This document shows, piece by piece, positions 1 through 64,000 of a stretch of DNA of 64,000 nucleotides (the first letter of the stretch is position 1; every line of letters starts with the position of its first letter). Under the pieces are notes generated by a model. That model saw only the letters and a program-made list of their open reading frames with translations, did not search any database and had not been told where the DNA came from. Source of the DNA: Hyphococcus sp. (GTDB lineage Bacteria > Pseudomonadota > Alphaproteobacteria > Caulobacterales > Parvularculaceae); NCBI GenBank assembly GCA_021776335.1, contig JAJFGB010000011.1, forward strand, positions 372,001-436,000, written 5' to 3'. The position numbers were made by a program, and so were the translations under genes.

Positions 1-271
1 CCATGGGCGCGTGCGACTAAGTGTGATGGCGTATTTGTCGGGTGCGGGGTCGGCGGATTTCACGCTTTTACGGAAAAAAGTCGGCGTTACTGACGGCAAT
101 CTTTCGGTTCATATTCGAAAGCTCGAAGAAGCAGGTTATCTGCGGGTTGAAAAAAAGTTCTCCGACCGACGACCGTTGACAGTTTGCCATTTGACAAAAA
201 AAGGCCGCGAGTCCTGGATTGCCTATATCGCGCGCATGGAGGCGTTGATGCGTCCGGCGGCGGCAGAATAA
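1..271 (+). CDS. Winged-helix transcriptional regulator (5' end cut by window)
   Basis: The frame is open from the first base (codons at 2, 5, 8), so the gene very likely begins outside the window; the GTG at 11 is probably internal. The visible ~90 residues form a compact winged helix. The phrase VTDGNLSVHIRKLEEAGYL is the recognition helix, and the KKFSDRRPLTVCHLTKKGRE stretch is the wing. This matches the single-domain MarR/PadR-like winged-helix family of about 100 residues (HTH_34 type) that bind DNA as dimers. Family members are local repressors, but nothing here shows the target. The next gene lies on the other strand, so no operon is visible downstream. Confidence 0.75.
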   Translation, partial: HGRVRLSVMAYLSGAGSADFTLLRKKVGVTDGNLSVHIRKLEEAGYLRVEKKFSDRRPLTVCHLTKKGRESWIAYIARMEALMRPAAAE

Positions 272-351
272 GAGTTTAATATGATGCGACTGTGCGGAAC
301 CGCTGTTGTTTATTGACGGTTCCGCATTCGTGCTCGCATAGTTTACAGGCG

Positions 352-903
352 TTATGTGCGCATTGCGTCAGTGAGATCTGAAAGCGCGGTTTCCAACTCA
401 GCAATTTCTTCACGCAACATTGATATCGCCATTTTGGTCTCGTCGTATTCAGCGTCGCTGAGCTTGCCTCTCAAGGTTTCAAGTTCGTCCGCGGCGTCGT
501 TAAGGTCGGCCTTGATCTCTTCAAAAATCTTGCCCGTTGTTTTTGTAACAACGGCGCTAGCCGTACTGAGGGCGATTTTCGCAATAACCGCGCCGCCAGG
601 CGCTTCTTTGATTTCTTCGCGTGCGTCCTCGATTTCGATGATGGCTTCCGCAATTTCTTCCCTCGCATCGGCCATTTCGTGGCGAATATCTTCAATATCA
701 TCTGCATCAAGATCGATTAACTGTTCGAGTAAATCCTCGTCGTCTCCGAAATTTAGCCCGTTTATAGAAATGTTGTCGCCGTGAGCCTGTGCTGCATTAG
801 GTGCGGCGGCCGCGACGGCAAAAATAGCAGCGCCAACCATGAAGAGTTTTTCGATTGCTGGCCGCGGGTCATGGACCCGAGCGGTTTGAAGTCGTTGTGA
901 CAT
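352..903 (-). CDS. Secreted acidic coiled-coil protein, function unknown
   Basis: A 183-residue protein of no recognised family. An N-terminal hydrophobic stretch ending in APNAAQA-HG looks like a Sec signal peptide with an AxA cleavage site. The mature part is rich in Asp, Glu, Ala and Ile, with heptad-like runs (EDIRHEMADAREEIAEAIIE) at about residues 65-100 and a second helix near the C-terminus; a short Gly/Ala/Val segment lies between. I infer a periplasmic or surface helical protein. The ATG at 903 is preferred over the ATG at 909, because the AAGGGAA element ends only two bases before 909 but sits at normal spacing from 903. It is transcribed alone. Confidence 0.6.
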   Translation of the reverse strand: MSQRLQTARVHDPRPAIEKLFMVGAAIFAVAAAAPNAAQAHGDNISINGLNFGDDEDLLEQLIDLDADDIEDIRHEMADAREEIAEAIIEIEDAREEIKEAPGGAVIAKIALSTASAVVTKTTGKIFEEIKADLNDAADELETLRGKLSDAEYDETKMAISMLREEIAELETALSDLTDAMRT

Positions 904-1099
904 GGTCATTTCCCTTTTCTTTTTTGGCTTGCGGTTCCCGCTTTGGGTTGGGCGGATATTGACAATGCGTCTTCATCCGTCCGTGCTTTTGTTATCTTTA
1001 TGGTTTACGCAACCGACAGGGCGCAATCTGTATGCGTTGCGTATCAACTTCAATGCGTCTTGCGGCGAAGTGTTGTAGAGATGCGCCAGTGTGGGTTTT

Positions 1100-1963
1100 T
1101 TAAGCCGCTTTTTCCGAATAAACGCTGCGTGATGGGAATGGAATTGATACGCCTTCTACATCGAAGCGTTCCTTGACCGCCTTTGTTAGCGCCCATTTCA
1201 CCGGGAAGTAATCGGCGCGCGCCACCCAGACACGACAAATGATGTCAACGGAAGATTCGCCCAGCGTATCCACAACAATAACGGGCTCAGGATTGGACTG
1301 GATGCTTTCCTGATTTTCGACCTCAGCGCGAATGAGATCCACTGCTTTGTCGAGATTGTCGCTGTAGGAAACTCCGAAAACAAGATCGACACGCCGCGTT
1401 GGATAACCGGCATAGTTGGTAATGACATCGTCGAAAATTTTGCCGTTAGGAATGATGATTTTCTTGTTGTCGGCAGTGGCGAGTTCCGTCGTAAAAAGGC
1501 CGATATGTTTTACGGATCCTGCCTGGCCAGCGACTTCAACAAAATCACCTACATCAAACGGGCGAAAGCCAAGCATCATCACACCTGAGGCGACATGACC
1601 AAGTGTTCCTTGCAAGGCAAGGCCGATGGCAAGTCCGGCGGCGCCGATAATGGCGGCAAAACTTGTTGTTGGTACGCCAAAGATGCCGAGTGTAGTGATA
1701 ACAACAAGGGCAATAAGGCCGTAATGAGCAAGGCTTGAGAGAAAACCGGAGAGCGTCGTATCGATCTTGCCGCTTTTCCCGAGTGCTTTTTCAATAAGCT
1801 GTTTGACGCGCCCTGCAATCCATAAGCCCAAGATCAGAACAACGATTGCGCCGATAACATTTGGTAAATAGGCGACAGCTTTTTCAAGGAGACCCTGGGC
1901 AAACGTCACCGCGACATCAATAGTTTCCACGGGTGCAATTTGTTGCCCGTCATCCTGCAGCAT
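1100..1963 (-). CDS. mscS: Small-conductance mechanosensitive channel MscS
   Basis: A 287-residue MscS-family channel, nearly the length of E. coli MscS (286). It releases solutes when the inner membrane is stretched by osmotic downshock. TM1 is about 33-51 and TM2 about 79-97. The pore helix TM3 (about 101-131) carries the Gly/Ala packing pattern AAIIGAAGLAIGLALQGTLG. The beta domain follows with FDVGDFVEV and the IIPNGKIF motif (170-177), then the C-terminal alpha/beta vestibule. Start choice: an upstream in-frame ATG at 1975 exists, but its own ATGGAG supplies a GGAG Shine-Dalgarno six bases before the ATG at 1963, so 1963 is the better start. It appears monocistronic. Confidence 0.93.
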   Translation of the reverse strand: MLQDDGQQIAPVETIDVAVTFAQGLLEKAVAYLPNVIGAIVVLILGLWIAGRVKQLIEKALGKSGKIDTTLSGFLSSLAHYGLIALVVITTLGIFGVPTTSFAAIIGAAGLAIGLALQGTLGHVASGVMMLGFRPFDVGDFVEVAGQAGSVKHIGLFTTELATADNKKIIIPNGKIFDDVITNYAGYPTRRVDLVFGVSYSDNLDKAVDLIRAEVENQESIQSNPEPVIVVDTLGESSVDIICRVWVARADYFPVKWALTKAVKERFDVEGVSIPFPSRSVYSEKAA

Positions 1964-2148
1964 GTGTTTCTCCATTTTGGTTGCTAACGCTCGCTATAGG
2001 GCGATCCGCGTCGGGCGCAATAGGAGATATCAACGAGATTTGTGGGGCTTGGCGATTGCTCACGCAATGGAGAACTGCTGTCTTGCCGCATGCCGACAGA
2101 ACCGGCTGTCTGGCGATCCGGCCAGCGATTATGCGATGTGGATCGTCC

Positions 2149-2655
2149 CTAAGTCGCTGGCTTGAAAGTCAGGGCAACACCATTATTGCAATACCGCAAA
2201 CCTGTCGGCCTCGGACCGTCTTTGAACAGATGGCCCTGATGACCACCGCAGCGCGCGCAATGATATTCTGTGCGCGGTATGATCAATTTGAAGTCGTTTT
2301 TTGTTTCAAGGGCGCCGGAAATGTAGTCGGTGAAGGATGGCCAGCCGGTGCCGGAGTTGAATTTCTGGTCGGATCTAAAAATATCGAGCCCGCAACCAGC
2401 GCAGGCGAAAATCCCGGCCCGCTTTTCGTTATCGAGCGGGCTTGATCGCGGGCGTTCTGTCGCTTCCTTGCGCAATACCGCATAGGCTTCGGGCGAAAGT
2501 CTAGCTTTCCATTCCTGGTTTGATAGTTGCCATTTGTCATAGTCGAGAATGGCTGTTTGTTTGTTCTTCGCCATGGCGGTCTCCGTCAGTCCATAGGCCG
2601 CCGCGCCGGCGCCCATGAGCGCAACTGCCAGGTTCCGTCGTGTGAGCTTAGTCAT
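2149..2655 (-). CDS. msrB: Peptide methionine (R)-S-oxide reductase, exported form
   Basis: A 168-residue MsrB, which reduces the R-epimer of methionine sulfoxide in proteins with thioredoxin-like electrons. Zinc cysteines are C85/C88 (CAGC) and C133/C136 (CARC). The catalytic cysteine is C156 in the GLRYC motif, and GTGWPSF, GHLFKDGP and HCARCGG are typical of the family. The N-terminus MTKLTRRNLAVALMGAGAAA has a twin-arginine pair followed by a hydrophobic stretch, so export by Tat is likely and the enzyme probably repairs periplasmic proteins. The residues after the catalytic Cys read NNGVAL rather than the usual INSAAL, a mild deviation. Confidence 0.93.
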   Translation of the reverse strand: MTKLTRRNLAVALMGAGAAAYGLTETAMAKNKQTAILDYDKWQLSNQEWKARLSPEAYAVLRKEATERPRSSPLDNEKRAGIFACAGCGLDIFRSDQKFNSGTGWPSFTDYISGALETKNDFKLIIPRTEYHCARCGGHQGHLFKDGPRPTGLRYCNNGVALTFKPAT

Positions 2656-2714
2656 AAATCCGATCCCTGTATGATTGCCTGAAACCTCTGACGAACATTT
2701 AGGGCGGAAGGTTA

Positions 2715-3659
2715 TTAAATTAAATGCATGGCGAGTTCACAACCCGGCGCCAATAACAGCAAAAACCCAGCCTCACGGTTCGATCTGAACACGTTCAAGC
2801 AATTGTGACCGTCTTCAATATCCAGTTTTCTGATTTGCCAGGCGAAATGCAACGCTGCGGGGATCAATGCCAGATAATATATGGCGGCGAAACCGGATAA
2901 AATGCCAGCGAAAGCGAATAAAGCTAAGGAGGCTGCGTAAAATCCAGCGAGCCATTTTTTCGTTGCTGTGCCAAATTTCAGAGCCGTCGATCTGACGCCG
3001 ATAAGGGCATCGTCCTCTTTGTCCTGATGGGCGTATATTGTGTCATAGCCAAGCGTCCAAAAAAAGCCGGCGATATAGACCGTAATCGCGGCGACTGACA
3101 GCATGTTGGCAATCGCAGCGTAGCCTACAAGCACGCCCCAGTTAAAGGTCAGGCCGAGCCATGCCTGAGGCCAATAGGTAACGCGTTTCATGAACGGATA
3201 AGCAGCAACAAGCGCCAGCGAAGAAAGCCCGATGAGAATCGTGAAACGATTAAATTGCAGGAGAACGATCAATCCGATGAGGCAGAGCGCCCCCAGAAAC
3301 CCCCATGCCTGTTTGACGGTGATCTGCCCCGAGGGAATCGGCCGCAACGCGGTGCGCTCGACCCGCGCGTCAAAATCTCGGTCGATAATGTCGTTATAGG
3401 CGCAGCCGGCGCCGCGCATGACAAACGCGCCAATTGCGAGGAGCGCCGCTTCGTCAAACAAATAAAAGTTCTCGTGGCCTGCGGCCGCCGCCATGGCGAG
3501 GCCCCACCAACAAGGAAGCAGCAAAAGCCATGTCCCGATGGGCCGGTCGGCGCGCATCAGGCGAAGATAGGGCTGCGCGAATGTCGGAGCATGATCGACC
3601 CAGCTGTGTGGCGCAGCATCAGGCGTGGATTGTGCCGGGTTGGCGGGTGGCTTGATCAT
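2715..3659 (-). CDS. ubiA: 4-hydroxybenzoate polyprenyltransferase
   Basis: A 314-residue UbiA-family membrane prenyltransferase that attaches the polyprenyl tail to 4-hydroxybenzoate in ubiquinone synthesis. The first Asp-rich motif, NDIIDRDFD, is at residues 89-97 and the second, YDTIYAHQDKEDD, at about 205-217; both bind the Mg-diphosphate of the donor. Eight to nine hydrophobic segments are visible. The phrase RTALRPIPSG after the first motif is typical of the UbiA subgroup rather than heme O synthase. It stands divergently from the phosphatase-like/rsmE pair, with about 130 bases between. Confidence 0.93.
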   Translation of the reverse strand: MIKPPANPAQSTPDAAPHSWVDHAPTFAQPYLRLMRADRPIGTWLLLLPCWWGLAMAAAAGHENFYLFDEAALLAIGAFVMRGAGCAYNDIIDRDFDARVERTALRPIPSGQITVKQAWGFLGALCLIGLIVLLQFNRFTILIGLSSLALVAAYPFMKRVTYWPQAWLGLTFNWGVLVGYAAIANMLSVAAITVYIAGFFWTLGYDTIYAHQDKEDDALIGVRSTALKFGTATKKWLAGFYAASLALFAFAGILSGFAAIYYLALIPAALHFAWQIRKLDIEDGHNCLNVFRSNREAGFLLLLAPGCELAMHLI

Positions 3660-3788
3660 GGGCGTTATCTATACGGCTTGGGCGCGCGGTCAAAGAGGAC
3701 CGGTGCTCCGGCGTGCGGCGGTGCGTCCCGCCTGCATTGGGTGCTTGCTGTCTTGACCAGTGGGTTGTGCTTGGCTCAAACCGACATC

Positions 3789-4115
3789 ATGACACAAAAG
3801 TTGCTTTTCATATGCGCTCAAAACCGGCTCCGAAGCCCGACCGCCGAACAGGTTTTCTCCTCATGGGAGGAAACTGACTGCGACTCAGCAGGGTTGGCGC
3901 CGGATGCTGTTGTTCCCGTATCGACTGAGCAAATTTTGTGGGCCGATATTATTTTTGTGATGGAAAAAGCCCATCGCAACAAACTTTCAAAGAAGTTCAA
4001 GCCGCATCTAAAAGGCAAGAGGGTGATTGTACTTGGCATACCGGACGATTTTGAGTTTATGGACGAAGGATTGGTGGGTCTGTTAACAGCAAAGGTTCCA
4101 CAGTTTTTTCGATGA
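3789..4115 (+). CDS. Small CX5R phosphatase-like protein (LMW-PTP-like fold)
   Basis: A 108-residue protein with a tyrosine-phosphatase loop near the N-terminus: C9-AQNRL-R15-S16, the CX5R signature. It resembles low-molecular-weight protein tyrosine phosphatases but is shorter (usual length about 150) and lacks the DPY general-acid motif at the C-terminus. RSPTAEQVF after the loop is typical of a compact subfamily annotated as LMW-PTP-like. The ATG at 3789 directly precedes MTQKLLFICAQ; the frame is open further upstream but that part is unconvincing. Its stop overlaps the rsmE start as ATGA, so the two are translationally coupled. Substrate unknown. Confidence 0.7.
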   Translation: MTQKLLFICAQNRLRSPTAEQVFSSWEETDCDSAGLAPDAVVPVSTEQILWADIIFVMEKAHRNKLSKKFKPHLKGKRVIVLGIPDDFEFMDEGLVGLLTAKVPQFFR

Positions 4116-4882
4116 TTCCTCGTCTTTATATCGAAGCTGACCTTGAGGTTGGCGTGGCGTCGCCGCTGACGCAGGCGCAGGCGCATTATCTCAAAAATGT
4201 GCTGCGCCGATCGGTGGGCGATAGGATGTGTCTGTTTAATGGCCGCGATGGTGAATTTGATGCTGAGATTATTGAGCTTAAAAAGCAGCGGTGTGTCGCT
4301 GCCGTAAAGGCGCAGATACGCATACAGGACGCTGAAGCCGATTTGACGCTTTGTTTCGCACCGGTCAAACGCGGACCTCTTGAGCATATCATTCAAAAGG
4401 CGACGGAAATCGGCGTTGCGCGTTTTATGCCCATTGTCACTGACCGGACTGTTGCGCCCAAGCTGAATATCGAACGCTTGCAGGCAATTGCATTGGAGGC
4501 GGCCGAACAATGCGGGCGTTTGAGCGTTCCATCTGTGAGCGAACCGATAAAACTTGCGGCGTTGATTAGTGACTGGCCTGCCGGTCGTCGCCTTATCTTT
4601 TGCGACGAGGCGGGCGACGATGAAAATGCAGAATGGGGCGGGCGCGCTGGTCGTGCGGCGCCTGCGTTAGAAGTCCTAAATTCAATTGATAGTAATACTG
4701 AAACATGGACGGTTATCACCGGCCCGGAAGGCGGGTTCACCCTTGCCGAACGTAAACTTTTGCGTGACACCGAATTTGTGATGCCAGTAACCTTGGGTCC
4801 TCGTATCTTGCGGGCCGATACAGCGGCGCTTGCGGCGCTCGTCCTGTTGCAGGCTGCGTGTGGTGACTGGCGGCGGCGTTAA
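4112..4882 (+). CDS. rsmE: 16S rRNA (uracil1498-N3)-methyltransferase RsmE
   Basis: A 256-residue SPOUT-class methyltransferase that methylates N3 of U1498 in 16S rRNA using SAM. The N-terminal PUA-like domain includes HYLKNVLRRSVGD. The C-terminal SPOUT knot carries VITGPEGGFTLAE and LGPRILRADTAALAAL, the SAM-binding trefoil signature of RsmE. QKATEIGVARFMPIVTDRT is also diagnostic. It starts inside the stop codon of the preceding phosphatase-like gene and is followed by gshA about 90 bases on. Confidence 0.94.
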   Translation: MIPRLYIEADLEVGVASPLTQAQAHYLKNVLRRSVGDRMCLFNGRDGEFDAEIIELKKQRCVAAVKAQIRIQDAEADLTLCFAPVKRGPLEHIIQKATEIGVARFMPIVTDRTVAPKLNIERLQAIALEAAEQCGRLSVPSVSEPIKLAALISDWPAGRRLIFCDEAGDDENAEWGGRAGRAAPALEVLNSIDSNTETWTVITGPEGGFTLAERKLLRDTEFVMPVTLGPRILRADTAALAALVLLQAACGDWRRR

Positions 4883-4973
4883 AGTCACGAATCGGTGATG
4901 CCATTGCCGCTTGGCCTTTGTGCATTCGCGCGATAGAGCCAGATAAGGGCGCGCTTATGCGTGGGAGAAGAGA

Positions 4974-6347
4974 TTGAGCACAGCAAATGAACAATCCGGC
5001 GACCGGCCGGTAATCGAGTCGATCGATGAACTGACGGCTTATATCGCTGCCGGGTCGAAGCCAAAAGATCAGTGGAAAATCGGCACGGAGCACGAAAAAT
5101 TCGTGTTCTGCCGGACCAATCTTAAACCCATTCCCTATGAGGGTGACGCGGGCATTCGCGCGATCCTGGAAAAGCTAGCCGACGACACTGGTTGGGCGAT
5201 CATTCGCGAAAACGACTTGCCCATTGGATTGACTGGCGAGGGCGCCAGCGTCTCGCTTGAGCCAGGCGGACAGGTGGAGCTTTCCGGCGCGCCGCTCGAT
5301 AATGTTCATCAGACTTGCGACGAAGTTCATGCGCATCTCGATGCGATTAAAAAAGTTTGCGAGCCCATGGGTGTCGCATTTCTCGGGATGGGTTTTGCGC
5401 CCACCTGGACACTTGACGAAGCCCCCCGGATGCCCAAGCCGCGCTATGATATCATGCGTCGCTACATGCCAAAAAAAGGCACACTTGGCCTTGATATGAT
5501 GCACCGGACCTGCACGGTGCAGGTCAATCTCGATTTCTCCTCCGAGGCGGATATGGCGGCGAAGTTTCGAACATCGTTGGCCCTGCAGCCGATCGCTACG
5601 GCGCTGTTTGCTAATTCCGGCCTCTATGAAGGAAAGCCTTCGGGCTATGCATCCTATCGTGCGCAAATCTGGACCGATACTGATCCTGATCGCACCGGGC
5701 TTTTGAGTTTTGTTTTTGAGGATGGGTTCGGTTTTGAACGCTATGTCGATTATATGCTCGATGTGCCGATGTATTTCGTTCGTCGCGACGGAAAATATAT
5801 CGACGCGGCGGGTTTGTCGTTTCGCGACTTCTTAAAAGGCGAATTGTCGGTGTTGCCCGGGGTCAAACCGGTCATCAGCGATTGGGAAGATCATCTATCG
5901 ACAGCGTTCCCGGAAGTGCGCCTCAAAACATTTCTTGAGATGCGCGGCGCTGATGGCGGGCCCTGGGCCCGGATATGCGCTTTGCCCGCGTTCTGGGTCG
6001 GGCTTCTTTACGATGAAGACGCGCTCGCGGCCGCGTGGAATATTGCAAAAGACTGGTCGACGGAGGAGCGAGAGATGTTGCGCGCTGCAGCTGCCAAAGA
6101 CGGCCTTCGGGCGTCGGTCGGTGGTCGGTCCGTACAAGATATTGCTTTGGACGTGCTGGCGATCTCGCGCGAGGGGCTTCGCCGTCGCGCCATTATGGGA
6201 AATCTCAAAGAAGATGAAACAACCTATCTTGATCCTCTTGTGAAGGTCGCGAAAAGCGGCGTCACGATGGGCGAAGATACCGCTGCGCGGTTTATCGGTG
6301 GGCTTGGGCAGGACGCCAAGCGCTTGTTTGAAGAATGTAAATATTAA
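4974..6347 (+). CDS. gshA: Glutamate-cysteine ligase, GCS2 (plant/alphaproteobacterial) type
   Basis: A 457-residue enzyme that joins glutamate and cysteine with ATP, the first step of glutathione synthesis. IGTEHEKFVF, GEGASVSLEPGGQVELSGAP and MHRTCTVQVNLDFSSE are hallmarks of the GCS2 family shared by plants and alphaproteobacteria, unrelated at sequence level to E. coli GshA. The start is TTG at 4974; a GGGAGAAGAG element ends a few bases upstream, and the nearby ATG (AAATGA) is out of frame. The sequence after rsmE, and the alkA-like gene three bases downstream, suggest a loose operon. Confidence 0.95.
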   Translation: MSTANEQSGDRPVIESIDELTAYIAAGSKPKDQWKIGTEHEKFVFCRTNLKPIPYEGDAGIRAILEKLADDTGWAIIRENDLPIGLTGEGASVSLEPGGQVELSGAPLDNVHQTCDEVHAHLDAIKKVCEPMGVAFLGMGFAPTWTLDEAPRMPKPRYDIMRRYMPKKGTLGLDMMHRTCTVQVNLDFSSEADMAAKFRTSLALQPIATALFANSGLYEGKPSGYASYRAQIWTDTDPDRTGLLSFVFEDGFGFERYVDYMLDVPMYFVRRDGKYIDAAGLSFRDFLKGELSVLPGVKPVISDWEDHLSTAFPEVRLKTFLEMRGADGGPWARICALPAFWVGLLYDEDALAAAWNIAKDWSTEEREMLRAAAAKDGLRASVGGRSVQDIALDVLAISREGLRRRAIMGNLKEDETTYLDPLVKVAKSGVTMGEDTAARFIGGLGQDAKRLFEECKY

Positions 6348-6350
6348 GCG

Positions 6351-6992
6351 ATGGCTGACATCCGCCTTGATGTTTTTGGCGATGTGTCGGCGGCTTGCGC
6401 GACGCTAGCGAAAAAAGACAAAGCGTTGGCGCGCGCCTTGGAGACTATTGGTGTCCCGCATATCCGTCGCCGCTCTGGCGGTTTTGGCGCGCTCTTTCGC
6501 ATCATTGTCGAGCAACAGGTCTCAGTCGCGAGCGCCCAGGCTATCTGGGCGCGTTGCTGCAAGGGCGTAAAACCCATGACGGCGCCTGCAGCGCTTAATC
6601 TGGGTGAAGAAGGCCTCAAGGCTTGCGGCCTGTCCGGGCCGAAGGCGCGATACGTCATCGCGCTCGCCAATGCGGTCGATAGTGGCGATCTCAACATCAA
6701 GGCCATCGCATCGCTTGATAATGATGCGGCAGCGCGCGCGCTTCAGTGCGTCAAAGGGATAGGCCCGTGGACAGCGGCGATCTATCTTTTGTTCTGCGAG
6801 GGCAGGATCGATATCTGGCCGGCTGGCGATGTGGCGCTTCTTGGCGCCTACCGGTCAGCGCGGCGCCGGGGGCCTCTCCCGGTGATGAAACAGTTCGACG
6901 AAAAGGCTCAAAAATGGGCGCCCTCGCGGGGGCTCGCGGCCCATATTCTTTGGACCTATTACGCCCATATTCGCGGCCGGACGCCCATCTGA
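6351..6992 (+). CDS. DNA-3-methyladenine glycosylase, AlkA/HhH-GPD family
   Basis: A 213-residue helix-hairpin-helix base-excision glycosylase that removes alkylated purines from DNA. The HhH motif is at about 131-145 (LQCVKGIGPWTAAIYL) and the catalytic aspartate is D160 in IDIWPAGDVAL, the GPD element. The length matches the short bacterial AlkA/MAG group without the extra N-terminal domain of E. coli AlkA. It begins three bases after the gshA stop, so it is probably co-transcribed. A clear intrinsic terminator follows. Confidence 0.9.
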   Translation: MADIRLDVFGDVSAACATLAKKDKALARALETIGVPHIRRRSGGFGALFRIIVEQQVSVASAQAIWARCCKGVKPMTAPAALNLGEEGLKACGLSGPKARYVIALANAVDSGDLNIKAIASLDNDAAARALQCVKGIGPWTAAIYLLFCEGRIDIWPAGDVALLGAYRSARRRGPLPVMKQFDEKAQKWAPSRGLAAHILWTYYAHIRGRTPI

Positions 6993-7004
6993 TAGCGTTT
7001 TTAG

Positions 7005-7032
7005 GGGCTGTGGCGAAAATACAGCCCTTTTT
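7005..7032 (+). terminator. Intrinsic terminator after the gshA-glycosylase unit
   Basis: A 7-bp stem GGGCTGT/ACAGCCC (7005-7011 with 7021-7027), a 9-base loop and a T run. It lies 12 bases after the glycosylase stop. Confidence 0.8.
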
Positions 7033-7174
7033 ATCAAACTTTTATCACGAGGAATCTGTTATGGGTTTTCTCTCTAAACTGGCTATTCTGGAAATGCAGC
7101 AGGGGAGATTCCGCTTTCAAAGCCACGTGTAAAGATCGAGTTACTGATATGGCGCCGGCCCCAGGGAGAGGGCA

Positions 7175-7741
7175 ATGAATCTTGCCCATCGTGGACCGGA
7201 GGCTTGCCCGGCATTGGTGCTGAACGCTGATTTCCGACCTTTAAGTTATTTCCCACTGTCTCTTTGGTCATGGCAGGACGCCCTGAAGGCGGTTTTCCTC
7301 GACCGCGTTGATGTCGTCGCGCAATATCAAACAAAGGTTAGAAGCCCTAGTTTCGAGATGCGCCTGCCATCGGTCGTGTCGTTGAAAACCTATGTGAAGC
7401 ATACGCGCACGCCGGCCTTCACGCGGTTTAATGTGTTCCTTCGCGATAGTTTTACGTGCCAATATTGTAGTTCAACCATGCGTGACCAGTTGACGTTTGA
7501 CCACGTTATTCCTCGCTCACGCGGTGGACGCACGACATGGGAGAATATCGTTGCCGCCTGCAGCCCCTGCAATATCAAAAAGGGTGGGCGATTACCAAAA
7601 GACTCAAAAATGTTTCCAGCGCGCAAGCCGGCGCGCCCGACGATGTTTGAGCTGAATGAGCGAGGGCGCGCCTTCCCGCCACACTACCTCCATGAGAGCT
7701 GGCAGGATTTCCTCTATTGGGATTCCGAACTCGAACCCTGA
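7175..7741 (+). CDS. HNH endonuclease family protein
   Basis: A 188-residue protein with an HNH nuclease core at about 95-140: C95xxC98, the D109-H110 pair in LTFDHVIPRSRGG, N124, then C129xxC132-N133. Two CxxC pairs would bind a structural zinc. This form, with VLNADFRPLSYFPLSLWSWQ at the N-terminus, is a widespread single-copy alphaproteobacterial HNH protein. It is not linked here to phage or restriction genes, so a housekeeping DNA-repair or processing role is more likely than defence; its substrate is not known to me. Confidence 0.88.
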   Translation: MNLAHRGPEACPALVLNADFRPLSYFPLSLWSWQDALKAVFLDRVDVVAQYQTKVRSPSFEMRLPSVVSLKTYVKHTRTPAFTRFNVFLRDSFTCQYCSSTMRDQLTFDHVIPRSRGGRTTWENIVAACSPCNIKKGGRLPKDSKMFPARKPARPTMFELNERGRAFPPHYLHESWQDFLYWDSELEP

Positions 7742-7843
7742 TCCTTTGATCGAATCTGACTTTTATGCAGCGATACCGCGTTGTGACGGCGCGGTGTTTC
7801 GCCTATGATCTGGCGTGTGGGGACTGATGGAGGATTTAGGCAT

Positions 7844-8614
7844 ATGCAAACCGTGACCATGTCGCGCCGCGAGATTATTCGTGGCCTCGCTGCAGGTAGC
7901 GTCGTCGTTATTGCGCCGGGCTGCGCGTATAACGAAACTCTTGGACGCAATCAGCTTTTATTTGTCAGCCAGGGACAGATGGCGCAGTTGGCGACGTCGG
8001 CATGGTCGGACCTTAAAAAGCAGGAAAAAATTTCTACTGACCCGAAATATGTTCGCCGCATGCAGCGTGTTGCGCCGCGAATGATTCAAGCGGCGGGAGG
8101 CAATCCGGCGCAATGGGAAGTGCAAGTTTTCGATTCCAAACAGTTGAATGCATTCGCGTTGCCCGGCGGCAAAATCGGGTTTTATACAGGCATTCTCGAT
8201 CTCATGGAAAATGACGATCAGATCGCAACGGTGATGGGCCATGAAATCGCTCATGTGAATTTCAATCACTCCGGTGAACGCTACAGCCAGTCTTCGCTGG
8301 CGGGCGCTGGATTGACAGTTGCGCAAGTCGCTGTGTCGGGCAGCCAGTATCAAAATCAGATTCTGGGTGTTCTTGGCGCCGGCGCCACGCTTGGTGTTAT
8401 TCTTCCATTCTCTCGCAAACATGAACTGGAGGCGGACAAGTTTGGCGTCCGTTATATGTCGCGCGCGCGATATAATCCGAATGAGTCTATTCGGTTCTGG
8501 GAGAAAATGGCGGCGAAGAAGTCCGGCCAGCCGGCTGAGTTGCTGTCGACCCATCCGAGTGACGCCACCCGTATCGCACAGCTGAAGCGGGAAGTTGCGC
8601 TTCTCGGCGGCTAG
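7844..8614 (+). CDS. M48-family metalloprotease, exported
   Basis: A 256-residue zinc protease of the M48 (Ste24/HtpX/LoiP) family. The zinc site is H133-E134-I-A-H137 plus E194 in ELEAD. The N-terminus has SRREIIRG, a twin-arginine-like pair, a hydrophobic stretch and a Cys in APGC. Export to the periplasm is likely; lipidation is possible, but the Pro before GC makes the lipobox poor. Such proteins act in envelope protein quality control. The ATG at 7844 is chosen because GGAGGA at 7829-7834 lies nine bases upstream; the longer frame from 7805 has no such site. Confidence 0.9.
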   Translation: MQTVTMSRREIIRGLAAGSVVVIAPGCAYNETLGRNQLLFVSQGQMAQLATSAWSDLKKQEKISTDPKYVRRMQRVAPRMIQAAGGNPAQWEVQVFDSKQLNAFALPGGKIGFYTGILDLMENDDQIATVMGHEIAHVNFNHSGERYSQSSLAGAGLTVAQVAVSGSQYQNQILGVLGAGATLGVILPFSRKHELEADKFGVRYMSRARYNPNESIRFWEKMAAKKSGQPAELLSTHPSDATRIAQLKREVALLGG

Positions 8615-8637
8615 AAAATTACGCCTTGAACACAGGC

Positions 8638-8664
8638 TTGCATTGGTTTGGGCGCGGCTATAGG
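8638..8664 (+). promoter_or_regulatory. Possible promoter of tRNA-His
   Basis: TTGCAT (8638-8643) and TATAGG (8659-8664) are separated by 15 bases, a little short. A GC-rich inverted repeat, GGCGCGG/CCGCGCC (8651-8657 with 8667-8673), overlaps and could instead be a weak terminator of the protease gene. Confidence 0.4.
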
Positions 8665-8687
8665 GTCCGCGCCTTCTTGGTGGACGC

Positions 8688-8764
8688 GCCGCCTTAGCTC
8701 AGTTGGTTAGAGCGCTAGATTGTGGATCTAGAGGTCCCCCGTTCGATCCGGGGAGGCGGTACCA
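8688..8764 (+). tRNA. tRNA-His (anticodon GTG), CCA encoded
   Basis: All arms fold. Acceptor GCCGCCT (8688-8694) pairs with AGGCGGT (8754-8760), with a G1:U72 wobble. The D stem is GCTC/GAGC. The anticodon stem is CTAGA/TCTAG with anticodon GTG at 8722-8724. The T stem is CCCCG/CGGGG with loop TTCGATC. The discriminator is A73 (8761), followed by CCA. There is no candidate G-1 pairing with C73, which is the alphaproteobacterial form of tRNA-His, recognised by a variant HisRS. It lies 18 bases from the 3' end of the O-antigen-ligase-like gene and marks the left border of the glycan locus. Confidence 0.96.
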
Positions 8765-8782
8765 TCCAAGCATTTTTTTTGA

Positions 8783-10324
8783 CTATTTCCATGCAAATCT
8801 ATCAGCTGGCGCGGGCTCTTCGCTTGACGGCGCGTTGACGCGGGGAGTTGTGCGCTGCACTTCTTCAATGCGTGCAAGCGCCACTCCAATGCCCAAAAAT
8901 GCCCAATAGATAATCGGTATCTGCCCAATTTGGCTAGTCGTAAAAATAGTGGCCATGATGCCGACGATGGTCGCTAAATATACTTGGCAATATAACGCCA
9001 GCTTGGGATTATATTTTCGAGCCGAAATCATCGCTTTTCGGAGGGGTAACAACACGCTTAAAAATACCCCGATAAATAGGCTGACACCCACAAGGCCGCT
9101 GCTCAAGGCAATTTGGATATAGACGTTCACGAGGTCGATGATGCCTTCACCCTGGCGCATCGCTTGTAATTTGGGGTGTGCAAGATAATTGAGAGTACCA
9201 AAAAATGGGTTTTCCATAATGACTTGCAGTGACGCGTCAAGCAATCGCTGTCGGTAGGAAATGGTGTCCCCACCTGAAGTCCCGAAATAAGGAAGAAATT
9301 CCAATACACTTCGACCAAATGACGTCATTGAAGCGATTCCGGTCGCTATAAGGAGGCCGAGAGAAAGCTGTAATGCGCGCGTAAAAGCCTGGCGGCTGCT
9401 GAGCACAAAAACGATGAACACGATGATAGCGCCAACCCACGGTCCGCGCGACAAGCAGGTTAACAGGCCGGCCGCCAAAACTACAAAGCCAATATTCCGA
9501 TAATATTTGGAAAAACCATCATTCAATACCGCGATTGCAAGGCCGATCGCCGACATCGCTACGAAACCCCAGACGATAGGATTAAACGCAGACACGGACG
9601 CGCGCAAAAAGCCCCCACGAAGTTTGTATCCAAATGGTACTTGCCCAAACCAATTTCTGATCACGCCGTCATAGAGGTGCCATGAAAGGATGATTTCCAA
9701 TATTGATATTACCGCCATTATCATCACCGAAAGCACAAAGGCTGTCGAGATTATGCGAACATCGTCGAGCGTTTTTGGGTACCTACTGAACACGTAGTAT
9801 AACGGCGCCATCAACAAGGCGGCTTGTACGCCTGTGCGCAGCATATGTGTGAAACTTTCGGCGCGTGCTGCGAGCGCCAGCTCCAACAAAAGAAAAAGCA
9901 GGAAAAATAGATCGGCACCGTTTGCGGCACGCGCTATCTTTTTTATTTTGCGGGCATTGAACAGCGCCGGTATGAGAATGACGGCAGCCACGACCAATTG
10001 CGGACTGACATCGATGAACATATTAATCCCTGCAAACCCGCGCATGGGGACGTCGAATGCGGGCGTTGCGGCAATCAGCAATGCATATATTGCGGGTTTT
10101 ACCGGTTCAGCGCGCGAAAACGCATAGACAAGCACGGCCGAGACGCCGGTGAACAACCAGAAACCATTAATAATAAATGCCGAGGCTGTAATGGATAGCC
10201 AGAGGAACGCCCAGTTCCGGTATCGCTTTGATCCGATAATTTCAGCATATGGTTTGCGGAAAAAGAAAAGTACCAAGAGTGATATCGCAAAAACGACCAC
10301 CAAAGCTTTATAGTGTGAACTCAT
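8783..10324 (-). CDS. O-antigen ligase/polymerase-like membrane protein
   Basis: A 513-residue polytopic membrane protein with about 12 hydrophobic segments and one large loop at about 330-400 (ISYRQRLLDASLQVIMENPFFGTLNYL). The loop phrase plus CLSRGPWVGA in the preceding segment is typical of the O-antigen ligase/Wzy superfamily (PF04932), where the big periplasmic loop holds the catalytic site. It could polymerise repeat units (Wzy), join a glycan to lipid A core (WaaL) or transfer glycan to protein; sequence alone does not decide. It is divergent from a Wzx-like flippase 148 bases away, which favours a Wzx/Wzy pair. Confidence 0.85.
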   Translation of the reverse strand: MSSHYKALVVVFAISLLVLFFFRKPYAEIIGSKRYRNWAFLWLSITASAFIINGFWLFTGVSAVLVYAFSRAEPVKPAIYALLIAATPAFDVPMRGFAGINMFIDVSPQLVVAAVILIPALFNARKIKKIARAANGADLFFLLFLLLELALAARAESFTHMLRTGVQAALLMAPLYYVFSRYPKTLDDVRIISTAFVLSVMIMAVISILEIILSWHLYDGVIRNWFGQVPFGYKLRGGFLRASVSAFNPIVWGFVAMSAIGLAIAVLNDGFSKYYRNIGFVVLAAGLLTCLSRGPWVGAIIVFIVFVLSSRQAFTRALQLSLGLLIATGIASMTSFGRSVLEFLPYFGTSGGDTISYRQRLLDASLQVIMENPFFGTLNYLAHPKLQAMRQGEGIIDLVNVYIQIALSSGLVGVSLFIGVFLSVLLPLRKAMISARKYNPKLALYCQVYLATIVGIMATIFTTSQIGQIPIIYWAFLGIGVALARIEEVQRTTPRVNAPSSEEPAPADRFAWK

Positions 10325-10433
10325 GATCTATTTCAGGTGGCTGCCAACTTTGGGCGCGTCCGTTGCATAGGATGCGCCATAAGCAGGATTGGCAAGTTAA
10401 TCTAGCCTAGACGGGTCGTTTAGCTTAGTTGAT

Positions 10434-10445
10434 TCGACTAGTCGA
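10434..10445. repeat. 12-bp perfect palindrome in divergent promoter region
   Basis: TCGACTAGTCGA reads the same on both strands. It lies between the divergent ligase-like and flippase genes, 28 bases before the flippase start. It could be an operator; no known consensus is recognised. Confidence 0.35.
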
Positions 10446-10472
10446 TAACCGTCGCAAGCGTTATTTCCGATT

Positions 10473-11867
10473 ATGGCTCAAAACGAATATTCCAATGCGG
10501 TGAAATCGCCGGGTTCTTTGCGTAAGCGAATTACGCAGGGCGGGCAGCTATTTGTTGCCGGATTTGGAATTAGCCAAATACTGCGGCTTGGCTCGAATCT
10601 CATATTAACTAGATTACTAATGCCTGAAGCCTTTGGGCTGATGGCCACCGTTATCGCGTTCAACGTGCTTGCTGTCATGATAACGGATCTCGGCGTTAGC
10701 AGCAGTATCGTGCGTAGTTCGAATAGCGACAATCCGGCTTTCCTGCGTACAGCCTGGACGATGAATATACTGCGAAATTCAGTGATTTGGGCGTTGGTCA
10801 ACCTGCTCGCCGTCGCGGTGATGGCGCTGGCAAACTCTGGCCTGAGCCTGCCCGACAGTACGTTCGCTGATCCGCTGCTGCCATGGTTAATGGCGTGTAC
10901 GGCGTTTCAATTGATAATCGCCGGCCTTGAATCGGTGAACAAGGTGATGGCTGAACGCAGGTTGGAAATGAGAAGGTTGCTGCCGGTCGAAATTGGAACG
11001 CAGATCGTTTCGTCTATTGTCACGATTTCTGCTGCTTTTTCCGGGTTCGGCGTTTGGTCATTTGTATTCGGCATTCTCTCTGGCGCAACGTTTTCATCGA
11101 TATGTTCTCATATGGCTTTCTTGTTTCCAGGGCCACGCATGAAGCTATGTCTCGAACGATCATTTGTTTTTGAGATTTTGAATTTTGGCAAATGGCTGAT
11201 TATCGCATCATTTTTTGGGTTTATGACAAACAAGGGCGACCACATGATTTTTGGGTGGGTGATGGAGAGCTCAAGGTTTGGCCTCTACGCCGTCGCTTCG
11301 ATTTGGATTACTGTGGCGTTTATGTTTTCAGAATCGATTACGCGGAGATTGTTTTACCCGGCATTCAGTGAGATTTTGAGGGATCGGCCCGATGCCATCG
11401 CAAATGCTTATCGCCAAGGCAGATTAGCCGTTGACGCGCTCGCCGTCCTGATCGTTCTCGGCGTGCTGTTTTTTTCCGACATTGTTTTTGAATGGATCTA
11501 TCCAGCCGCTTTCGGTGGTGTCGCATACTACGTAAAGCTGCTGTCGCCAGTTATACTTTTGTATCCGTACAGGATGCTCAATTATGTCATTCTCTCCAGC
11601 GGCAATAGCAAAAGTTTCACTTTCGTAACATTGATAACCGGCATTTCCACGCTGGCAATTGTGCCAATGGCTGTCTCGGCTTTCGGTGAAGATATGGGGA
11701 TCATATTTTTTGCATGCGCGGCGGCTGCGGGACTGCCGGTAGCGTGGCGCATTGCGAGCAAGGTAATGCCCATCGACTGGTTGGCCGAAGCTCGAATGGT
11801 CACCGCCTGCGCTGTTGTAGTGGCGGTCTTGGTGGTGATGGGACCAGAATCAGCTATAATACGGTGA
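10473..11867 (+). CDS. Oligosaccharide flippase (Wzx/MviN-type)
   Basis: A 464-residue membrane protein with 12-14 hydrophobic helices, matching the polysaccharide biosynthesis/flippase family (MOP superfamily) that moves lipid-linked oligosaccharides across the inner membrane. LILTRLLMPEAFGLMATVIAF at the N-terminus and IVFEWIYPAAFGGVAYYVKLLSPVILLYP-like phrases near residue 340 are typical of the Wzx/lipopolysaccharide exporter group. It stands divergently from the O-antigen ligase-like gene. Together they imply a Wzx-dependent pathway, although the locus also has a Wzm/Wzt ABC exporter. Confidence 0.88.
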   Translation: MAQNEYSNAVKSPGSLRKRITQGGQLFVAGFGISQILRLGSNLILTRLLMPEAFGLMATVIAFNVLAVMITDLGVSSSIVRSSNSDNPAFLRTAWTMNILRNSVIWALVNLLAVAVMALANSGLSLPDSTFADPLLPWLMACTAFQLIIAGLESVNKVMAERRLEMRRLLPVEIGTQIVSSIVTISAAFSGFGVWSFVFGILSGATFSSICSHMAFLFPGPRMKLCLERSFVFEILNFGKWLIIASFFGFMTNKGDHMIFGWVMESSRFGLYAVASIWITVAFMFSESITRRLFYPAFSEILRDRPDAIANAYRQGRLAVDALAVLIVLGVLFFSDIVFEWIYPAAFGGVAYYVKLLSPVILLYPYRMLNYVILSSGNSKSFTFVTLITGISTLAIVPMAVSAFGEDMGIIFFACAAAAGLPVAWRIASKVMPIDWLAEARMVTACAVVVAVLVVMGPESAIIR

Positions 11868-12098
11868 TTCGATTGCTCGAACCGAAAACCGCGGGAATTT
11901 ATTAAAAACTGTTTAAATTCCCCCTTCCCATATTTTAAGAAAGTTTCATTCCCAATTGTAGTTTTAACGGGCCGCAGCGGGATAGATTAAGCCTTTGTCA
12001 GTTATCAAAGCCTATCAAATTGTATTAACCTTAATGCTGCGCCGCGACATTGGGCGTTGTTTTAAGTGTTTTGGCATGATTGAGCGGCAGGTAGTTTG

Positions 12099-13622
12099 AT
12101 GACCCGGCGAATGTCGATTTTCATTATTGGCGCAGCCGCAGGCTTTGCTGTTTCTGCTGGTCAGAGCGCAGCGACGCCAGCGGACCCGAAATATTACGGA
12201 TCGCTTTATCCTGCCGAGGTGGCCCAGCTTGCAGTAACTCAAAATGAAGAGCCGGCGCCGGTCCCATTGAAGTCTTATGTTCAGCCCTATGCGCCGAGTT
12301 CAAAGCTGCAACAGGCGCTTGGTCCCGCCGGTTATCTGATCTTAAACGCTGGTGTTGGCCAGGGTTTTAATGAAAAAATCCGCCGCGCTGTTGGCGCGCA
12401 TCCAGCTTTTCATGCTCAGGCGACGACGCTGGATGAGACGCGTGCGGAACGCCGTCGCGCGCGTGCGGCGTTATACCCGCAACTGTCGACACAATTTCGA
12501 GGTGACTATTCAATCACGCGCGATTTTGCCGCCAATACGGACAATGTCGTAGAGTCATTAAGGCCCCGTGAGCAGCTAACCGCCGGCATCACGGCTTCGC
12601 AGCTGATCTTCGACGGCGGCGCCACTTTGCAACGCATCAAGGGCGCGCGGGCGCGCGATACCGAATTCAAGAATGCGCTCAGCACCCGCATTAATGATTT
12701 GACCCTTTCAACGCTGGCTGTCTATCACGACCTTGCAACGAACCAGGCTTTGTTGGCTTTGGGCGAAGCATTTATTCGGCGGCATCGCGAAATTCTTGAA
12801 GATGTCAAAGAGCGCGAACGGCTCGGCGCTGGATCAAAAGCAGATGTCACGCGCGCCGTCGCCCGCCTTGCGGCCGCGCGGGCGCGGGTTTCTGAAATTC
12901 GTGAGAGCCAGCAACTTGCTGAGATCCGCTACGGTGAGTTTTTTAAGGAGACGCCGGGACTTCTTGTGCTGCCGTCTTTCGGAACAATGACGGTTGATAC
13001 GCGCGATCAGGCTGTGGCTGCGGCGATGACTCGCAACCCCGAGATCGCCGCTGCGATTTCGCGCACGGATGCTGCGCGTGCTGAATATAAAGCTGCGAAG
13101 GGCGCGCGCCTTCCTGAGGTTCGCCTTTCGGTCGATGCGACAAAGTTTGATGTATTCGATGGCGGTAATGATTTCGACGTCCGCGCCGGCGTCAACGTGA
13201 ATTATAATATCTTCGGCGGCGGCGCGCGAGCGGCGGAGATTTCCGTCGCCGGTTCCAGGGCGCGGCGCGAAAAGTTTGGTGAAGAACAGGTTCGGCTGGA
13301 GATTGCCCGCGAGGCGTCCATTGCATTTGAGCGGCGCGATGGCGCCGAGGAACGCCTTGAGGCGCTTGGGACATCTGTGGTCGCTCATGACGAAACGCGG
13401 GAGCTTGTACTAGAGCGTTATCGTTTGTCGCGTGGAGATTTGATAGATGTTCTCCAGGCGGAGAATGATTATTTTGAGGCCGGATTTGCGTATCTAACAG
13501 GGCTGGTAAATCGCGATATGGCGATCTATGCGCTCATGGAACATACCGGCCAGCTTCAGCGTTACTTTTCACCGGAACAGGCATATTTGGATGCTATAGC
13601 TGGGGGTGCTGATGGCCGGTAA
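12099..13622 (+). CDS. TolC-family outer-membrane channel of a type I secretion system
   Basis: A 507-residue protein with a signal peptide (MTRRMSIFIIGAAAGFAVSAG...SAA) and two OEP repeats. The repeats carry LYPQLSTQFRGDYS with ITASQLIFDGGA, then ARLPEVRLSVDATKF with NVNYNIFGGGARAAE, the usual paired beta-barrel phrases, joined by long helices. Such channels form the outer-membrane exit of type I secretion. An ATG at 12099 follows an AGG element; a TTG directly before it is less likely. The 3' end overlaps the ABC transporter start by 11 bases, and an HlyD adaptor follows, so all three components form one operon. Confidence 0.92.
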   Translation: MTRRMSIFIIGAAAGFAVSAGQSAATPADPKYYGSLYPAEVAQLAVTQNEEPAPVPLKSYVQPYAPSSKLQQALGPAGYLILNAGVGQGFNEKIRRAVGAHPAFHAQATTLDETRAERRRARAALYPQLSTQFRGDYSITRDFAANTDNVVESLRPREQLTAGITASQLIFDGGATLQRIKGARARDTEFKNALSTRINDLTLSTLAVYHDLATNQALLALGEAFIRRHREILEDVKERERLGAGSKADVTRAVARLAAARARVSEIRESQQLAEIRYGEFFKETPGLLVLPSFGTMTVDTRDQAVAAAMTRNPEIAAAISRTDAARAEYKAAKGARLPEVRLSVDATKFDVFDGGNDFDVRAGVNVNYNIFGGGARAAEISVAGSRARREKFGEEQVRLEIAREASIAFERRDGAEERLEALGTSVVAHDETRELVLERYRLSRGDLIDVLQAENDYFEAGFAYLTGLVNRDMAIYALMEHTGQLQRYFSPEQAYLDAIAGGADGR

Positions 13623-15387
13623 CACCTTTTTCAAGAGCCTGGTACCAACGTCGCACTGGCTTTTTGGGCCATTGCGCGACAACGCCAAGATATATAGCCA
13701 GACTATATTGGCGGCGGTGATTATCAATTTCCTCGCGCTTGTCTCGTCTTTCTTCATCATGACCGTTTACGATCGGGTTCTTCCGAACCAGGCGATTGAA
13801 TCGTTGATCGCATTAACGATCGGCGTTGCGATAGCGCATATATTTGATTTCGCCCTGAAATCCTTGCGCGGTTATTTCATTGATGTTGCGGGCCAACGCT
13901 TGGATGCCAGCGTCGGCGCAACGGTATTCGACAATCTAATATCGATGCGCCTTGACGCAAAACGCGGATCGACCGGTGCTGTTGCAGGCCTGGTTAAGGA
14001 ATTTGAAAATCTGCGTGACTTTTTTAGTTCGGCGACACTCGTCACAATTGTCGATTTGCCGTTTATCTTTCTTTTCATTGCGACGATTGCGCTGATCGGC
14101 GGACCCATTGCGCTTGTGCCCCTGATCGGCGTTTTGATCGCGCTTACGGCTGGTGTCATTATTCAACCGCTGATCATGAAGCGGACCCAGCAGACAATGG
14201 TCGAGGGCCACCAAAAGCATGCGGTGCTTATCGAAACGCTTGCCGGGCTTGAAACGGTAAAGAGTGTGGACGCCGGTGATTTGATGCGCTCACGCTGGCG
14301 CAGCGGCGTTCTCAGACAAGCCAAGGTCGCCACGCTTGGCCGGTTCGTTGGTCAGTTTGCAGTCAACATTGCAGGTTTTGCACAACAATTCAGCCAAATT
14401 GGTGTCGTTGTGATCGGCGTTTTTCTTGTCGGCGCCAATGAGATCACAACTGGCGCCTTGATTGGCAGCGTGATTTTGACCGGCCGCGCTATGGCGCCGC
14501 TAAGTCAGGTTGCATCGCTATTGAGCCGCGTGAGCGGCGCATTAAGTTCCTACAAATCACTTAATAAGCTTATGACAGCGCAATCGGAAGTGGATCCGCA
14601 GCGCGACTATCTCGCTCGGCCCAGCTTGCTGGGCAAGATTGAATTTAGAGAAGTGACCTTCACCTATCATGGTCAAACGACACGGGCGCTCGACGAGGTG
14701 TCGTTCACCATCGAACCCGGTGAGCGCGTTGCTATTTTGGGAAAGAATGGCTCGGGTAAGAGCACAGTTGTTCGCCAGATCACGGGCGTCTATCAGCCGA
14801 CGGAGGGTTCTGTTCTCGTCGACGACACCGATATTCGCCAGATTAGACCGGCCGATTTACGCAGTAATGTCGGGGTTGTGCTGCAAGACGTTTGTCTTTT
14901 TTCGGGCACTATCAAGGAAAATATCACGCTTGGCCTCGAAAAGATTTCGGACGAAGATATTTTGACAGCGGCAAAAGTTGCTGGCGTCCACGAATTTGTT
15001 GGCGCTACTGCTGGCGGATATGATCAGCGTATTGCGGAGCGCGGCGAGGGATTGTCAGGTGGTCAGCGCCAGGCGATAGCATTGGCGCGGGCGCTTGCGG
15101 CGAAGCCGTCTGTTTTGCTCCTTGATGAGCCTTCAAGCGCCCTGGATAGTCACGCGGAAGCTGCATTGATCGCGCGCCTCGACAAAGCAACGCGCGGGCG
15201 GACATTGCTGATCGTCACGCACCGAATGTCCATGGTAAAGCTCGTTGACCGGATCATTGTTCTAGATCAGGGGCGTGTCATCATTGATGGCGCGCGTGAC
15301 ACAGTGCTGCAGGCGATGGCGTCAGCACGGCAACTGAAAACAAAACGGCTGGGGCCGCCCAAACTTGTTGCGACAGAGGCGGCCTGA
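13612..15387 (+). CDS. Type I secretion ABC transporter (permease-ATPase), LapB/LssB-like
   Basis: A 591-residue fused membrane-ATPase protein. The transmembrane domain (about 25-310) begins with IINFLALVSSFFIMTVYDRV, the phrase of the LapB/LssB group. The ATPase has Walker A GKNGSGKST at about 376-384, the signature LSGGQ at about 481, Walker B VLLLDEPSSALD at about 500 and a switch His in IVTHRM. LapB-type transporters usually have an N-terminal C39-like domain of about 120 residues; here it is missing, as in the PrtD-type group. The ATG at 13612 is preceded by GGGGG and lies inside the end of the tolC-like gene. The exported protein is not in the window. Confidence 0.92.
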   Translation: MAGNTFFKSLVPTSHWLFGPLRDNAKIYSQTILAAVIINFLALVSSFFIMTVYDRVLPNQAIESLIALTIGVAIAHIFDFALKSLRGYFIDVAGQRLDASVGATVFDNLISMRLDAKRGSTGAVAGLVKEFENLRDFFSSATLVTIVDLPFIFLFIATIALIGGPIALVPLIGVLIALTAGVIIQPLIMKRTQQTMVEGHQKHAVLIETLAGLETVKSVDAGDLMRSRWRSGVLRQAKVATLGRFVGQFAVNIAGFAQQFSQIGVVVIGVFLVGANEITTGALIGSVILTGRAMAPLSQVASLLSRVSGALSSYKSLNKLMTAQSEVDPQRDYLARPSLLGKIEFREVTFTYHGQTTRALDEVSFTIEPGERVAILGKNGSGKSTVVRQITGVYQPTEGSVLVDDTDIRQIRPADLRSNVGVVLQDVCLFSGTIKENITLGLEKISDEDILTAAKVAGVHEFVGATAGGYDQRIAERGEGLSGGQRQAIALARALAAKPSVLLLDEPSSALDSHAEAALIARLDKATRGRTLLIVTHRMSMVKLVDRIIVLDQGRVIIDGARDTVLQAMASARQLKTKRLGPPKLVATEAA

Positions 15388-16703
15388 TGAGCGGAGACAG
15401 AGATCTTGCCATCATTGATGTCGATGAGGCGATGCCCATCGAGCCTGCCCGTGCAGCGCAACTTCTCCTATACATTATTGCGGGTTTTTTCTTTTGTACT
15501 GTGGTCTGGGCGTCGGTTGCAAAACTTGACCGTGTGACGCGTGGTCAGGGGCGTGTGGTGACGTCGAACCAACTGCAGGAAATTCAGTATCTCGAGGGCG
15601 GGATTGTAAAAGAGATCCTTGTTGCTCCCGGCGACCGGGTCGCTGAAGGCCAGCTTCTTGTTAAGCTCGACCCAACCCAAATGAGCGTGGAGTTCACACA
15701 AGGTCAGGAAGGCTACAATCAGCTGGCGGCACGTATCGCGCGGCTCGAGGCTGAGGCGGCTCTGCAGCCTGTGCTGTTTGCACCGGACTTTGAGGCCGGC
15801 GCGCCGCGGATTGCTGCAAATGAGAGGGCGCTTTATCAGGCGCGCCAAGCGGAGTTCACAGCCTCTCTCTCGGTTGCCATCAGCCAGTTGGATCAACGTC
15901 GCGAGACGCTGGAAGATTCCAAAGTCGTTTTGAAAACGGCAGGGGAGGCACACAGGCTGGCGGAAGAAGAGCATGCGATTATGCGCCAACTTGTGGGCAA
16001 AGGCATCGAGCCGCAAGTTGAGCTGCTGCGCGCGCGCCAGCGCGAGGCCGCCGCGCTTGGTGATTTGCAGCGCGCGCAGATTTCCGTAAGTCGTAGCGCG
16101 TTGGAAGCGACGGAAGCTGAGAGCGAAATTGACCGCATAAAAAAGGGTTTTTCTGCAAAAGCCGCCGATGAATTGAACAAAGCGAAATCCGAATTCGAGG
16201 ATTTAAAAGGCGAATTGCCGGCATTGCAGGATAAGGTGGCGCGGACGGATGTGCGCTCGCCCGTCGCTGGCTTTGTCAATCGTGTTCTCGTTTCAACAAT
16301 TGGCGGTGTTGTGACGCCAGGCGAGACCATCGTTGAAATTGTTCCGTCAGAGGATTTTCTGCTTGTTGAGGCTCAGATTAAGCCTGCTGATATAGGTTTT
16401 TTGCATATCGGTCAGAATGCAAAAGTCAGTATTTCCGCCTATGATTCGTCACTCTACGGTTCAATGAGCGGCGAGATTGAAACCATAAGCCATGATGCAA
16501 TTCAAGACGAGCAATCCGGTGAATGGTATTACACGATCAAGGTGCGAACGACCGCCGAGTCTCTGTCGAGCCGGCGCGGTGATCTGAAGATCCTGCCGGG
16601 TATGTCAGCCGATGTGTCCGTGCTTAATGGCAAACGTACGGTTCTCGCCTATCTTATGAAGCCGCTTGCAAACATCGGTGACAAGGCGTTACGCGATAAG
16701 TAG
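15387..16703 (+). CDS. HlyD-family periplasmic adaptor of type I secretion
   Basis: A 438-residue membrane-fusion protein. A single TM helix at about 22-43 (LLLYIIAGFFFCTVVWAS) is followed by a lipoyl-like half (GRVVTSNQLQEIQYLEGG), a long coiled-coil hairpin at about 100-280 and the second half, RTDVRSPVAGFVNRVLVSTI. This is the standard architecture of adaptors that bridge the ABC transporter and the TolC-like channel. The start overlaps the ABC gene stop (TGATG). A gap of about 100 bases then leads to a glycosyltransferase. Confidence 0.93.
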   Translation: MSGDRDLAIIDVDEAMPIEPARAAQLLLYIIAGFFFCTVVWASVAKLDRVTRGQGRVVTSNQLQEIQYLEGGIVKEILVAPGDRVAEGQLLVKLDPTQMSVEFTQGQEGYNQLAARIARLEAEAALQPVLFAPDFEAGAPRIAANERALYQARQAEFTASLSVAISQLDQRRETLEDSKVVLKTAGEAHRLAEEEHAIMRQLVGKGIEPQVELLRARQREAAALGDLQRAQISVSRSALEATEAESEIDRIKKGFSAKAADELNKAKSEFEDLKGELPALQDKVARTDVRSPVAGFVNRVLVSTIGGVVTPGETIVEIVPSEDFLLVEAQIKPADIGFLHIGQNAKVSISAYDSSLYGSMSGEIETISHDAIQDEQSGEWYYTIKVRTTAESLSSRRGDLKILPGMSADVSVLNGKRTVLAYLMKPLANIGDKALRDK

Positions 16704-16802
16704 CGGGTGGTGACATCGCGTGTGTTCGCGTATATATGAGCGGCGCCCATCGATATCCTGAAACCCGTTTCCGCAGCATCTGCATTGTCAATTCGTGAGC
16801 CC

Positions 16803-17828
16803 ATGACCGGCCCAAATGACCCTTGCGTTTCTGTTATCATTGTAAATTACAATGCGGGTCGACGGCTTTCACGCAGCCTGGAGTGCCTTACGAGGCAGCG
16901 TTTTCGTGATTTCGATGTCACCATTGTCGACAATGGGTCCACGGACAACTCAATCCAACATGCGCAAAACATGGGTATCCCATTCACGCTCATCGAGGCT
17001 GGCGAGAATATCGGTTTTGCAACGGCAAACAATCGCGCTGTAAGGCAGGCGCGTGGCGAGTGGGTCGCGTTTCTAAATCCTGACGCCTATGCGGATCCAG
17101 GGTGGCTCGAATCGTTGATCAATGCGACGGTGCGCTATCCGGATGTCGATGCCTTTGGATCGACTCAGGTGAACGCCGCTGATCCTTCGATACTAGACGG
17201 CGCTGGCGATGCTTATCACATATTTGGTGTTCCCTATCGGGGGCATTTTGGGTGGCCTGCCTCCAAGCTCCCGCAGGAAGGCGAGTGTTTTGCTCCTTGT
17301 GCGGCAGCAGCTTTGTATCGTCGCTCCAAGTTTAATGCGCTGGGCGGATTTGAGGAGAGCTATTTTTGTTATTGCGAGGATGTTGATCTTGCCTTCCGAT
17401 TACGGCTTGCCGGCGGTCGCGCCATTCAAGTGCGTGATGCGCGCGTGTCGCACGAGGGGTCCGGGCTTACAGGCAGGCGCAGCGATTTCACGGTTTATTA
17501 CGGTCATCGAAACAGGATCTGGACCTATTTTAGGTGTATGCCGGGCGCACTGATTATTGTGACGGCGCCACTCTTCTTTGCCACCAATCTCGCATGGTTG
17601 CTGCTTCATCTACGGTCGAAACAACTGCCAATCATTTGGCGGGCACTAAGGGACGGTTGTGTTGGCGCGTTCCGTCAAAGGCATGCTCGGCGGCTTATTC
17701 AGCGATCGCGCAAGGCTTCGTTGTTTTCAGTGGCGCATGCCATGACGTGGTCGCCGATTAAGTTCATCAAAAGAGAGGCGGATATTCATCAAGTCAGCGC
17801 TATCGATGATCCGTCGCTTGCGAATTAG
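16803..17828 (+). CDS. Glycosyltransferase family 2, rhamnosyltransferase-like
   Basis: A 341-residue GT-A enzyme. VSVIIVNYNAG and TIVDNGSTDNS mark the nucleotide-binding half, NPDAYADPGW contains the DxD-like metal site, and GGFEESYFCYCEDVDLAFRL holds the ED catalytic-base region. RVSHEGSGLTGRRS follows. The pattern is that of WcaA/rhamnosyl-type GT2 enzymes that extend surface glycans on the cytoplasmic face. A C-terminal hydrophobic segment at about 250-270 may anchor it to the membrane. The ATG at 16803 is preferred over TTG at 16785; neither has a strong Shine-Dalgarno. Confidence 0.88.
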   Translation: MTGPNDPCVSVIIVNYNAGRRLSRSLECLTRQRFRDFDVTIVDNGSTDNSIQHAQNMGIPFTLIEAGENIGFATANNRAVRQARGEWVAFLNPDAYADPGWLESLINATVRYPDVDAFGSTQVNAADPSILDGAGDAYHIFGVPYRGHFGWPASKLPQEGECFAPCAAAALYRRSKFNALGGFEESYFCYCEDVDLAFRLRLAGGRAIQVRDARVSHEGSGLTGRRSDFTVYYGHRNRIWTYFRCMPGALIIVTAPLFFATNLAWLLLHLRSKQLPIIWRALRDGCVGAFRQRHARRLIQRSRKASLFSVAHAMTWSPIKFIKREADIHQVSAIDDPSLAN

Positions 17829-17910
17829 GAAAATTGGGTATTCTAAACCCAAATACTTGTGACGTGAATTTGACCGCGTTCATTTCTAATCATCACAAAC
17901 AATATAAAGC

Positions 17911-18999
17911 TTAAGCCCACTTGGCGCTGAGGAAGTATGGCGCGCTGCCAGACTTGATTGAAAATATCAGATCAACAACATCTCCCTTGGGTGCGGGCGT
18001 TTCTAACTCTAATTCTAAAACGCCCTCTTTTACCGCCCATTTTTTGATCGCCGTCAAACTACTTGCAACATCACTTATCGCATCTGCGCCCTCAATTTTT
18101 GCCCGAATAATGTTTTTGGGCTTGGCGCCAAAGTGAGTGAGATGAAGGGTGGCATTATCGCTCATTTTGCCGTCACCTGAAATGTTGAAGATCCGATTGC
18201 GTCCGCGAACTAAGCCGCGAATCAACCAGCGCTTGAGGATTGGTGGGTGTAATTTTTCGAGCAAATTGTGGATTGCAAAGGAACGGTATACGCGCCTTGC
18301 CTCTTGAGCGCCAAGGTTTGACTCGATGAGTGTGCGCAACTCGCCGCGCCGTTCGGCGTTAAAAGACGAAGTTTTGGTGTTTTCTCCCCATAAAACCAGG
18401 GATAAGGGCGCATCGGTAAATCCGAATTTGGCGCCAGACTTGTGTAGCCGGATCCACAAATCCCAGTCCATTGTGTAGTTGAGGTCACGGTTTAAGCCGC
18501 CAACATCGTTGTAAGCGGCACGCCGAAAAAAGCACGAGGGTTGTGAGATCGCACCGCTAGAGAGTATTCGCGGTCCTGGAGGCTCAACTGCCCAATGATA
18601 ACCCATCGTTTGTCGCAACAAATCGAGGATTACGCTGTGCCCGTAAACGACATCATACTCAGGGCTGTTTTCAAAGATGTTACACACATGGACAAGCGCG
18701 CCGGGAAAAAGCATATCATCGGCGTTAAGCCAGCCCAGGATGTCGCCAGAAACATTTTCCCAACCTTCGATAATTGCGGAGGATTGCCCTTGATCGGGAC
18801 CATGTCGGCGATAGGCGAAAATCGAGTCAAATTCATCGGCGAGCGCTTTTACGCGCGCGTCGCCTGAGGCGTCGAGAAACGCAATTTCAATGTCGTACTT
18901 TTCGTGGTGATCATGTTGTAAAGCCAAGCTTTCCAAGCAGTCCGGCAAGAAAGCGTGGTAGGATCCGACAGGAACCGAAATGGCGAATTTGGGTTTCAT
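17911..18999 (-). CDS. Glycosyltransferase family 2 with C-terminal extension
   Basis: A 362-residue protein. The first ~220 residues are GT2: FAISVPVGSYHAFLPDCLESL, then DQGQSSAIIEGWENVSGDIL and WLNADDMLFPGAL with the NADD metal-binding motif, and YTMDWDLWIRLHKSG. The last ~100 residues are beta-rich (LHLTHFGAKPKNIIRAKI) and not assigned; a carbohydrate-binding role is a guess. The ATG at 18999 gives MKPKFAISV; an in-frame TTG two codons upstream is less likely. It is convergent with the preceding glycosyltransferase and followed upstream by an 800-base gene-poor stretch. Confidence 0.85.
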   Translation of the reverse strand: MKPKFAISVPVGSYHAFLPDCLESLALQHDHHEKYDIEIAFLDASGDARVKALADEFDSIFAYRRHGPDQGQSSAIIEGWENVSGDILGWLNADDMLFPGALVHVCNIFENSPEYDVVYGHSVILDLLRQTMGYHWAVEPPGPRILSSGAISQPSCFFRRAAYNDVGGLNRDLNYTMDWDLWIRLHKSGAKFGFTDAPLSLVLWGENTKTSSFNAERRGELRTLIESNLGAQEARRVYRSFAIHNLLEKLHPPILKRWLIRGLVRGRNRIFNISGDGKMSDNATLHLTHFGAKPKNIIRAKIEGADAISDVASSLTAIKKWAVKEGVLELELETPAPKGDVVDLIFSIKSGSAPYFLSAKWA

Positions 19000-19705
19000 C
19001 GCCAACTTGTAGCTAGGCGTTTCTGAAAGGGCAATTGCGGACGTTTAGCCGGCCGGTTTTTTGTTGGACCGCATGCACTGATAAGCAATCGAGTTGAAAT
19101 ATTAGAAAACCAGTGCTGGCTTCCTCTCCCCGCCGGGAGGCAGATTGGCAGTGTTGTCGTAAGACAATAAAAATCCTTGGCGTGGGACCCCGCGTTGCTT
19201 TCACCGCTATGATATTGACGATGCATTTATGGGTGGCCGTGATCGACAGGATTCAAAATTTGAGCATTTTGCTGTGCGTCAGGCCCACGGCGCTGCAGAA
19301 ATGACGTTAGCAGGCTGTGGCGTTGCGTCTTCATCCTTGGCGGCACATCACTCGCTGCGCCGCTGTCTTCGCCCAAATCAATATTCACCCAACGAGGCCA
19401 TTGTTAGCGCGGCCTTTAGGATATGACTGACATAGAGATTTGTGATCCGCTTAGTCTGTTATTGACGAGAATACGCTAAACTGTGTCATTGCTGGATTGT
19501 TGGGACGACCAGCATGCGCATATTTTCCGAATAGGCGTCGCGATTCCAGAATGGCTTCGTCTTGGGAAGGGGTTATATTAGCCTTAAGGTTGTGATTGTA
19601 CGGGTAAATTCCCCCATGGCGCGAACTTTTTCAGAGCCAATCAGAAGGTATCGTACTTTTGTTGGTTAATGGCGCGAAAAATGAATGATAGGCATTTGAA
19701 CTTAA
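19000..19705. other. Gene-poor stretch before the VPLPA-CTERM gene
   Basis: About 700 bases without a convincing gene. Short open frames here lack ribosome-binding sites and recognisable content. The right part (19430-19700) is visibly AT-rich. A small hairpin CTCCC-CGCC-GGGAG lies near 19125. I see no repeat or RNA gene. Confidence 0.5.
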
Positions 19706-19735
19706 TTGACAATTCACGATTAGTATCGACATAAT
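19706..19735 (+). promoter_or_regulatory. Sigma70-type promoter of the VPLPA-CTERM gene
   Basis: TTGACA (19706-19711) is a perfect -35 and CATAAT (19730-19735) a five-of-six -10, with an 18-base spacer. The expected transcript would start near 19742, giving a leader of about 80 bases before the ATG at 19822. Confidence 0.7.
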
Positions 19736-19821
19736 GGACATTACAGTTCGGTTAGTTTGTATATCAGTGCGAGTTTGCGTTTGATGCAAATGTTGCTGCA
19801 TCCACGTAGGGGAACGGAATT

Positions 19822-20472
19822 ATGAAAATGTATAAGAAAATTGCCGCGGGGTTGGTTGGGTCGATTGTGCTTTTGGGCACGTCTCACGCCGCAATGGTCA
19901 CGATCGCGGGTCATAACGTAAATGATCAAAATTATGCGAGTTCGGTTACCGAAAAGACCGGGTCGGTCTACGTCTATGATGTAGGCAATACTGGCGTCAC
20001 GTCAGCCGATGAGGCCGCAGGCGGTTCGATTAAGGACGGCATTAGTTGTGCAACGGATGGGTGCTCATTCGAAGTAAATTTCAACGGCGGCATCCGAAAC
20101 GAAGCTGGCAATGATGTCGCTCTTTTTGGTGTAGGGGTTGGCGGCGGAACAGAAAAGTTTGATCTCAAAATTAATGGCAATGTGATTTCCGGATTGTCGC
20201 TGAACGATTCCGGGGTGGTTTTTGATGTCATTTATGGAATCACCTACCTGGAGATTGACTTGAGCGCTTTTGGCGTTCTCGCCAATGATGTGGTCAGCAA
20301 GATCGAAGTCATGGTGAACCCCAGCGTAAATGCTGAAGAGTTTAGCCTTTTCGTGAACATGAACGATGTGGCCGTGCCTCTTCCAGCGGCAGTTTGGTTG
20401 TTCGGGTCCGTGTTGGCCATCGGTGGCGCAGCGGGACGTCGCAGACGCGCATTAAAGGCGGCGAAGGTCTGA
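19822..20472 (+). CDS. VPLPA-CTERM sorted surface protein
   Basis: A 216-residue exported protein. The signal peptide is about 1-24 (KKIAAGLVGSIVLLGTSHAA). The mature part is rich in Gly, Asp, Asn and Val, with a likely disulfide pair (C76, C81) and a beta-sandwich look. The C-terminus is a textbook sorting tail: VPLPA at 185-189, a hydrophobic helix (VWLFGSVLAIGGAAG) and a basic RRRR cluster. Tails of this type (TIGR03370) are recognised by an exosortase, XrtD in the known cases, and the proteins are usually tied to exopolysaccharide loci. No exosortase is visible in the window. GGGGAACGG precedes the ATG at 19822, and the gene has its own promoter and terminator. Confidence 0.88.
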   Translation: MKMYKKIAAGLVGSIVLLGTSHAAMVTIAGHNVNDQNYASSVTEKTGSVYVYDVGNTGVTSADEAAGGSIKDGISCATDGCSFEVNFNGGIRNEAGNDVALFGVGVGGGTEKFDLKINGNVISGLSLNDSGVVFDVIYGITYLEIDLSAFGVLANDVVSKIEVMVNPSVNAEEFSLFVNMNDVAVPLPAAVWLFGSVLAIGGAAGRRRRALKAAKV

Positions 20473-20510
20473 CACCAGGCTTTTTGCACAAATTGAATTT
20501 GTAAGAATGC

Positions 20511-20544
20511 AGGCTTGGCGCTGGAAAGCGCCAAGCCTTTGCTT
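20511..20544 (+). terminator. Strong intrinsic terminator after the VPLPA-CTERM gene
   Basis: A perfect 11-bp stem AGGCTTGGCGC/GCGCCAAGCCT (20511-20521 with 20528-20538) with a six-base loop, followed by TTTGCTTTTT. Together with the promoter it makes the gene a self-contained unit. Confidence 0.9.
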
Positions 20545-20548
20545 TTTG

Positions 20549-20934
20549 GCATACGAAGTGATTTGCCGTAGCCCCATTTGGGGGGGGTGCGTTTGGAAGG
20601 CCACGCAGCTGCAGCTATATGGCGGAACAGTTGCGGCCAGGCTGAAGGCGCGACTTGCCCGTTTGGAAATGCGGCCGACGGTACGGCGCGTTCTAGTCCC
20701 TCCTCATCAAACCGTCTCAAGGGCGAGGTTAGGCTCGGACTGTTCGTAGGCTTGCACGAAACCGAGTGCAGGCCAGAGTGTCGTGCTCAGGCAAAAATAC
20801 TCCTGGGATGCAATTTGTTCCAACGCGTCAAATCAAGCAGCTCAGGATATGCATTCTCTCAATCGTCAAAACGGATTGGCGATTGATTTTCTGTATTAGT
20901 TAAGTAAGAACGGCCCAAGCTATTGGAGGTGCCG
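20549..20934. other. Intergenic stretch before the FkbM gene
   Basis: About 385 bases. Overlapping open frames exist on both strands, but none has a credible start or recognisable content. The right end (20880-20930) is AT-rich and ends with the ribosome-binding site of the next gene. I see nothing firm here. Confidence 0.45.
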
Positions 20935-21783
20935 ATGCCCGTAATGAGTGGACGTCCACTATTTGGAAACAGGTTAGAGCCCGTCTATGAGGCGCTTGGC
21001 CATATGCCGCCTGGTCTCATTATCGATGTCGGGGCGTCCAATGGGTCAAAATGTGCAATTGTCTTGGAACATAGCCCGGATTCAAGAATTATTGCTATCG
21101 AACCTTTTCCGCCGAATGTAGCAATGCTGCGCGATCGCTTGGGAAGTGACGATCGTGTTCAGATAATGGAAAATGCCGTTTCAGATAAGGTGGGGCGCGT
21201 TACCTTTTCAGTTCGGGAAACCGTTAAGACGGCAACGCGTGCGTTTGCCGTTGGTTATTCTTCTCTAGGAATGATCGTCAACAAGCCAAATGAGACTGCG
21301 GAGGTAAATCTCGAGGTCGAAACGGTGCGCATAGACGATTTACTACAAGATTCTAGCGCTCTCATGATGAAAGTCGACGTTCAAGGCGGTGAGCTTGGCG
21401 TTTTGCGATCGGCTACAAAAGCGATAACGGAACGACGTATAGATGTAATTTTTACGGAATTCTCGGGTAAAATAAATGAGCTGATGTTTCTGCTTGATCA
21501 TGGCTATTTTGTTTTTGACGGTCCCTACCTGCTTGGACCCAAAACCGAGGAAGCTAAGGCTGGGTGGGATCTCATAACCAAAGAATTTAAATTATCGACC
21601 GGGCGCGCCGCCTACCATGCATGGCCAAGGCAAATGCCGACGTCAGATGAAGAGTATGCGTCGTTCTTTTCAGCCCAACGGAACACCTATGGTTCTGTGA
21701 TTCAAACGGATCTGGTTGCGGTCTCGCCCCGGGCGCTCGGGCAGTTTGTGGATGCATGTATGAAAATGAATAACGCGGTTTGA
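20935..21783 (+). CDS. FkbM-family SAM-dependent methyltransferase
   Basis: A 282-residue class I methyltransferase of the FkbM family, whose members methylate hydroxyl groups of sugars and polyketides. LIIDVGASNGSKC is the SAM-binding glycine motif I, IIAIEPFPPNV is motif II with the acidic ribose ligand, and MMKVDVQGGELGVL is the conserved FkbM phrase (usually KIDVEGxE; here VDVQG). The C-terminal ~90 residues are less conserved. The ATG at 20935 has GGAGG six bases upstream; a TTG at 20923 is discounted. It lies tail to tail with the giant multidomain gene, which contains another FkbM domain. Confidence 0.88.
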   Translation: MPVMSGRPLFGNRLEPVYEALGHMPPGLIIDVGASNGSKCAIVLEHSPDSRIIAIEPFPPNVAMLRDRLGSDDRVQIMENAVSDKVGRVTFSVRETVKTATRAFAVGYSSLGMIVNKPNETAEVNLEVETVRIDDLLQDSSALMMKVDVQGGELGVLRSATKAITERRIDVIFTEFSGKINELMFLLDHGYFVFDGPYLLGPKTEEAKAGWDLITKEFKLSTGRAAYHAWPRQMPTSDEEYASFFSAQRNTYGSVIQTDLVAVSPRALGQFVDACMKMNNAV

Positions 21784-21853
21784 ATTGAGCCGCTTCGGGG
21801 CTGTCCCTGACAATTGCTTAATTCTGGCGTGTTCATCTTGCAGCCCACCAAGG

Positions 21854-21888
21854 CGGGGCGTGGCGTTGATTGCCCCGTATTTTATTGT
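21854..21888 (+). terminator. Possible terminator of the FkbM gene
   Basis: The stem CGGGGC/GCCCCG (21854-21859 with 21872-21877) has a 12-base loop and is followed by a T-rich tail (TATTTTATTG). The stem is short, so the call is tentative. Confidence 0.4.
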
Positions 21889-21942
21889 GGTCCGCGTGAT
21901 TGATGCGCTCAATAGACGCCCGCCTGCACCAGAGTCCATCTG

Positions 21943-21967
21943 AAAAAAACGGCCCATAACCATGGGC
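21943..21967 (-). terminator. Intrinsic terminator of the giant glycan gene
   Basis: Read on the minus strand: the stem GCCCAT/ATGGGC (21967-21962 with 21957-21952), a four-base loop, then CG and seven T (21949-21943). It lies about 170 bases after the stop codon of the 2219-residue gene. Confidence 0.65.
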
Positions 21968-21984
21968 TTTACACCCCGCATCAG

Positions 21985-22000
21985 CTGTACGGCCGTACAG
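21985..22000. repeat. 16-bp perfect palindrome
   Basis: CTGTACGGCCGTACAG is identical on both strands. It lies between two convergent genes, 135 bases beyond the stop of the giant gene and just before its terminator in transcription order. It could be a hairpin in the 3' end of that transcript or a protein-binding site. Confidence 0.6.
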
Positions 22001-22135
22001 ACACGACCCGTCAGCTTGTGTTTTTCGGGCATTTTCGGAATGCTAAACAGGCGAATGTTTTCAATTGCGAAAGGTCAATACCCTTACGAAATTTGGCAGT
22101 AGTTAGTGCTCTTGGCAGGCAGTGCGCTGAGCCTC

Positions 22136-25100
22136 TTAAGCGTCCGCTGCGAAAGCGCTGTCTTGTGGTTTGACAACGCGATAAACGCAAGTTCGCCAAT
22201 TTGCCCCTACACGCGCAACAAACTCCACTTTTTCAAGTTCTGTGTCCACAAATCGCGTCACGTCTGGCCAATCCTCTGCGGCGTAGTCGTCAATAATAAT
22301 ATAGCCGCCCATGCGGACCATGGGCGCATAGTTGTCGAAATCTGCTTTAACGCCGGCATAGGAGTGATCACCGTCTATAATGAGGACGTCGTATTCGCGT
22401 GAGCGCGCTTCTTCTACTGCCTCAATCTCCGTACTCAGTTTTTTAATCAGTGTGAAACTCTCATCCGCCATGCCGACACGATTAAGGTTATGTCGAAGCA
22501 TTTCTTCGTTCACTGGTTGGCCAGTCAAAACATCGTTCTGAACAGAAGAATAGTACCCGTCGAGCGGGTCAAGCAAAGTGAAGTGGACGGAGTCAAAATA
22601 TGGCGCCAAGGCGTCATACATGATTGCAGCGCCGGTTCCGAAAAGGGTTCCAATTTCCAACAACTGGATTTCTCGGTTCTCGACGCCTCGACTGACGATA
22701 GTTCGCAAGAGGACATCTTCTATGGACGTCGCCAAACGTCCGGACAACATTGTTTCTACCTCACAGGCGCGGCTGGCCATATAGCCAAGCTCTGGCTCGG
22801 TCATTTTGACGGAAAGGCGCCGGCTCCATTCCTTGTCGATAATTTCGATATGTTCCTGTTTGAGCTGCCGGTTAAACCGCTGAAACCAAATAGAATTGTT
22901 TGGCGTCTTGCTCATTTTTGCATCGAAATCTCTCAGGCGACTGCTGGTCTGCGTTTTCTGTCCCTCGAGTTCCTGTGTAAACTCCTCGCGCAACGCGGTT
23001 AGTGCGTCAGACAGGTGTGTCGAGGTTTGCGCAGCCCGCTCATCAATATCGCGGAGCCTTTCTGTAAGCGCTGAGACGCGTTTGCCTTCTGCGGCAACCG
23101 CCGGAGACAGGAAAGCTGTCTGTCGTCGAGCAGCGTCTGACTGCTTTCTTACTTCCCCTAAAGCGGCGGTAACTTTATTAAGTGCACGTTGGGCGTCCTG
23201 TTTTTCAGCTGCAAGACGTTCCGTGATCGCGTAGATGCGGAATGCAAGATAGGCAATGGCCAACACTAGTGCTGAAAATACCGCGCCCCCCCACAAAATC
23301 GTTCGATAGGCAGTATACGCCGGATGCAGGCCAATGGCGACCACACTGACAAGCGTGAAAAGCACCGGCAAAGTCCACACTTTCCGACGCGACATGTGGC
23401 CAAGAATCCGCTTTGCGAAACGCAATAGCGAAAACAGTCGCGGTGAGCGCCGATGCACAAAGTGAGCTATGTGGGTTATGGCTGAGGGGAAGGGGTGCGC
23501 TGTCATGACGTCCTCGGTTGCGGGTTTTGCAGTCGGCTTTGCGGTGCGCCTTTTAAGGAGCGCACCAAACGCATCGCTGACTGCTTTGTATCCGGGATCC
23601 TCTCGAAACGCCAAGATGTTACCCCAGGCGTCGTTCGCCATATCGGCCCCTGGAAACGGAACGATGCGTCGCCAATCGTGCGGTATGCCGTAACGGATGA
23701 TCGGGTGCCATTCACTGAGATAAACGGCGTAACCTTTTTGTCTCAGAAATTCGGCGACGTCGCGCCATGTATGACCCATCGAGGCGGTTTTGGCGTCTTC
23801 AAATTCACATTCGACGACATCAGGCGTTAATTTCCCCCAGGGTACGCCCTTGATAACGGAATAGTCAAAACCCTCGACATCGATCTTGAGAAAATCCACA
23901 TGTTTGATCCCATGCGCCGCCACGATTTCGGCGACGGTGGTGACGTCCACTAGCCCGGATTCTCGATGCGTTTTGCGAAAAGCATGAAGGCCACTTATGC
24001 CAGTACTTTCTTTGGAAGAATAAAACGACACTCCCTTTGCTGGTTTATCGCTAACCGCACGGGCGTCGATTGTTACATTTTTTGACACACCAAACGATTC
24101 GATGAGCTTTTCGCGATTTTTGGCGTCAGGCTCAAAACAGTGAACGGTCCAGCTCAGCCGGTCAAAATATTTCGCTGAACTTCCGTGATGCGCACCGACG
24201 TCGAGCATGACATGGTCACGACCCCTACGCTTCTCTAGAAGATGCGCGACGACCGCAGTCTCATCAACATGAGCATGCTGGTCACGGGAAGTATCGACAG
24301 TATCAAAGCCCGACGGCTCCGCTGCCTTTTTTATCGAAGCTGTGAAACTGGCGCTAATTTTTTTGATATCGAACTCCTCAAATGCCGTTTGTTGCGCTTT
24401 CTGTGCGAGCGTAAATCGTTTTTCTGTTGAGGCGGCAAGGTCAGCAAGAGAGTTTTTCACAAGCGTAACCCTATTTTCCGTAATCCTTGCGCCACAATCA
24501 AGCTTTTCAAGCAAGCTCATTGTAGCCCCATCCGCTGGGCCGACGGCAAGGAGCGCGGCGCCGCTGGCAAGACATTCGGGCAGTTTATTGGCGACCGAAT
24601 AGCGCACATAGTTCGTCGAGGCATCGTCGAAATTATACGCGATCACGATAATATCAGCAGCAGATAACCAGTCGCGGTATTCCGACATGCTAAAGTCTGT
24701 CGTAACGAAATGCGTGTGCGAAAGGGACTCGAAATGAGCGGCGGCGGCCTGATGCCACAGTTCCCGGGTTTTGATTTCAAAGATGATGTCGATCCCGTCC
24801 GCAGCGAGGCTCTCGACTGCCTCAGCAACTAAACGCACCGAGTGCAAAGTCATGTTTTCCGCAAGAGAGCCCGCATAGCGAACCCGTACTGATCCTACCG
24901 CTGCGCGTCGCACGACTTTCAACCAATCCTTTGGGTCGACACCATTTGCAAAGTGGGCGAATGGCGCACCGTAACGCGCACTGAACGCGGCAGACATCTT
25001 TTCGCCGATGCTAAGGCGCAACTTGGCCTGCTGAACGAGTGATCGCCAATCCGCTTCAAGTCGTTCGAAGGCCTTGTTTTCGGTCGTCTCTTGGGCGGCC

Positions 25101-28100
25101 GGCCAGTCATCCATGATCCAGGTAATTAGCGGCAGTTCTGACTTTTTAATTATCTCCATCGCGAATTCGTGCAACGCCACCGTTCCTGGCGTTGGTCTGT
25201 AGATTATTGCGTCGGGGCGAAACGCCGTAATGCGTTTTTCGATTTCATTGGCGGCGATGAGTGTAGGCGGACTGAGGGCTCCACCGGTCGCCTTCTCGCT
25301 CACACAGACGTTGTCGAAGCCGCCGTCAAATATCTGAAAAAGGCGATCTGCCGGCCAGTCATGAAGCAGTGATGCCTTCAACTCGCCCGTTGCTGTGGCG
25401 TCGCCGATGCGTGTTAGATCAATCAACAGCAGGCGGGGGAGGGGATGGGATGTGTAAAATATCGCATCATAGTCGACCCGCGGAAATACTTCGAGCTTTC
25501 CGCCAACTGTAGCATTTATGATCTCGACCCCGCGTTCCTTGCTGGCGGCGTTCGCTTTTTTATATGCTGCGCGCATCACTTTCACATTCGGTTCGTGCCA
25601 GCGCTTGCCCTTACCAAAATAATCGACATGGAAATGATTAGGATCGTCTGACGGCATATCAATTTCTTTGACCTTGCCGGTTCCGGAAAGTTCCGCATCT
25701 TTAGGAATGGCATAATCGGCATCGACCCCTATCAGGTATATTTCCTCATATCCTAAATAAGCGGCAAGTTGCATGCAGGTGAACGTTACTGTGCCCCCTG
25801 CAAATGTATTGACGTCGGCATCGAACGAGAAATCGAATCCGTCCGGATAGCTCTTGCGCGGACGGTGATCGAAATAGACTGTATTGCGATCAGGTTTAAG
25901 AATATAGCGTAGGTTCGCCGGAAAAAGTTTCGTAAACCCGCGAAGCAGATTAATCTCATGCGCACGATCTTCAGCAACGAGATGGTCTTCAACGACGTAA
26001 TAAGTTGGCGCCCAGTCAAGCTCTGGTAGTTTCAGAAAAAAACCATTCGTTGCGAATGTCGTTTCACCCTTTAGTTTTGACAGGTCCGTGCTGTTGAGGC
26101 TGGGTCCATTTCCGATAATGAAACAGCGTTTGTGCCGACGCGATTCCTTCAGTGAACGGATTAGCGGTCGGTATACTGTGTCCAGCTCTTGATCGTATAG
26201 GTCGACAACGTTGCGCAAGCCGTCAATTTGCTGCGGATGTGGAATCCTGTTCGTAGGCAGGAAAATAGGGGATCTAAGATTGGACGGCAGTTGCCCGATA
26301 ATATCATTCTTCGCGCCTTCGGAGATATCGGCGCTTAAGTCGATTTTGGGAGGCTCTTTATCTGTGTTTATCTCAACGATCTCATCGATGAGACGGGACC
26401 AGGAATGTGACTCTAGATATTCAATTCGGGCGGTTGCTGCGCGCGAGGAGTAATCATTGTAGTTGCCAATAATTTTAAGGACCGCATCAGCGATACTTTT
26501 GGCGTTTGCATCGGCCGCTATACCAAACCCCTGGCTCTCGACCAAATCGCCAAGCCAGGTCTCCTTCAGGGCCACCACGGGGCGACCGAGTATCATTGAA
26601 TCAATAACGAGACCGGATGTTCTGGAGGAAAAATGGGATTTGAGATAAGGGCATACAATTATATCACCGCTCTCAAGAAATTCGCGAAACTGATTATTTT
26701 CGAATGTTTTGCTTACCAGTTCGGCCTTCGTGTCCTTTAAGCCGCCCAATATCTTAAGACCCGCTTTGGTGGCGTTGTTTCGATTCGCGCGCACCTTAAG
26801 AGAAAGCGTTTCAGCCGCGCCAAGAAGTTTGACCGTAGCAGCAGTAAGGCCAACCCCCTTTTCTACCAGCGCCCCCCCGGGAAACAGAACAGTCAGCTTT
26901 TGGCTAATCTTGCTCGGTGCAGACTTTGAATATTCGTACGCAGCATTGTCGGAAAATGTTGTGCTCGGGTGCGGGGCAGTTTCAAGTGAAATGCCAAAAT
27001 GGTGCTGTATCCCTTTCCGCAGCGTCTCCGAGGGAACAGTTAAGGTGATGCGATCGCTCGCCGTCAGAGTCGCAATGAGCGGTCGCCAGCGATTTAAGTA
27101 CCGCACCTCCTCGTAAGTAACGCGTGAATGCCAAAACAAATTAATGTTGGCGTAGATATTGTCAAATTTGCAAATTACCGAATGAATTGCATATGCGTGT
27201 TCAAGGCTGCCGCAATAGAGATACAGGGTGACCGGTTTGCGGCTGCTAGGGAAATTGATTCTCAAAGCTTGCTCAAGCTCAGACATAAACTGATCTGTCT
27301 TTGGCGCCCGACCCCCGCTTAATTGCGTGCCTATAGACCAGCTATTAACTGTAAAACATCTGACGATCTGGATTTCTGATGGTAATGTGTCCGCTTCGAT
27401 ATCCTCGCGGCCGAACAACGTAAAGTTTACTTTTTTGTCCCGACATGTTTCCCAAATACGCCTGTCGTAAGAGAGAAAGTGCCCCGAATTGTTGATGCCA
27501 TCCGGGTCGAGCACGACCACGTGACCTTCGCAGTCTTCGATTTGACGGCTTGCTGATGAAAGGGTGTCATTTTGCGCGGTTTCGCCGTCGCTTCTTGGCC
27601 CGCGAGCTGCGAGGGAGGGAACATAGGACGGGGTCAGTACACTGATCGTTCGTCCGGCCTGTTCCAGCGCAGAGACGGCAAGTTCAACATTCTTGCAGTG
27701 CTCGTCATAGTAATCATCGTAGTCAACGCCAAAGAATGCTGGGTGTACGAGTTTGATGTTCTCCATCTCATCATTAAATTGTACAGCCTTGTCGTGCCCC
27801 CAAAAATACTGATTCTCGCTGCGTGGCCGACCGTCACAACCGACGATACATATTTCTTCCGCCGCCGCACCGGCTAGCGGAAGCAACAATAAGGTAAGGA
27901 TGTTCGCGAGTGGTTGAACGTAGAATTCCTTTGACAAATCTGCGTTGAAAGGCGCTTTGCTATTGAATGGAACACCAATAACGCGCTCGCGAAGGTCATC
28001 CGGCAAATATGATACAAAGACGTTGTAGTCTCGAAGTGATGTGATGAAATAGGATCCATGCTTGCGCATCGCGTAGATGAGTTCCTTGCGAAACGCGGCG

Positions 28101-28795
28101 GCATATCTTGAGCACCCCGCATGGAAGATCGGATCGGCTGCAACAATTGCGACAGGCTTCAATTTTTCAAGCAAGTCATGGTTTTTGACCATCGAGTTAG
28201 ATACAAAACAATGGCCGTCGGAAAAATCGTGTCGCGCGGCGAATGAAGAAAGGCTTGGTCCAGTGCCAAAGACGTATGCGCGTTTTCGGTTGGGAAGCGA
28301 CTCAAGAAACTTTTGGAATTTTGTTTTATTCAAAGAGGTCAGTGCCGCGCTGTCAGCAAAAACATTCAACCCCGCCCACAGGTAGAATGACCCTTCCATT
28401 CGGGTTTTTGTTGGGTCAACTTCAAAATGTCGACCGACCTTCTTCATTCGCGTGATAAGTGCGTCTTCGGCGTACGCTTTGAGCGCCGGGTCGCCGGCGC
28501 GCCAGATAAAGAGTGCATCCGCTTTACTGAACAGGTCGTTGCGTTCTTCCGCAGTCATTTCAGATTGGTCATCAAACCTGAACAGGTTAGCGATTTCTTT
28601 GGCGTTTTCAGCGAGGCCTGGGTCATAAAGATCTGGCACATCGCCAATCGAACCCGGCAGCGCGCAATCCTGCAAAAAAACGCGAATTTCACCGATCTGA
28701 CTTCGATACGGATAAAGATACCAGCTTGCCCGCGCGATGATGTCAGCAAGCTCCTGAGGGCTCCGTACGGCCGGAAGAAAAACCAGATTGACCAT
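22136..28795 (-). CDS. Giant multidomain glycan protein: DUF115-GT-DUF115-GT-FkbM-TM-coil-MTase
   Basis: One uninterrupted 2219-residue frame. Domains: (1) 1-400, DUF115/MptE-like, FGTGPSL 176-182 and IVGCDGRP 317-324; (2) about 420-810, GT-B/GT4-like, PGGALVEKGVGL 639-650 and SSRTSGLVIDSMILGRPVVA 723-742; (3) about 840-1118, second DUF115, IIGNGPSL 893-900, N917, LIGVDADY 1021-1028; (4) about 1119-1490, second GT-B, ITWIMDDWP and NGVDPKDW; (5) about 1505-1735, FkbM methyltransferase, LDVGAHHGSS 1531-1540 and KIDVEGFD 1637-1644; (6) two TM helices 1805-1823 and 1832-1857; (7) coiled coil about 1858-1985; (8) 2000-2215, Methyltransf_24-like, LLEIGTLFGTGA 2045-2056 and DGDHSYAGVKADF 2141-2153. 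Domains 1-5 are probably cytoplasmic. I infer a membrane-tethered enzyme that builds, methylates and perhaps caps a surface glycan. The ATG at 28795 is the first possible start (in-frame TGA just upstream); its Shine-Dalgarno is weak. Exact acceptor and sugars unknown. Confidence 0.85.
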   Translation of the reverse strand: MVNLVFLPAVRSPQELADIIARASWYLYPYRSQIGEIRVFLQDCALPGSIGDVPDLYDPGLAENAKEIANLFRFDDQSEMTAEERNDLFSKADALFIWRAGDPALKAYAEDALITRMKKVGRHFEVDPTKTRMEGSFYLWAGLNVFADSAALTSLNKTKFQKFLESLPNRKRAYVFGTGPSLSSFAARHDFSDGHCFVSNSMVKNHDLLEKLKPVAIVAADPIFHAGCSRYAAAFRKELIYAMRKHGSYFITSLRDYNVFVSYLPDDLRERVIGVPFNSKAPFNADLSKEFYVQPLANILTLLLLPLAGAAAEEICIVGCDGRPRSENQYFWGHDKAVQFNDEMENIKLVHPAFFGVDYDDYYDEHCKNVELAVSALEQAGRTISVLTPSYVPSLAARGPRSDGETAQNDTLSSASRQIEDCEGHVVVLDPDGINNSGHFLSYDRRIWETCRDKKVNFTLFGREDIEADTLPSEIQIVRCFTVNSWSIGTQLSGGRAPKTDQFMSELEQALRINFPSSRKPVTLYLYCGSLEHAYAIHSVICKFDNIYANINLFWHSRVTYEEVRYLNRWRPLIATLTASDRITLTVPSETLRKGIQHHFGISLETAPHPSTTFSDNAAYEYSKSAPSKISQKLTVLFPGGALVEKGVGLTAATVKLLGAAETLSLKVRANRNNATKAGLKILGGLKDTKAELVSKTFENNQFREFLESGDIIVCPYLKSHFSSRTSGLVIDSMILGRPVVALKETWLGDLVESQGFGIAADANAKSIADAVLKIIGNYNDYSSRAATARIEYLESHSWSRLIDEIVEINTDKEPPKIDLSADISEGAKNDIIGQLPSNLRSPIFLPTNRIPHPQQIDGLRNVVDLYDQELDTVYRPLIRSLKESRRHKRCFIIGNGPSLNSTDLSKLKGETTFATNGFFLKLPELDWAPTYYVVEDHLVAEDRAHEINLLRGFTKLFPANLRYILKPDRNTVYFDHRPRKSYPDGFDFSFDADVNTFAGGTVTFTCMQLAAYLGYEEIYLIGVDADYAIPKDAELSGTGKVKEIDMPSDDPNHFHVDYFGKGKRWHEPNVKVMRAAYKKANAASKERGVEIINATVGGKLEVFPRVDYDAIFYTSHPLPRLLLIDLTRIGDATATGELKASLLHDWPADRLFQIFDGGFDNVCVSEKATGGALSPPTLIAANEIEKRITAFRPDAIIYRPTPGTVALHEFAMEIIKKSELPLITWIMDDWPAAQETTENKAFERLEADWRSLVQQAKLRLSIGEKMSAAFSARYGAPFAHFANGVDPKDWLKVVRRAAVGSVRVRYAGSLAENMTLHSVRLVAEAVESLAADGIDIIFEIKTRELWHQAAAAHFESLSHTHFVTTDFSMSEYRDWLSAADIIVIAYNFDDASTNYVRYSVANKLPECLASGAALLAVGPADGATMSLLEKLDCGARITENRVTLVKNSLADLAASTEKRFTLAQKAQQTAFEEFDIKKISASFTASIKKAAEPSGFDTVDTSRDQHAHVDETAVVAHLLEKRRGRDHVMLDVGAHHGSSAKYFDRLSWTVHCFEPDAKNREKLIESFGVSKNVTIDARAVSDKPAKGVSFYSSKESTGISGLHAFRKTHRESGLVDVTTVAEIVAAHGIKHVDFLKIDVEGFDYSVIKGVPWGKLTPDVVECEFEDAKTASMGHTWRDVAEFLRQKGYAVYLSEWHPIIRYGIPHDWRRIVPFPGADMANDAWGNILAFREDPGYKAVSDAFGALLKRRTAKPTAKPATEDVMTAHPFPSAITHIAHFVHRRSPRLFSLLRFAKRILGHMSRRKVWTLPVLFTLVSVVAIGLHPAYTAYRTILWGGAVFSALVLAIAYLAFRIYAITERLAAEKQDAQRALNKVTAALGEVRKQSDAARRQTAFLSPAVAAEGKRVSALTERLRDIDERAAQTSTHLSDALTALREEFTQELEGQKTQTSSRLRDFDAKMSKTPNNSIWFQRFNRQLKQEHIEIIDKEWSRRLSVKMTEPELGYMASRACEVETMLSGRLATSIEDVLLRTIVSRGVENREIQLLEIGTLFGTGAAIMYDALAPYFDSVHFTLLDPLDGYYSSVQNDVLTGQPVNEEMLRHNLNRVGMADESFTLIKKLSTEIEAVEEARSREYDVLIIDGDHSYAGVKADFDNYAPMVRMGGYIIIDDYAAEDWPDVTRFVDTELEKVEFVARVGANWRTCVYRVVKPQDSAFAADA

Positions 28796-29050
28796 GGATG
28801 GGGGGACTCACTACCTTTTATGGATTTTGCGCGATTTGGCCCACGCAGTGCGCTATTTTTGACCGGTATAATATTGATCCTCGATAGCAGCGCTTTGTGT
28901 TTGTTAGCAACCCGTTCCTGGGGCGGGCTGAACCCACGGCCATGGCCCTGATCGGCCTATTCGCTTGATTTCGTGGGCATCGTCGGGCAAGACCTAGCTT
29001 TTCCAACATCGTGCAACCGCTTGGCGGCACACAGATTCAGGCCGGGGATA

Positions 29051-30124
29051 ATGACTGCCAAAACAGCCCTCATTACTGGTGTTACGGGCCAGGACGGCGC
29101 CTATCTTGCGCAATTCCTTCTCGACAAGGGATATGTGGTCCACGGCGTCAAGAGGCGTTCGTCTTCTTTTAATACTGCGCGCATTGATGAACTTTATGCT
29201 GACCCACATGAGCACGCGACCCGGTTTTTCCTGCATTACGGTGATCTGACGGATGCAACCAACCTCATCCGGCTGGTTCAGGAAACGAAACCTGACGAGA
29301 TCTACAATCTCGCGGCGCAGAGCCATGTGCAGGTCAGTTTCGAAACGCCTGAATATACCGGTAACGCCGACGCACTAGGGACGCTGCGTATTCTGGAAGC
29401 GATCCGTATTCTTGGATTCGAAAAATCGACGCGTTTCTACCAAGCTTCGACTTCGGAGCTATATGGCAAGGTTCAGGAGGTTCCTCAGACTGAAACGACA
29501 CCCTTCTATCCGCGCTCGCCTTACGCTGCCGCTAAACTCTATGCATACTGGATTACGGTCAACTACCGCGAAGCCTATGGCATGCACGCCTCGAACGGAA
29601 TTTTGTTCAATCATGAAGGCCCGACACGGGGCGAAACTTTCGTCACCCGGAAGGTCACTCGCGCTGTCGCGGCAATTGAAAAGGGACTCCAGAAGACGCT
29701 CTATCTCGGTAACCTCGACGCCAAACGCGACTGGGGCCATGCGCGTGATTATGTCGAAGGCATGTGGATGATGACGCAGCAGGAGGAGTCTGGCGATTAT
29801 GTATTGGCGACTGGCGAAACCCATTCGGTTCGGGAATTCGTTGAGCTTGCTTTCGCCGAGACGGGACGCCGAATTGCCTGGGAGGGCGAGGGTGTTGAGG
29901 AAATCGGGAGGGATGCAAAGACAAGCGAAGCTCTGGTCAAGATCGATCCGCGCTATTTCCGGCCGACCGAAGTGGACTTGCTGATAGGCGATCCCAGCAA
30001 GGCGAAAGCAAAACTGGGCTGGGAGACGAAGGTGACATTCGCTGAGCTGGTTAAAGAAATGGTTCAGTTCGACCTTGTCGAGGTTGAGCGTGAGGTTTGG
30101 CGCAAAGACCGGAGCGCTCGTTAA
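29051..30124 (+). CDS. gmd: GDP-mannose 4,6-dehydratase
   Basis: A 357-residue short-chain dehydrogenase-type enzyme that converts GDP-mannose to GDP-4-keto-6-deoxymannose. The NAD(P) motif is [13 protein letters not shown] at the N-terminus. [16 protein letters not shown], then [14 protein letters not shown] with the catalytic YxxxK, and [20 protein letters not shown] are all diagnostic for Gmd. The ATG at 29051 follows a GGGG element, and the longer open frame upstream is not supported. It ends two bases before the fcl start, forming a GDP-fucose operon divergent from the giant glycan gene. Confidence 0.96.
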
Positions 30125-30125
30125 T

Positions 30126-31085
30126 ATGCCTGAATGCTTTGTTCTGAGTGGTAAGCGCGTTTTTGTCGCCGGGCATAAAGGCATGGTTGGCGCTGCCGTT
30201 GTTAGGCGACTTGAACAGGAAAACTGTGACGTCGTAATCGCTGGGCGCGATCAGCTGGACTTGCTCGATCAGGCGGCTGTGCGAATATTTTGCGCTGACC
30301 ATAATCTAGATGCAGTGATCCTGGCGGCCGCAAAAGTCGGCGGTATTTTGGCAAACGATACCTATCCGGCCGACTTTCTCTATGAAAACCTGACGATAGA
30401 AACGAATGTAATAGAGGGGGCATTCCGCGCCGGCGTTGAAAAGTTGCTCTTTCTTGGCTCGTCCTGCATCTACCCGAAATTCGCCTCGCAACCAATATCA
30501 GAGAGTGCGCTTTTGACGGGCGCCCTCGAGCCCACCAACGAGTGGTATGCCATTGCTAAAATTGCCGGGCTGAAGCTTTGCGAGGCTTACCGCAAACAAC
30601 ATGGCGTAGATTTTATCTCGGCCATGCCTACAAATTTATATGGACCGGGCGATAATTTCGATTTGCAAAATTCGCATGTTATCCCGGCCCTACTTCGAAA
30701 GGCGCACGAGGCTAAACACCGCGGCGAAAATAGTCTTGAGATTTGGGGCTCCGGAACGCCAAGACGTGAATTTCTCCACGTTGACGATTGCGCCGACGCA
30801 CTTGTGTTCTTGCTGAAGAATTATTCGGGTACAGAGCATGTAAATGTTGGTGTCGGTTCAGATGTTGCGATCGCGGAGCTTGCGCAGATTATTATGGATG
30901 CTGTTGGCCTCAACGGGTCCCTCATGTTTGATAGTTCAAAGCCCGACGGCACGCCGCAAAAGCTTCTATCAGTGGAAAAGATTGCGGAATTGGGGTGGCG
31001 TCCACGCATCGAGCTTCGGGACGGCCTTTTGTCGACATATCAGTGGTTTGTTGAGCATCAAAATGATGCGCATTTGCGACGCTAA
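30126..31085 (+). CDS. fcl: GDP-L-fucose synthase
   Basis: A 319-residue epimerase-reductase that turns GDP-4-keto-6-deoxymannose into GDP-L-fucose with NADPH. VFVAGHKGMVGAAVVRRLE is the cofactor fold, SSCIYPKFASQPISE carries the catalytic Ser/Cys region, YAIAKIAGLKLCEAYR has YxxxK, and NLYGPGDNFDLQNSHVIPA is typical of Fcl/WcaG. The ATG at 30126 lies one base after the gmd stop. With gmd it supplies GDP-fucose to the glycosyltransferases of this locus; which enzyme uses it is not shown. Confidence 0.96.
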   Translation: MPECFVLSGKRVFVAGHKGMVGAAVVRRLEQENCDVVIAGRDQLDLLDQAAVRIFCADHNLDAVILAAAKVGGILANDTYPADFLYENLTIETNVIEGAFRAGVEKLLFLGSSCIYPKFASQPISESALLTGALEPTNEWYAIAKIAGLKLCEAYRKQHGVDFISAMPTNLYGPGDNFDLQNSHVIPALLRKAHEAKHRGENSLEIWGSGTPRREFLHVDDCADALVFLLKNYSGTEHVNVGVGSDVAIAELAQIIMDAVGLNGSLMFDSSKPDGTPQKLLSVEKIAELGWRPRIELRDGLLSTYQWFVEHQNDAHLRR

Positions 31086-31168
31086 TTGTTTCTTGTCGAA
31101 CAGGATTCGAAGCGTAACATTGCTGCACTAACAAATACTGTGGATAATGCATGCCGGGCGAATTCGGC

Positions 31169-32428
31169 CTACTGTCTCTCAATTAGATTCCATTGATGGG
31201 GAATGGTCACGACACCCCAAGTCGGATGTCCCGCATTCTCAATAACCAGGTCCGGGTTTGGATTTCGATAAAGAAATTCCGCCCCGTCAAGGATTGTCAT
31301 CATTGATTTCAAAGTCCCTGGATTAGCGATTCCGCCCCTGATTTCGAGAAGAAACTTAAGTCTTTCCCCTGTGCGCACGCTAAGCTCTTCAGAGGCAAGC
31401 TGAGTCGACAATCCCGTTGTATAATGAGCGTTTAAGTTCCACACCGGCACGCCGAGGATGAGACGTTTTATGTCGACAGTCGACGTAAATTCCAATGATA
31501 GATGTACATTGTCAGAGAATGCTATGTTCGTAACCGGCGCGCCGCTCTCATCGCACCAGAAGTGAGCAACGTCTTTAAGGGCGCCGCTGTTTGTGAAAGT
31601 GGGGCCCATGGCCTTCGTGAGTTGAGCTGGCGTATCTACCGCGGAAGCCGGCTCGTCCAAAGACTCGTAAATCTCGATGGCCTCCTTTGGCGGGCCTTCG
31701 AAGTGGATTTTCCCCTTGTGTAAGACAATTACGCGATCACAAAATAAGGCAATATCGCCCATTCCATGAGAGACGAATACGAATGCACTGCGCTCTCTCA
31801 TTTCGCGGATGCGCGCCAGGCATTTTTGCCGGAATCGAAAGTCGCCGACCGCCAAAACCTCGTCGATAAACAAGACATCCGGTTCTACAATTGCCATGAC
31901 AGAAAATGCCAGGCGCATTTTCATCCCAGAGGAATAACTCGACATTGGCGCTGCGATAGCATCGCCCAACTCCGAGAATTCAATTATTTCATTCAATCGG
32001 TGCTCGGTTTGAGCGCGCGTAAAGCCTAATGCTGCGGCGCGCAAAAAGATATTTTCTTGGCCTGACGCCGAGGCCTGAAACCCGGCTTGGAGATCAATCA
32101 TGGCCGCGGATGATCCGTTAATCCAAACCTCTCCGCCGTCAGGCAAAATCTGGCCAGCGAGAATGCGCAAGAAGGTAGTCTTGCCGGAACCATTAAGGCC
32201 AATTATGCCAAGTGCTTCGCCTTGGTGCAATTCGCAAGAAATGTCTTTGAGGGCCCAAAATTCATGTTTGCGCAAAGACTGTATTTCTTTCGGGGGCCGT
32301 CCAAAAAGCACGCGCCCCGCAACTTCGCCAAGGCGCGCGCGGGTGTCTGAAGACCTGCGTGCATAGAGCTTGCTCAGTCCTGTCGCCCTTAATACAGGTT
32401 CACCCAATTCATAGAGTGGTGAGCTCAT
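31169..32428 (-). CDS. wzt: Polysaccharide ABC exporter ATPase with C-terminal Wzt domain
   Basis: A 419-residue protein. The ATPase domain has Walker A GLNGSGKT at 77-84, the signature YSSGM and Walker B DVLFIDEVLAVGD, the phrases of the KpsT/Wzt/TagH group. After about residue 260 comes a ~150-residue beta-rich Wzt-type C-terminal domain (FSDNVHLSLEFTSTVDIKRL; HPTWGVVTIPHQWN). In O9a-like systems this domain recognises the modified end of the finished chain. The ATG at 32428 overlaps the permease stop as ATGA and has a GAGGA upstream; the upstream open frame is discarded. The transporter exports lipid-linked glycan to the periplasm. Confidence 0.93.
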   Translation of the reverse strand: MSSPLYELGEPVLRATGLSKLYARRSSDTRARLGEVAGRVLFGRPPKEIQSLRKHEFWALKDISCELHQGEALGIIGLNGSGKTTFLRILAGQILPDGGEVWINGSSAAMIDLQAGFQASASGQENIFLRAAALGFTRAQTEHRLNEIIEFSELGDAIAAPMSSYSSGMKMRLAFSVMAIVEPDVLFIDEVLAVGDFRFRQKCLARIREMRERSAFVFVSHGMGDIALFCDRVIVLHKGKIHFEGPPKEAIEIYESLDEPASAVDTPAQLTKAMGPTFTNSGALKDVAHFWCDESGAPVTNIAFSDNVHLSLEFTSTVDIKRLILGVPVWNLNAHYTTGLSTQLASEELSVRTGERLKFLLEIRGGIANPGTLKSMMTILDGAEFLYRNPNPDLVIENAGHPTWGVVTIPHQWNLIERQ

Positions 32429-33303
32429 TCTGACGATCCTCTTATCCGGTACTCCATCAAATAAAAGAACCAGGCTGAATAGAGAAACAAAATGACGCCG
32501 ACCACTGTCCACGCAGCAAGTGCGCCGGGTTGAGAAATCGATCCAGCGAATGCGGCTTCACGGGCGCTGGAAATGAATACATTGAAAGGGTTTGCAGCAC
32601 TCAAACTAACCAACGGACCAAGAGATGCCAGCGGAAATATTACGCCACTCAGAAAGATTCCGTATTGAAGAAGGATAGTGATGACGCGCTCTATATCACG
32701 ATAAATTACGTTTAGAATAGATAATAGTAATCCGAGGCCGAGACAAAAAATACTGGCCGATAAGATAATCGGAACGATAAAGAGCGCCGTCCATTTAGTC
32801 GCCGCTTGCATCGCCAAAATAATGACTACGACAAGCGCAATGCGCACGAAGGTATCAAAGCACAATTGTGCGAAAGATGACACAATTGCCGCGGAAAGCG
32901 GAATCGCAGTTTTCATCATCTCCGTGTTTTTTGATTTTACAACCTGAATCGGTTGCCTGATTAGACCGGTCAGAAGAAACCAGATTGTGACATTGAAGCT
33001 GATATATACAGCGGGGGATAACCCCTCATATCGCGGCATGATTCGAAGGCTTACAAGCATGATATAAACGGAAATCGGCACCATAGGCAGGACAAAATTC
33101 CAAAAAATGCCGAGTACGGTGCCGCGATATCCTTTGCGAAAGTCGCTTGTGAATAACGTTGTGATGTGGGAACGGAAATTTCTAATTTCGCGCGAAATGG
33201 AAATGACGGCCTGCAACCCGTTTTGTCTAATGCGGCTGTCTGGCCGGTAGATGCGAACTCCTTTCGCTCGTTCCTTTCGTGTGTTTAAGAGCTTCTCGGT
33301 CAT
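32425..33303 (-). CDS. wzm: Polysaccharide ABC exporter permease
   Basis: A 292-residue ABC-2-type permease with six hydrophobic helices, from about residue 60 to the C-terminus. DFRKGYRGTVLGIFWNFVLPM and LNVIYRDIERVITILLQYGIFLSGVIFP-like phrases are typical of Wzm/KpsM/TagG permeases of polysaccharide exporters. It overlaps its ATPase partner by four bases and is preceded on the same strand by the membrane-bound DUF115-type gene 125 bases upstream. Thus the exporter and a candidate sugar transferase may share a transcript. Confidence 0.92.
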   Translation of the reverse strand: MTEKLLNTRKERAKGVRIYRPDSRIRQNGLQAVISISREIRNFRSHITTLFTSDFRKGYRGTVLGIFWNFVLPMVPISVYIMLVSLRIMPRYEGLSPAVYISFNVTIWFLLTGLIRQPIQVVKSKNTEMMKTAIPLSAAIVSSFAQLCFDTFVRIALVVVIILAMQAATKWTALFIVPIILSASIFCLGLGLLLSILNVIYRDIERVITILLQYGIFLSGVIFPLASLGPLVSLSAANPFNVFISSAREAAFAGSISQPGALAAWTVVGVILFLYSAWFFYLMEYRIRGSSE

Positions 33304-33427
33304 TCTAATTCATGCTCGTTGGGTGGCGTGATCATACAGAAGTAAGCCGTTGCTGCCGGATGGAAATAAATCTGTCAATGGCGCAAAAAGCACCATGATC
33401 AATTGTGGCAAGTCTGACTGAGCGACC

Positions 33428-34528
33428 TTATTCATTTTTCTTATTCGTTATATGGCGTTTGTTAAGGTCACGGACACTTGCCTCCAGCGACGCGATCTTT
33501 TCATGTTGCTGACTGATGTGCGTTATACTCGTATTGCGCGTAAATAATAATGCGAGCCACAAAGAGCCAGCAAAGAAAATAATGACGGTTAGCAGAGCTA
33601 AAATCCCAGCGTCAATTTCGAACGCTCGAGTGATCGCGTATGCTGTCAGGATGTAAATTGCTATTGGTGAAAAGCATAAGATCCAATTGCTTCGAATAAA
33701 GTTCACGAGGCGTTGAGCGCGACCTATGTTTGGTGGTCCGCTGGTGTTGTGCGCGCATGCGATCTCCTCACTAGTGATCAGTTCATCTGCGGGCAGTATA
33801 TCGCTTCCATCACAAAGAAGTTTTTTGAAATTAACAAAAGGAAAACACCGCACGGACGAATTGAAATTGCCGTTGTAGACAGTGGCTTTTTCTTTTTGCA
33901 AAAGCGCTGCAGTGGTTCGCAGGGCTTTCATATGTAGGCCAGGCCTCGGGTTGGGGATGTTGTATCGGTCGCCTGGTTGCTGGTAGTCCTCAAAAAAATA
34001 ATTTGGATTTGAAGTGGGTTGGCTTACAATTTCCAGCTCTGTTCCTTCGCGTCGGACGGCGCCTTCCACGCGCTCCTGATATTGGCCATCAATGCCGAGG
34101 AGGATTATTTTGTGGTATCCTTCGATCGCGGCCCATAGAACTGTGTGACTGCCAGTGGTTATGGCGGGTGATTGTAGCAGTTTTTCCGTTGCTTTTAGAG
34201 CGTCAAAATTTACGACACGAGGATCCGCTGCGATGTCGCCAAGAGCCTCTATAAGGTTCGCGCGTAACAAAAACTTTGTGACAATGCCCTCCTGGATCAA
34301 GTCAGCAATGGCTTCCTTGTGCGATAAGCCGACGACAAGATCGAGACAGGCATAATGGGTTGGGCGCCACTCAATCTTATGCCAATGTCTGTATGCGGCG
34401 TTCATGCCAATTGTGCTGAATGGCGTTAGGTCATCAAAATCTACTGCGGCCAGAGAGGGGCCGTTACCTAGAACGAAAATGGTCGACCCATCCGCCTTTA
34501 CGGGCGCTGGACCATTATGATTCTCCAT
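33428..34528 (-). CDS. Membrane DUF115/GT42-like protein with coiled-coil tail
   Basis: A 366-residue protein. Residues 15-235 form a DUF115/MptE-like domain: FVLGNGPSL (18-26), GMNAAYRHW (41-49) and TTGSHTVLW...LLGIDGQY (124-150). This is the third copy of the fold in the locus; N22 and N43 sit where GT42 sialyltransferases place two CMP-contacting Asn. The region that reads HFHVDYFGKGKRWH in the giant protein reads NYFFEDYQQPGDRYN here, so the histidines are lost. Two TM helices (about 282-300 and 308-330) and a short coiled coil (335-358) follow. Likely a membrane-tethered sugar transferase or a regulator of one. It lies upstream of wzm/wzt on the same strand. Confidence 0.75.
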   Translation of the reverse strand: MENHNGPAPVKADGSTIFVLGNGPSLAAVDFDDLTPFSTIGMNAAYRHWHKIEWRPTHYACLDLVVGLSHKEAIADLIQEGIVTKFLLRANLIEALGDIAADPRVVNFDALKATEKLLQSPAITTGSHTVLWAAIEGYHKIILLGIDGQYQERVEGAVRREGTELEIVSQPTSNPNYFFEDYQQPGDRYNIPNPRPGLHMKALRTTAALLQKEKATVYNGNFNSSVRCFPFVNFKKLLCDGSDILPADELITSEEIACAHNTSGPPNIGRAQRLVNFIRSNWILCFSPIAIYILTAYAITRAFEIDAGILALLTVIIFFAGSLWLALLFTRNTSITHISQQHEKIASLEASVRDLNKRHITNKKNE

Positions 34529-35010
34529 TGACCTGCCTTTGTTGAGCTCGCCAAAATCTTATAGTGATTTTGCTCGTGATGGCTATCGGCGAGGATGTCT
34601 AGTCGACCATGGCCGACAAATTATTCACCTCGGTCGTCTTTTTGGGGGCAACTCATTTTCGGTGTCTGTCAGCATGCGCCCTTCAAGTGCGCCTTCTCTT
34701 TTGGAAGCCCGGAATGTCAAAAAGCCCGAGATCTTTAACAGAGATCCGCGCTCTTTTTTGGCTGGTGTGATATTGATCAAATGTACCTGTCCGCCCATCA
34801 AGGGGTGGTGAAGTCTGAGGTGGTGGCCATGCGTTGCATGTGGCCCAAAAAGGGCGTTCGTCCGGTTGTGCGCATGCTGTAGAGGCGCTTGCAAATTCAT
34901 GTTTTAAAGCAGTGCTTTGCTTTTAATAGGCTGTAAGGTATGGAGCGCTGATGAGGTGTATTTTGGGCCGGGCGCAGTTTTTAATCGGCGCTTAGTAATA
35001 AGGCAGTTCC
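34529..35010. other. Intergenic stretch with an unassigned open frame
   Basis: About 480 bases between divergent genes. A 91-codon frame is open on the minus strand (34625-34900) and starts with MNLQAPLQHAHNRTNALFG; it has no recognisable domain. It may be a gene remnant or chance. The right edge (34996-35002) holds AAGGCAG before the glycosyltransferase start. Confidence 0.4.
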
Positions 35011-35994
35011 ATGTCGCAGATTCTGGAAAAACCGAAAGTCTCGGTCGTTTTTCGGTCGCTGAATGAAGAAAAATGGTTCGGCGCTGCGCTGGAGGCGTGC
35101 AGCCAGCAAATTTGCGACGACTTCACCTATGAGATCGTGCTCGTCGACTCCGGCTCCACCGATCGGACGGTGGAAATCGCCAAATCTCACGGCGTACGCG
35201 TTATTTACATAGAAAAATCCGAATTCACATTTGGACGGTCGTTGAATCTGGGCTGCGAAGCCGCCGAAGGAGATTACTTGGTGTTTATCTCCGCGCATTG
35301 CATCCCTACGCATCGCTACTGGCTGCGGAATCTAATTGGCCCGTTACGGAATGGTGTGGCTGATTACGTGTACGGCAAACAGGTCGGGCATGAGGTTACG
35401 CGTTACTCAGAGCATCAAATTTTCGCGCAGTATTACGGCCCCGTTGACATAATTCCCCAACATGAGGTGTTTTGTAATAATGCCAATGCGGCAATTTCTA
35501 AGAAACTATGGACACAATATCACTTTGATGAATCGGTCACGGGGCTCGAGGATCTGGTATTAGCAAAACTGGTCATTGGCGACGGTGGGCGGCTGGCTTA
35601 TGTTGAAGACGCGCCTGTTGCGCATATCCACGAAGAGACTTTTACGCAGATACGCAGGCGTTACTATCGAGAAGCTTTGACGTTGCGTGAAATATTCCCC
35701 GAGGTTCAATTCAACTTTGGAGATTTCTTACGTTATTTTGCGGCGGGAGTGTTCCATGACTTATCAGAGGCACTAAATGAAAAATGTTTTATAAGCACAG
35801 CGCCCGAGATCTTTATATTTCGATTTATGCAATTTTGGGGGACCTATAGGGGGCATAATGAGCATCGTGAGCTGTCCAAAGCTCAGAAGGAAAGTTACTA
35901 TTATCCTCGCTCTCAGCGAAACAAAAAAACTGCCAGCCCGCCTGGCGAGAACGGTGCGATTTTGAACCGCCACGACAGCGCGACGACAAAGTAA
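35011..35994 (+). CDS. Glycosyltransferase family 2
   Basis: A 327-residue GT-A enzyme. VSVVFRSLNEEKWFGAALEA and EIVLVDSGSTDRTVEIA are the nucleotide-binding half, FISAHCIPTHRYWL replaces the usual DxD with an SAHCIP element common in one GT2 subgroup, and FDESVTGLEDLVLAKLVI holds the catalytic-base ED. The C-terminal tail is basic and unstructured. It heads a co-directional run of five genes with a CMP-sugar synthetase homologue, so it may act on or next to that sugar. The donor is unknown. Confidence 0.85.
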   Translation: MSQILEKPKVSVVFRSLNEEKWFGAALEACSQQICDDFTYEIVLVDSGSTDRTVEIAKSHGVRVIYIEKSEFTFGRSLNLGCEAAEGDYLVFISAHCIPTHRYWLRNLIGPLRNGVADYVYGKQVGHEVTRYSEHQIFAQYYGPVDIIPQHEVFCNNANAAISKKLWTQYHFDESVTGLEDLVLAKLVIGDGGRLAYVEDAPVAHIHEETFTQIRRRYYREALTLREIFPEVQFNFGDFLRYFAAGVFHDLSEALNEKCFISTAPEIFIFRFMQFWGTYRGHNEHRELSKAQKESYYYPRSQRNKKTASPPGENGAILNRHDSATTK

Positions 35995-36016
35995 TTTTTA
36001 GACCGGGGTAATTTTT

Positions 36017-36736
36017 ATGACAGTTAACTCAAAGCGTCTGACCGCGTTGTTGCCAATGAAGGCTCATAGCGCCCGTGTTAAGTCGAAAAACTTTCGCGAA
36101 ATCGCCGGCAAGCCGCTGTTTCGCTGGATTTTAGATTCGCTTGCTGCAGTTTCGCAGATTGATGACATTGTCATCAACACCGATGCTCGCAGTATCCTGG
36201 CGGACAATGGGCTGCGCGATGGTGACTACAACGGTAAAATACATATTCGCGATCGAAAGCCGGAAATTTGCGGTGATTTTGTATCCATGAATTTGGTGAT
36301 TGCTGATGACATCGAAAACACAAAATCAGATTATTATTTGATGACGCACACCACGAACCCTTTGCTTGGCGCCGAGACGATAGGTCGAATGATAGAAGAA
36401 TTCAGCCGCGCAGAGCGAACGGATGAAGCGGATTCGCTCTTCACGGTAACGCGCCATCATACCCGCTTTTACACTCCTGAAGGGAATCCCATAAATCACG
36501 ATCCTGCTAATCTCATTCGCACGCAGGACCTTCCCCCGTATTTCGAGGAGAATTCGCTCTGCTATCTTTTTACACCGGAGAGCTTTGCGCACACAAAGGC
36601 GCGAATTGGCGAAACGCCAAAATTGTTTGAGACGCCGCAACTCGAGTCGGTTGATATTGACGAGCCCGATGACTGGTTTATCGCTGAGTCATTGTTAATG
36701 CGAGTTGCCGCTGGTGAAACCCTGCAGGGAAACTAA
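36017..36736 (+). CDS. CMP-sugar synthetase homologue (acylneuraminate cytidylyltransferase family)
   Basis: A 239-residue nucleotidyltransferase of the NeuA/KdsB family, which activates acidic sugars as CMP derivatives. LLPMKAHSARVKSKNFREI is the CTP-binding motif I, GKPLFRWILDSL follows, and ESVDIDEPDDWFIAE near the C-terminus is the conserved metal-site DEPDDW phrase. It is not a standard NeuA: no NeuB (sialic-, legionaminic- or pseudaminic-acid synthase) is nearby. The next genes encode a 2-hydroxyacid dehydrogenase, an SDR and an SMP-30 lactonase, which suggests another acidic or oxidised sugar. Its product could feed the DUF115-type domains. Confidence 0.85.
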   Translation: MTVNSKRLTALLPMKAHSARVKSKNFREIAGKPLFRWILDSLAAVSQIDDIVINTDARSILADNGLRDGDYNGKIHIRDRKPEICGDFVSMNLVIADDIENTKSDYYLMTHTTNPLLGAETIGRMIEEFSRAERTDEADSLFTVTRHHTRFYTPEGNPINHDPANLIRTQDLPPYFEENSLCYLFTPESFAHTKARIGETPKLFETPQLESVDIDEPDDWFIAESLLMRVAAGETLQGN

Positions 36737-36739
36737 GTT

Positions 36740-37687
36740 ATGGCGCGCTTGAAAGTTTTTGTTACTTGTCCGCCAATGCTTGGCCTCATCGATGAATTCA
36801 CGGCTGATTTTGAAAAGCGGGGCCTTGAATGCGTTCCTGCTGAAGTTAGTCAGGTTATGGCGGAGGCAGACCTTATTGAGCAGGTGCCGCTTTATGACGG
36901 ATGGATCATCGGTGATGATCCCGCTACACGCAAAGTTGTGGAAACGGGCGCCGCCGGCAATCTGAGAGCAGCCGTAAAATGGGGGATAGGCGTCGATAAC
37001 ATTGATTTTTCAGCGTTTCAGGATTGCGGTGTGCCGATCGACAACACCCCGGGCATGTTTGGCAATGAAGTTGCGGATGTCGCCCTGACTTACACACTTG
37101 GACTTGCCCGTGAGACTTACAGGATTGACCGACAGATCCGCGAACGAAACGCGTGGCCGAAGCCGTCAGGCGTCAGTATGGCGAGTAAGACAGTCGCCAT
37201 AGTGGGGTTCGGCGATATCGGACGCGAAACTGCGCGGCGCATTCTGGCATGCAGCGCTAAAGTGGTGGCCTATGATCCGCTTTTTCAACCCGTCGAAGGG
37301 TTGCCCGTTGAAAACGCAGCTTGGCCGGAGCGAATCGAAGAGGCCGATTTCATCATCTTCACCTGCCCACTTAACGACAATACACGCGGCATGTTCGACG
37401 CCGGACTTCTGGACCGCCTGAAGCGCGGCGTTCGCGTGGTCAATGTGTCGCGCGGGCCAGTTATCCGAGAGGCGGCACTCGTTGAAGCGCTTGAAAATGG
37501 CATCGTTCATTCCGCAGCGCTTGATGTATTTGAAATAGAACCGCTACCGCAAGAATCCCCGTTGCGCCGTTTTGATAAATGCATTTTCGGTTCCCATAAT
37601 GGTTCTAATTCGGTTGATGCGGTGCGCCGCGTCAGTCATCTTGCTATTGAGAAAATCGCTGGTTTTTTAAGTGGTGCGCAGGAATGA
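36740..37687 (+). CDS. D-isomer-specific 2-hydroxyacid dehydrogenase
   Basis: A 315-residue NAD-dependent dehydrogenase of the SerA/glyoxylate-reductase family. The split substrate domain encloses the Rossmann domain with VAIVGFGDIGRETARRI. Catalytic residues sit in NVSRGPVIREAAL (Arg) and FGSHNGSN (His), with the intervening Glu in FEIEPLPQESPL. NTPGMFGNEVADVALTYTLG is family-typical. It starts three bases after the cytidylyltransferase and overlaps the next SDR gene by four bases, so it works in the same pathway. The substrate is probably an acidic sugar or precursor; this is inference. Confidence 0.88.
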   Translation: MARLKVFVTCPPMLGLIDEFTADFEKRGLECVPAEVSQVMAEADLIEQVPLYDGWIIGDDPATRKVVETGAAGNLRAAVKWGIGVDNIDFSAFQDCGVPIDNTPGMFGNEVADVALTYTLGLARETYRIDRQIRERNAWPKPSGVSMASKTVAIVGFGDIGRETARRILACSAKVVAYDPLFQPVEGLPVENAAWPERIEEADFIIFTCPLNDNTRGMFDAGLLDRLKRGVRVVNVSRGPVIREAALVEALENGIVHSAALDVFEIEPLPQESPLRRFDKCIFGSHNGSNSVDAVRRVSHLAIEKIAGFLSGAQE

Positions 37688-38427
37688 CCCAAGGCGTTCT
37701 AATTACCGGATGTAATGGCGGTATCGGGAAGGGGCTGGTGAAGGCGTTTCACGACGCGGGGTGGTTCGTTGTCGGTCTCGATCTGACTGAGCGAGACACG
37801 GCAGTCGAAACCGATCATTTTATCAAGTGCGACCTTGCCGATTTTGTTAGCGACGAAAAAAAACTGAACTCTTTCGCTGGTGAGGTGCGCGCAAGCCTTG
37901 GCGAGCGTCCGTTGGCGGCGCTTGTTAACAATGCAGCAATCCAGATATTGGGCGGTGTTAAGGAGTTGTTGCCGCAAGCGATTTTGGACTCTTTTACTGT
38001 CAACACTGCTGCTCCTTATGCGCTGGTGAAAGCATTCGCTACAGATCTTGAGGAGAGTGAAGGCGCGGTCGTTAATATCGGCTCTGTGCACGCACAGGCG
38101 ACCAAACCGCAATTTGTAGCCTATGCCACCTCAAAGGCAGCGCTACATGGCCTTACCCGCGCGCTGGCGATAGACCTTGGTCCAAAAGTCCGCGTCAACA
38201 CACTTGCGCCCGCCGCTACGGAAACGTCCATGCTCAAGGCGGGTTTTAAAGGCAATGAGGAGGGTTATGCCGCCTTGAAGGATGCGCACCCTTTAAAGCG
38301 TGTCGCCTCGCCTGATGAAATCGCGGGCATTGCGCTCTTTCTTGCCTCGAAAGATGCGCGTTTTCTCACTGGCGCTACAATTTACGCTGATGGCGGTGTT
38401 CTCTCACGCTTGTATGACCCAACCTGA
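37684..38427 (+). CDS. Short-chain dehydrogenase/reductase (SDR)
   Basis: A 247-residue classical SDR: GCNGGIGKGLV at the N-terminus for NAD(P), NNAAIQILGG, NIGSVHAQ with the catalytic Ser, YATSKAALHGLTRALA with YxxxK, and LFLASKDARFLTGATIYADGG at the C-terminus. It oxidises or reduces a hydroxyl or keto group. The ATGA overlap with the upstream dehydrogenase and the three-base gap to the lactonase place it in the CMP-sugar operon. The substrate is unknown. Confidence 0.9.
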   Translation: MTQGVLITGCNGGIGKGLVKAFHDAGWFVVGLDLTERDTAVETDHFIKCDLADFVSDEKKLNSFAGEVRASLGERPLAALVNNAAIQILGGVKELLPQAILDSFTVNTAAPYALVKAFATDLEESEGAVVNIGSVHAQATKPQFVAYATSKAALHGLTRALAIDLGPKVRVNTLAPAATETSMLKAGFKGNEEGYAALKDAHPLKRVASPDEIAGIALFLASKDARFLTGATIYADGGVLSRLYDPT

Positions 38428-38430
38428 ATT

Positions 38431-39318
38431 ATGGCGGGACTCGATGTCATATCCTGCGAGTGCGTGGCCTCTGTTGAGGCTGTACTGGGAGAAGGGCCGC
38501 TTTGGGATCCAAGAATTAATTGCCTTTTGTTTTTAGATATCAAGGGCAATAAAGTTTTCCAGTTTGATCCATCAACGCGGAAGACAAGAGTTTTCGAATC
38601 TAAATCGATGATCAGCGCCTTAGGTCTTGCCGAAGGCGGAGGGTATGTTTGCGTTCATCGTGACGGATTTGCGCGCTTGTTTCTTCGAGAAGATGCCGTG
38701 CGGCTGGAGCAAATTTGTGATCCTGAAGCGGATATTCCAGGCAATCGGTTTAACGACGGCAAGGTCGACGCCGCCGGTGGATTTTGGGCGGGCACGATGG
38801 ATGATGGCGAACGTCTTGTTACCGGCTCCTGGTGGAGATTAAGCCGAGATGGCGAGTGCAGGCAGATTGATACTGATTTTCACATAACAAACGGGCCTGC
38901 ATTCGATTCGAATCGGGCGCGCGTATATTTAACGGACTCTGCGGCGCGTACAATTTTCGTTGCGGGGTTTGATGGAGAGAGAATAGAAAATAAGCGTGTG
39001 TTTCGTCAGTTTACGGACAGCGATGGTTACCCCGATGGTATGGAGGTCGACCGGGAGGGCTGTCTCTGGTCGGCATTTTGGGATGGTGGGGTCATCCGCC
39101 GTTTTGCACCAGATGGAGGGCACCTTCAGACAATCAAAGTTAGTGCTCAGCGTCCAACGAGTATCTCAATTGTTGCCAATACAATTTACGTCACATCGGC
39201 GCGAGTTGGTCTTGAGCCTCACCAACTAGAAGAGTGTCCCGATTCTGGCGGCCTTTTCGAGATTCGACTATCTCAAGACATTGGCGCAGAACAATATTCG
39301 TCGTTTGTGGGCAATTGA
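38431..39318 (+). CDS. SMP-30/gluconolactonase/LRE family hydrolase
   Basis: A 295-residue six-bladed beta-propeller of the SMP-30/regucalcin family, whose best-known members hydrolyse sugar lactones using one divalent metal. Likely metal ligands lie in EAVLGEGPLWDPR (Glu), GNRFNDGKVDAAGGFWAG (Asn), ITNGPAFDSN (Asn) and SDGYPDGMEVDREG (Asp). It closes the operon that begins with the GT2 and cytidylyltransferase. A lactonase beside two dehydrogenases fits a route through an oxidised sugar. The stop is followed by a 118-base convergent gap to rfbC. Confidence 0.88.
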   Translation: MAGLDVISCECVASVEAVLGEGPLWDPRINCLLFLDIKGNKVFQFDPSTRKTRVFESKSMISALGLAEGGGYVCVHRDGFARLFLREDAVRLEQICDPEADIPGNRFNDGKVDAAGGFWAGTMDDGERLVTGSWWRLSRDGECRQIDTDFHITNGPAFDSNRARVYLTDSAARTIFVAGFDGERIENKRVFRQFTDSDGYPDGMEVDREGCLWSAFWDGGVIRRFAPDGGHLQTIKVSAQRPTSISIVANTIYVTSARVGLEPHQLEECPDSGGLFEIRLSQDIGAEQYSSFVGN

Positions 39319-39372
39319 CCATTACGAAGTCGAAAGTGATTGCCCTTTGGGCGCGGATTTTGCTGCACCCGA

Positions 39373-39426
39373 GTGGAATTAGCGCGCTAACTAACCGGCG
39401 TGAAATTGGCACGCTAACTAAGGCGT
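39373..39426. repeat. Imperfect tandem repeat, 27-base unit, two copies
   Basis: Copies start at 39373 (GTGGAATTAG...) and 39400 (GTGAAATTGG...); the first 22 bases match at 19 positions, including CGCTAACTAA in both. It lies in the gap between two convergent genes. No function is recognised. Confidence 0.5.
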
Positions 39427-39436
39427 TGATGGTAAG

Positions 39437-39988
39437 TTAGAATGGTAAGTGAAGCGCATTCCAGGGTTGGGCATGTGCGTCTTTTTCGGATAATACGATA
39501 TCGTTTGCTGCACCGCCCCAGTCTATCGCAAGCGTCGGATCGTTCCATATGACCGATCCCTCACAATCCTGAGCATAAAAATCGTCCACTTTGTAGGCGA
39601 CCTCGGTGTCTGGCTCCAGCGTCAAAAACCCATGAAGAAAACCTGACGGTACAAATATCTGTACGCCATTTTTTGCGCTTAACGTCGCCTTCACGTGTTT
39701 ACCAAAAGTTGGTGAGGCTTTTCGTGCGTCGACTGCAACATCGATAATAGCGCCGCGTAATACCCTGACAAGTTTTGCCTGTGCATGAGGCGGCGCCTGA
39801 TAATGAAGGCCGCGCAGTGTCCATTGCTGAGCTGAGTAGGAGTGATTGTCCTGCACAAAGTCGCAATCGATTCCAGCGGCTTTGAACGCTTGTGCATTGT
39901 AGGTTTCAGAAAAAAACCCACGATCATCAGTAAACCGGCGTGGCGTGATGAGTTTGACGTCTGGAATGTCCAGAGAAACAATGTCCAT
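39437..39988 (-). CDS. rfbC: dTDP-4-dehydrorhamnose 3,5-epimerase
   Basis: A 183-residue cupin-fold epimerase of the RmlC family. TPRRFTDDRGFFSETY, then LRGLHYQAPPHAQAKLVRV with the catalytic His, FVPSGFLHGFLTLEPDTEVAYKV with the catalytic Tyr region, and NDPTLAIDW are all diagnostic. The usual partners rmlA, rmlB and rmlD are not in the window, so either they lie elsewhere or this epimerase serves another dTDP- or CDP-sugar. It is the last gene of the glycan locus. Confidence 0.93.
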   Translation of the reverse strand: MDIVSLDIPDVKLITPRRFTDDRGFFSETYNAQAFKAAGIDCDFVQDNHSYSAQQWTLRGLHYQAPPHAQAKLVRVLRGAIIDVAVDARKASPTFGKHVKATLSAKNGVQIFVPSGFLHGFLTLEPDTEVAYKVDDFYAQDCEGSVIWNDPTLAIDWGGAANDIVLSEKDAHAQPWNALHLPF

Positions 39989-40219
39989 ATGATTTAGTCT
40001 TACCGTTCTGATCTTCAGCTCAATACCGTTGCGGCCAATCTTTACGCCAAACGCCTCATTGCCCGATTAATATACAAATCTGAGCGGTCTATAATGCCGA
40101 TTCGCAGAAAATTTTGCGGTTAGGCCGGTGTGAGATTGTGTCGTTTCGGCAGGTGCGGCATTTCTCCCCATATGGATGTCAAAATCCATGAAACCCGGAG
40201 GGGGTGGAAAGTTTTCTAT
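39989..40219. other. Upstream region of rfbC and nrdB
   Basis: About 230 bases between divergent genes before the candidate NrdR boxes. A TATAAT sits at 40090-40095, without a good -35 at normal distance. No gene is seen. Confidence 0.4.
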
Positions 40220-40268
40220 ACCACGACATCTTGCGTTTTTTATCTCTATGGGCTCAAGATGCTGTGGT
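40220..40268 (+). promoter_or_regulatory. Candidate NrdR box pair upstream of nrdB
   Basis: Two 16-base elements, ACCACGACATCTTGCG (40220-40235) and CTCAAGATGCTGTGGT (40253-40268), are reverse complements at 13 of 16 positions. Their starts are 33 bases apart, close to three helical turns. NrdR represses ribonucleotide reductase genes through paired 16-base boxes spaced about 31-32 bases, so this arrangement fits. They lie 52-100 bases before the nrdB start. Confidence 0.6.
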
Positions 40269-40319
40269 TCGCCGCCGATTCATGGCGCTTCGAAAATCGT
40301 TAAATCCGGGACTGTCACA

Positions 40320-41363
40320 ATGCTCGACGCCACCAAAATAGCCTCTCCTGCACATGGTCTTCTCACTGCCTCCAAGGCCTATAAGCCATTTCGCTATCCT
40401 TGGGCGTATGACTTCTGGAAGCGCCAGCAGCAGGTCCACTGGATGCCTGAGGAAGTGCCGCTCGGTGAGGACTGCAAGGATTGGGCGAATACGCTTTCCG
40501 ACGCAGAACGCAATTTGTTGACCCAGATTTTTCGGTTTTTTACTCAATCTGATATTGAGGTGAACGATAATTACATGGAGCGCTATGCACGCGTTTTCAA
40601 ACCGACAGAAGTCAAGATGATGCTGTCGGCGTTCTCCAATATGGAAACGATCCATATCGCGGCTTATGCGCTGTTGCTTGAAACGATCGGCATGCCGGAA
40701 TCGGAATTTTCAGCGTTCCTCGAATATGAGGCAATGCGCGACAAGCATGATTTCATGCATAAGTTTGGCGTTGAAACGAATGCGGATATTGCGCGTACGT
40801 TGTCGATGTTTGGCGCCTTTACTGAGGGGCTGCAGCTCTTTGCATCTTTTGCGATGCTGATGAATTTCCCACGCTTCAACAAGATGAAGGGCATGGGGCA
40901 GATCATCACCTGGTCAATTCGCGATGAGTCGCTTCACTGCGAAGGCATGATCCAGCTCTATCACTCTTTCGCAAAAGAGACCGGATGTGTCACGCCTTCG
41001 GTTGCGGATGACATTATCGATTGCTGCAAGACGGTTGTCGGTCTCGAAGACAAGTTTATCGATCTTGCTTTTGAGATGGGCCCCGTCGAAGGCATGACCG
41101 CCGAAGATATCAAGCAATATATTCGCTATATTGCCGATTGGCGTCTGAGCCAGCTTGATTTGCCGAAAGTTTATGGCGTTGAAAAACACCCCCTGCCGTG
41201 GCTCACCGAAATTCTAAATGGTGTCGAGCATGCGAATTTCTTCGAAGCGCGCGCCACAGAATATTCAAAAGGAGCGACGCGCGGCGAGTGGCATGGCGAT
41301 GACGGGGTGTGGGTGTCGTTTGACAAGATGAAGGCAAAACGCAAAGAGGCAGTTACGCCTTAG
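40320..41363 (+). CDS. nrdB: Ribonucleoside-diphosphate reductase class Ia, beta subunit
   Basis: A 347-residue diiron/tyrosyl-radical subunit that starts the radical chemistry for making deoxyribonucleotides with NrdA. All iron ligands are in place: D78, E109, H112, E169, E203 and H206, the last two in RDESLH. The radical tyrosine is Y116 in ETIHIAAY, exactly the E115-H118-Y122 spacing of E. coli. The ATG at 40320 gives MLDATKIASP; the frame is open upstream to 40176, but that part overlaps the candidate NrdR boxes and is not credible. nrdA is not in the window. Confidence 0.95.
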   Translation: MLDATKIASPAHGLLTASKAYKPFRYPWAYDFWKRQQQVHWMPEEVPLGEDCKDWANTLSDAERNLLTQIFRFFTQSDIEVNDNYMERYARVFKPTEVKMMLSAFSNMETIHIAAYALLLETIGMPESEFSAFLEYEAMRDKHDFMHKFGVETNADIARTLSMFGAFTEGLQLFASFAMLMNFPRFNKMKGMGQIITWSIRDESLHCEGMIQLYHSFAKETGCVTPSVADDIIDCCKTVVGLEDKFIDLAFEMGPVEGMTAEDIKQYIRYIADWRLSQLDLPKVYGVEKHPLPWLTEILNGVEHANFFEARATEYSKGATRGEWHGDDGVWVSFDKMKAKRKEAVTP

Positions 41364-41410
41364 AGCGTGATCAGGAAAAGTGAGAAGCGGTTTTCCGTTT
41401 CAATCACGCG
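41364..41410. repeat. REP-like palindromic element after nrdB
   Basis: GCGTGAT (41365-41371) pairs with ATCACGC (41403-41409), and inner GGAAAA pairs with TTTTCC. The AGCGTGATCAGGAAAAGTG form with GGTTTTCCG closely resembles a dispersed repeat common in alphaproteobacterial genomes. It starts on the nrdB stop codon and may also stabilise or end the transcript. Confidence 0.65.
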
Positions 41411-41458
41411 GCAAATAAAAATTCAGGTCAGGATTTAGGCTAAACGAAAAATCCTGGC

Positions 41459-42487
41459 CTAGCTGTTGATCGGTTTTAAGCTCATTGCCAGTTCACGCAG
41501 TTTTGGCCGCATTTCATCGACCATCTCCAATGCGCCGCGTGTCAGTTGTTTAAGGTTTTTCTTCGAAGCATCATCAAGCTTGTCTGAGCCGCGACCTTTT
41601 TCTAAACGGTAGTCGAAACGATAGTAATCGTCGCCGAGTAGATATTTCAGCTGACGATTAACCGCGCGCGCCTGACCGTCTTGAATGGCGGAGATCAGCG
41701 GCGTGCGAAAGCGTCCCGTCGGCGAGACCCACTGCGAAAATCCCCACTTCCTCGCTTTTTCAAAAGGATAATTCCGTGTTTGTCGTCCGGTGCCAAGGGA
41801 TACAACGCGAATATCATCGCCAGGGAAAAGACGCATTGCTTCAGTGACGGCCGCCATTGCCGGATCGTTGAGATAAACGCCGCCGTCAATCGCCGTCCAG
41901 GCACGAGAGCGATCTGGGCTTTCGATGCGATGCGGCGGAAAAAAGGTCGGCGCTGCGCTTGAACCCAAAATCGCATCGCGCACGCGGATCATGCCAAATC
42001 GTTCGCTCTCATCACGCCCGGCGTAGGCCGGTCCGCCGCGAAACAGAACAATATCGCGTGGATCGATCGAATAGGCGGGGATCATCAGATTGCGTCTTGC
42101 GCTGGCAAAAACCATATCGCCGAATTGCATTTTCATCAGCGCCTCAAATGGCGCTGGATCGTGTAACGGACCGAACAGTTGCGGCAGGCGCCCAATGACA
42201 GGGATATTGCAAAACGGGCGTGGTGGAAAAATCGTTCTTGCACGCTGCTCAAAAAAATTGCGGAGTTCCAGCGGCGTTGGGCTTGGGCCGCCATCGGGCG
42301 CAGGCAGCGTGAGGGCTGCGGCAATCAATGCGCCGCTGGATGTTCCAGCGACCAAATCGAAACAGTCGCCAAGAGCACTAGTCTTGCCGGCGCGCTTGAA
42401 CTCTTGATCAAGGGCATCGAGGACAATCGCCGCCACGAGCCCGCGTACGCCGCCGCCATCGATGGTCAGAATATGTCTTGTCGCCAT
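41459..42487 (-). CDS. Patatin-like phospholipase
   Basis: A 342-residue lipid acyl hydrolase with a Ser-Asp dyad. The oxyanion loop is DGGGVRGLVAAIVL near the N-terminus, the nucleophile elbow is GTSSG, and the catalytic Asp lies in AIDGGVYLNDPAM. The architecture matches soluble bacterial patatins (CapV/FabD-like group). No signal peptide is seen, so it probably acts inside the cell. No cyclase or other phage-defence partner lies next to it, so a CBASS role is not supported. The start is placed at MATRHILTIDGGG; the frame is open 23 codons further upstream. Confidence 0.9.
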   Translation of the reverse strand: MATRHILTIDGGGVRGLVAAIVLDALDQEFKRAGKTSALGDCFDLVAGTSSGALIAAALTLPAPDGGPSPTPLELRNFFEQRARTIFPPRPFCNIPVIGRLPQLFGPLHDPAPFEALMKMQFGDMVFASARRNLMIPAYSIDPRDIVLFRGGPAYAGRDESERFGMIRVRDAILGSSAAPTFFPPHRIESPDRSRAWTAIDGGVYLNDPAMAAVTEAMRLFPGDDIRVVSLGTGRQTRNYPFEKARKWGFSQWVSPTGRFRTPLISAIQDGQARAVNRQLKYLLGDDYYRFDYRLEKGRGSDKLDDASKKNLKQLTRGALEMVDEMRPKLRELAMSLKPINS

Positions 42488-42618
42488 TCTACGCCGCCTT
42501 ATATTGATGCCGTTGCCAGCGAGAACCGTCGCCGGTTGTGGACAAGCCAATCGCAACTGGCCATATTCCGCCGCAAATCCGGCAATAAATCAAATCACGA
42601 GATTAAGAAGGCTAGAAA

Positions 42619-42831
42619 ATGTCAAACGATCCAGAGCGCATCACCATTCTCGCCCGCGAATTTACTGCGGCCGCCCTTGAATTTCATCGCGGCAAGATGG
42701 CCGAAAAAGGCTACCGGATGGAAGGTTCGATCACGCCGCGTGTATTCAAAATGATTGAAGGCATGGACCAGCCGAAAGACATGTTTGACGGCGATCCGCT
42801 GTTCTCGGTGACATTCATCAAAAAAGACTAG
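42619..42831 (+). CDS. Small conserved-looking protein, function unknown
   Basis: A 70-residue protein beginning MSNDPERITILAREF, mostly helical with a C-terminal strand (LFSVTFIKKD). AAGAAGG lies a few bases before the ATG, and the frame is compact between two genes, which supports a real gene. I do not recognise a family. It is divergent from patatin and convergent with the amidase. Confidence 0.6.
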   Translation: MSNDPERITILAREFTAAALEFHRGKMAEKGYRMEGSITPRVFKMIEGMDQPKDMFDGDPLFSVTFIKKD

Positions 42832-42846
42832 CTAGGGACGATGGCC

Positions 42847-43698
42847 CTAAATGTCCTGGGTGAGTGCGCCATAAAGATCCGGGCGACGGTCGCTTATCAA
42901 CCTCCAATCAGCGCGCCGCGCGGCGATTTCATCAAGATTGAGCGTTACGGCGTCAAAGCCTTCTTCTGTCCGCGACATGTCGGAGAGGAGATCACCGCCA
43001 TCGTCAGCGACGAAAGATGACCCATAGAAAATCTGGCCGTCTTCATCGCCAATGCGATTTGCCGCGGCGACCGGAACAACGTTTGATACTGCGTGCCCGA
43101 CCATCGCGCGCCGCCATCGCGCTTGCGTATCAAGGGGCGGGTTTTCCGGCTCTGATCCGATGGCGGTCGGATAAAGCAGAATTTCTGCACCCATGAGCAT
43201 CATGGCGCGGGCGGCTTCGGGGAACCATTGATCCCAGCAAACACCAACACCAAGCGTTCCAAATGTTGTTTTCCATGTTTTGAAACCGGTCTCACCGGGT
43301 GCGAAATAGAATTTTTCTTCATAACCTGGGCCAGCAGGAATGTGGCTCTTGCGATAGACGCCCATGAGCGATCCGTCCGCATCTGCCATAACAAGGCTGT
43401 TATAATAGGCGTCACCGTCGCGCTCAAAAACAGATAGCGGTAAGACAACGCCTAGCTCGCCGGCCAGCGGTGCGAGAGATGCGACAACCGGATGTTCGTT
43501 AATCGGAAAGGCAGCTGTGAAATGCCGTTGATCTTTGGTCTTGCAAAAATATGGTCCCTGAAAAAGCTCGGGCGCCAGGATCACTTGCGCGCCGTCTTTT
43601 GCCGCAGCGCGCGTAAAAATCTCTACCTTGGTGATGTTTGCCGTCATATCGTCGCCGAACGCGGCTTGAATGATCGCAATGCGCAGAGTGCGCGCCAT
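42847..43698 (-). CDS. aguB: N-carbamoylputrescine amidase-like nitrilase
   Basis: A 283-residue carbon-nitrogen hydrolase. The Glu-Lys-Cys triad lies in LAPELFQGPYF (Glu), YRKSHIPAGPGYEEKFYF (Lys) and GVCWDQWFPEAAR (Cys). The CWDQWFPEAAR form and the FAPGETGF phrase match AguB, which releases putrescine from N-carbamoylputrescine. The partner agmatine deiminase (aguA) is not in the window. A different amide substrate is possible. Confidence 0.88.
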   Translation of the reverse strand: MARTLRIAIIQAAFGDDMTANITKVEIFTRAAAKDGAQVILAPELFQGPYFCKTKDQRHFTAAFPINEHPVVASLAPLAGELGVVLPLSVFERDGDAYYNSLVMADADGSLMGVYRKSHIPAGPGYEEKFYFAPGETGFKTWKTTFGTLGVGVCWDQWFPEAARAMMLMGAEILLYPTAIGSEPENPPLDTQARWRRAMVGHAVSNVVPVAAANRIGDEDGQIFYGSSFVADDGGDLLSDMSRTEEGFDAVTLNLDEIAARRADWRLISDRRPDLYGALTQDI

Positions 43699-43797
43699 TT
43701 TCTATCTCCCGCGGGGCAGCGATATGCGCTCCGGGATTGACGCATAATGGCGCCCCGTTGAAGTTGCAATCACGCGCGGGTCTGAAAGGAAGCAATC

Positions 43798-44439
43798 ATG
43801 GCGACTCTTGAAATCTATTGGTCTTTTCGCAGCCCTTATTCCTATCTCGCTACTGACCGGTTGATGGGGATCAAACGCGACTATGACGTCAATGTAGATT
43901 TCCGGCCGGTGCGGCCGATCATGATGCGCGAAGAAGGCTTTCTTGAGCAGCAGCGTCCGCAGTTTGTTGCGCACTTTATGAAAGACTTCCTGCGGGAGGG
44001 CGCACGTCTGGGTCTTCCTGTTCAGTGGCCGCGCCCCGATCCAGTGGTAATGGATTCGGATTTGCGCCGGGCTGCGCTTGATCAGCTGCTGATGGACCGG
44101 TTGTTAGGGCTTGGGGTTGCTGCGATTGATGCGGATGGGGGACTGGAATTCGCATGCGCTGCTGCGAGCCGTATTTGGGGAGGTGTGGAGAACTGGCACG
44201 AGGGAACGGTTCTGGAAGAGGCGGCGAGCGACGCTGGCCTGAAGCTTGAGGCGCTTGAAAGCTGGGTTCGTGAAAACCCTGACCAAATCACCACGGTGAT
44301 CGAGGAAAACGAAGCTGAACAATTAAAACATCATTGGGGCGTCCCGCTAATGGTCCTCGACGGCGAGCCTTTTTTTGGTCAGGACCGGATTGAGGCTCTG
44401 ATATGGCGGTTGGACGGGCTTGGGCTAAAGCGCGATTGA
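43798..44439 (+). CDS. 2-hydroxychromene-2-carboxylate isomerase-like (DsbA fold)
   Basis: A 213-residue member of the kappa-class GST/DsbA-like family. EIYWSFRSPYSYLATDRL near the N-terminus carries the FRSPYSYL active-site phrase, with Ser in place of the redox Cys of DsbA. GVPLMVLDGEPFFGQDRIE is the conserved cis-Pro and C-terminal element. It probably isomerises a glutathione-dependent substrate; the classic role in naphthalene breakdown is unlikely without the other genes. A GAAAGGAAG ribosome-binding site precedes the ATG. Confidence 0.85.
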   Translation: MATLEIYWSFRSPYSYLATDRLMGIKRDYDVNVDFRPVRPIMMREEGFLEQQRPQFVAHFMKDFLREGARLGLPVQWPRPDPVVMDSDLRRAALDQLLMDRLLGLGVAAIDADGGLEFACAAASRIWGGVENWHEGTVLEEAASDAGLKLEALESWVRENPDQITTVIEENEAEQLKHHWGVPLMVLDGEPFFGQDRIEALIWRLDGLGLKRD

Positions 44440-44498
44440 GGCGCGTGGACGCGGCGGCGCAAACCGCATATATTTTCGGCTAGCTTGAGGGAGAGCAT

Positions 44499-44801
44499 AT
44501 GAAACACTTTGTAGCGCTTGTAGGTGCTGGTTTGATAATCGCTTCTTGCGCGACGATTTCGCCGCGCGTGCGTATCGAAAACCGCTTGGTTGAGTTTGGG
44601 TTTTCCGAAGAACGGGCCGATTGCCTCGCTGACGAAATGGATGAACGCCTTGAACGGAGCGACCTTGAAGCCGTGGCGGATTTTATCGGTAACCTCAACG
44701 CGGCGTCCTCGCCGGGTGAAACGCTGGATGCGCTTTTGGGCATTGATAATCCGCGTGCTGCGGCAGTGATCGCGCGCGCCGGAATTGCCTGCGCATTCTG
44801 A
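44499..44801 (+). CDS. Small putative lipoprotein, function unknown
   Basis: A 100-residue protein. The N-terminus has a lysine, a hydrophobic run and IIASCA, a plausible lipobox with Cys at about 18. The rest is acidic and helical, with two Cys (C42 and one near the C-terminus). GGGAGAG lies before the ATG. No family is recognised. It is co-directional with the flanking genes, with about 45 bases to the serine hydrolase. Confidence 0.65.
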   Translation: MKHFVALVGAGLIIASCATISPRVRIENRLVEFGFSEERADCLADEMDERLERSDLEAVADFIGNLNAASSPGETLDALLGIDNPRAAAVIARAGIACAF

Positions 44802-44844
44802 TGTTTCCATCTAACGGGCTGAATTTGCCGGCTGGTTCATCGCC

Positions 44845-45981
44845 ATGAATGGTTGGGCTGATTCCCGCGTTCTTCATGCATCCGGCTTCCTGACACAGAA
44901 GTTCGATTTAGTCGGTGAAGCGTTCGCGGAGAATTTTGCTGATGGTCTGGAACTTGGCGCATCCTTTGCGGCGATCGTCGAGGGTGAGCTGGTCGTTGAT
45001 ATTCGCGGCGGCTTTACGGACCGGGCGTGGGAACATGCCTGGTCTGAAGAAACGCTCGCCGGCATCTATTCCAGCGGCAAGGCGATACTGGCGCTCCTAA
45101 TTGCTCATGAAGCAGCAAACGGCCGGCTGGATTATGATTCGCCTGTCGCGGAGTACTGGCCTGAATTCGCTGCGAAAGGCAAAGGCCAAATTACTGTGGC
45201 GCAGGCGCTGTCACATCAGGCCGGCTTGTGCGGGTTTCCTGATGAGATGCCGCCGCAGGACTGGCTCGACTGGGGAGCAATTACCGATCGGCTGGCGGCG
45301 ATGACGCCGTTATGGGCGCCCGGAACCGCCAATGGCTATCACCCGCAGATCTTTGGTTTTCTTGCTGGCGAGCTCTTGCGCCGCGCGACAGGGCGCAGCG
45401 CCGGCGATCTGATCCGTGATTTCGGGTTGCAAATCTTTTGCGGAATGAGCAGTAGCGAAATCGCCCGCGCGGCGTTCATGCCGAAGCCTCCGAAAGCGCC
45501 TGATTTGGGCGAACTCAATGAGTTTACGAAGGTAGCATTTCTAAAACCATGGTCGGCTGCGGCGCGCGTCGATCGTGAAGCGTGGATGGCGGCCGAAATA
45601 CCGGCATCGAACATACATGCCAATGCACGGTCGCTTGCGAGCATACTTCAACCCTTTGTCAATGGCGGCAGATGGGACGGCGGTTCCTACCTCACCCAGG
45701 AAGCGATTGACAGCGCACTAAAGGAACGTTGCCGCGGCGATGATCTCGTCTTGCCATTTGAACTTTCATGGTCGGCAGGACTTATGCGCAATATCAATGG
45801 TCATTTTGGGCCGAACAAAAAGGCCTATGGACATGCGGGCTTTGGGGGGTCCTGTGTGGTGATCGACCCGGAGCGAAAGCTCACAGCTGCTTATGTAATG
45901 AATAAGATGTCACCTTTTCTGGTGGGTGACCCCCGCGCCTTGCGTCTCATTGATGCGCTTTATGAGCGGCTTGATTCCTAA
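44845..45981 (+). CDS. Serine hydrolase, class C beta-lactamase/EstB-like
   Basis: A 378-residue esterase or peptidase of the beta-lactamase class C superfamily. S76-S-G-K79 is the SxxK nucleophile motif, and NGYHPQIFGFLAGELLRR supplies the Tyr of the second motif in the EstB/LACTB form (YH instead of YxN). KAYGHAGFGGS near the C-terminus replaces the KTG motif. No signal peptide is seen, so it is probably cytoplasmic and an esterase rather than an antibiotic-resistance enzyme. It overlaps the convergent small gene by four bases. Confidence 0.88.
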   Translation: MNGWADSRVLHASGFLTQKFDLVGEAFAENFADGLELGASFAAIVEGELVVDIRGGFTDRAWEHAWSEETLAGIYSSGKAILALLIAHEAANGRLDYDSPVAEYWPEFAAKGKGQITVAQALSHQAGLCGFPDEMPPQDWLDWGAITDRLAAMTPLWAPGTANGYHPQIFGFLAGELLRRATGRSAGDLIRDFGLQIFCGMSSSEIARAAFMPKPPKAPDLGELNEFTKVAFLKPWSAAARVDREAWMAAEIPASNIHANARSLASILQPFVNGGRWDGGSYLTQEAIDSALKERCRGDDLVLPFELSWSAGLMRNINGHFGPNKKAYGHAGFGGSCVVIDPERKLTAAYVMNKMSPFLVGDPRALRLIDALYERLDS

Positions 45982-46253
45982 AATTTAAATCGAATATCAA
46001 ACGTAACGAATGCCGGTTGCTGATAGCCTGGATAGACTTTGCCCATGGCTCTGCTTTCATTGAGATGCGCCCGGCGCAACATTGTATCCGCGTGGCCGCG
46101 GCGCCCGACAGCGGATAATTCGAACTGCTTTTCACCAAGCTGAAAGCTGGTGATTGCCCTGGGTGCTGGGCTGACACTGACATTATCGAAGGCCAAAACT
46201 GGTGCGCTGTGTGCCGCGAAAACTGCTGCAAAAGCGAGTGCTCGAAATTGCAT
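45978..46253 (-). CDS. Small exported protein, function unknown
   Basis: A 91-residue protein. A signal peptide, MQFRALAFAAVFAAHSAPVLA, with an AxA-type end, precedes a short beta-rich mature domain ending in PAFVTFDIRFKF. It may be a periplasmic or outer-membrane-associated protein. No family is recognised. The AGGGA just upstream supports the start at 46253. Confidence 0.6.
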   Translation of the reverse strand: MQFRALAFAAVFAAHSAPVLAFDNVSVSPAPRAITSFQLGEKQFELSAVGRRGHADTMLRRAHLNESRAMGKVYPGYQQPAFVTFDIRFKF

Positions 46254-46365
46254 AAATCCCTCCGTCTTTTTTATTGTGTGGCCAAATTGTGACGAGCGGA
46301 AGTGACTGAAATTTTAGGCGCAACGCTGAGTTTTGCCTCAAACTGTTCGGCAAAACATGCTCAAA

Positions 46366-47376
46366 TTAAGTTGAAATTTGTCGCATCAACCAATCAACGA
46401 CAAGCTTATTCAATGCATTGGGTTGTTCCCACATTATCCAATGCCCGCTGTCCCTGATTACGTGTTTTTCAAGGTTCGGAACAATTTTTTCCATGTCGTC
46501 GGCTGTCTCCGGCGGGAGGAAAACATCAAGCTCAGCGCCGATCCAAAGCGACGGCGCACGAACCATTTCATCGCGCCCTTCCATCAACGCCCAATTGCGG
46601 TCGACATTGCGGTAAAGATTGATCCCGCCGTGAAACCCGCTGTGCTGATACGCATCCACATAAATTTTGATGATGTCGTCCGAGACAATCAAATCATTTC
46701 TGTGAGCGGCTTTGCCTGACTGGAAGCGGCCGGGCAAATCATAGATTTCAGGGATTAGCGCCGCCCAGCGTTCTCGCGGCGGCGGCTTTCGAAACATCAT
46801 CTGAACGAAGCGTTCTATATCGGTTTCGAAAATCTTTTCTGCAACGTCGGGTTCCTGGAACTGCACGAAATAATGTTTTTCGGTAAATCGCTTTTTTATA
46901 ATCGTGATCGGCGGCGCCGGCGGGCGAGGGCGCAACGGTGTGCAAACCCCAATGATCCCCGCCACGCGCTCGGGGCGCCATTGACCCATGCTCCAGACGA
47001 TTGCGCCGCCCCAATCATGACCACAAAAAAAGGCTTGTTCGATGTCCAGTGCGTCGAGCAGGGCGGCAAGATCGTCTGTTATATGTTCAATGTCGTAAAG
47101 AGCTTTGTCCGCAGGCGCATCCGAGTAGCCAAAGCCCTTGAGGTCAATCGCGATCACACGAAAGCCAGCGTCGGCCAGGGCATAAATCTGATTTTTCCAT
47201 GAATAGGCGATTTCCGGCCAGCCATGAATGAGCATGATCGGCGGGCGCATGCGTGTCGGATCGCCGTCAGCCTCGTAGGCGGCGAGTCTGACATTGTTGG
47301 CGTCAATAAATTGCCGTTCGGGAAAATCATGAGCCATATTCGTAATGTGCTGTGAATGCGGCGCCATCGCAATCAA
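46366..47376 (-). CDS. Alpha/beta hydrolase, epoxide hydrolase-like
   Basis: A 336-residue alpha/beta hydrolase. The oxyanion-hole motif is HGWPE, the nucleophile is the Asp of FCGHDWGGAIVW, and the catalytic His is in IRDSGHWIMWEQP. The HGWPE/GHDWGG pair is typical of epoxide hydrolases, which open epoxides to diols, though fluoroacetate or haloalkane dehalogenases share the fold. A second possible start is MAHDFPERQF, 13 codons in. It is divergent from the thioesterase. Confidence 0.88.
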   Translation of the reverse strand: MIAMAPHSQHITNMAHDFPERQFIDANNVRLAAYEADGDPTRMRPPIMLIHGWPEIAYSWKNQIYALADAGFRVIAIDLKGFGYSDAPADKALYDIEHITDDLAALLDALDIEQAFFCGHDWGGAIVWSMGQWRPERVAGIIGVCTPLRPRPPAPPITIIKKRFTEKHYFVQFQEPDVAEKIFETDIERFVQMMFRKPPPRERWAALIPEIYDLPGRFQSGKAAHRNDLIVSDDIIKIYVDAYQHSGFHGGINLYRNVDRNWALMEGRDEMVRAPSLWIGAELDVFLPPETADDMEKIVPNLEKHVIRDSGHWIMWEQPNALNKLVVDWLMRQIST

Positions 47377-47440
47377 AGGCTACAGTCCTGCTGCGCTTTT
47401 TTGTTTTCATTTGATCGCTGCACGGTTAGACGCGTGGCTT

Positions 47441-47869
47441 ATGGCTGCTCAGGTTCCCCCTCAAGATGTCAGGTCCGCGCCGCCGGGCTGGGTGCTGCAA
47501 TCTCATATGCAGACCTTTAGCGGACATGCCGGGCCTTTTTACCGGCGCGAAGACGGGCCGGCGTCGGGTATGGGTTTTTACGCCGAACCGCATCACGCTA
47601 ATCTTGGCAATGTGGTTCATGGCGGCGCGTTGATGACCCTTGCCGATATGTCGCTTTTTGACATTTGCTTTCGAGCTGCCGGACGGCTTAAGGCCGTTAC
47701 CGTAACTATGAATGCAGAGTTTATCGGGCCGGGCCCCATTGGCGAATTTATCGAGGCGAGTGGTGAAATGACCAGAGCTGGAAAAAGCCTGTTATTTGCA
47801 CGCGGATTGATCACCGCGAATGGTAATTCGATATTGAGTTTTTCCGGGACTCTTAAGCGGGTTTCGTAG
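47441..47869 (+). CDS. PaaI-family acyl-CoA thioesterase
   Basis: A 142-residue hotdog-fold thioesterase. HHANLGNVVHGGALMTLADM holds the HGG active-site region of the PaaI/4HBT family, and VTMNAEFIGPGPIGEFIEAS is the following strand pair. It likely releases CoA from acyl or aromatic thioesters; the substrate is unknown. The ATG at 47441 begins MAAQVPPQDV; the open frame further upstream overlaps the hydrolase promoter. Its 3' end overlaps the convergent rarD by 17 bases. Confidence 0.85.
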   Translation: MAAQVPPQDVRSAPPGWVLQSHMQTFSGHAGPFYRREDGPASGMGFYAEPHHANLGNVVHGGALMTLADMSLFDICFRAAGRLKAVTVTMNAEFIGPGPIGEFIEASGEMTRAGKSLLFARGLITANGNSILSFSGTLKRVS

Positions 47870-48785
47870 TGCGTGCTGCACGATTGACGCGCACAGCGTC
47901 GAAGCTGAAAATCGCAAGCGCTGTCCAGATCAATCCAAAACATATGCCATGGGCCAGCGAGAAAGTTTCGCCGTAATAGATGCCGAGAATAAACTGTAGC
48001 GTCGGTCCGATATATTGCATAAATCCGAGCGTTGTCAGTTTTAGGCGTCGCGCGGCGAGAGCGAAAAGCACAAGCGGCAACACGGTCACTGGACCTGCCA
48101 AAATCAGCATGGAGTCCATGGTGATATCGCCGGACAGAAAAACAGCGTGCCCGGCTTGCATCAGCCAAATAAGATAGAACAGCGCCAGTGGCGTCAGCAT
48201 CACAACTTCGATAAAAAGACCGGGCATGGCGCCGACATTGGTGGTTTTGCGAATATAGCCGTAGGCCGTGAACAGCACCGCAAGGGCAATAGAGACCCAT
48301 GGAAAAGCGCCCCCGCCAAAGGTCAAAATCAGAACGCCTGTCGTTGCAAGCCCGACCGCGACAATCTGGATACGCCGCAATTTTTCACCGAGGACAAAAA
48401 CACCCGCGGCGACATACATGATCGGATTGATAAAATAGCCAAGGCTGGCCTCAAGCACCCTGTCATGAATGACCGCCCAAACGTAAATGAGCCAGTTCGC
48501 GGAGATGGAGACCGCGGCGATCGCGAGCATGAGGAGTACGCGCCGATCGGTGAAGGCGCGTTGAACCTCAGGCCATTGCTTTCGAAGCGTCAGGAGCAAT
48601 GCGCCAAAGGGGACCGACCATAAAATCCGGTGCGCCAGAATTTCAAGTGCGGAAACGCCTTCCAGCGATTTCAAATAAATCGGAAAAAGGCCCCAGAGCG
48701 TATAGGCGCCGGCGGCAAACAAAATCCCGTTGCGAATATTAAGCCGCGCCGTGCCGGCTGAATCTTTAATGGAAGTATTTGTCAT
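47853..48785 (-). CDS. rarD: EamA-family transporter RarD
   Basis: A 310-residue ten-helix drug/metabolite transporter of the EamA superfamily. GAYTLWGLFPIYLKSL, LAHRILWSVPFGALLL and LTTLGFMQYIGPTLQFILGI are the conserved RarD phrases. RarD proteins are named for chloramphenicol sensitivity in Pseudomonas; the natural substrate is unknown. The 5' end overlaps the sulfotransferase gene by 20 bases, so the two are coupled. Confidence 0.93.
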   Translation of the reverse strand: MTNTSIKDSAGTARLNIRNGILFAAGAYTLWGLFPIYLKSLEGVSALEILAHRILWSVPFGALLLTLRKQWPEVQRAFTDRRVLLMLAIAAVSISANWLIYVWAVIHDRVLEASLGYFINPIMYVAAGVFVLGEKLRRIQIVAVGLATTGVLILTFGGGAFPWVSIALAVLFTAYGYIRKTTNVGAMPGLFIEVVMLTPLALFYLIWLMQAGHAVFLSGDITMDSMLILAGPVTVLPLVLFALAARRLKLTTLGFMQYIGPTLQFILGIYYGETFSLAHGICFGLIWTALAIFSFDAVRVNRAARTTKPA

Positions 48786-50190
48786 AGATCGGCGCCAGAT
48801 GTTTTTCGTAACGCTGCCACGATCCGACAGCTTTGTTGTTTAAGGGTTGGCGTACTTGCGCCAAGCTGGCGGTCGCGACGGCGCCGGCGTCTTCATAAAA
48901 ATTCGCCCAATCGTCCGGGCGTTCTTTGCCAAGTCGTTTAAACATGTCAGCGGTGACTTTGTCTGGGTGGGTTACGAGCTCTTCATAAGGCACCTGAATA
49001 ACGTCGTCCCCATATATGTCAGCCCAATGTTCGCTGAGTTGATCCTGAGCGAGAATGGCTTTGGCGCAATCGTCAAGGTTCTGCGCCCATTCATTGGCGG
49101 ATATGCGCGATCGGAAGCATGACCAGACAACGTCGCGCGGATCGCGTTTTGTCCAGACGACCTTGGTTGCCGGAAAGATTATCCGAATGAGACCGGCATA
49201 ATAATAATTGGTGACAGATTTGTCTGTATAGGTCTTGCTGGCGCCGAAGCGCTTGCGTACCGCTGTCAAATAGGCCTGCGCCATTTTTCGCCAGTCACTG
49301 TTTTTGTACTGTTGAGCGCGCGCCATATCGGGCGGCTCCATGCTGAGTAGTCGAAGGGTTGCAAGGCGCAGCAGCGTATGTTCGCCCGTCGGCGCGATGC
49401 TCGGTGCTGTCGTGAGGATTTGCTCGACCAGGGATGAGCCTGACCGCGGTGCAGTAAGAATGAAAATGATGTTGTCGTCGACGCCTTCGCTTTGCAGCTG
49501 ATTGATCAGGGCGGGCGTAAACGTTGTGCGCAGGCGGTCGAGATAGCCAAGCAGCGGTTGTAAATTAAAAGGTGAAAGGCGCTGGCGCAGTGCGGCGCCG
49601 TTGGCGATGAAATAAAACGCTTGATCAACATCATCGGCATAATCATGAGCGCGCCCCAGTGCATAATATAAGGGGATCAGTTCTGCCGGCGACGTTAGCT
49701 TTTTTGTCAGGGCGCTCATTGTGGCCAAGTCGGCATTTAAGTCTTCATAACCGTTGAGCAGTGCGATCTGTTCCCACGCAGGGCTGTGGTTTGGATGCAG
49801 CGCCAAGGCGCGGCGTAACAAAGAAAGCGCCTCTGCCCGATTGCCTAGGCGGGCTTGAAATACGCCTTCCAGATAGTAGCCATCCGCAGCCGCCGCTGGT
49901 TTTTGCTGTAGTGTTCGGGCGAGCGCCGCCGCTTCTTTATGTTTTGCGACACCGCTCAGTGCGGTGATCATGCTGATTTGTCGATGCGGATCGGCCGGCG
50001 CCTGCGCCAACCAGGCTTCCGCGGCGGCAAGCGCGGTATCGTGATCACCCAGGCTTTCGGCCGTGCGCATCACAGCATTCCAGTCGGCGGGCGCCTTGTT
50101 TTTTTTTCTGACCAGTTTTTGGAGCGCGGTGGCAGCCTCAGTGAGCTGGCGCGCAGCGATCATCTCCGAGATTTGTTGAAGTGAAGCCAC
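48766..50190 (-). CDS. TPR-repeat sulfotransferase
   Basis: A 474-residue protein. Residues about 1-215 are tetratricopeptide-like helices (DHDTALAAAEAWLAQAPADP; NRAEALSLLRRALALHPNHS). Residues about 235-470 are a PAPS-dependent sulfotransferase: FILTAPRSGSSLVEQIL is the 5'-phosphosulfate loop and VVWTKRDPRDVVWSCF the 3'-phosphate site. Related proteins modify peptides or carbohydrates. It overlaps rarD and starts 10 bases after asd on the same strand, giving an asd-sulfotransferase-rarD unit. Confidence 0.9.
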   Translation of the reverse strand: MASLQQISEMIAARQLTEAATALQKLVRKKNKAPADWNAVMRTAESLGDHDTALAAAEAWLAQAPADPHRQISMITALSGVAKHKEAAALARTLQQKPAAAADGYYLEGVFQARLGNRAEALSLLRRALALHPNHSPAWEQIALLNGYEDLNADLATMSALTKKLTSPAELIPLYYALGRAHDYADDVDQAFYFIANGAALRQRLSPFNLQPLLGYLDRLRTTFTPALINQLQSEGVDDNIIFILTAPRSGSSLVEQILTTAPSIAPTGEHTLLRLATLRLLSMEPPDMARAQQYKNSDWRKMAQAYLTAVRKRFGASKTYTDKSVTNYYYAGLIRIIFPATKVVWTKRDPRDVVWSCFRSRISANEWAQNLDDCAKAILAQDQLSEHWADIYGDDVIQVPYEELVTHPDKVTADMFKRLGKERPDDWANFYEDAGAVATASLAQVRQPLNNKAVGSWQRYEKHLAPIYDKYFH

Positions 50191-50199
50191 CTGAAATCG

Positions 50200-51222
50200 C
50201 TAGGCCGCGGCCAGAAGGCTGCGGTTGATCAGGGTTTCCGCAATTTGGACTGCGTTGAGCGCTGCGCCTTTGCGCAAATTGTCGGAGACACACCAAAAGG
50301 CGAGGCCGTTATCAACAGTCGGATCCACTCTTATGCGACTGACAAAGGTTGCGAAATCGCCGACGCACTCGACTGGCGTCACATAGCCGCCATCCTCGCG
50401 TTTATCGACAACCAGTAGACCGGGCGCCACGCGCAGGATTTCGCGGGCTTCATCGTCGGAAATTTCATTCTCAAATTCGACATTAACGGCTTCAGCGTGA
50501 CCTACAAAAGTCGGTACGCGCACGCAGGTCGCCGTCAATTTTATTTTTGTATCGAGAATTTTCTTTGTCTCCGCCATCATCTTCCATTCTTCCTTGGTAA
50601 AGCCGTCTTCCATAAAGACGTCGATATGCGGAATGACATTGAAAGCGATCTGCTTTGTAAATTCCGATGGCGTTGGATCGTCATTGACGTAGATGCCTTT
50701 GGTCTGCGTGAACAACTCGTCCATTGCAGATTTCCCTTTGCCTGATGTGGATTGATAAGTTGAAACAACAACGCGCTTGATAGTTGCGACGTCATGCAAG
50801 GGTTTAAGGGCTACAACCAGCTGCGCCGTCGAGCAGTTGGGGTTGGCGATGATGTTCTTTTTTGAAAATCCGCGCACCGCATCCGCATTCACTTCGGGAA
50901 CAATCAACGGCACATCCGGATCCATGCGAAAGTGGGACGAATTATCGATGACGATGGCGCCGGCTTTCGCAGCTTTCGGCGCCCATTCTTTCGAAACAGC
51001 ACCGCCAGCTGCGAAAAGTGCAATTTGGACTTTTGAAAAATCAAATCCCTCAAGGTCGCGGCACTTGAGCGTTTTGTCACCATAGGAAACTTCACGGCCG
51101 ATTGACTGGCGCGAGGCGAGTGCAAAGACTTCGCCGACCGGGAACATCCGCTCCTCGAGGATAGCGAGTATTTCCTGACCTACATTGCCGGTGGCGCCGA
51201 CGACTGCGACATTGACTTCCAT
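50200..51222 (-). CDS. asd: Aspartate-semialdehyde dehydrogenase
   Basis: A 340-residue enzyme that reduces aspartyl phosphate to the semialdehyde for lysine, threonine, methionine and diaminopimelate synthesis. VAVVGATGNVGQEILAIL binds NADP, NPNCSTAQLVVAL holds the catalytic Cys, and VPTFVGHAEAVNVEFE the conserved His. The start at 51222 is preferred: an upstream in-frame ATG at 51234 provides ATGGAG, whose GGAG is the Shine-Dalgarno six bases before 51222. Diaminopimelate made through Asd is needed for the peptidoglycan that the neighbouring LD-carboxypeptidase and Mpl recycle. Confidence 0.95.
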   Translation of the reverse strand: MEVNVAVVGATGNVGQEILAILEERMFPVGEVFALASRQSIGREVSYGDKTLKCRDLEGFDFSKVQIALFAAGGAVSKEWAPKAAKAGAIVIDNSSHFRMDPDVPLIVPEVNADAVRGFSKKNIIANPNCSTAQLVVALKPLHDVATIKRVVVSTYQSTSGKGKSAMDELFTQTKGIYVNDDPTPSEFTKQIAFNVIPHIDVFMEDGFTKEEWKMMAETKKILDTKIKLTATCVRVPTFVGHAEAVNVEFENEISDDEAREILRVAPGLLVVDKREDGGYVTPVECVGDFATFVSRIRVDPTVDNGLAFWCVSDNLRKGAALNAVQIAETLINRSLLAAA

Positions 51223-51345
51223 TTCAAACTCCATAGCGGGCCTGCGACAGACGCCGATATGCGCGGCGTGTCAAGCGTGTGTTTTCTGAGCACGAGCACG
51301 CATTTTCCAGCGATAAATTATAATATTAGGGATAGGGGGCCTATC

Positions 51346-51373
51346 AAAAAAACAGCCTGATGGGCGCAGGCTG
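51346..51373 (-). terminator. Intrinsic terminator of the sulfotransferase gene
   Basis: On the minus strand: the stem CAGCCTG/CAGGCTG (51373-51367 with 51359-51353), a seven-base loop and seven T. The hairpin begins directly after the stop codon. Confidence 0.85.
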
Positions 51374-52012
51374 CTATTGCAGGCGCTCGGGAAGCGGTGC
51401 GATGCCCGCCAAGAGCAGCAATTTGCGTTTTACCCGATAAGCCAGGGAAAGGCGCCGAGCGCCGGTATTTTTGGCCGGGAACGGCGCGTCCGGCGCCGTC
51501 CTGTCGAGAAAAGTACAGAGCTTTTCCCAACCATCGCCTTCGGCGAGGTTCATTTCCAGCAAATCGCCCGGCCGGGCCTGAAAATACTCCCGCACGTCAG
51601 CAATGTGGGCTTCATAGACAGCAACCCAACGATCCTTATGGCCGCGCGCGCGTGCATATTCACGGCCATAGGCGAAAGCATTTAACTCGGTCGCCTGATG
51701 GCCGAAATGATTATCAAGTGATTGAAACCAAGCGCTCGTATCGCGCACCGTCAATATGAATTTTGAACCCGGGAAAGCTTCGTCAAGCTCGCGATAGAAA
51801 TGCGGCCAGGGCATGTCTTCAGCGGCGTCAAATTTTTCCATCATTTCGATGCAGCATCGGGCGCCTTTGGTTGCGACGTCTTCCGCGGTCCAGTCAAGGC
51901 CAACAGTGCCGGAGACGCGAAACCCCAGTTGGGTTAGCGCGGCATAAAGCGAGGTTGTGCCCGTTTTGTGAAAGCCAATGCAGAAGACTTTAGGCGGTGC
52001 GGTCATGTACAA
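51374..52012 (-). CDS. Sulfotransferase family protein
   Basis: A 212-residue sulfotransferase. FCIGFHKTGTTSLYAALTQL at the N-terminus is the PAPS loop (HKTGTTS), and KFILTVRDTSAWFQSLDNHF the 3'-phosphate-binding strand and helix. It belongs to the small Sulfotransfer_4-like group, whose acceptors are mostly unknown. It starts 29 bases after the LD-carboxypeptidase gene and is closed by a strong terminator. It is a second, unrelated sulfotransferase within 4 kb. Confidence 0.85.
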   Translation of the reverse strand: MYMTAPPKVFCIGFHKTGTTSLYAALTQLGFRVSGTVGLDWTAEDVATKGARCCIEMMEKFDAAEDMPWPHFYRELDEAFPGSKFILTVRDTSAWFQSLDNHFGHQATELNAFAYGREYARARGHKDRWVAVYEAHIADVREYFQARPGDLLEMNLAEGDGWEKLCTFLDRTAPDAPFPAKNTGARRLSLAYRVKRKLLLLAGIAPLPERLQ

Positions 52013-52041
52013 GAGTTTAACGTCGCCGCGTTAAACCTGTC

Positions 52042-52899
52042 TTAAGAGGTCTCGCCAGAGGCCTTGTAGCCGCCGAACGGAACGATCTTGTTCGCCGCGT
52101 CATGGCCGATATCGGCGCGGCCAAGATAGGAAACGCCAGTCTTCGCGCACCAATGCTTGGCGATTTCTTCTTCAGTTTGTCCAAAAGGCCGATCATTTTC
52201 AGGTATATTGTTGATACGGCCAAGCATGATCCCGGCGGCGTTCTTAACCCCGGGATTGGCGAAGATTGTGAACATTGCCCGGTCAATCCGATAAAGATAT
52301 TCGCCAATATCCTCGAGCATAATGATGTGACCACTGAGGTCGGGCATCCAGGGCGCGCCCACCATGTGGGCGAGAAGCGTGATGTTGAAAGCGACGGTTT
52401 GTTTGCCTGACTTTGCCGCAGCCTCCAGCGTGTCGGTGTCGCGGTGAACCAGATAAGCAAGCGCACGGGCGACCGCGTTTTCACCATCATCGCGCGACAG
52501 GTCCAGAGGCATCGGTCCGTGTACCGGCCAGCCAACGCCTTGCCCGTATAGTCGGGCGAGCAAAACCCCTGCATCAGAATAGCCCAGAAATATTTTTTTA
52601 CGCGCGGCATCGGTTAGTTGTGCGAATATGCCGTCGTCAAGATTTCCAGCGCCGTAGCCGCCGCGGGCAAACCATACTGCGTCATAAATCGGGTCATTAG
52701 AAACTTCGAGGAATGCGGCGCTGCGCTGCGCATCCGTCCCGGCGAAATGTCCAGCGCTGAGGAAACATTGCTGATGAAAGTGGAGTTTGACGCTCTCGCC
52801 AAAGCGCGCAGCCGTAATCTCGCCGGTTTTCTCGGCCAATTCTCGGGTGATTGGTCCGCCGGGGCAGACAAGGGCGATATGAGTGGTGGTTTTTGCCAT
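52042..52899 (-). CDS. ldcA: LD-carboxypeptidase, S66 family
   Basis: A 285-residue S66 serine peptidase. The nucleophile elbow is FLGYSDAGVLL (Ser), the Glu lies in MLEDIGEYLYRIDRAM and the His in DIGHDAANKIVPFGG. Family members trim the terminal D-Ala from the murein tetrapeptide (LdcA) or cleave microcin C (MccF). No leader or signal peptide is seen, so it is cytoplasmic. It is divergent, 58 bases apart, from a Mur-ligase of the Mpl type, which uses the tripeptide that LdcA makes; this supports the LdcA role. Confidence 0.88.
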   Translation of the reverse strand: MAKTTTHIALVCPGGPITRELAEKTGEITAARFGESVKLHFHQQCFLSAGHFAGTDAQRSAAFLEVSNDPIYDAVWFARGGYGAGNLDDGIFAQLTDAARKKIFLGYSDAGVLLARLYGQGVGWPVHGPMPLDLSRDDGENAVARALAYLVHRDTDTLEAAAKSGKQTVAFNITLLAHMVGAPWMPDLSGHIIMLEDIGEYLYRIDRAMFTIFANPGVKNAAGIMLGRINNIPENDRPFGQTEEEIAKHWCAKTGVSYLGRADIGHDAANKIVPFGGYKASGETS

Positions 52900-52957
52900 C
52901 GAACAACGCTTCTGTGATTACCACTTATTTCTTAATTTCGGTTACAGCGATCCGGCG

Positions 52958-54358
52958 ATGAGTGAAACAAAAGACTATTTTTTCTGCGGCATTGGCGGCT
53001 CGGGCATGTTGCCTCTCGCCATGATTGTAAAAGCGGCGGGCTGCCGTGTGGAGGGCTCCGACCGGGCGCTTGATCAGGGGCGCTCGGGCGCCAAGTTTGA
53101 TTATCTGCGCTCGCTCGGGATCGCGCTGCACGCGCAGGACGGCTCGGGCGTCAATCGCGCCAGCCAGACCATCGTTGCTTCTGCGGCAATAGAAGAAACT
53201 GTGCCGGATATCGCGGCGGCGACGGCCGTTGGCGCCGCGCGGCTGTCCCGCGCCGAGCTATTGGCGCAGCTTTTCAACGCGGCGCCATGGCCCGTCGGCA
53301 TTGCCGGCACCAGTGGCAAATCGACCACCACGGCGATGATCGGCTGGATCCTTTATCACGCGGGTAAAGATCCGACAGTGATGAATGGCGCCGTCATGAA
53401 AAATTTTGTGGCGCCAGGCGCGCTCTTCGCCAGTGCGCTTGTGGGAAAAGGCGAACAATTTATCAGCGAGGTTGATGAAAGCGACGGATCGATTGCCATG
53501 TTTAATCCGCGCATCGCAGTGCTCAACAATATCGCACTTGACCACAAGAGCATGGATGAGTTGCGGGCGCTTTTTGGCGGCTTTGTCGGTGGGGCTGACA
53601 TTGCGGTTTTGAATCTCGACAATGAAGAGACTGCACGGATCGCTGCAGTGCGCCAGGGCGAAATGATCAGCTATTCAATCGGAGGTGCTGCTGGCGACCT
53701 TGTGGCGGAAGATATCAAACCTCAACCCTATGGCATTTCTTTCGTGGTGCGAGACGCCGGGACCAAAATGACAGTTGGCGTCTCGCTGAAGATGCCGGGA
53801 CGTCACAATGTATCGAATGCGCTCGCAGCGATCGCCGCGGCACGGGCGTGCGGCATATCATTGGCGGCCGCGGCGAAGGCGCTTGACGCGTTTAAAGGCG
53901 TCAAACGCCGTCTCGAATTTGTTGGCGAGGCGCGCGGCGTCACCATCTTTGATGATTTTGGCCACAATCCTGATAAGATATCAGCGACCTTAAAAACGCT
54001 TCATGATTTTCCTGGGCGGCTTTTGGTGATGTTCCAGCCTCATGGGTTTGGTCCGCTCAACAAAATGAAAAAAGAATTTATCGCGTGCTTTTCAGAAAAT
54101 CTGTCAGGCGATGACATTTTGCTAATGCCAGAGCCGGTTTATTTCGGCGGAACGGTCGATCGCTCTGTATCGAGCAAAGATATTGCCGAAGGCGTCAACG
54201 CTGCGGACGTCAACGCTGAAGCGTTGCCGGATCGGGATGCTTGTGGTGAACGCCTGCGGCAGCTTGCTACATCCGGTGACCGTATTGTCGTCATGGGCGC
54301 CCGCGATGACACGCTGTCGGATTTTGCCGCCGGGCTTTTGCAAGCTGTCAACGACTAG
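52958..54358 (+). CDS. mpl: UDP-N-acetylmuramate:tripeptide ligase (Mpl-like)
   Basis: A 466-residue Mur-ligase. The N-terminal UDP-binding domain has FFCGIGGSGMLPLAM, the P-loop is GIAGTSGKSTTTAM, and the ADP domain follows (FDDFGHNPDKI; FQPHGFGPLNKMK). The fold is MurC-like, but a MurC would sit in the cell-division cluster. This copy lies next to an LD-carboxypeptidase, so Mpl, which joins recycled murein tripeptide to UDP-MurNAc, is more likely. The ATG at 52958 is chosen to begin MSETKDYFFCGIGG; the frame is open 25 codons further. It overlaps the convergent monooxygenase by four bases. Confidence 0.85.
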   Translation: MSETKDYFFCGIGGSGMLPLAMIVKAAGCRVEGSDRALDQGRSGAKFDYLRSLGIALHAQDGSGVNRASQTIVASAAIEETVPDIAAATAVGAARLSRAELLAQLFNAAPWPVGIAGTSGKSTTTAMIGWILYHAGKDPTVMNGAVMKNFVAPGALFASALVGKGEQFISEVDESDGSIAMFNPRIAVLNNIALDHKSMDELRALFGGFVGGADIAVLNLDNEETARIAAVRQGEMISYSIGGAAGDLVAEDIKPQPYGISFVVRDAGTKMTVGVSLKMPGRHNVSNALAAIAAARACGISLAAAAKALDAFKGVKRRLEFVGEARGVTIFDDFGHNPDKISATLKTLHDFPGRLLVMFQPHGFGPLNKMKKEFIACFSENLSGDDILLMPEPVYFGGTVDRSVSSKDIAEGVNAADVNAEALPDRDACGERLRQLATSGDRIVVMGARDDTLSDFAAGLLQAVND

Positions 54359-54660
54359 CCGAAAGGATTGCGCTCTTCGCCTGCCTCAATGAACTTGATG
54401 TCGCGTGAGACAACATCCGCTTTCCCAAATGCCTTCATCCACTCGACCGTATGCGGTTTGGTGAAATGTGCTTCGAGCGCTGCCCAATCATCCCAGTATT
54501 CAAGAAGAATTATTGTATCGGGGTCGAGGACATCCGCGCCATAGGAATAATCAACGCAACCGGCCTCTTCTCGGGTTGCGCGGATATTCGACTCCATCAT
54601 ATCGCGCACCCGGTCGATGGCGCCGGGCACAACTTTTACTTTGCCTGAAACGATGATCAT
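54355..54660 (-). CDS. YgiN-like antibiotic biosynthesis monooxygenase (ABM) protein
   Basis: A 101-residue ABM-domain protein of the dimeric alpha+beta barrel fold. REEAGCVDYSYGADVLDPDT and LLEYWDDWAALEAHFTKPHT are its conserved phrases. Relatives such as YgiN oxidise quinols or act without a known substrate. The start at 54660 has AGGAAG eight bases upstream; the open frame reaching 54975 runs through the neighbouring acetyltransferase start and is not credible. Confidence 0.85.
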   Translation of the reverse strand: MIIVSGKVKVVPGAIDRVRDMMESNIRATREEAGCVDYSYGADVLDPDTIILLEYWDDWAALEAHFTKPHTVEWMKAFGKADVVSRDIKFIEAGEERNPFG

Positions 54661-54750
54661 GCGAATGCTTCCTTTCGACATTTTGAAGGCAGCATGCGCC
54701 GGCGGCGCATCAGCGTCGAACGAAATAAGCAGTTTGAAGCAGGTATTGTG

Positions 54751-55428
54751 ATGAGTGACCTTGACCAATGGGCGATGCGCCCCGAACCGAATCTCAACGC
54801 GCTGAAGGGTCGGTTTATTCATATTGAACAGGCGCAGTTTCCAGAGGGCGCCGATGCGCTTTTTGCTGCGACTGATGGGCCCGGCAATGAGGATATTTGG
54901 CGTTATATCCCCTTTGGACCCTCTGAAAACGCCGCTGCGCTGGGCGCCGCCATGGCGTTTATCATCAATGATCAAAAATGGATGACTTATATTTTCCGTG
55001 ACGCTGCGACGAACGCGGTACTGGGCATGGCGAGCTATATGCGGATCCGCCCAGAGGCGGGATCGGCGGAAATCGGCGCGATCATCTTTTCAAAAAAGCT
55101 GCAGCGTACTCCCGCCGCGACTGAAGCGATGTATCTGATGGCGCGGCATCTCTTCGATGATCTCGGCTATCGACGCTATGAATGGAAATGCAATAACAAC
55201 AATCAAGCGTCGAGGCGGGCGGCCCTGAGGCTCGGTTTTACGTTTGAGGGCGTTTTCCGCCAGGATGCTGTGGTGAAAGGCGAAAATCGCGACACCACAT
55301 GGTATTCCATGATCGATAGCGAGTGGCCGAAAGTGAAAGCGGCGTTTGAAGCGTGGCTGGCGCCGGCAAATTTTGACGTTGACGGGCGCCAAAGGCGGTC
55401 CCTGGGCGATATTCGCGGCGCTATATAA
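54751..55428 (+). CDS. GNAT N-acetyltransferase (RimJ/RimL-like)
   Basis: A 225-residue GNAT protein. WMTYIFRDAATNAVLGMASYM, SAEIGAIIFSKKLQRTPAATEAMYLM-like strands and YEWKCNNNNQASRRAALRLGF form the acetyl-CoA fold; the last phrase is typical of the RimJ/RimL subgroup that acetylates N-termini or amino groups. GFTFEGVFRQDAVVKG closes the domain. The ATG at 54751 (MSDLDQWAMR) has an AGG upstream. The substrate is unknown. Confidence 0.87.
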   Translation: MSDLDQWAMRPEPNLNALKGRFIHIEQAQFPEGADALFAATDGPGNEDIWRYIPFGPSENAAALGAAMAFIINDQKWMTYIFRDAATNAVLGMASYMRIRPEAGSAEIGAIIFSKKLQRTPAATEAMYLMARHLFDDLGYRRYEWKCNNNNQASRRAALRLGFTFEGVFRQDAVVKGENRDTTWYSMIDSEWPKVKAAFEAWLAPANFDVDGRQRRSLGDIRGAI

Positions 55429-55506
55429 GGGCGTCATGCTTGTATGACGTATGGGCGCAGTTATAACCGCATCGATGAAATCGTTTTTTGATGCGGAGCT
55501 CTTTCG

Positions 55507-56700
55507 ATGAATATCCATGAATATCAGGCCAAACGTCTCCTGAAAGAATTCGGCGCGCCGGTCTCCGAAGGCCGTGCAGTTTTATCAGCAAAAGACGCCG
55601 AGGCCGCGGCGAAAGAGCTGCCGGGCCCGCTTTATGTGGTGAAAGCCCAAATCCACGCCGGGGGGCGCGGCAAAGGCAAGTTTAAGGAAGCCTCTGCTGG
55701 CAAGGGCGGCGGCGTCAGGCTCGCCAAAACACCGGGCGAAGCCGCGGAGTTCGCAAGGCAAATGCTTGGTGCAACGCTTGTTACGAAGCAGACGGGCGCC
55801 GCGGGCAAACAGGTTGGTCGCATCTATATCGAAAACGGCTCTGACATAGAGACCGAACTTTACCTCTCGGCGCTTGTTGATCGCGGCACCGGTCGCATTG
55901 CCTTTATTGCATCGACTGAAGGCGGCATGAACATCGAAGAGGTCGCGGAAGAAACGCCGGAAAAAATCGTTACGATCAGCATTGATCCGGTTACCGGCTG
56001 CATGCCGCATCATGGGCGTCGTATCGCTCAGGCACTGGGGCTCAAGGGCGCTCCCGCGAAGCAATGCGGGAAACTTATTCCCGTGCTTTATAAAGCGTTC
56101 ACGGAAAAAGACATGAGCATGCTGGAGATCAATCCGCTTATCGTGACCAAAGCGGGCGATCTTCTTGTTCTTGACGCGAAGGTCGGGTTTGATCCGAACG
56201 CGTTGTTCCGTCATCCGAATATTCTCGAAATGCGTGACGCATCCGAGGAAGATCCGATGGAGTTAAAAGCGTCGGAATTTGATCTTTCCTATGTCAAGCT
56301 CGACGGCAATATCGGCTGCATGGTGAACGGCGCTGGGCTTGCGATGTCGACTATGGACATCATTAAGCATTACGGGGCGGAGCCGGCGAATTTTCTTGAT
56401 GTTGGCGGCGGCGCCACCAAGGAAAAAGTCACTGAAGCGTTCAAGATCATCACGACTGATCCAGGCGTCAAAGGTATTCTCGTCAATATTTTCGGCGGCA
56501 TTATGCGCTGTGACATCATTGCTGAAGGTATCGTTGCGGCAGTGAAAGAAGTTGGCCTTGAAGACCCGCTGGTCGTGCGCCTTGAAGGCACGAATGTCGA
56601 GAAAGGCAGGGAAATCCTCGCCAATTCTGGCCTTAAAATAACGCCTGCGGATGATTTAGAGGACGCGGCGAAAAAAGTCGTGGCGGCGGTGCAGGGGTAA
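55507..56700 (+). CDS. sucC: Succinyl-CoA synthetase beta subunit
   Basis: A 397-residue ATP-grasp subunit that makes succinate and ATP/GTP from succinyl-CoA with Suc[20 protein letters not shown] at the start, [35 protein letters not shown] and [18 protein letters not shown] are diagnostic. In most relatives sucD follows at once; here two unrelated genes intervene before sucD at 58176. Confidence 0.97.
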
Positions 56701-56853
56701 GGCTGGCCGATCACGCAGCATAGCGTCAGCCCCTTCGTGGCGGCGGCATAAGCAATTATGCTTTATTAGGTGCGTAAAATACCGCCCAGTTTATCCAGTA
56801 TTTTATCTATATCTATTTCTCATAATGCTACCGGCAATGGTCCGGGGGCTGTT

Positions 56854-57411
56854 ATGAATAGTTTTTTATCATTCTTTAGTTTTTACGGACGAACCAACCG
56901 GCTTGCCTGGTGGGGGCGGCAACTTCTGATTATCGCCTGGTGGATTGTGTTTATTGTTGTGTTCACAGTCATGTTTGGCGATCCAGCAGAGGGGGCAGCG
57001 GAATTGGACGTTGCATCTGCGAATACCAAACTGCTGTATCTCGCGGGCGCTATGGTGGTTTCGATGTGGCTGAATTTTTCTTCGATGGTCCGTCGTTACC
57101 ATGACCGGGGGAAGTCAGGTTTGTGGTGCCTATTACTGCTTTTGCCTATTGTCGGACCTCTCTGGCAGGTCGTTGAACTTGGGTTTTTTTCCGGCCAGTC
57201 GGGCGATAATCAATATGGGGAGCGTCCCGGAGGTCGCCGCGTCGATGCCTTTGGGGAGGCCTTCGCGGAAGTCGGAATACAAAGTGCGCCAGTATCGGCG
57301 CCTGCTCCTTCCAGCCCCGTCCGGACAAAGAAGAACACCCACGCAAACCAGGGAAGGTCAACAGGCTTAGCGGGGCCAGGGCGCGCATCCTTCGGCGTTC
57401 GGGGAACCTGA
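56854..57411 (+). CDS. DUF805 membrane protein
   Basis: A 185-residue protein. Residues about 1-115 are a DUF805 domain: FLSFFSFYGRTNRLAWWG at the N-terminus, three to four TM helices and SMVRRYHDRGKSGLWCLLLL. The remaining ~65 residues are polar and look disordered, with Pro/Ala/Ser runs. The function of DUF805 is not known. It lies between sucC and sucD on the same strand, about 150 bases after sucC. The ATG at 56854 (MNSFLSFFSF) is preferred over the earlier 56770. Confidence 0.82.
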   Translation: MNSFLSFFSFYGRTNRLAWWGRQLLIIAWWIVFIVVFTVMFGDPAEGAAELDVASANTKLLYLAGAMVVSMWLNFSSMVRRYHDRGKSGLWCLLLLLPIVGPLWQVVELGFFSGQSGDNQYGERPGGRRVDAFGEAFAEVGIQSAPVSAPAPSSPVRTKKNTHANQGRSTGLAGPGRASFGVRGT

Positions 57412-57605
57412 ACATTCAGGCTGCCTTTGGCTATCTCTTTGAGAGCGCGGCGTCTCCTATTGCCGTGCGACCCCAACGCCGCCTGGATCAAACCGTTCGC
57501 TTTAACTAGCAACGTCCTGCGCTCTCAGGCGAAACTCAGGCGCCAATGTCTTATGCGCATGGGATCAGATTGACTCTCTGTGGAGTTTTGGTTGAACAGT
57601 GAGAT

Positions 57606-57986
57606 ATGGAAAAACCCAAGGCTAAAAAAATCAACATCCCCGGCGCCTATGACCGTATCCCGGAAACATGGTCGCCTCACGTCGCCGGACGGGTCAACGG
57701 CCAGGAAGTCAGGCTCGCGAAAATCGACGGCGCCTTTGAGTGGCACCATCATGACAGTGTCGAAGAGGCATTCTTTGTTGTCAGGGGCAGGTTCACCATG
57801 CGCTTTCGCGATCACGATGTAGCGATGGAAGAAGGCGATTTCCTTGTGGTTCCCGCGGGCGTCGAGCATATGCCGGTCGCAGACGCTGAATGCTGGATCA
57901 TGATGATTGAGAGCGCCGGCACGCTTAATACTGGCGAAAAAGAAAGCGATCGCACCAAGCACGATTTGCCGGATCTCACTGTCTGA
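57606..57986 (+). CDS. Cupin-domain protein
   Basis: A 126-residue small cupin. FEWHHHDSVEEAFFVVRGRF is cupin motif 1, with the metal His and Glu, and GDFLVVPAGVEHMPVADAECW is motif 2. The C-terminal tail ends in KHDLPDLTV. Such single-domain cupins often bind a divalent metal and act as isomerases, dioxygenases or sensors; nothing decides here. It lies between DUF805 and sucD. Confidence 0.88.
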   Translation: MEKPKAKKINIPGAYDRIPETWSPHVAGRVNGQEVRLAKIDGAFEWHHHDSVEEAFFVVRGRFTMRFRDHDVAMEEGDFLVVPAGVEHMPVADAECWIMMIESAGTLNTGEKESDRTKHDLPDLTV

Positions 57987-58175
57987 TAAACATCGCGCCA
58001 GCCGATCTTCCATGAGCGGTGATGAATGGCCAAGGATGCGTCAGAAGCGGCGATTGTCGTCGGCCTGACTATAGCGGCCCCTGCGCCGGCCCTCGCTTGG
58101 CTGTTGCCCATGCCGAGCGGTCTCGTTATGACGCAGCCAGAGCCCTTTCACCTGCCTCAGGAGCCCCCTGCCCTC

Positions 58176-59087
58176 ATGTCCATACTCATCGACAAGACCA
58201 CCAAAGTTATCTGTCAGGGGATGACAGGCGAGACCGGGACTTTCCACACGGAGCAGGCGATTGCCTATGGCACGCAAATGGTTGGCGGTGTCACGCCCGG
58301 TAAAGGCGGTCGGATATGGAAGGCAACAGATAAAGCGCCGGATGAAGCAAAAGGCGCAACATTGCCGGTTTTCGACACGGTCGCGGAGGCGCGAGAGAAG
58401 ACCGGCGCTAACGCATCGGTGATTTACGTGCCGCCGCCCTTTGCAGCTGACTCGATTCTTGAGGCAATTGCCGCGGAGATCCCCCTTGTTATCTGTATTA
58501 CCGAAGGCATTCCGGTGCTCGATATGGTTAGGGTCAAGCGCGCGCTTGATGGTTCCGGGACCCGCCTTGTTGGGCCGAATTGCCCGGGCGTCATAACGCC
58601 CGATGAATGCAAGATCGGCATTATGCCTGGCCATATTCATCGCAAGGGGCATGTGGGCATTATTTCGCGCTCGGGCACACTGACCTATGAGGCGGTGCAT
58701 CAGACCACCGTCGCCGGGCTTGGTCAGTCGACCTGTGTCGGGATTGGCGGCGACCCCGTAAAGGGCACGGATTTTATCGAAATCCTCGACATGTTTCTCA
58801 GCGATGATGAGACTCATTCGATCATCATGATCGGAGAGATTGGCGGATCGGCCGAGGCGGACGCCGCGAAGTTCCTGGCGGGGCATAAAGTTAAGAAGCC
58901 GACCGTCGGCTTTATCGCTGGCGTCACGGCGCCGCCTGGCCGGCGCATGGGGCATGCGGGTGCGCTCGTTTCCGGCGCTGATGATACGGCGGCGGCAAAA
59001 ATCGACGCGATGAAAAGCGCCGGCATAGCGGTTTCGCCGACGCCAGCCGCCATGGGCCGCACTCTTCTCGAAGTTCTCAAAAAATAA
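58176..59087 (+). CDS. sucD: Succinyl-CoA synthetase alpha subunit
   Basis: A 303-residue subunit carrying the phosphohistidine. [35 protein letters not shown] opening, [33 protein letters not shown] and [12 protein letters not shown] with the active His are diagnostic. The ATG at 58176 ([10 protein letters not shown]) fits the family; the frame is open 50 codons upstream but reads as low-complexity and is rejected. CAGGAG lies about 12 bases before it. It works with SucC, which is 1.5 kb upstream. Confidence 0.96.
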
Positions 59088-59186
59088 ACACTTTTTTGGT
59101 TAATCGTGAGACGGTTAACGATTGAATAGTGTGGCGCTTGGCGTATCTAGGGAGCATATGCCAGCCGGCGATGAACGGAATGGAAG

Positions 59187-62153
<2,967 letters not shown>

Positions 62154-62184
62154 CGCCCATCTTCATGATACGGAGAATAGCGTA

Positions 62185-63666
62185 ATGGCCACCGAAATTC
62201 GTGTTCCCGCGCTTGGCGAATCTGTTACCGAAGCGACAATCGGAAAATGGATGAAACAAGCTGGCGACACAGTGAGTGTTGATGAACCGTTGGTTGAACT
62301 TGAAACCGACAAGGTCTCGGTGGAGGTTCCCGCGCCTGTTGCGGGTGTTCTTGCGAGCATCGCCGTTGCAGAGGGCGATACAGTTGCGGTTGACGCGCTG
62401 CTTGGCTCGATCGACGTTAATGGCGCAGTGGCGCAAGTTTCCCAAACCCCGGCTTCAACGCCCGCGGCGGCGCCTGCCACAGCGGGTGAGGAAATCGAAT
62501 TGCGCGTGCCTGCCGCTGGCGAATCGGTCACTGAGGCTGATATTGGCGAATGGTTGAAACAAGAAGGCGACGTTGTCGCCATCGATGAGCCCGTCGTCAG
62601 CCTTGAGACCGACAAGGCGGCTATGGATGTGCCGTCTCCAGCTGCCGGGACCCTTAAAAAGATTGTCGCCAAAGCGGGTGATACGGTTGAGGTTGGCGCG
62701 CTTCTCGCGATTATTGAAACCGGCGCTGTCGCCAAACCCAACGGCGCTGCGAAAGCGCATGTCGAAGCAGTTGCGGCGCCCGCTGGGTCATCTGACACGC
62801 CTACCTTGTCTCCGGCGCCACGCCGTGTTGTTGCTGAAAGCGGACTTGATCCGGCGTCGATCAAGGGCACCGGCAAGGACGGCCGCGTGACCAAGGGCGA
62901 TGCGCTGCAGGCTGCAGCCACGCCGCCCTCGGCAGCGCGCGCGCCCTCTGCGCCGCGCGAAACAGGCTCTCGTGAGGAGCGCGTGAAGATGTCTCGCTTG
63001 CGTCAGACCATCGCGCGCCGCCTGAAAGAGGCGCAATCAGAAGCCGCGATGCTCACGACGTTCAATGATGTGGACATGTCGGCGGTCATTGACCTTAGAA
63101 AGCAGTACAAAGATCTTTTCGAAAAGAAACATGGCATAAAGCTCGGCTTCATGTCGCTTTTTGTTAAAGCCTGCGTCCATGCATTGAAAGAAGTGCCCGA
63201 TGTCAATGCCGAAATCGACGGAACTGACATCATTTACAAAAACTTTTATGATGTCGGCGTTGCGGTCGGCTCGGATAAAGGCCTCGTTGTGCCGGTGGTG
63301 CGCGATGCGGACCTCCTCTCTCTGGCGGAGATCGAACTGACGATTGCTGACTATGGCCGCCGCGCCCGCGTCGGCGATCTGAAACTTGAAGAGATGCAGG
63401 GCGGCACGTTCACCATTTCAAATGGCGGGATTTACGGCTCGCTTTTGTCAACGCCGATCCTCAACCTGCCGCAATCGGGTATTCTTGGCATGCACCGCAT
63501 CGAACAGCGACCCGTCGCCCGCGATGGCGAGGTGGTTATTCGCCCCATGATGTATCTGGCGATGTCCTATGATCACCGCATTGTCGATGGCAAAGGCGCG
63601 GTGACATTCCTTGTGCGCGTTAAGGAAAACCTCGAGGATCCGCAGCGCTTGTTGCTTGATCTGTAA
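62185..63666 (+). CDS. sucB: 2-oxoglutarate dehydrogenase E2 with two lipoyl domains
   Basis: A 493-residue dihydrolipoamide succinyltransferase. It has two lipoyl domains: K43 in [12 protein letters not shown] and K144 in [12 protein letters not shown], joined by Ala/Pro linkers. The peripheral-subunit-binding domain is about 208-245 ([20 protein letters not shown]). The catalytic domain ends with [17 protein letters not shown], with the active His. Most SucB proteins have one lipoyl domain; the two-domain form is known in some alphaproteobacteria. It is followed 12 bases later by lpd. Confidence 0.95.

Positions 63667-64000
<334 letters not shown>

What the first reader, a model, noticed from the sequence alone, without database searches (positions are those of the whole stretch)
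22136..28795. 2219-residue protein combining two DUF115 domains, two GT-B domains and two methyltransferases
One unbroken 6.66-kb frame holds, in order, DUF115/MptE-like, GT-B, DUF115/MptE-like, GT-B, FkbM methyltransferase, two TM helices, a coiled coil and a Methyltransf_24-like domain. Each enzymatic domain keeps its signature motifs, so it does not look decayed. I know of no named protein with this arrangement. Inference: a single-chain, membrane-tethered glycan assembly and modification machine.
Basis: partly seen in the sequence, partly recalled or inferred. Interest (0 to 1): 0.93.

Follow-up and report, generated by a model that had tools for sequence, protein, structure and literature searches.

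The report
Single giant enzyme building capped polysaccharide
A marine bacterium carries one very large membrane-anchored protein that appears to build a surface sugar polymer at one end and, across a coiled-coil spacer, cap the finished chain with a methyl group at the other; some relatives carry the same layout with the cap enzyme swapped for a sulfate-adding one, which would make the 'molecular ruler' idea of polymer length control testable in nature.

Summary
The 6.66-kb frame is real, unbroken, and on the minus strand. Order: divergent GT42-like module (D1), GT4-like (G1), GT42/MptE-like (D2), GT4-like (G2), FkbM methyltransferase (F), TM pair, coiled coil, TylF/NovP-type sugar O-methyltransferase (M). 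The full order recurs in one 2302-aa chain of a Hyphomonadaceae bin; elsewhere modules are swapped or are neighbouring genes, so it is no assembly error. The locus has gmd, fcl, Wzm, a long Wzt and a PseF-like cytidylyltransferase. Best reading: a single-chain polymerase-terminator for ABC-exported polysaccharide, M capping the chain across a coiled-coil ruler. Support: M (in two relatives a sulfotransferase) sits at the coil's far end; coil length varies widely, once by 14-residue tandem repeats; Wzt_C occurs in 14 of 16 genomes with M, 3 of 20 without. Known logic (WbdD, WbbB, Klebsiella O7, WsaE), new arrangement: mirror order, TM anchor, GT42-like modules, apparently interchangeable caps. 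New variant of a known kind.

The parts
22136..28795 (-). whole 2219-aa protein P0001 (D1-G1-D2-G2-F-TM-CC-M)
27596..28795 (-). D1, aa 1-400: divergent GT42/MptE-like module, [G/C][T/S]GP instead of GNGP
   Evidence: hhalign to D2 prob. 97.4; 8 rows (window plus 7 relatives), 59 invariant columns; no Pfam or PDB match
26291..27595 (-). G1, aa 401-835: GT-B (GT4-like) module
   Evidence: PF13692 5.4e-8; profile matches WbaZ-1 2f9f 3.2e-5
25445..26290 (-). D2, aa 836-1117: GT42/Maf/MptE-like module with GNGPSL
   Evidence: PF01973 7.7e-15; profile matches CstII 5.9e-9, Maf 5mu5 1.6e-5
24296..25444 (-). G2, aa 1118-1500: GT-B (GT4-like) module, NKLPECLASG
   Evidence: NCBIfam WcaI 2.9e-6, below cut-off; profile matches 7qsg 2.4e-4; 19-row alignment
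23486..24295 (-). F, aa 1501-1770: FkbM methyltransferase
   Evidence: PF05050 1.5e-18, TIGR01444 5.1e-22; 17-row alignment
23243..23380 (-). TM pair, aa 1806-1851
   Evidence: hydropathy; same place in the 11 single-chain F-to-M proteins, though in L033 only one helix passes the threshold
22901..23230 (-). coiled coil, aa 1856-1965, proposed molecular ruler
   Evidence: hydrophobic periodicity of 3.45-3.65, 3 of 300 shuffles as high; no coiled-coil predictor or structure was available
22139..22900 (-). M, aa 1966-2219: TylF/NovP/MycE-type sugar O-methyltransferase, proposed chain terminator
   Evidence: PF13578 2.3e-13, PF04989 4.4e-7; IDGDH...DDY aligned with NovP; invariant in 12 rows
31169..32512 (-). 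Wzt, ABC ATPase with C-terminal Wzt_C-like domain (below Pfam cut-off)
   Evidence: PF00005 1.2e-19, PF14524 7.9e-4, 19.9 bits against 30.4
32425..33303 (-). Wzm, ABC-2 permease
   Evidence: PF01061 7.1e-10
33428..34528 (-). small GT42-like protein with its own TM pair (aa 282-300 and 309-327) and a short tail
   Evidence: phmmer with D2 1e-14; TMs; no Pfam match
28973..30124 (+). GDP-mannose 4,6-dehydratase
   Evidence: TIGR01472 8.9e-183
30075..31085 (+). GDP-L-fucose synthase
   Evidence: NF047922 2.4e-158
35011..35994 (+). GT2 glycosyltransferase
   Evidence: PF00535 2.5e-23
36017..36736 (+). CMP-sugar synthetase-like, PseF-like, below the equivalog cut-off
   Evidence: PF02348 8e-16; TIGR03584 4.7e-15
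36740..39318 (+). 2-hydroxyacid dehydrogenase, SDR, SMP-30: genes linked to the cytidylyltransferase
   Evidence: linkage in relatives

Best explanation
The protein is a single-chain polymerase-terminator for a surface polysaccharide exported by a Wzm/Wzt ABC transporter. The N-terminal 1500 residues (two GT4-like and two GT42-like modules) build the repeat unit on a lipid carrier at the inner face of the membrane, with GDP-fucose (gmd/fcl) and a CMP-linked sugar (PseF-like synthetase) as likely donors. F methylates a repeat-unit sugar. The TM hairpin anchors the polymerase. The coiled coil holds M at a fixed distance from it, so that only chains long enough to reach M are O-methylated at their free end; this stops growth, and the cap is then recognised by the carbohydrate-binding tail of Wzt for export. 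Shown here, by sequence: the modules, their order and conservation, the coil-like stretch, the gene neighbourhood, the co-occurrence of M with Wzt_C, and a sulfotransferase in the place of M in two relatives. Inferred: every enzymatic activity, the sugars, the capping step, the ruler function and the export check.
For: (1) M lies C-terminal to the coil in 11 of 11 single-chain F-TM-CC-M proteins, in a twelfth chain found only by its M domain (G723), and in three stand-alone proteins: TM pair-coil-M of 469 aa in G032 (L070), TM-coil-M of 494 aa in G074 (L057), D1-coil-M of 891 aa in L043. This is the place of the terminator in the systems reviewed by Kelly et al. (PMC11231755, parts read) and in WbdD (PMC3482155, passages). 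(2) The slot takes another enzyme: two giants end in TM-coil-sulfotransferase (L037, PF00685 2.5e-7; G003 of the window's own genus, 5.8e-4 and below cut-off), 65% identical to each other there; L037 nests beside M-ended L026 in the F tree (97/87). (3) Wzt_C (E<=1e-3) occurs in 14 of 16 genomes with M and 3 of 20 without (Fisher 2.5e-5). (4) F-end to M-start spacing varies from 216 to 638 residues; between close relatives L033 and L044 the difference includes an 84-residue block lying in a 42-bp (two-heptad) tandem array of 7.1 copies. (5) M belongs with sugar O-methyltransferases. (6) The window's Wzt and Wzm are most like those of M-bearing Hyphomonadaceae (62% and 58% to L030), while gt2a, ctp, sdr and smp30 are most like those of its own genus, as if giant and transporter moved together.
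Against: The held-out prediction written before looking failed in one of four points: G723 has coil and M but a 223-aa Wzt and no Wzt_C in the genome, in a locus with capsule-type genes, and it lacks FkbM. L042 has M but no Wzt_C. L034, L035 and L045 have Wzt_C without M. The window's own Wzt_C match is under the Pfam cut-off (19.9 of 30.4 bits), as are many of the others. Genomes in the table are related, so the Fisher value is too generous; the F tree gives only a few independent contrasts. The window's coil is short (about 110 residues). Periodicity is weak in 3 of 13 coils. L037 and G003, with sulfotransferase, have no detectable Wzt_C. Tandem arrays in coils are not always heptad multiples (L031 33, 66 and 30 bp, L053 12 bp). 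gmd is nearest to Hyphomonas (L023, 83%) and hadh about equally near to both, so the cassette story is not clean. No structure could be predicted.
Confidence: 0.6

Rival explanations
1. M is an internal-residue methyltransferase and the coil only holds a multi-enzyme complex together; length is set elsewhere and no cap-dependent export exists.
For: G723 and L042 have M without Wzt_C; Wzt_C of the window is sub-threshold; the small GT42-like protein in the locus also has a TM pair, so such segments could be docking elements; WsaE caps, by the passages read, independently of chain length in vitro (PMC2943079).
Against: Where the chain beyond TM and coil has a recognisable enzyme, it is M or a sulfotransferase; F, not M, is the methyltransferase that stays with the GTs when M is absent; Wzt_C tracks M; between L033 and L044 the coil length changes while the flanking sequence hardly does.
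Confidence: 0.25
2. A protein-glycosylation enzyme of the Maf kind (flagellin or S-layer), not a polysaccharide assembler.
For: D2 profile matches Maf 5mu5 at 1.6e-5 and the locus has a PseF-like cytidylyltransferase; a PEP-CTERM-like protein lies nearby at 19822-20472.
Against: Closer match to GT42 sialyltransferases (5.9e-9); four GT-like modules; gmd/fcl and Wzm/Wzt recur around it in relatives; no flagellin among the 19 neighbouring proteins scanned.
Confidence: 0.06
3. Artefact or decaying fusion of formerly separate genes.
For: In L034, L042, L043 and L057 such modules are neighbouring separate genes; D1 lacks the Asn of GNGP.
Against: Same full order in one chain in L022, independently assembled and 44% identical in the best segment; many invariant residues in F and M over 17 and 12 rows; no stops.
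Confidence: 0.01

Closest known systems
WbbB of Klebsiella O12 / Raoultella terrigena (single-chain polymerase-terminator)
   Same: Polymerase and terminator modules in one polypeptide, terminator at the distal end of a coiled coil, Wzm/Wzt export with CBM (PMC11231755, parts read).
   Different: Order reversed (there: terminator N-terminal, GTs C-terminal); cap is a Kdo added by a GT module, here a methyltransferase; here four GT-like modules, FkbM and a TM pair.
WbdD (E. coli O9a/O8) with WbdA
   Same: Methyl-type cap, coiled-coil ruler, CBM on Wzt (PMC3482155, passages; PMC11231755).
   Different: WbdD is separate from the polymerase, has a kinase in O9a, its MTase is N-terminal, its membrane contact is an amphipathic helix.
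ORF6 of Klebsiella O7
   Same: One protein with terminator methyltransferase, coil and two GT modules (PMC11231755).
   Different: Has kinase and CBM, GT2 modules at the C-terminus; no GT42-like or FkbM module described in what was read.
WsaE of Geobacillus stearothermophilus
   Same: Two GT domains and a capping methyltransferase in one protein, Wzm/Wzt locus (PMC2943079, passages).
   Different: Methyltransferase N-terminal, protein described as soluble, no coil mentioned in the passages; length control attributed to another factor.
GT42 sialyltransferases (CstII) and Maf
   Same: D2 shares the GNGPSL stretch and a profile match of 5.9e-9.
   Different: Here a module inside a giant chain; donor unknown; D1 a divergent version without the Asn.

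Membership tests
ABC-transporter-dependent polymerase-terminator with coiled-coil ruler | GT polymerase modules together with or near the terminator | tested here: met
   G1, G2, D1, D2 in the chain, as GT-like sequences
ABC-transporter-dependent polymerase-terminator with coiled-coil ruler | modifying enzyme at the distal end of an extended coiled coil | tested here: met
   by sequence only; no structure
ABC-transporter-dependent polymerase-terminator with coiled-coil ruler | Wzm/Wzt in the locus | tested here: met
   31169-33303
ABC-transporter-dependent polymerase-terminator with coiled-coil ruler | carbohydrate-binding C-terminal domain on Wzt | tested here: inconclusive
   window 19.9 bits, below the 30.4 cut-off; 14 of 16 M-bearing genomes at E<=1e-3, many below cut-off
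ABC-transporter-dependent polymerase-terminator with coiled-coil ruler | cap on the non-reducing end stops growth; coil length sets chain length | not testable with these tools
   needs chemistry and mutants
WbdD family proper | N-terminal methyltransferase, kinase (O9a), C-terminal coil with amphipathic membrane helix | tested here: not met
   methyltransferase C-terminal, no kinase in Pfam, TM pair
WbbB | N-terminal GT99 Kdo terminator, C-terminal GT pair | tested here: not met
   opposite order, methyltransferase at the coil end
GT42/Maf-like transferases (D2) | profile similarity and GNGPSL nucleotide-binding stretch (its role recalled) | tested here: met
   GNGPSL at aa 895-900
GT42/Maf-like transferases (D2) | catalytic His (His188 of CstII, recalled) | tested here: inconclusive
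   the printed alignment ends at DDPNH; exact partner not resolved
MptE pterin diphosphokinase | closer to MptE than to GT42 by profile | tested here: not met
   MptE 8sd5 E 0.24 against CstII 5.9e-9
TylF/NovP/MycE sugar O-methyltransferases (M) | profile match and acidic DGD...DDY residues (metal role recalled) | tested here: met
   PF04989 4.4e-7 over cut-off, PF05711 1.2e-4 just below it; aligned with NovP at 6.5e-4; invariant in 12 rows
FkbM methyltransferases (F) | Pfam and TIGRFAM cut-offs | tested here: met

The most novel reading that the evidence does not exclude
Marine alphaproteobacteria carry a cassette family of one-chain polysaccharide builders in which the cap enzyme at the end of a membrane-anchored molecular ruler is interchangeable, methyltransferase in some and sulfotransferase in others, even between two genomes of one genus at the same chromosomal site (window and G003), with the transporter's cap-reading domain switching along; ruler length evolves by in-register tandem repeats. 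Sulfate would be a new kind of chain-terminating export tag.
Probability: 0.4. Interest if true: 0.78.

Novelty: new variant of a known kind. Interest (0 to 1): 0.62.

Why it matters
In the papers read here, chain-length control by a coiled-coil ruler rests on E. coli and Klebsiella systems. Here is a natural series with the same polymerase-anchor-coil-cap plan, coils differing severalfold (one by repeat units of exactly two heptads), two different enzymes in the cap place, and a transporter domain that largely tracks one of them. It offers predictions that can be read off one gel and one NMR spectrum per strain, would add sulfate to the known caps, and assigns an 'MptE-like' module of uncertain function to CMP-sugar transfer in polysaccharide synthesis.

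Tried and rejected
Assembly artefact: rejected (L022). MptE pterin kinase role for D2: rejected by profile. WbdD or WbbB membership: rejected by order and domains. F as the terminator: rejected because F stays fused to G2 in chains without TM after F and without M (L006, L007, L008, L034, L035, L038, L040, L041). Structure prediction: two jobs failed, then the tool was off, so folds, coil oligomer and active sites rest on sequence profiles. PDB profile search with D1 gave nothing and with the two sulfotransferase ends gave nothing. Wide searches, the window's genome counted each time: F subfamily in 9 of 62 genomes of the family (E<=1e-45) and 4 of 385 of the class (1e-60); M subfamily in 1 of 385 of the class and 2 of 398 of the phylum (1e-25). 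Capsule_synth was tried as a marker for short-Wzt loci: found in 2 of 32 genomes (1e-10), so it does not explain most of them. Tandem arrays in 20 genes: 7 rows in the coils of 4 genes, of which only L022 (21 bp) and L044 (42 bp) are heptad multiples, and 4 rows elsewhere in 2 of the genes; heptad-step growth is thus shown in one clear pair only. Literature: no held paper joins FkbM, DUF115 and glycosyltransferase; searches listed none that describes this layout or a sulfotransferase terminator, judged from titles and abstract starts only; subscription journals are mostly not held.
Full report
1. What is there. The ORF at 22136..28795 lies on the minus strand and encodes 2219 aa without a stop. 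The genome is a 4.18-Mb assembly of 11 contigs. Its genus contains genomes with contigs equal in length to records named Marinicaulis sp. and Parvularcula sp. (562488, 84996 and 223489 bases), so the host is probably one of the Parvularculaceae; this is inferred.

2. Anatomy. D1 aa 1-400; G1 401-835; D2 836-1117; G2 1118-1500; F 1501-1770; TM pair 1806-1824 and 1833-1851; coil 1856-1965; M 1966-2219. Pfam finds D2 (MptE-like), G1, F and M directly. D1 is a remote relative of D2 (hhalign 97.4). The D2 profile finds GT42 sialyltransferases first (2drj 5.9e-9), then Maf (1.6e-5), and MptE only at 0.24 (the family number GT42 is recalled). G1 matches WbaZ-1 (3.2e-5) and G2 an inositol-phosphate glycosyltransferase (2.4e-4), both GT4-like (recalled). 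M matches TylF/MycE/NovP sugar methyltransferases weakly, with its IDGDH and DDY stretches aligned to those of NovP and their acidic residues invariant over 12 rows. The best-ranked PDB row for M is an AI-designed TIM barrel, which I take for chance.

3. Relatives. A scan of named genomes gave 27 loci. By segment profiles: same order in one chain in L022 (2302 aa). L024 (2320 aa) has a GT2 in place of G1. L023, L026, L030, L031, L033, L036, L039 and L044 have other N-terminal modules but keep F followed by TM, coil and M. In gammaproteobacterial bins L042 and L043 the modules are three neighbouring genes: D2 | G2-F | D1..M. In L034 and L035 they are D2 | G2-F. In G074, of the window's family, G2-F, a GT4, a TM-coil-M protein of 494 aa and D2 are separate neighbours. 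In G032, of the same family, a 469-aa TM pair-coil-M protein stands alone beside a chain ending in D2, Wzm and a 431-aa Wzt. So the giant is a fusion of parts that also occur as neighbours; the front end is exchanged while the F-TM-coil-cap end is kept.

4. The cap slot. In 11 of 11 single-chain F-TM-CC-M proteins the spacing from F to M is 216 to 638 residues. In L037 (Oceanicaulis) the same place holds a sulfotransferase (PF00685 2.5e-7), and in G003, of the window's own genus, an 1862-aa chain with FkbM, Galactosyl_T, TM pair and coil also ends in one (5.8e-4 and 0.0021 in two cuts, below cut-off), 65% identical to that of L037. In L027 and L029 sulfotransferase genes directly follow the G2-F-TM-coil gene (one of the three matches is weak, 0.0063); L028, however, is followed by an aldehyde dehydrogenase, and three FkbM chains in L025 have TM pairs and no recognisable cap enzyme. 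The F tree needs at least 2 changes of the M label on its firm branches (6 at fewest overall), and L037 nests beside M-ended L026 with support 97/87.

5. The transporter. Wzt_C at E<=1e-3 was sought in whole genomes., 26 genomes: 11 of 11 with single-chain M, 3 of 15 others (L034, L043, L045). 4 genomes: 2 (G032, L035). Pooled over 36 distinct genomes, counting as M-bearing any with an M match at 1e-10 or better in the fetched locus: 14 of 16 against 3 of 20, Fisher 2.5e-5 (before G032, L035, L048 and G453 were added it was 13 of 15 against 2 of 17). M-bearing without Wzt_C: L042, G723. M-lacking with it: L034, L035, L045; L034 and L035 are near-copies. Absence of M was judged from the fetched loci only; for G453 no locus was fetched and it is counted as lacking because the class search found M in the window's genome alone. 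L038 has only a 47-residue M fragment (2e-6) and is counted as lacking. For 10 of the 11 single-chain cases the long Wzt lies in the fetched locus, for G074 and G032 also; L031's contig ends too soon; L043's Wzt_C lies on other contigs. Many matches, the window's included, are below the Pfam cut-off. Relatedness is not corrected. Two contrasts on the F tree go the expected way (L031 with M and Wzt_C against L046 with neither; L026 against L037). Of the window's genus, seven relatives with F and without M have no Wzt_C, the window has both.

6. A held-out test. I wrote down four expectations for G723 before reading it. M at the C-terminus: yes. Coil and TM before it: yes, one TM by threshold. 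FkbM or GT upstream in the chain: GT2, no FkbM. Long Wzt with Wzt_C: no; its Wzt is 223 aa and the locus has a weak Wzz-like match and a Capsule_synth gene. So coil plus M can exist without a cap-reading Wzt. G032 was not predicted in advance but agrees.

7. The ruler. Coil length differs widely. L044 has a 42-bp array of 7.1 copies (93% match, no indels), L033 has none; the alignment shows a block of 84 residues, six times 14, present in L044 only, between otherwise very similar sequences. L022 has a 21-bp array. L031 (33, 66 and 30 bp) and L053 (12 bp) have arrays that are not heptad multiples. The window coil has none. The periodicity measure was reached by at most 4 of 300 shuffles in 10 of 13 coils; L026, L030 and L051 were weaker (21, 13, 24 of 300).

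8. The locus. gmd, fcl, Wzm, Wzt, a small GT42-like protein, GT2, a PseF-like cytidylyltransferase, a 2-hydroxyacid dehydrogenase, an SDR and SMP-30 accompany it; sets of these recur around many relatives. Left flank (type I secretion genes, GT2) and right flank (39437-41363) also enclose the G003 locus, so one chromosomal site holds a methyltransferase-ended giant in one genome and a sulfotransferase-ended one in another. The window's Wzt and Wzm are most like Hyphomonadaceae with M, its gt2a, ctp, sdr and smp30 most like its own genus; gmd is nearest to Hyphomonas and hadh about equal.

9. Known context. Kelly et al. 2024 (PMC11231755; outline, and the first parts of introduction, discussion and one results section) describe terminators at the distal end of a coiled-coil ruler, variable distribution of modules among proteins, a single-chain case (WbbB) and CBMs on Wzt. 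WbdD is from PMC3482155 (passages), WsaE from PMC2943079 (passages). The present protein follows that logic but is in mirror order, TM-anchored, uses GT42-like and FkbM modules, and belongs to a group with two cap enzymes. Papers on this layout were not found.

10. Verdict. Polysaccharide assembly by this protein is very likely; capping by M over a coil ruler is the best single mechanism, about 0.6; all enzyme activities are inferred.

Noticed in passing
window 33428-34528 (-): Small GT42-like protein without a Pfam match has its own TM pair, like the giant's anchor; it may dock on it.
   Followed up: partly
window 36017-39318 (+): Cytidylyltransferase, 2-hydroxyacid dehydrogenase, SDR and SMP-30, with a GT2, recur together in many relatives; the CMP-linked sugar they may make is unknown.
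   Followed up: partly
L051:15703-18999 and L037:9977-17125: Giant chains that end in a sulfotransferase behind TM pair and coil, 65% identical at that end.
   Followed up: yes
L070:11950-13359 (-): Stand-alone 469-aa TM pair-coil-methyltransferase protein beside Wzm and a long Wzt: a natural separate terminator of the same kind.
   Followed up: yes
L044:12294-12593: 42-bp tandem array (7.1 copies) lengthens the coil; an 84-residue block is absent from close kin L033.
   Followed up: yes
L025:9977-25259: Three FkbM-bearing proteins with TM pairs in one locus, none with a recognisable cap domain.
   Followed up: no
L045:10665-16820: A 2051-aa relative in a Verrucomicrobiota bin (Opitutales) with GT4, FkbM, MptE-like and a weak sulfotransferase match (0.009) at its end.
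   Followed up: no
window 12096-16703 (+): TolC, ABC exporter and HlyD genes (type I secretion) flank the locus and do so in G003 too.
   Followed up: partly
window 19822-20472 (+): Small protein with a weak match (8e-4, below cut-off) to a flocculation-associated PEP-CTERM protein.
   Followed up: no
L055:16230-19028 (-): RTX repeat protein (16 repeat stretches) directly beside the G2-F gene.
   Followed up: no
L028:7268-8776 (+): Phage-type integrase gene near the G2-F-TM-coil gene, a possible sign of mobility.
   Followed up: no
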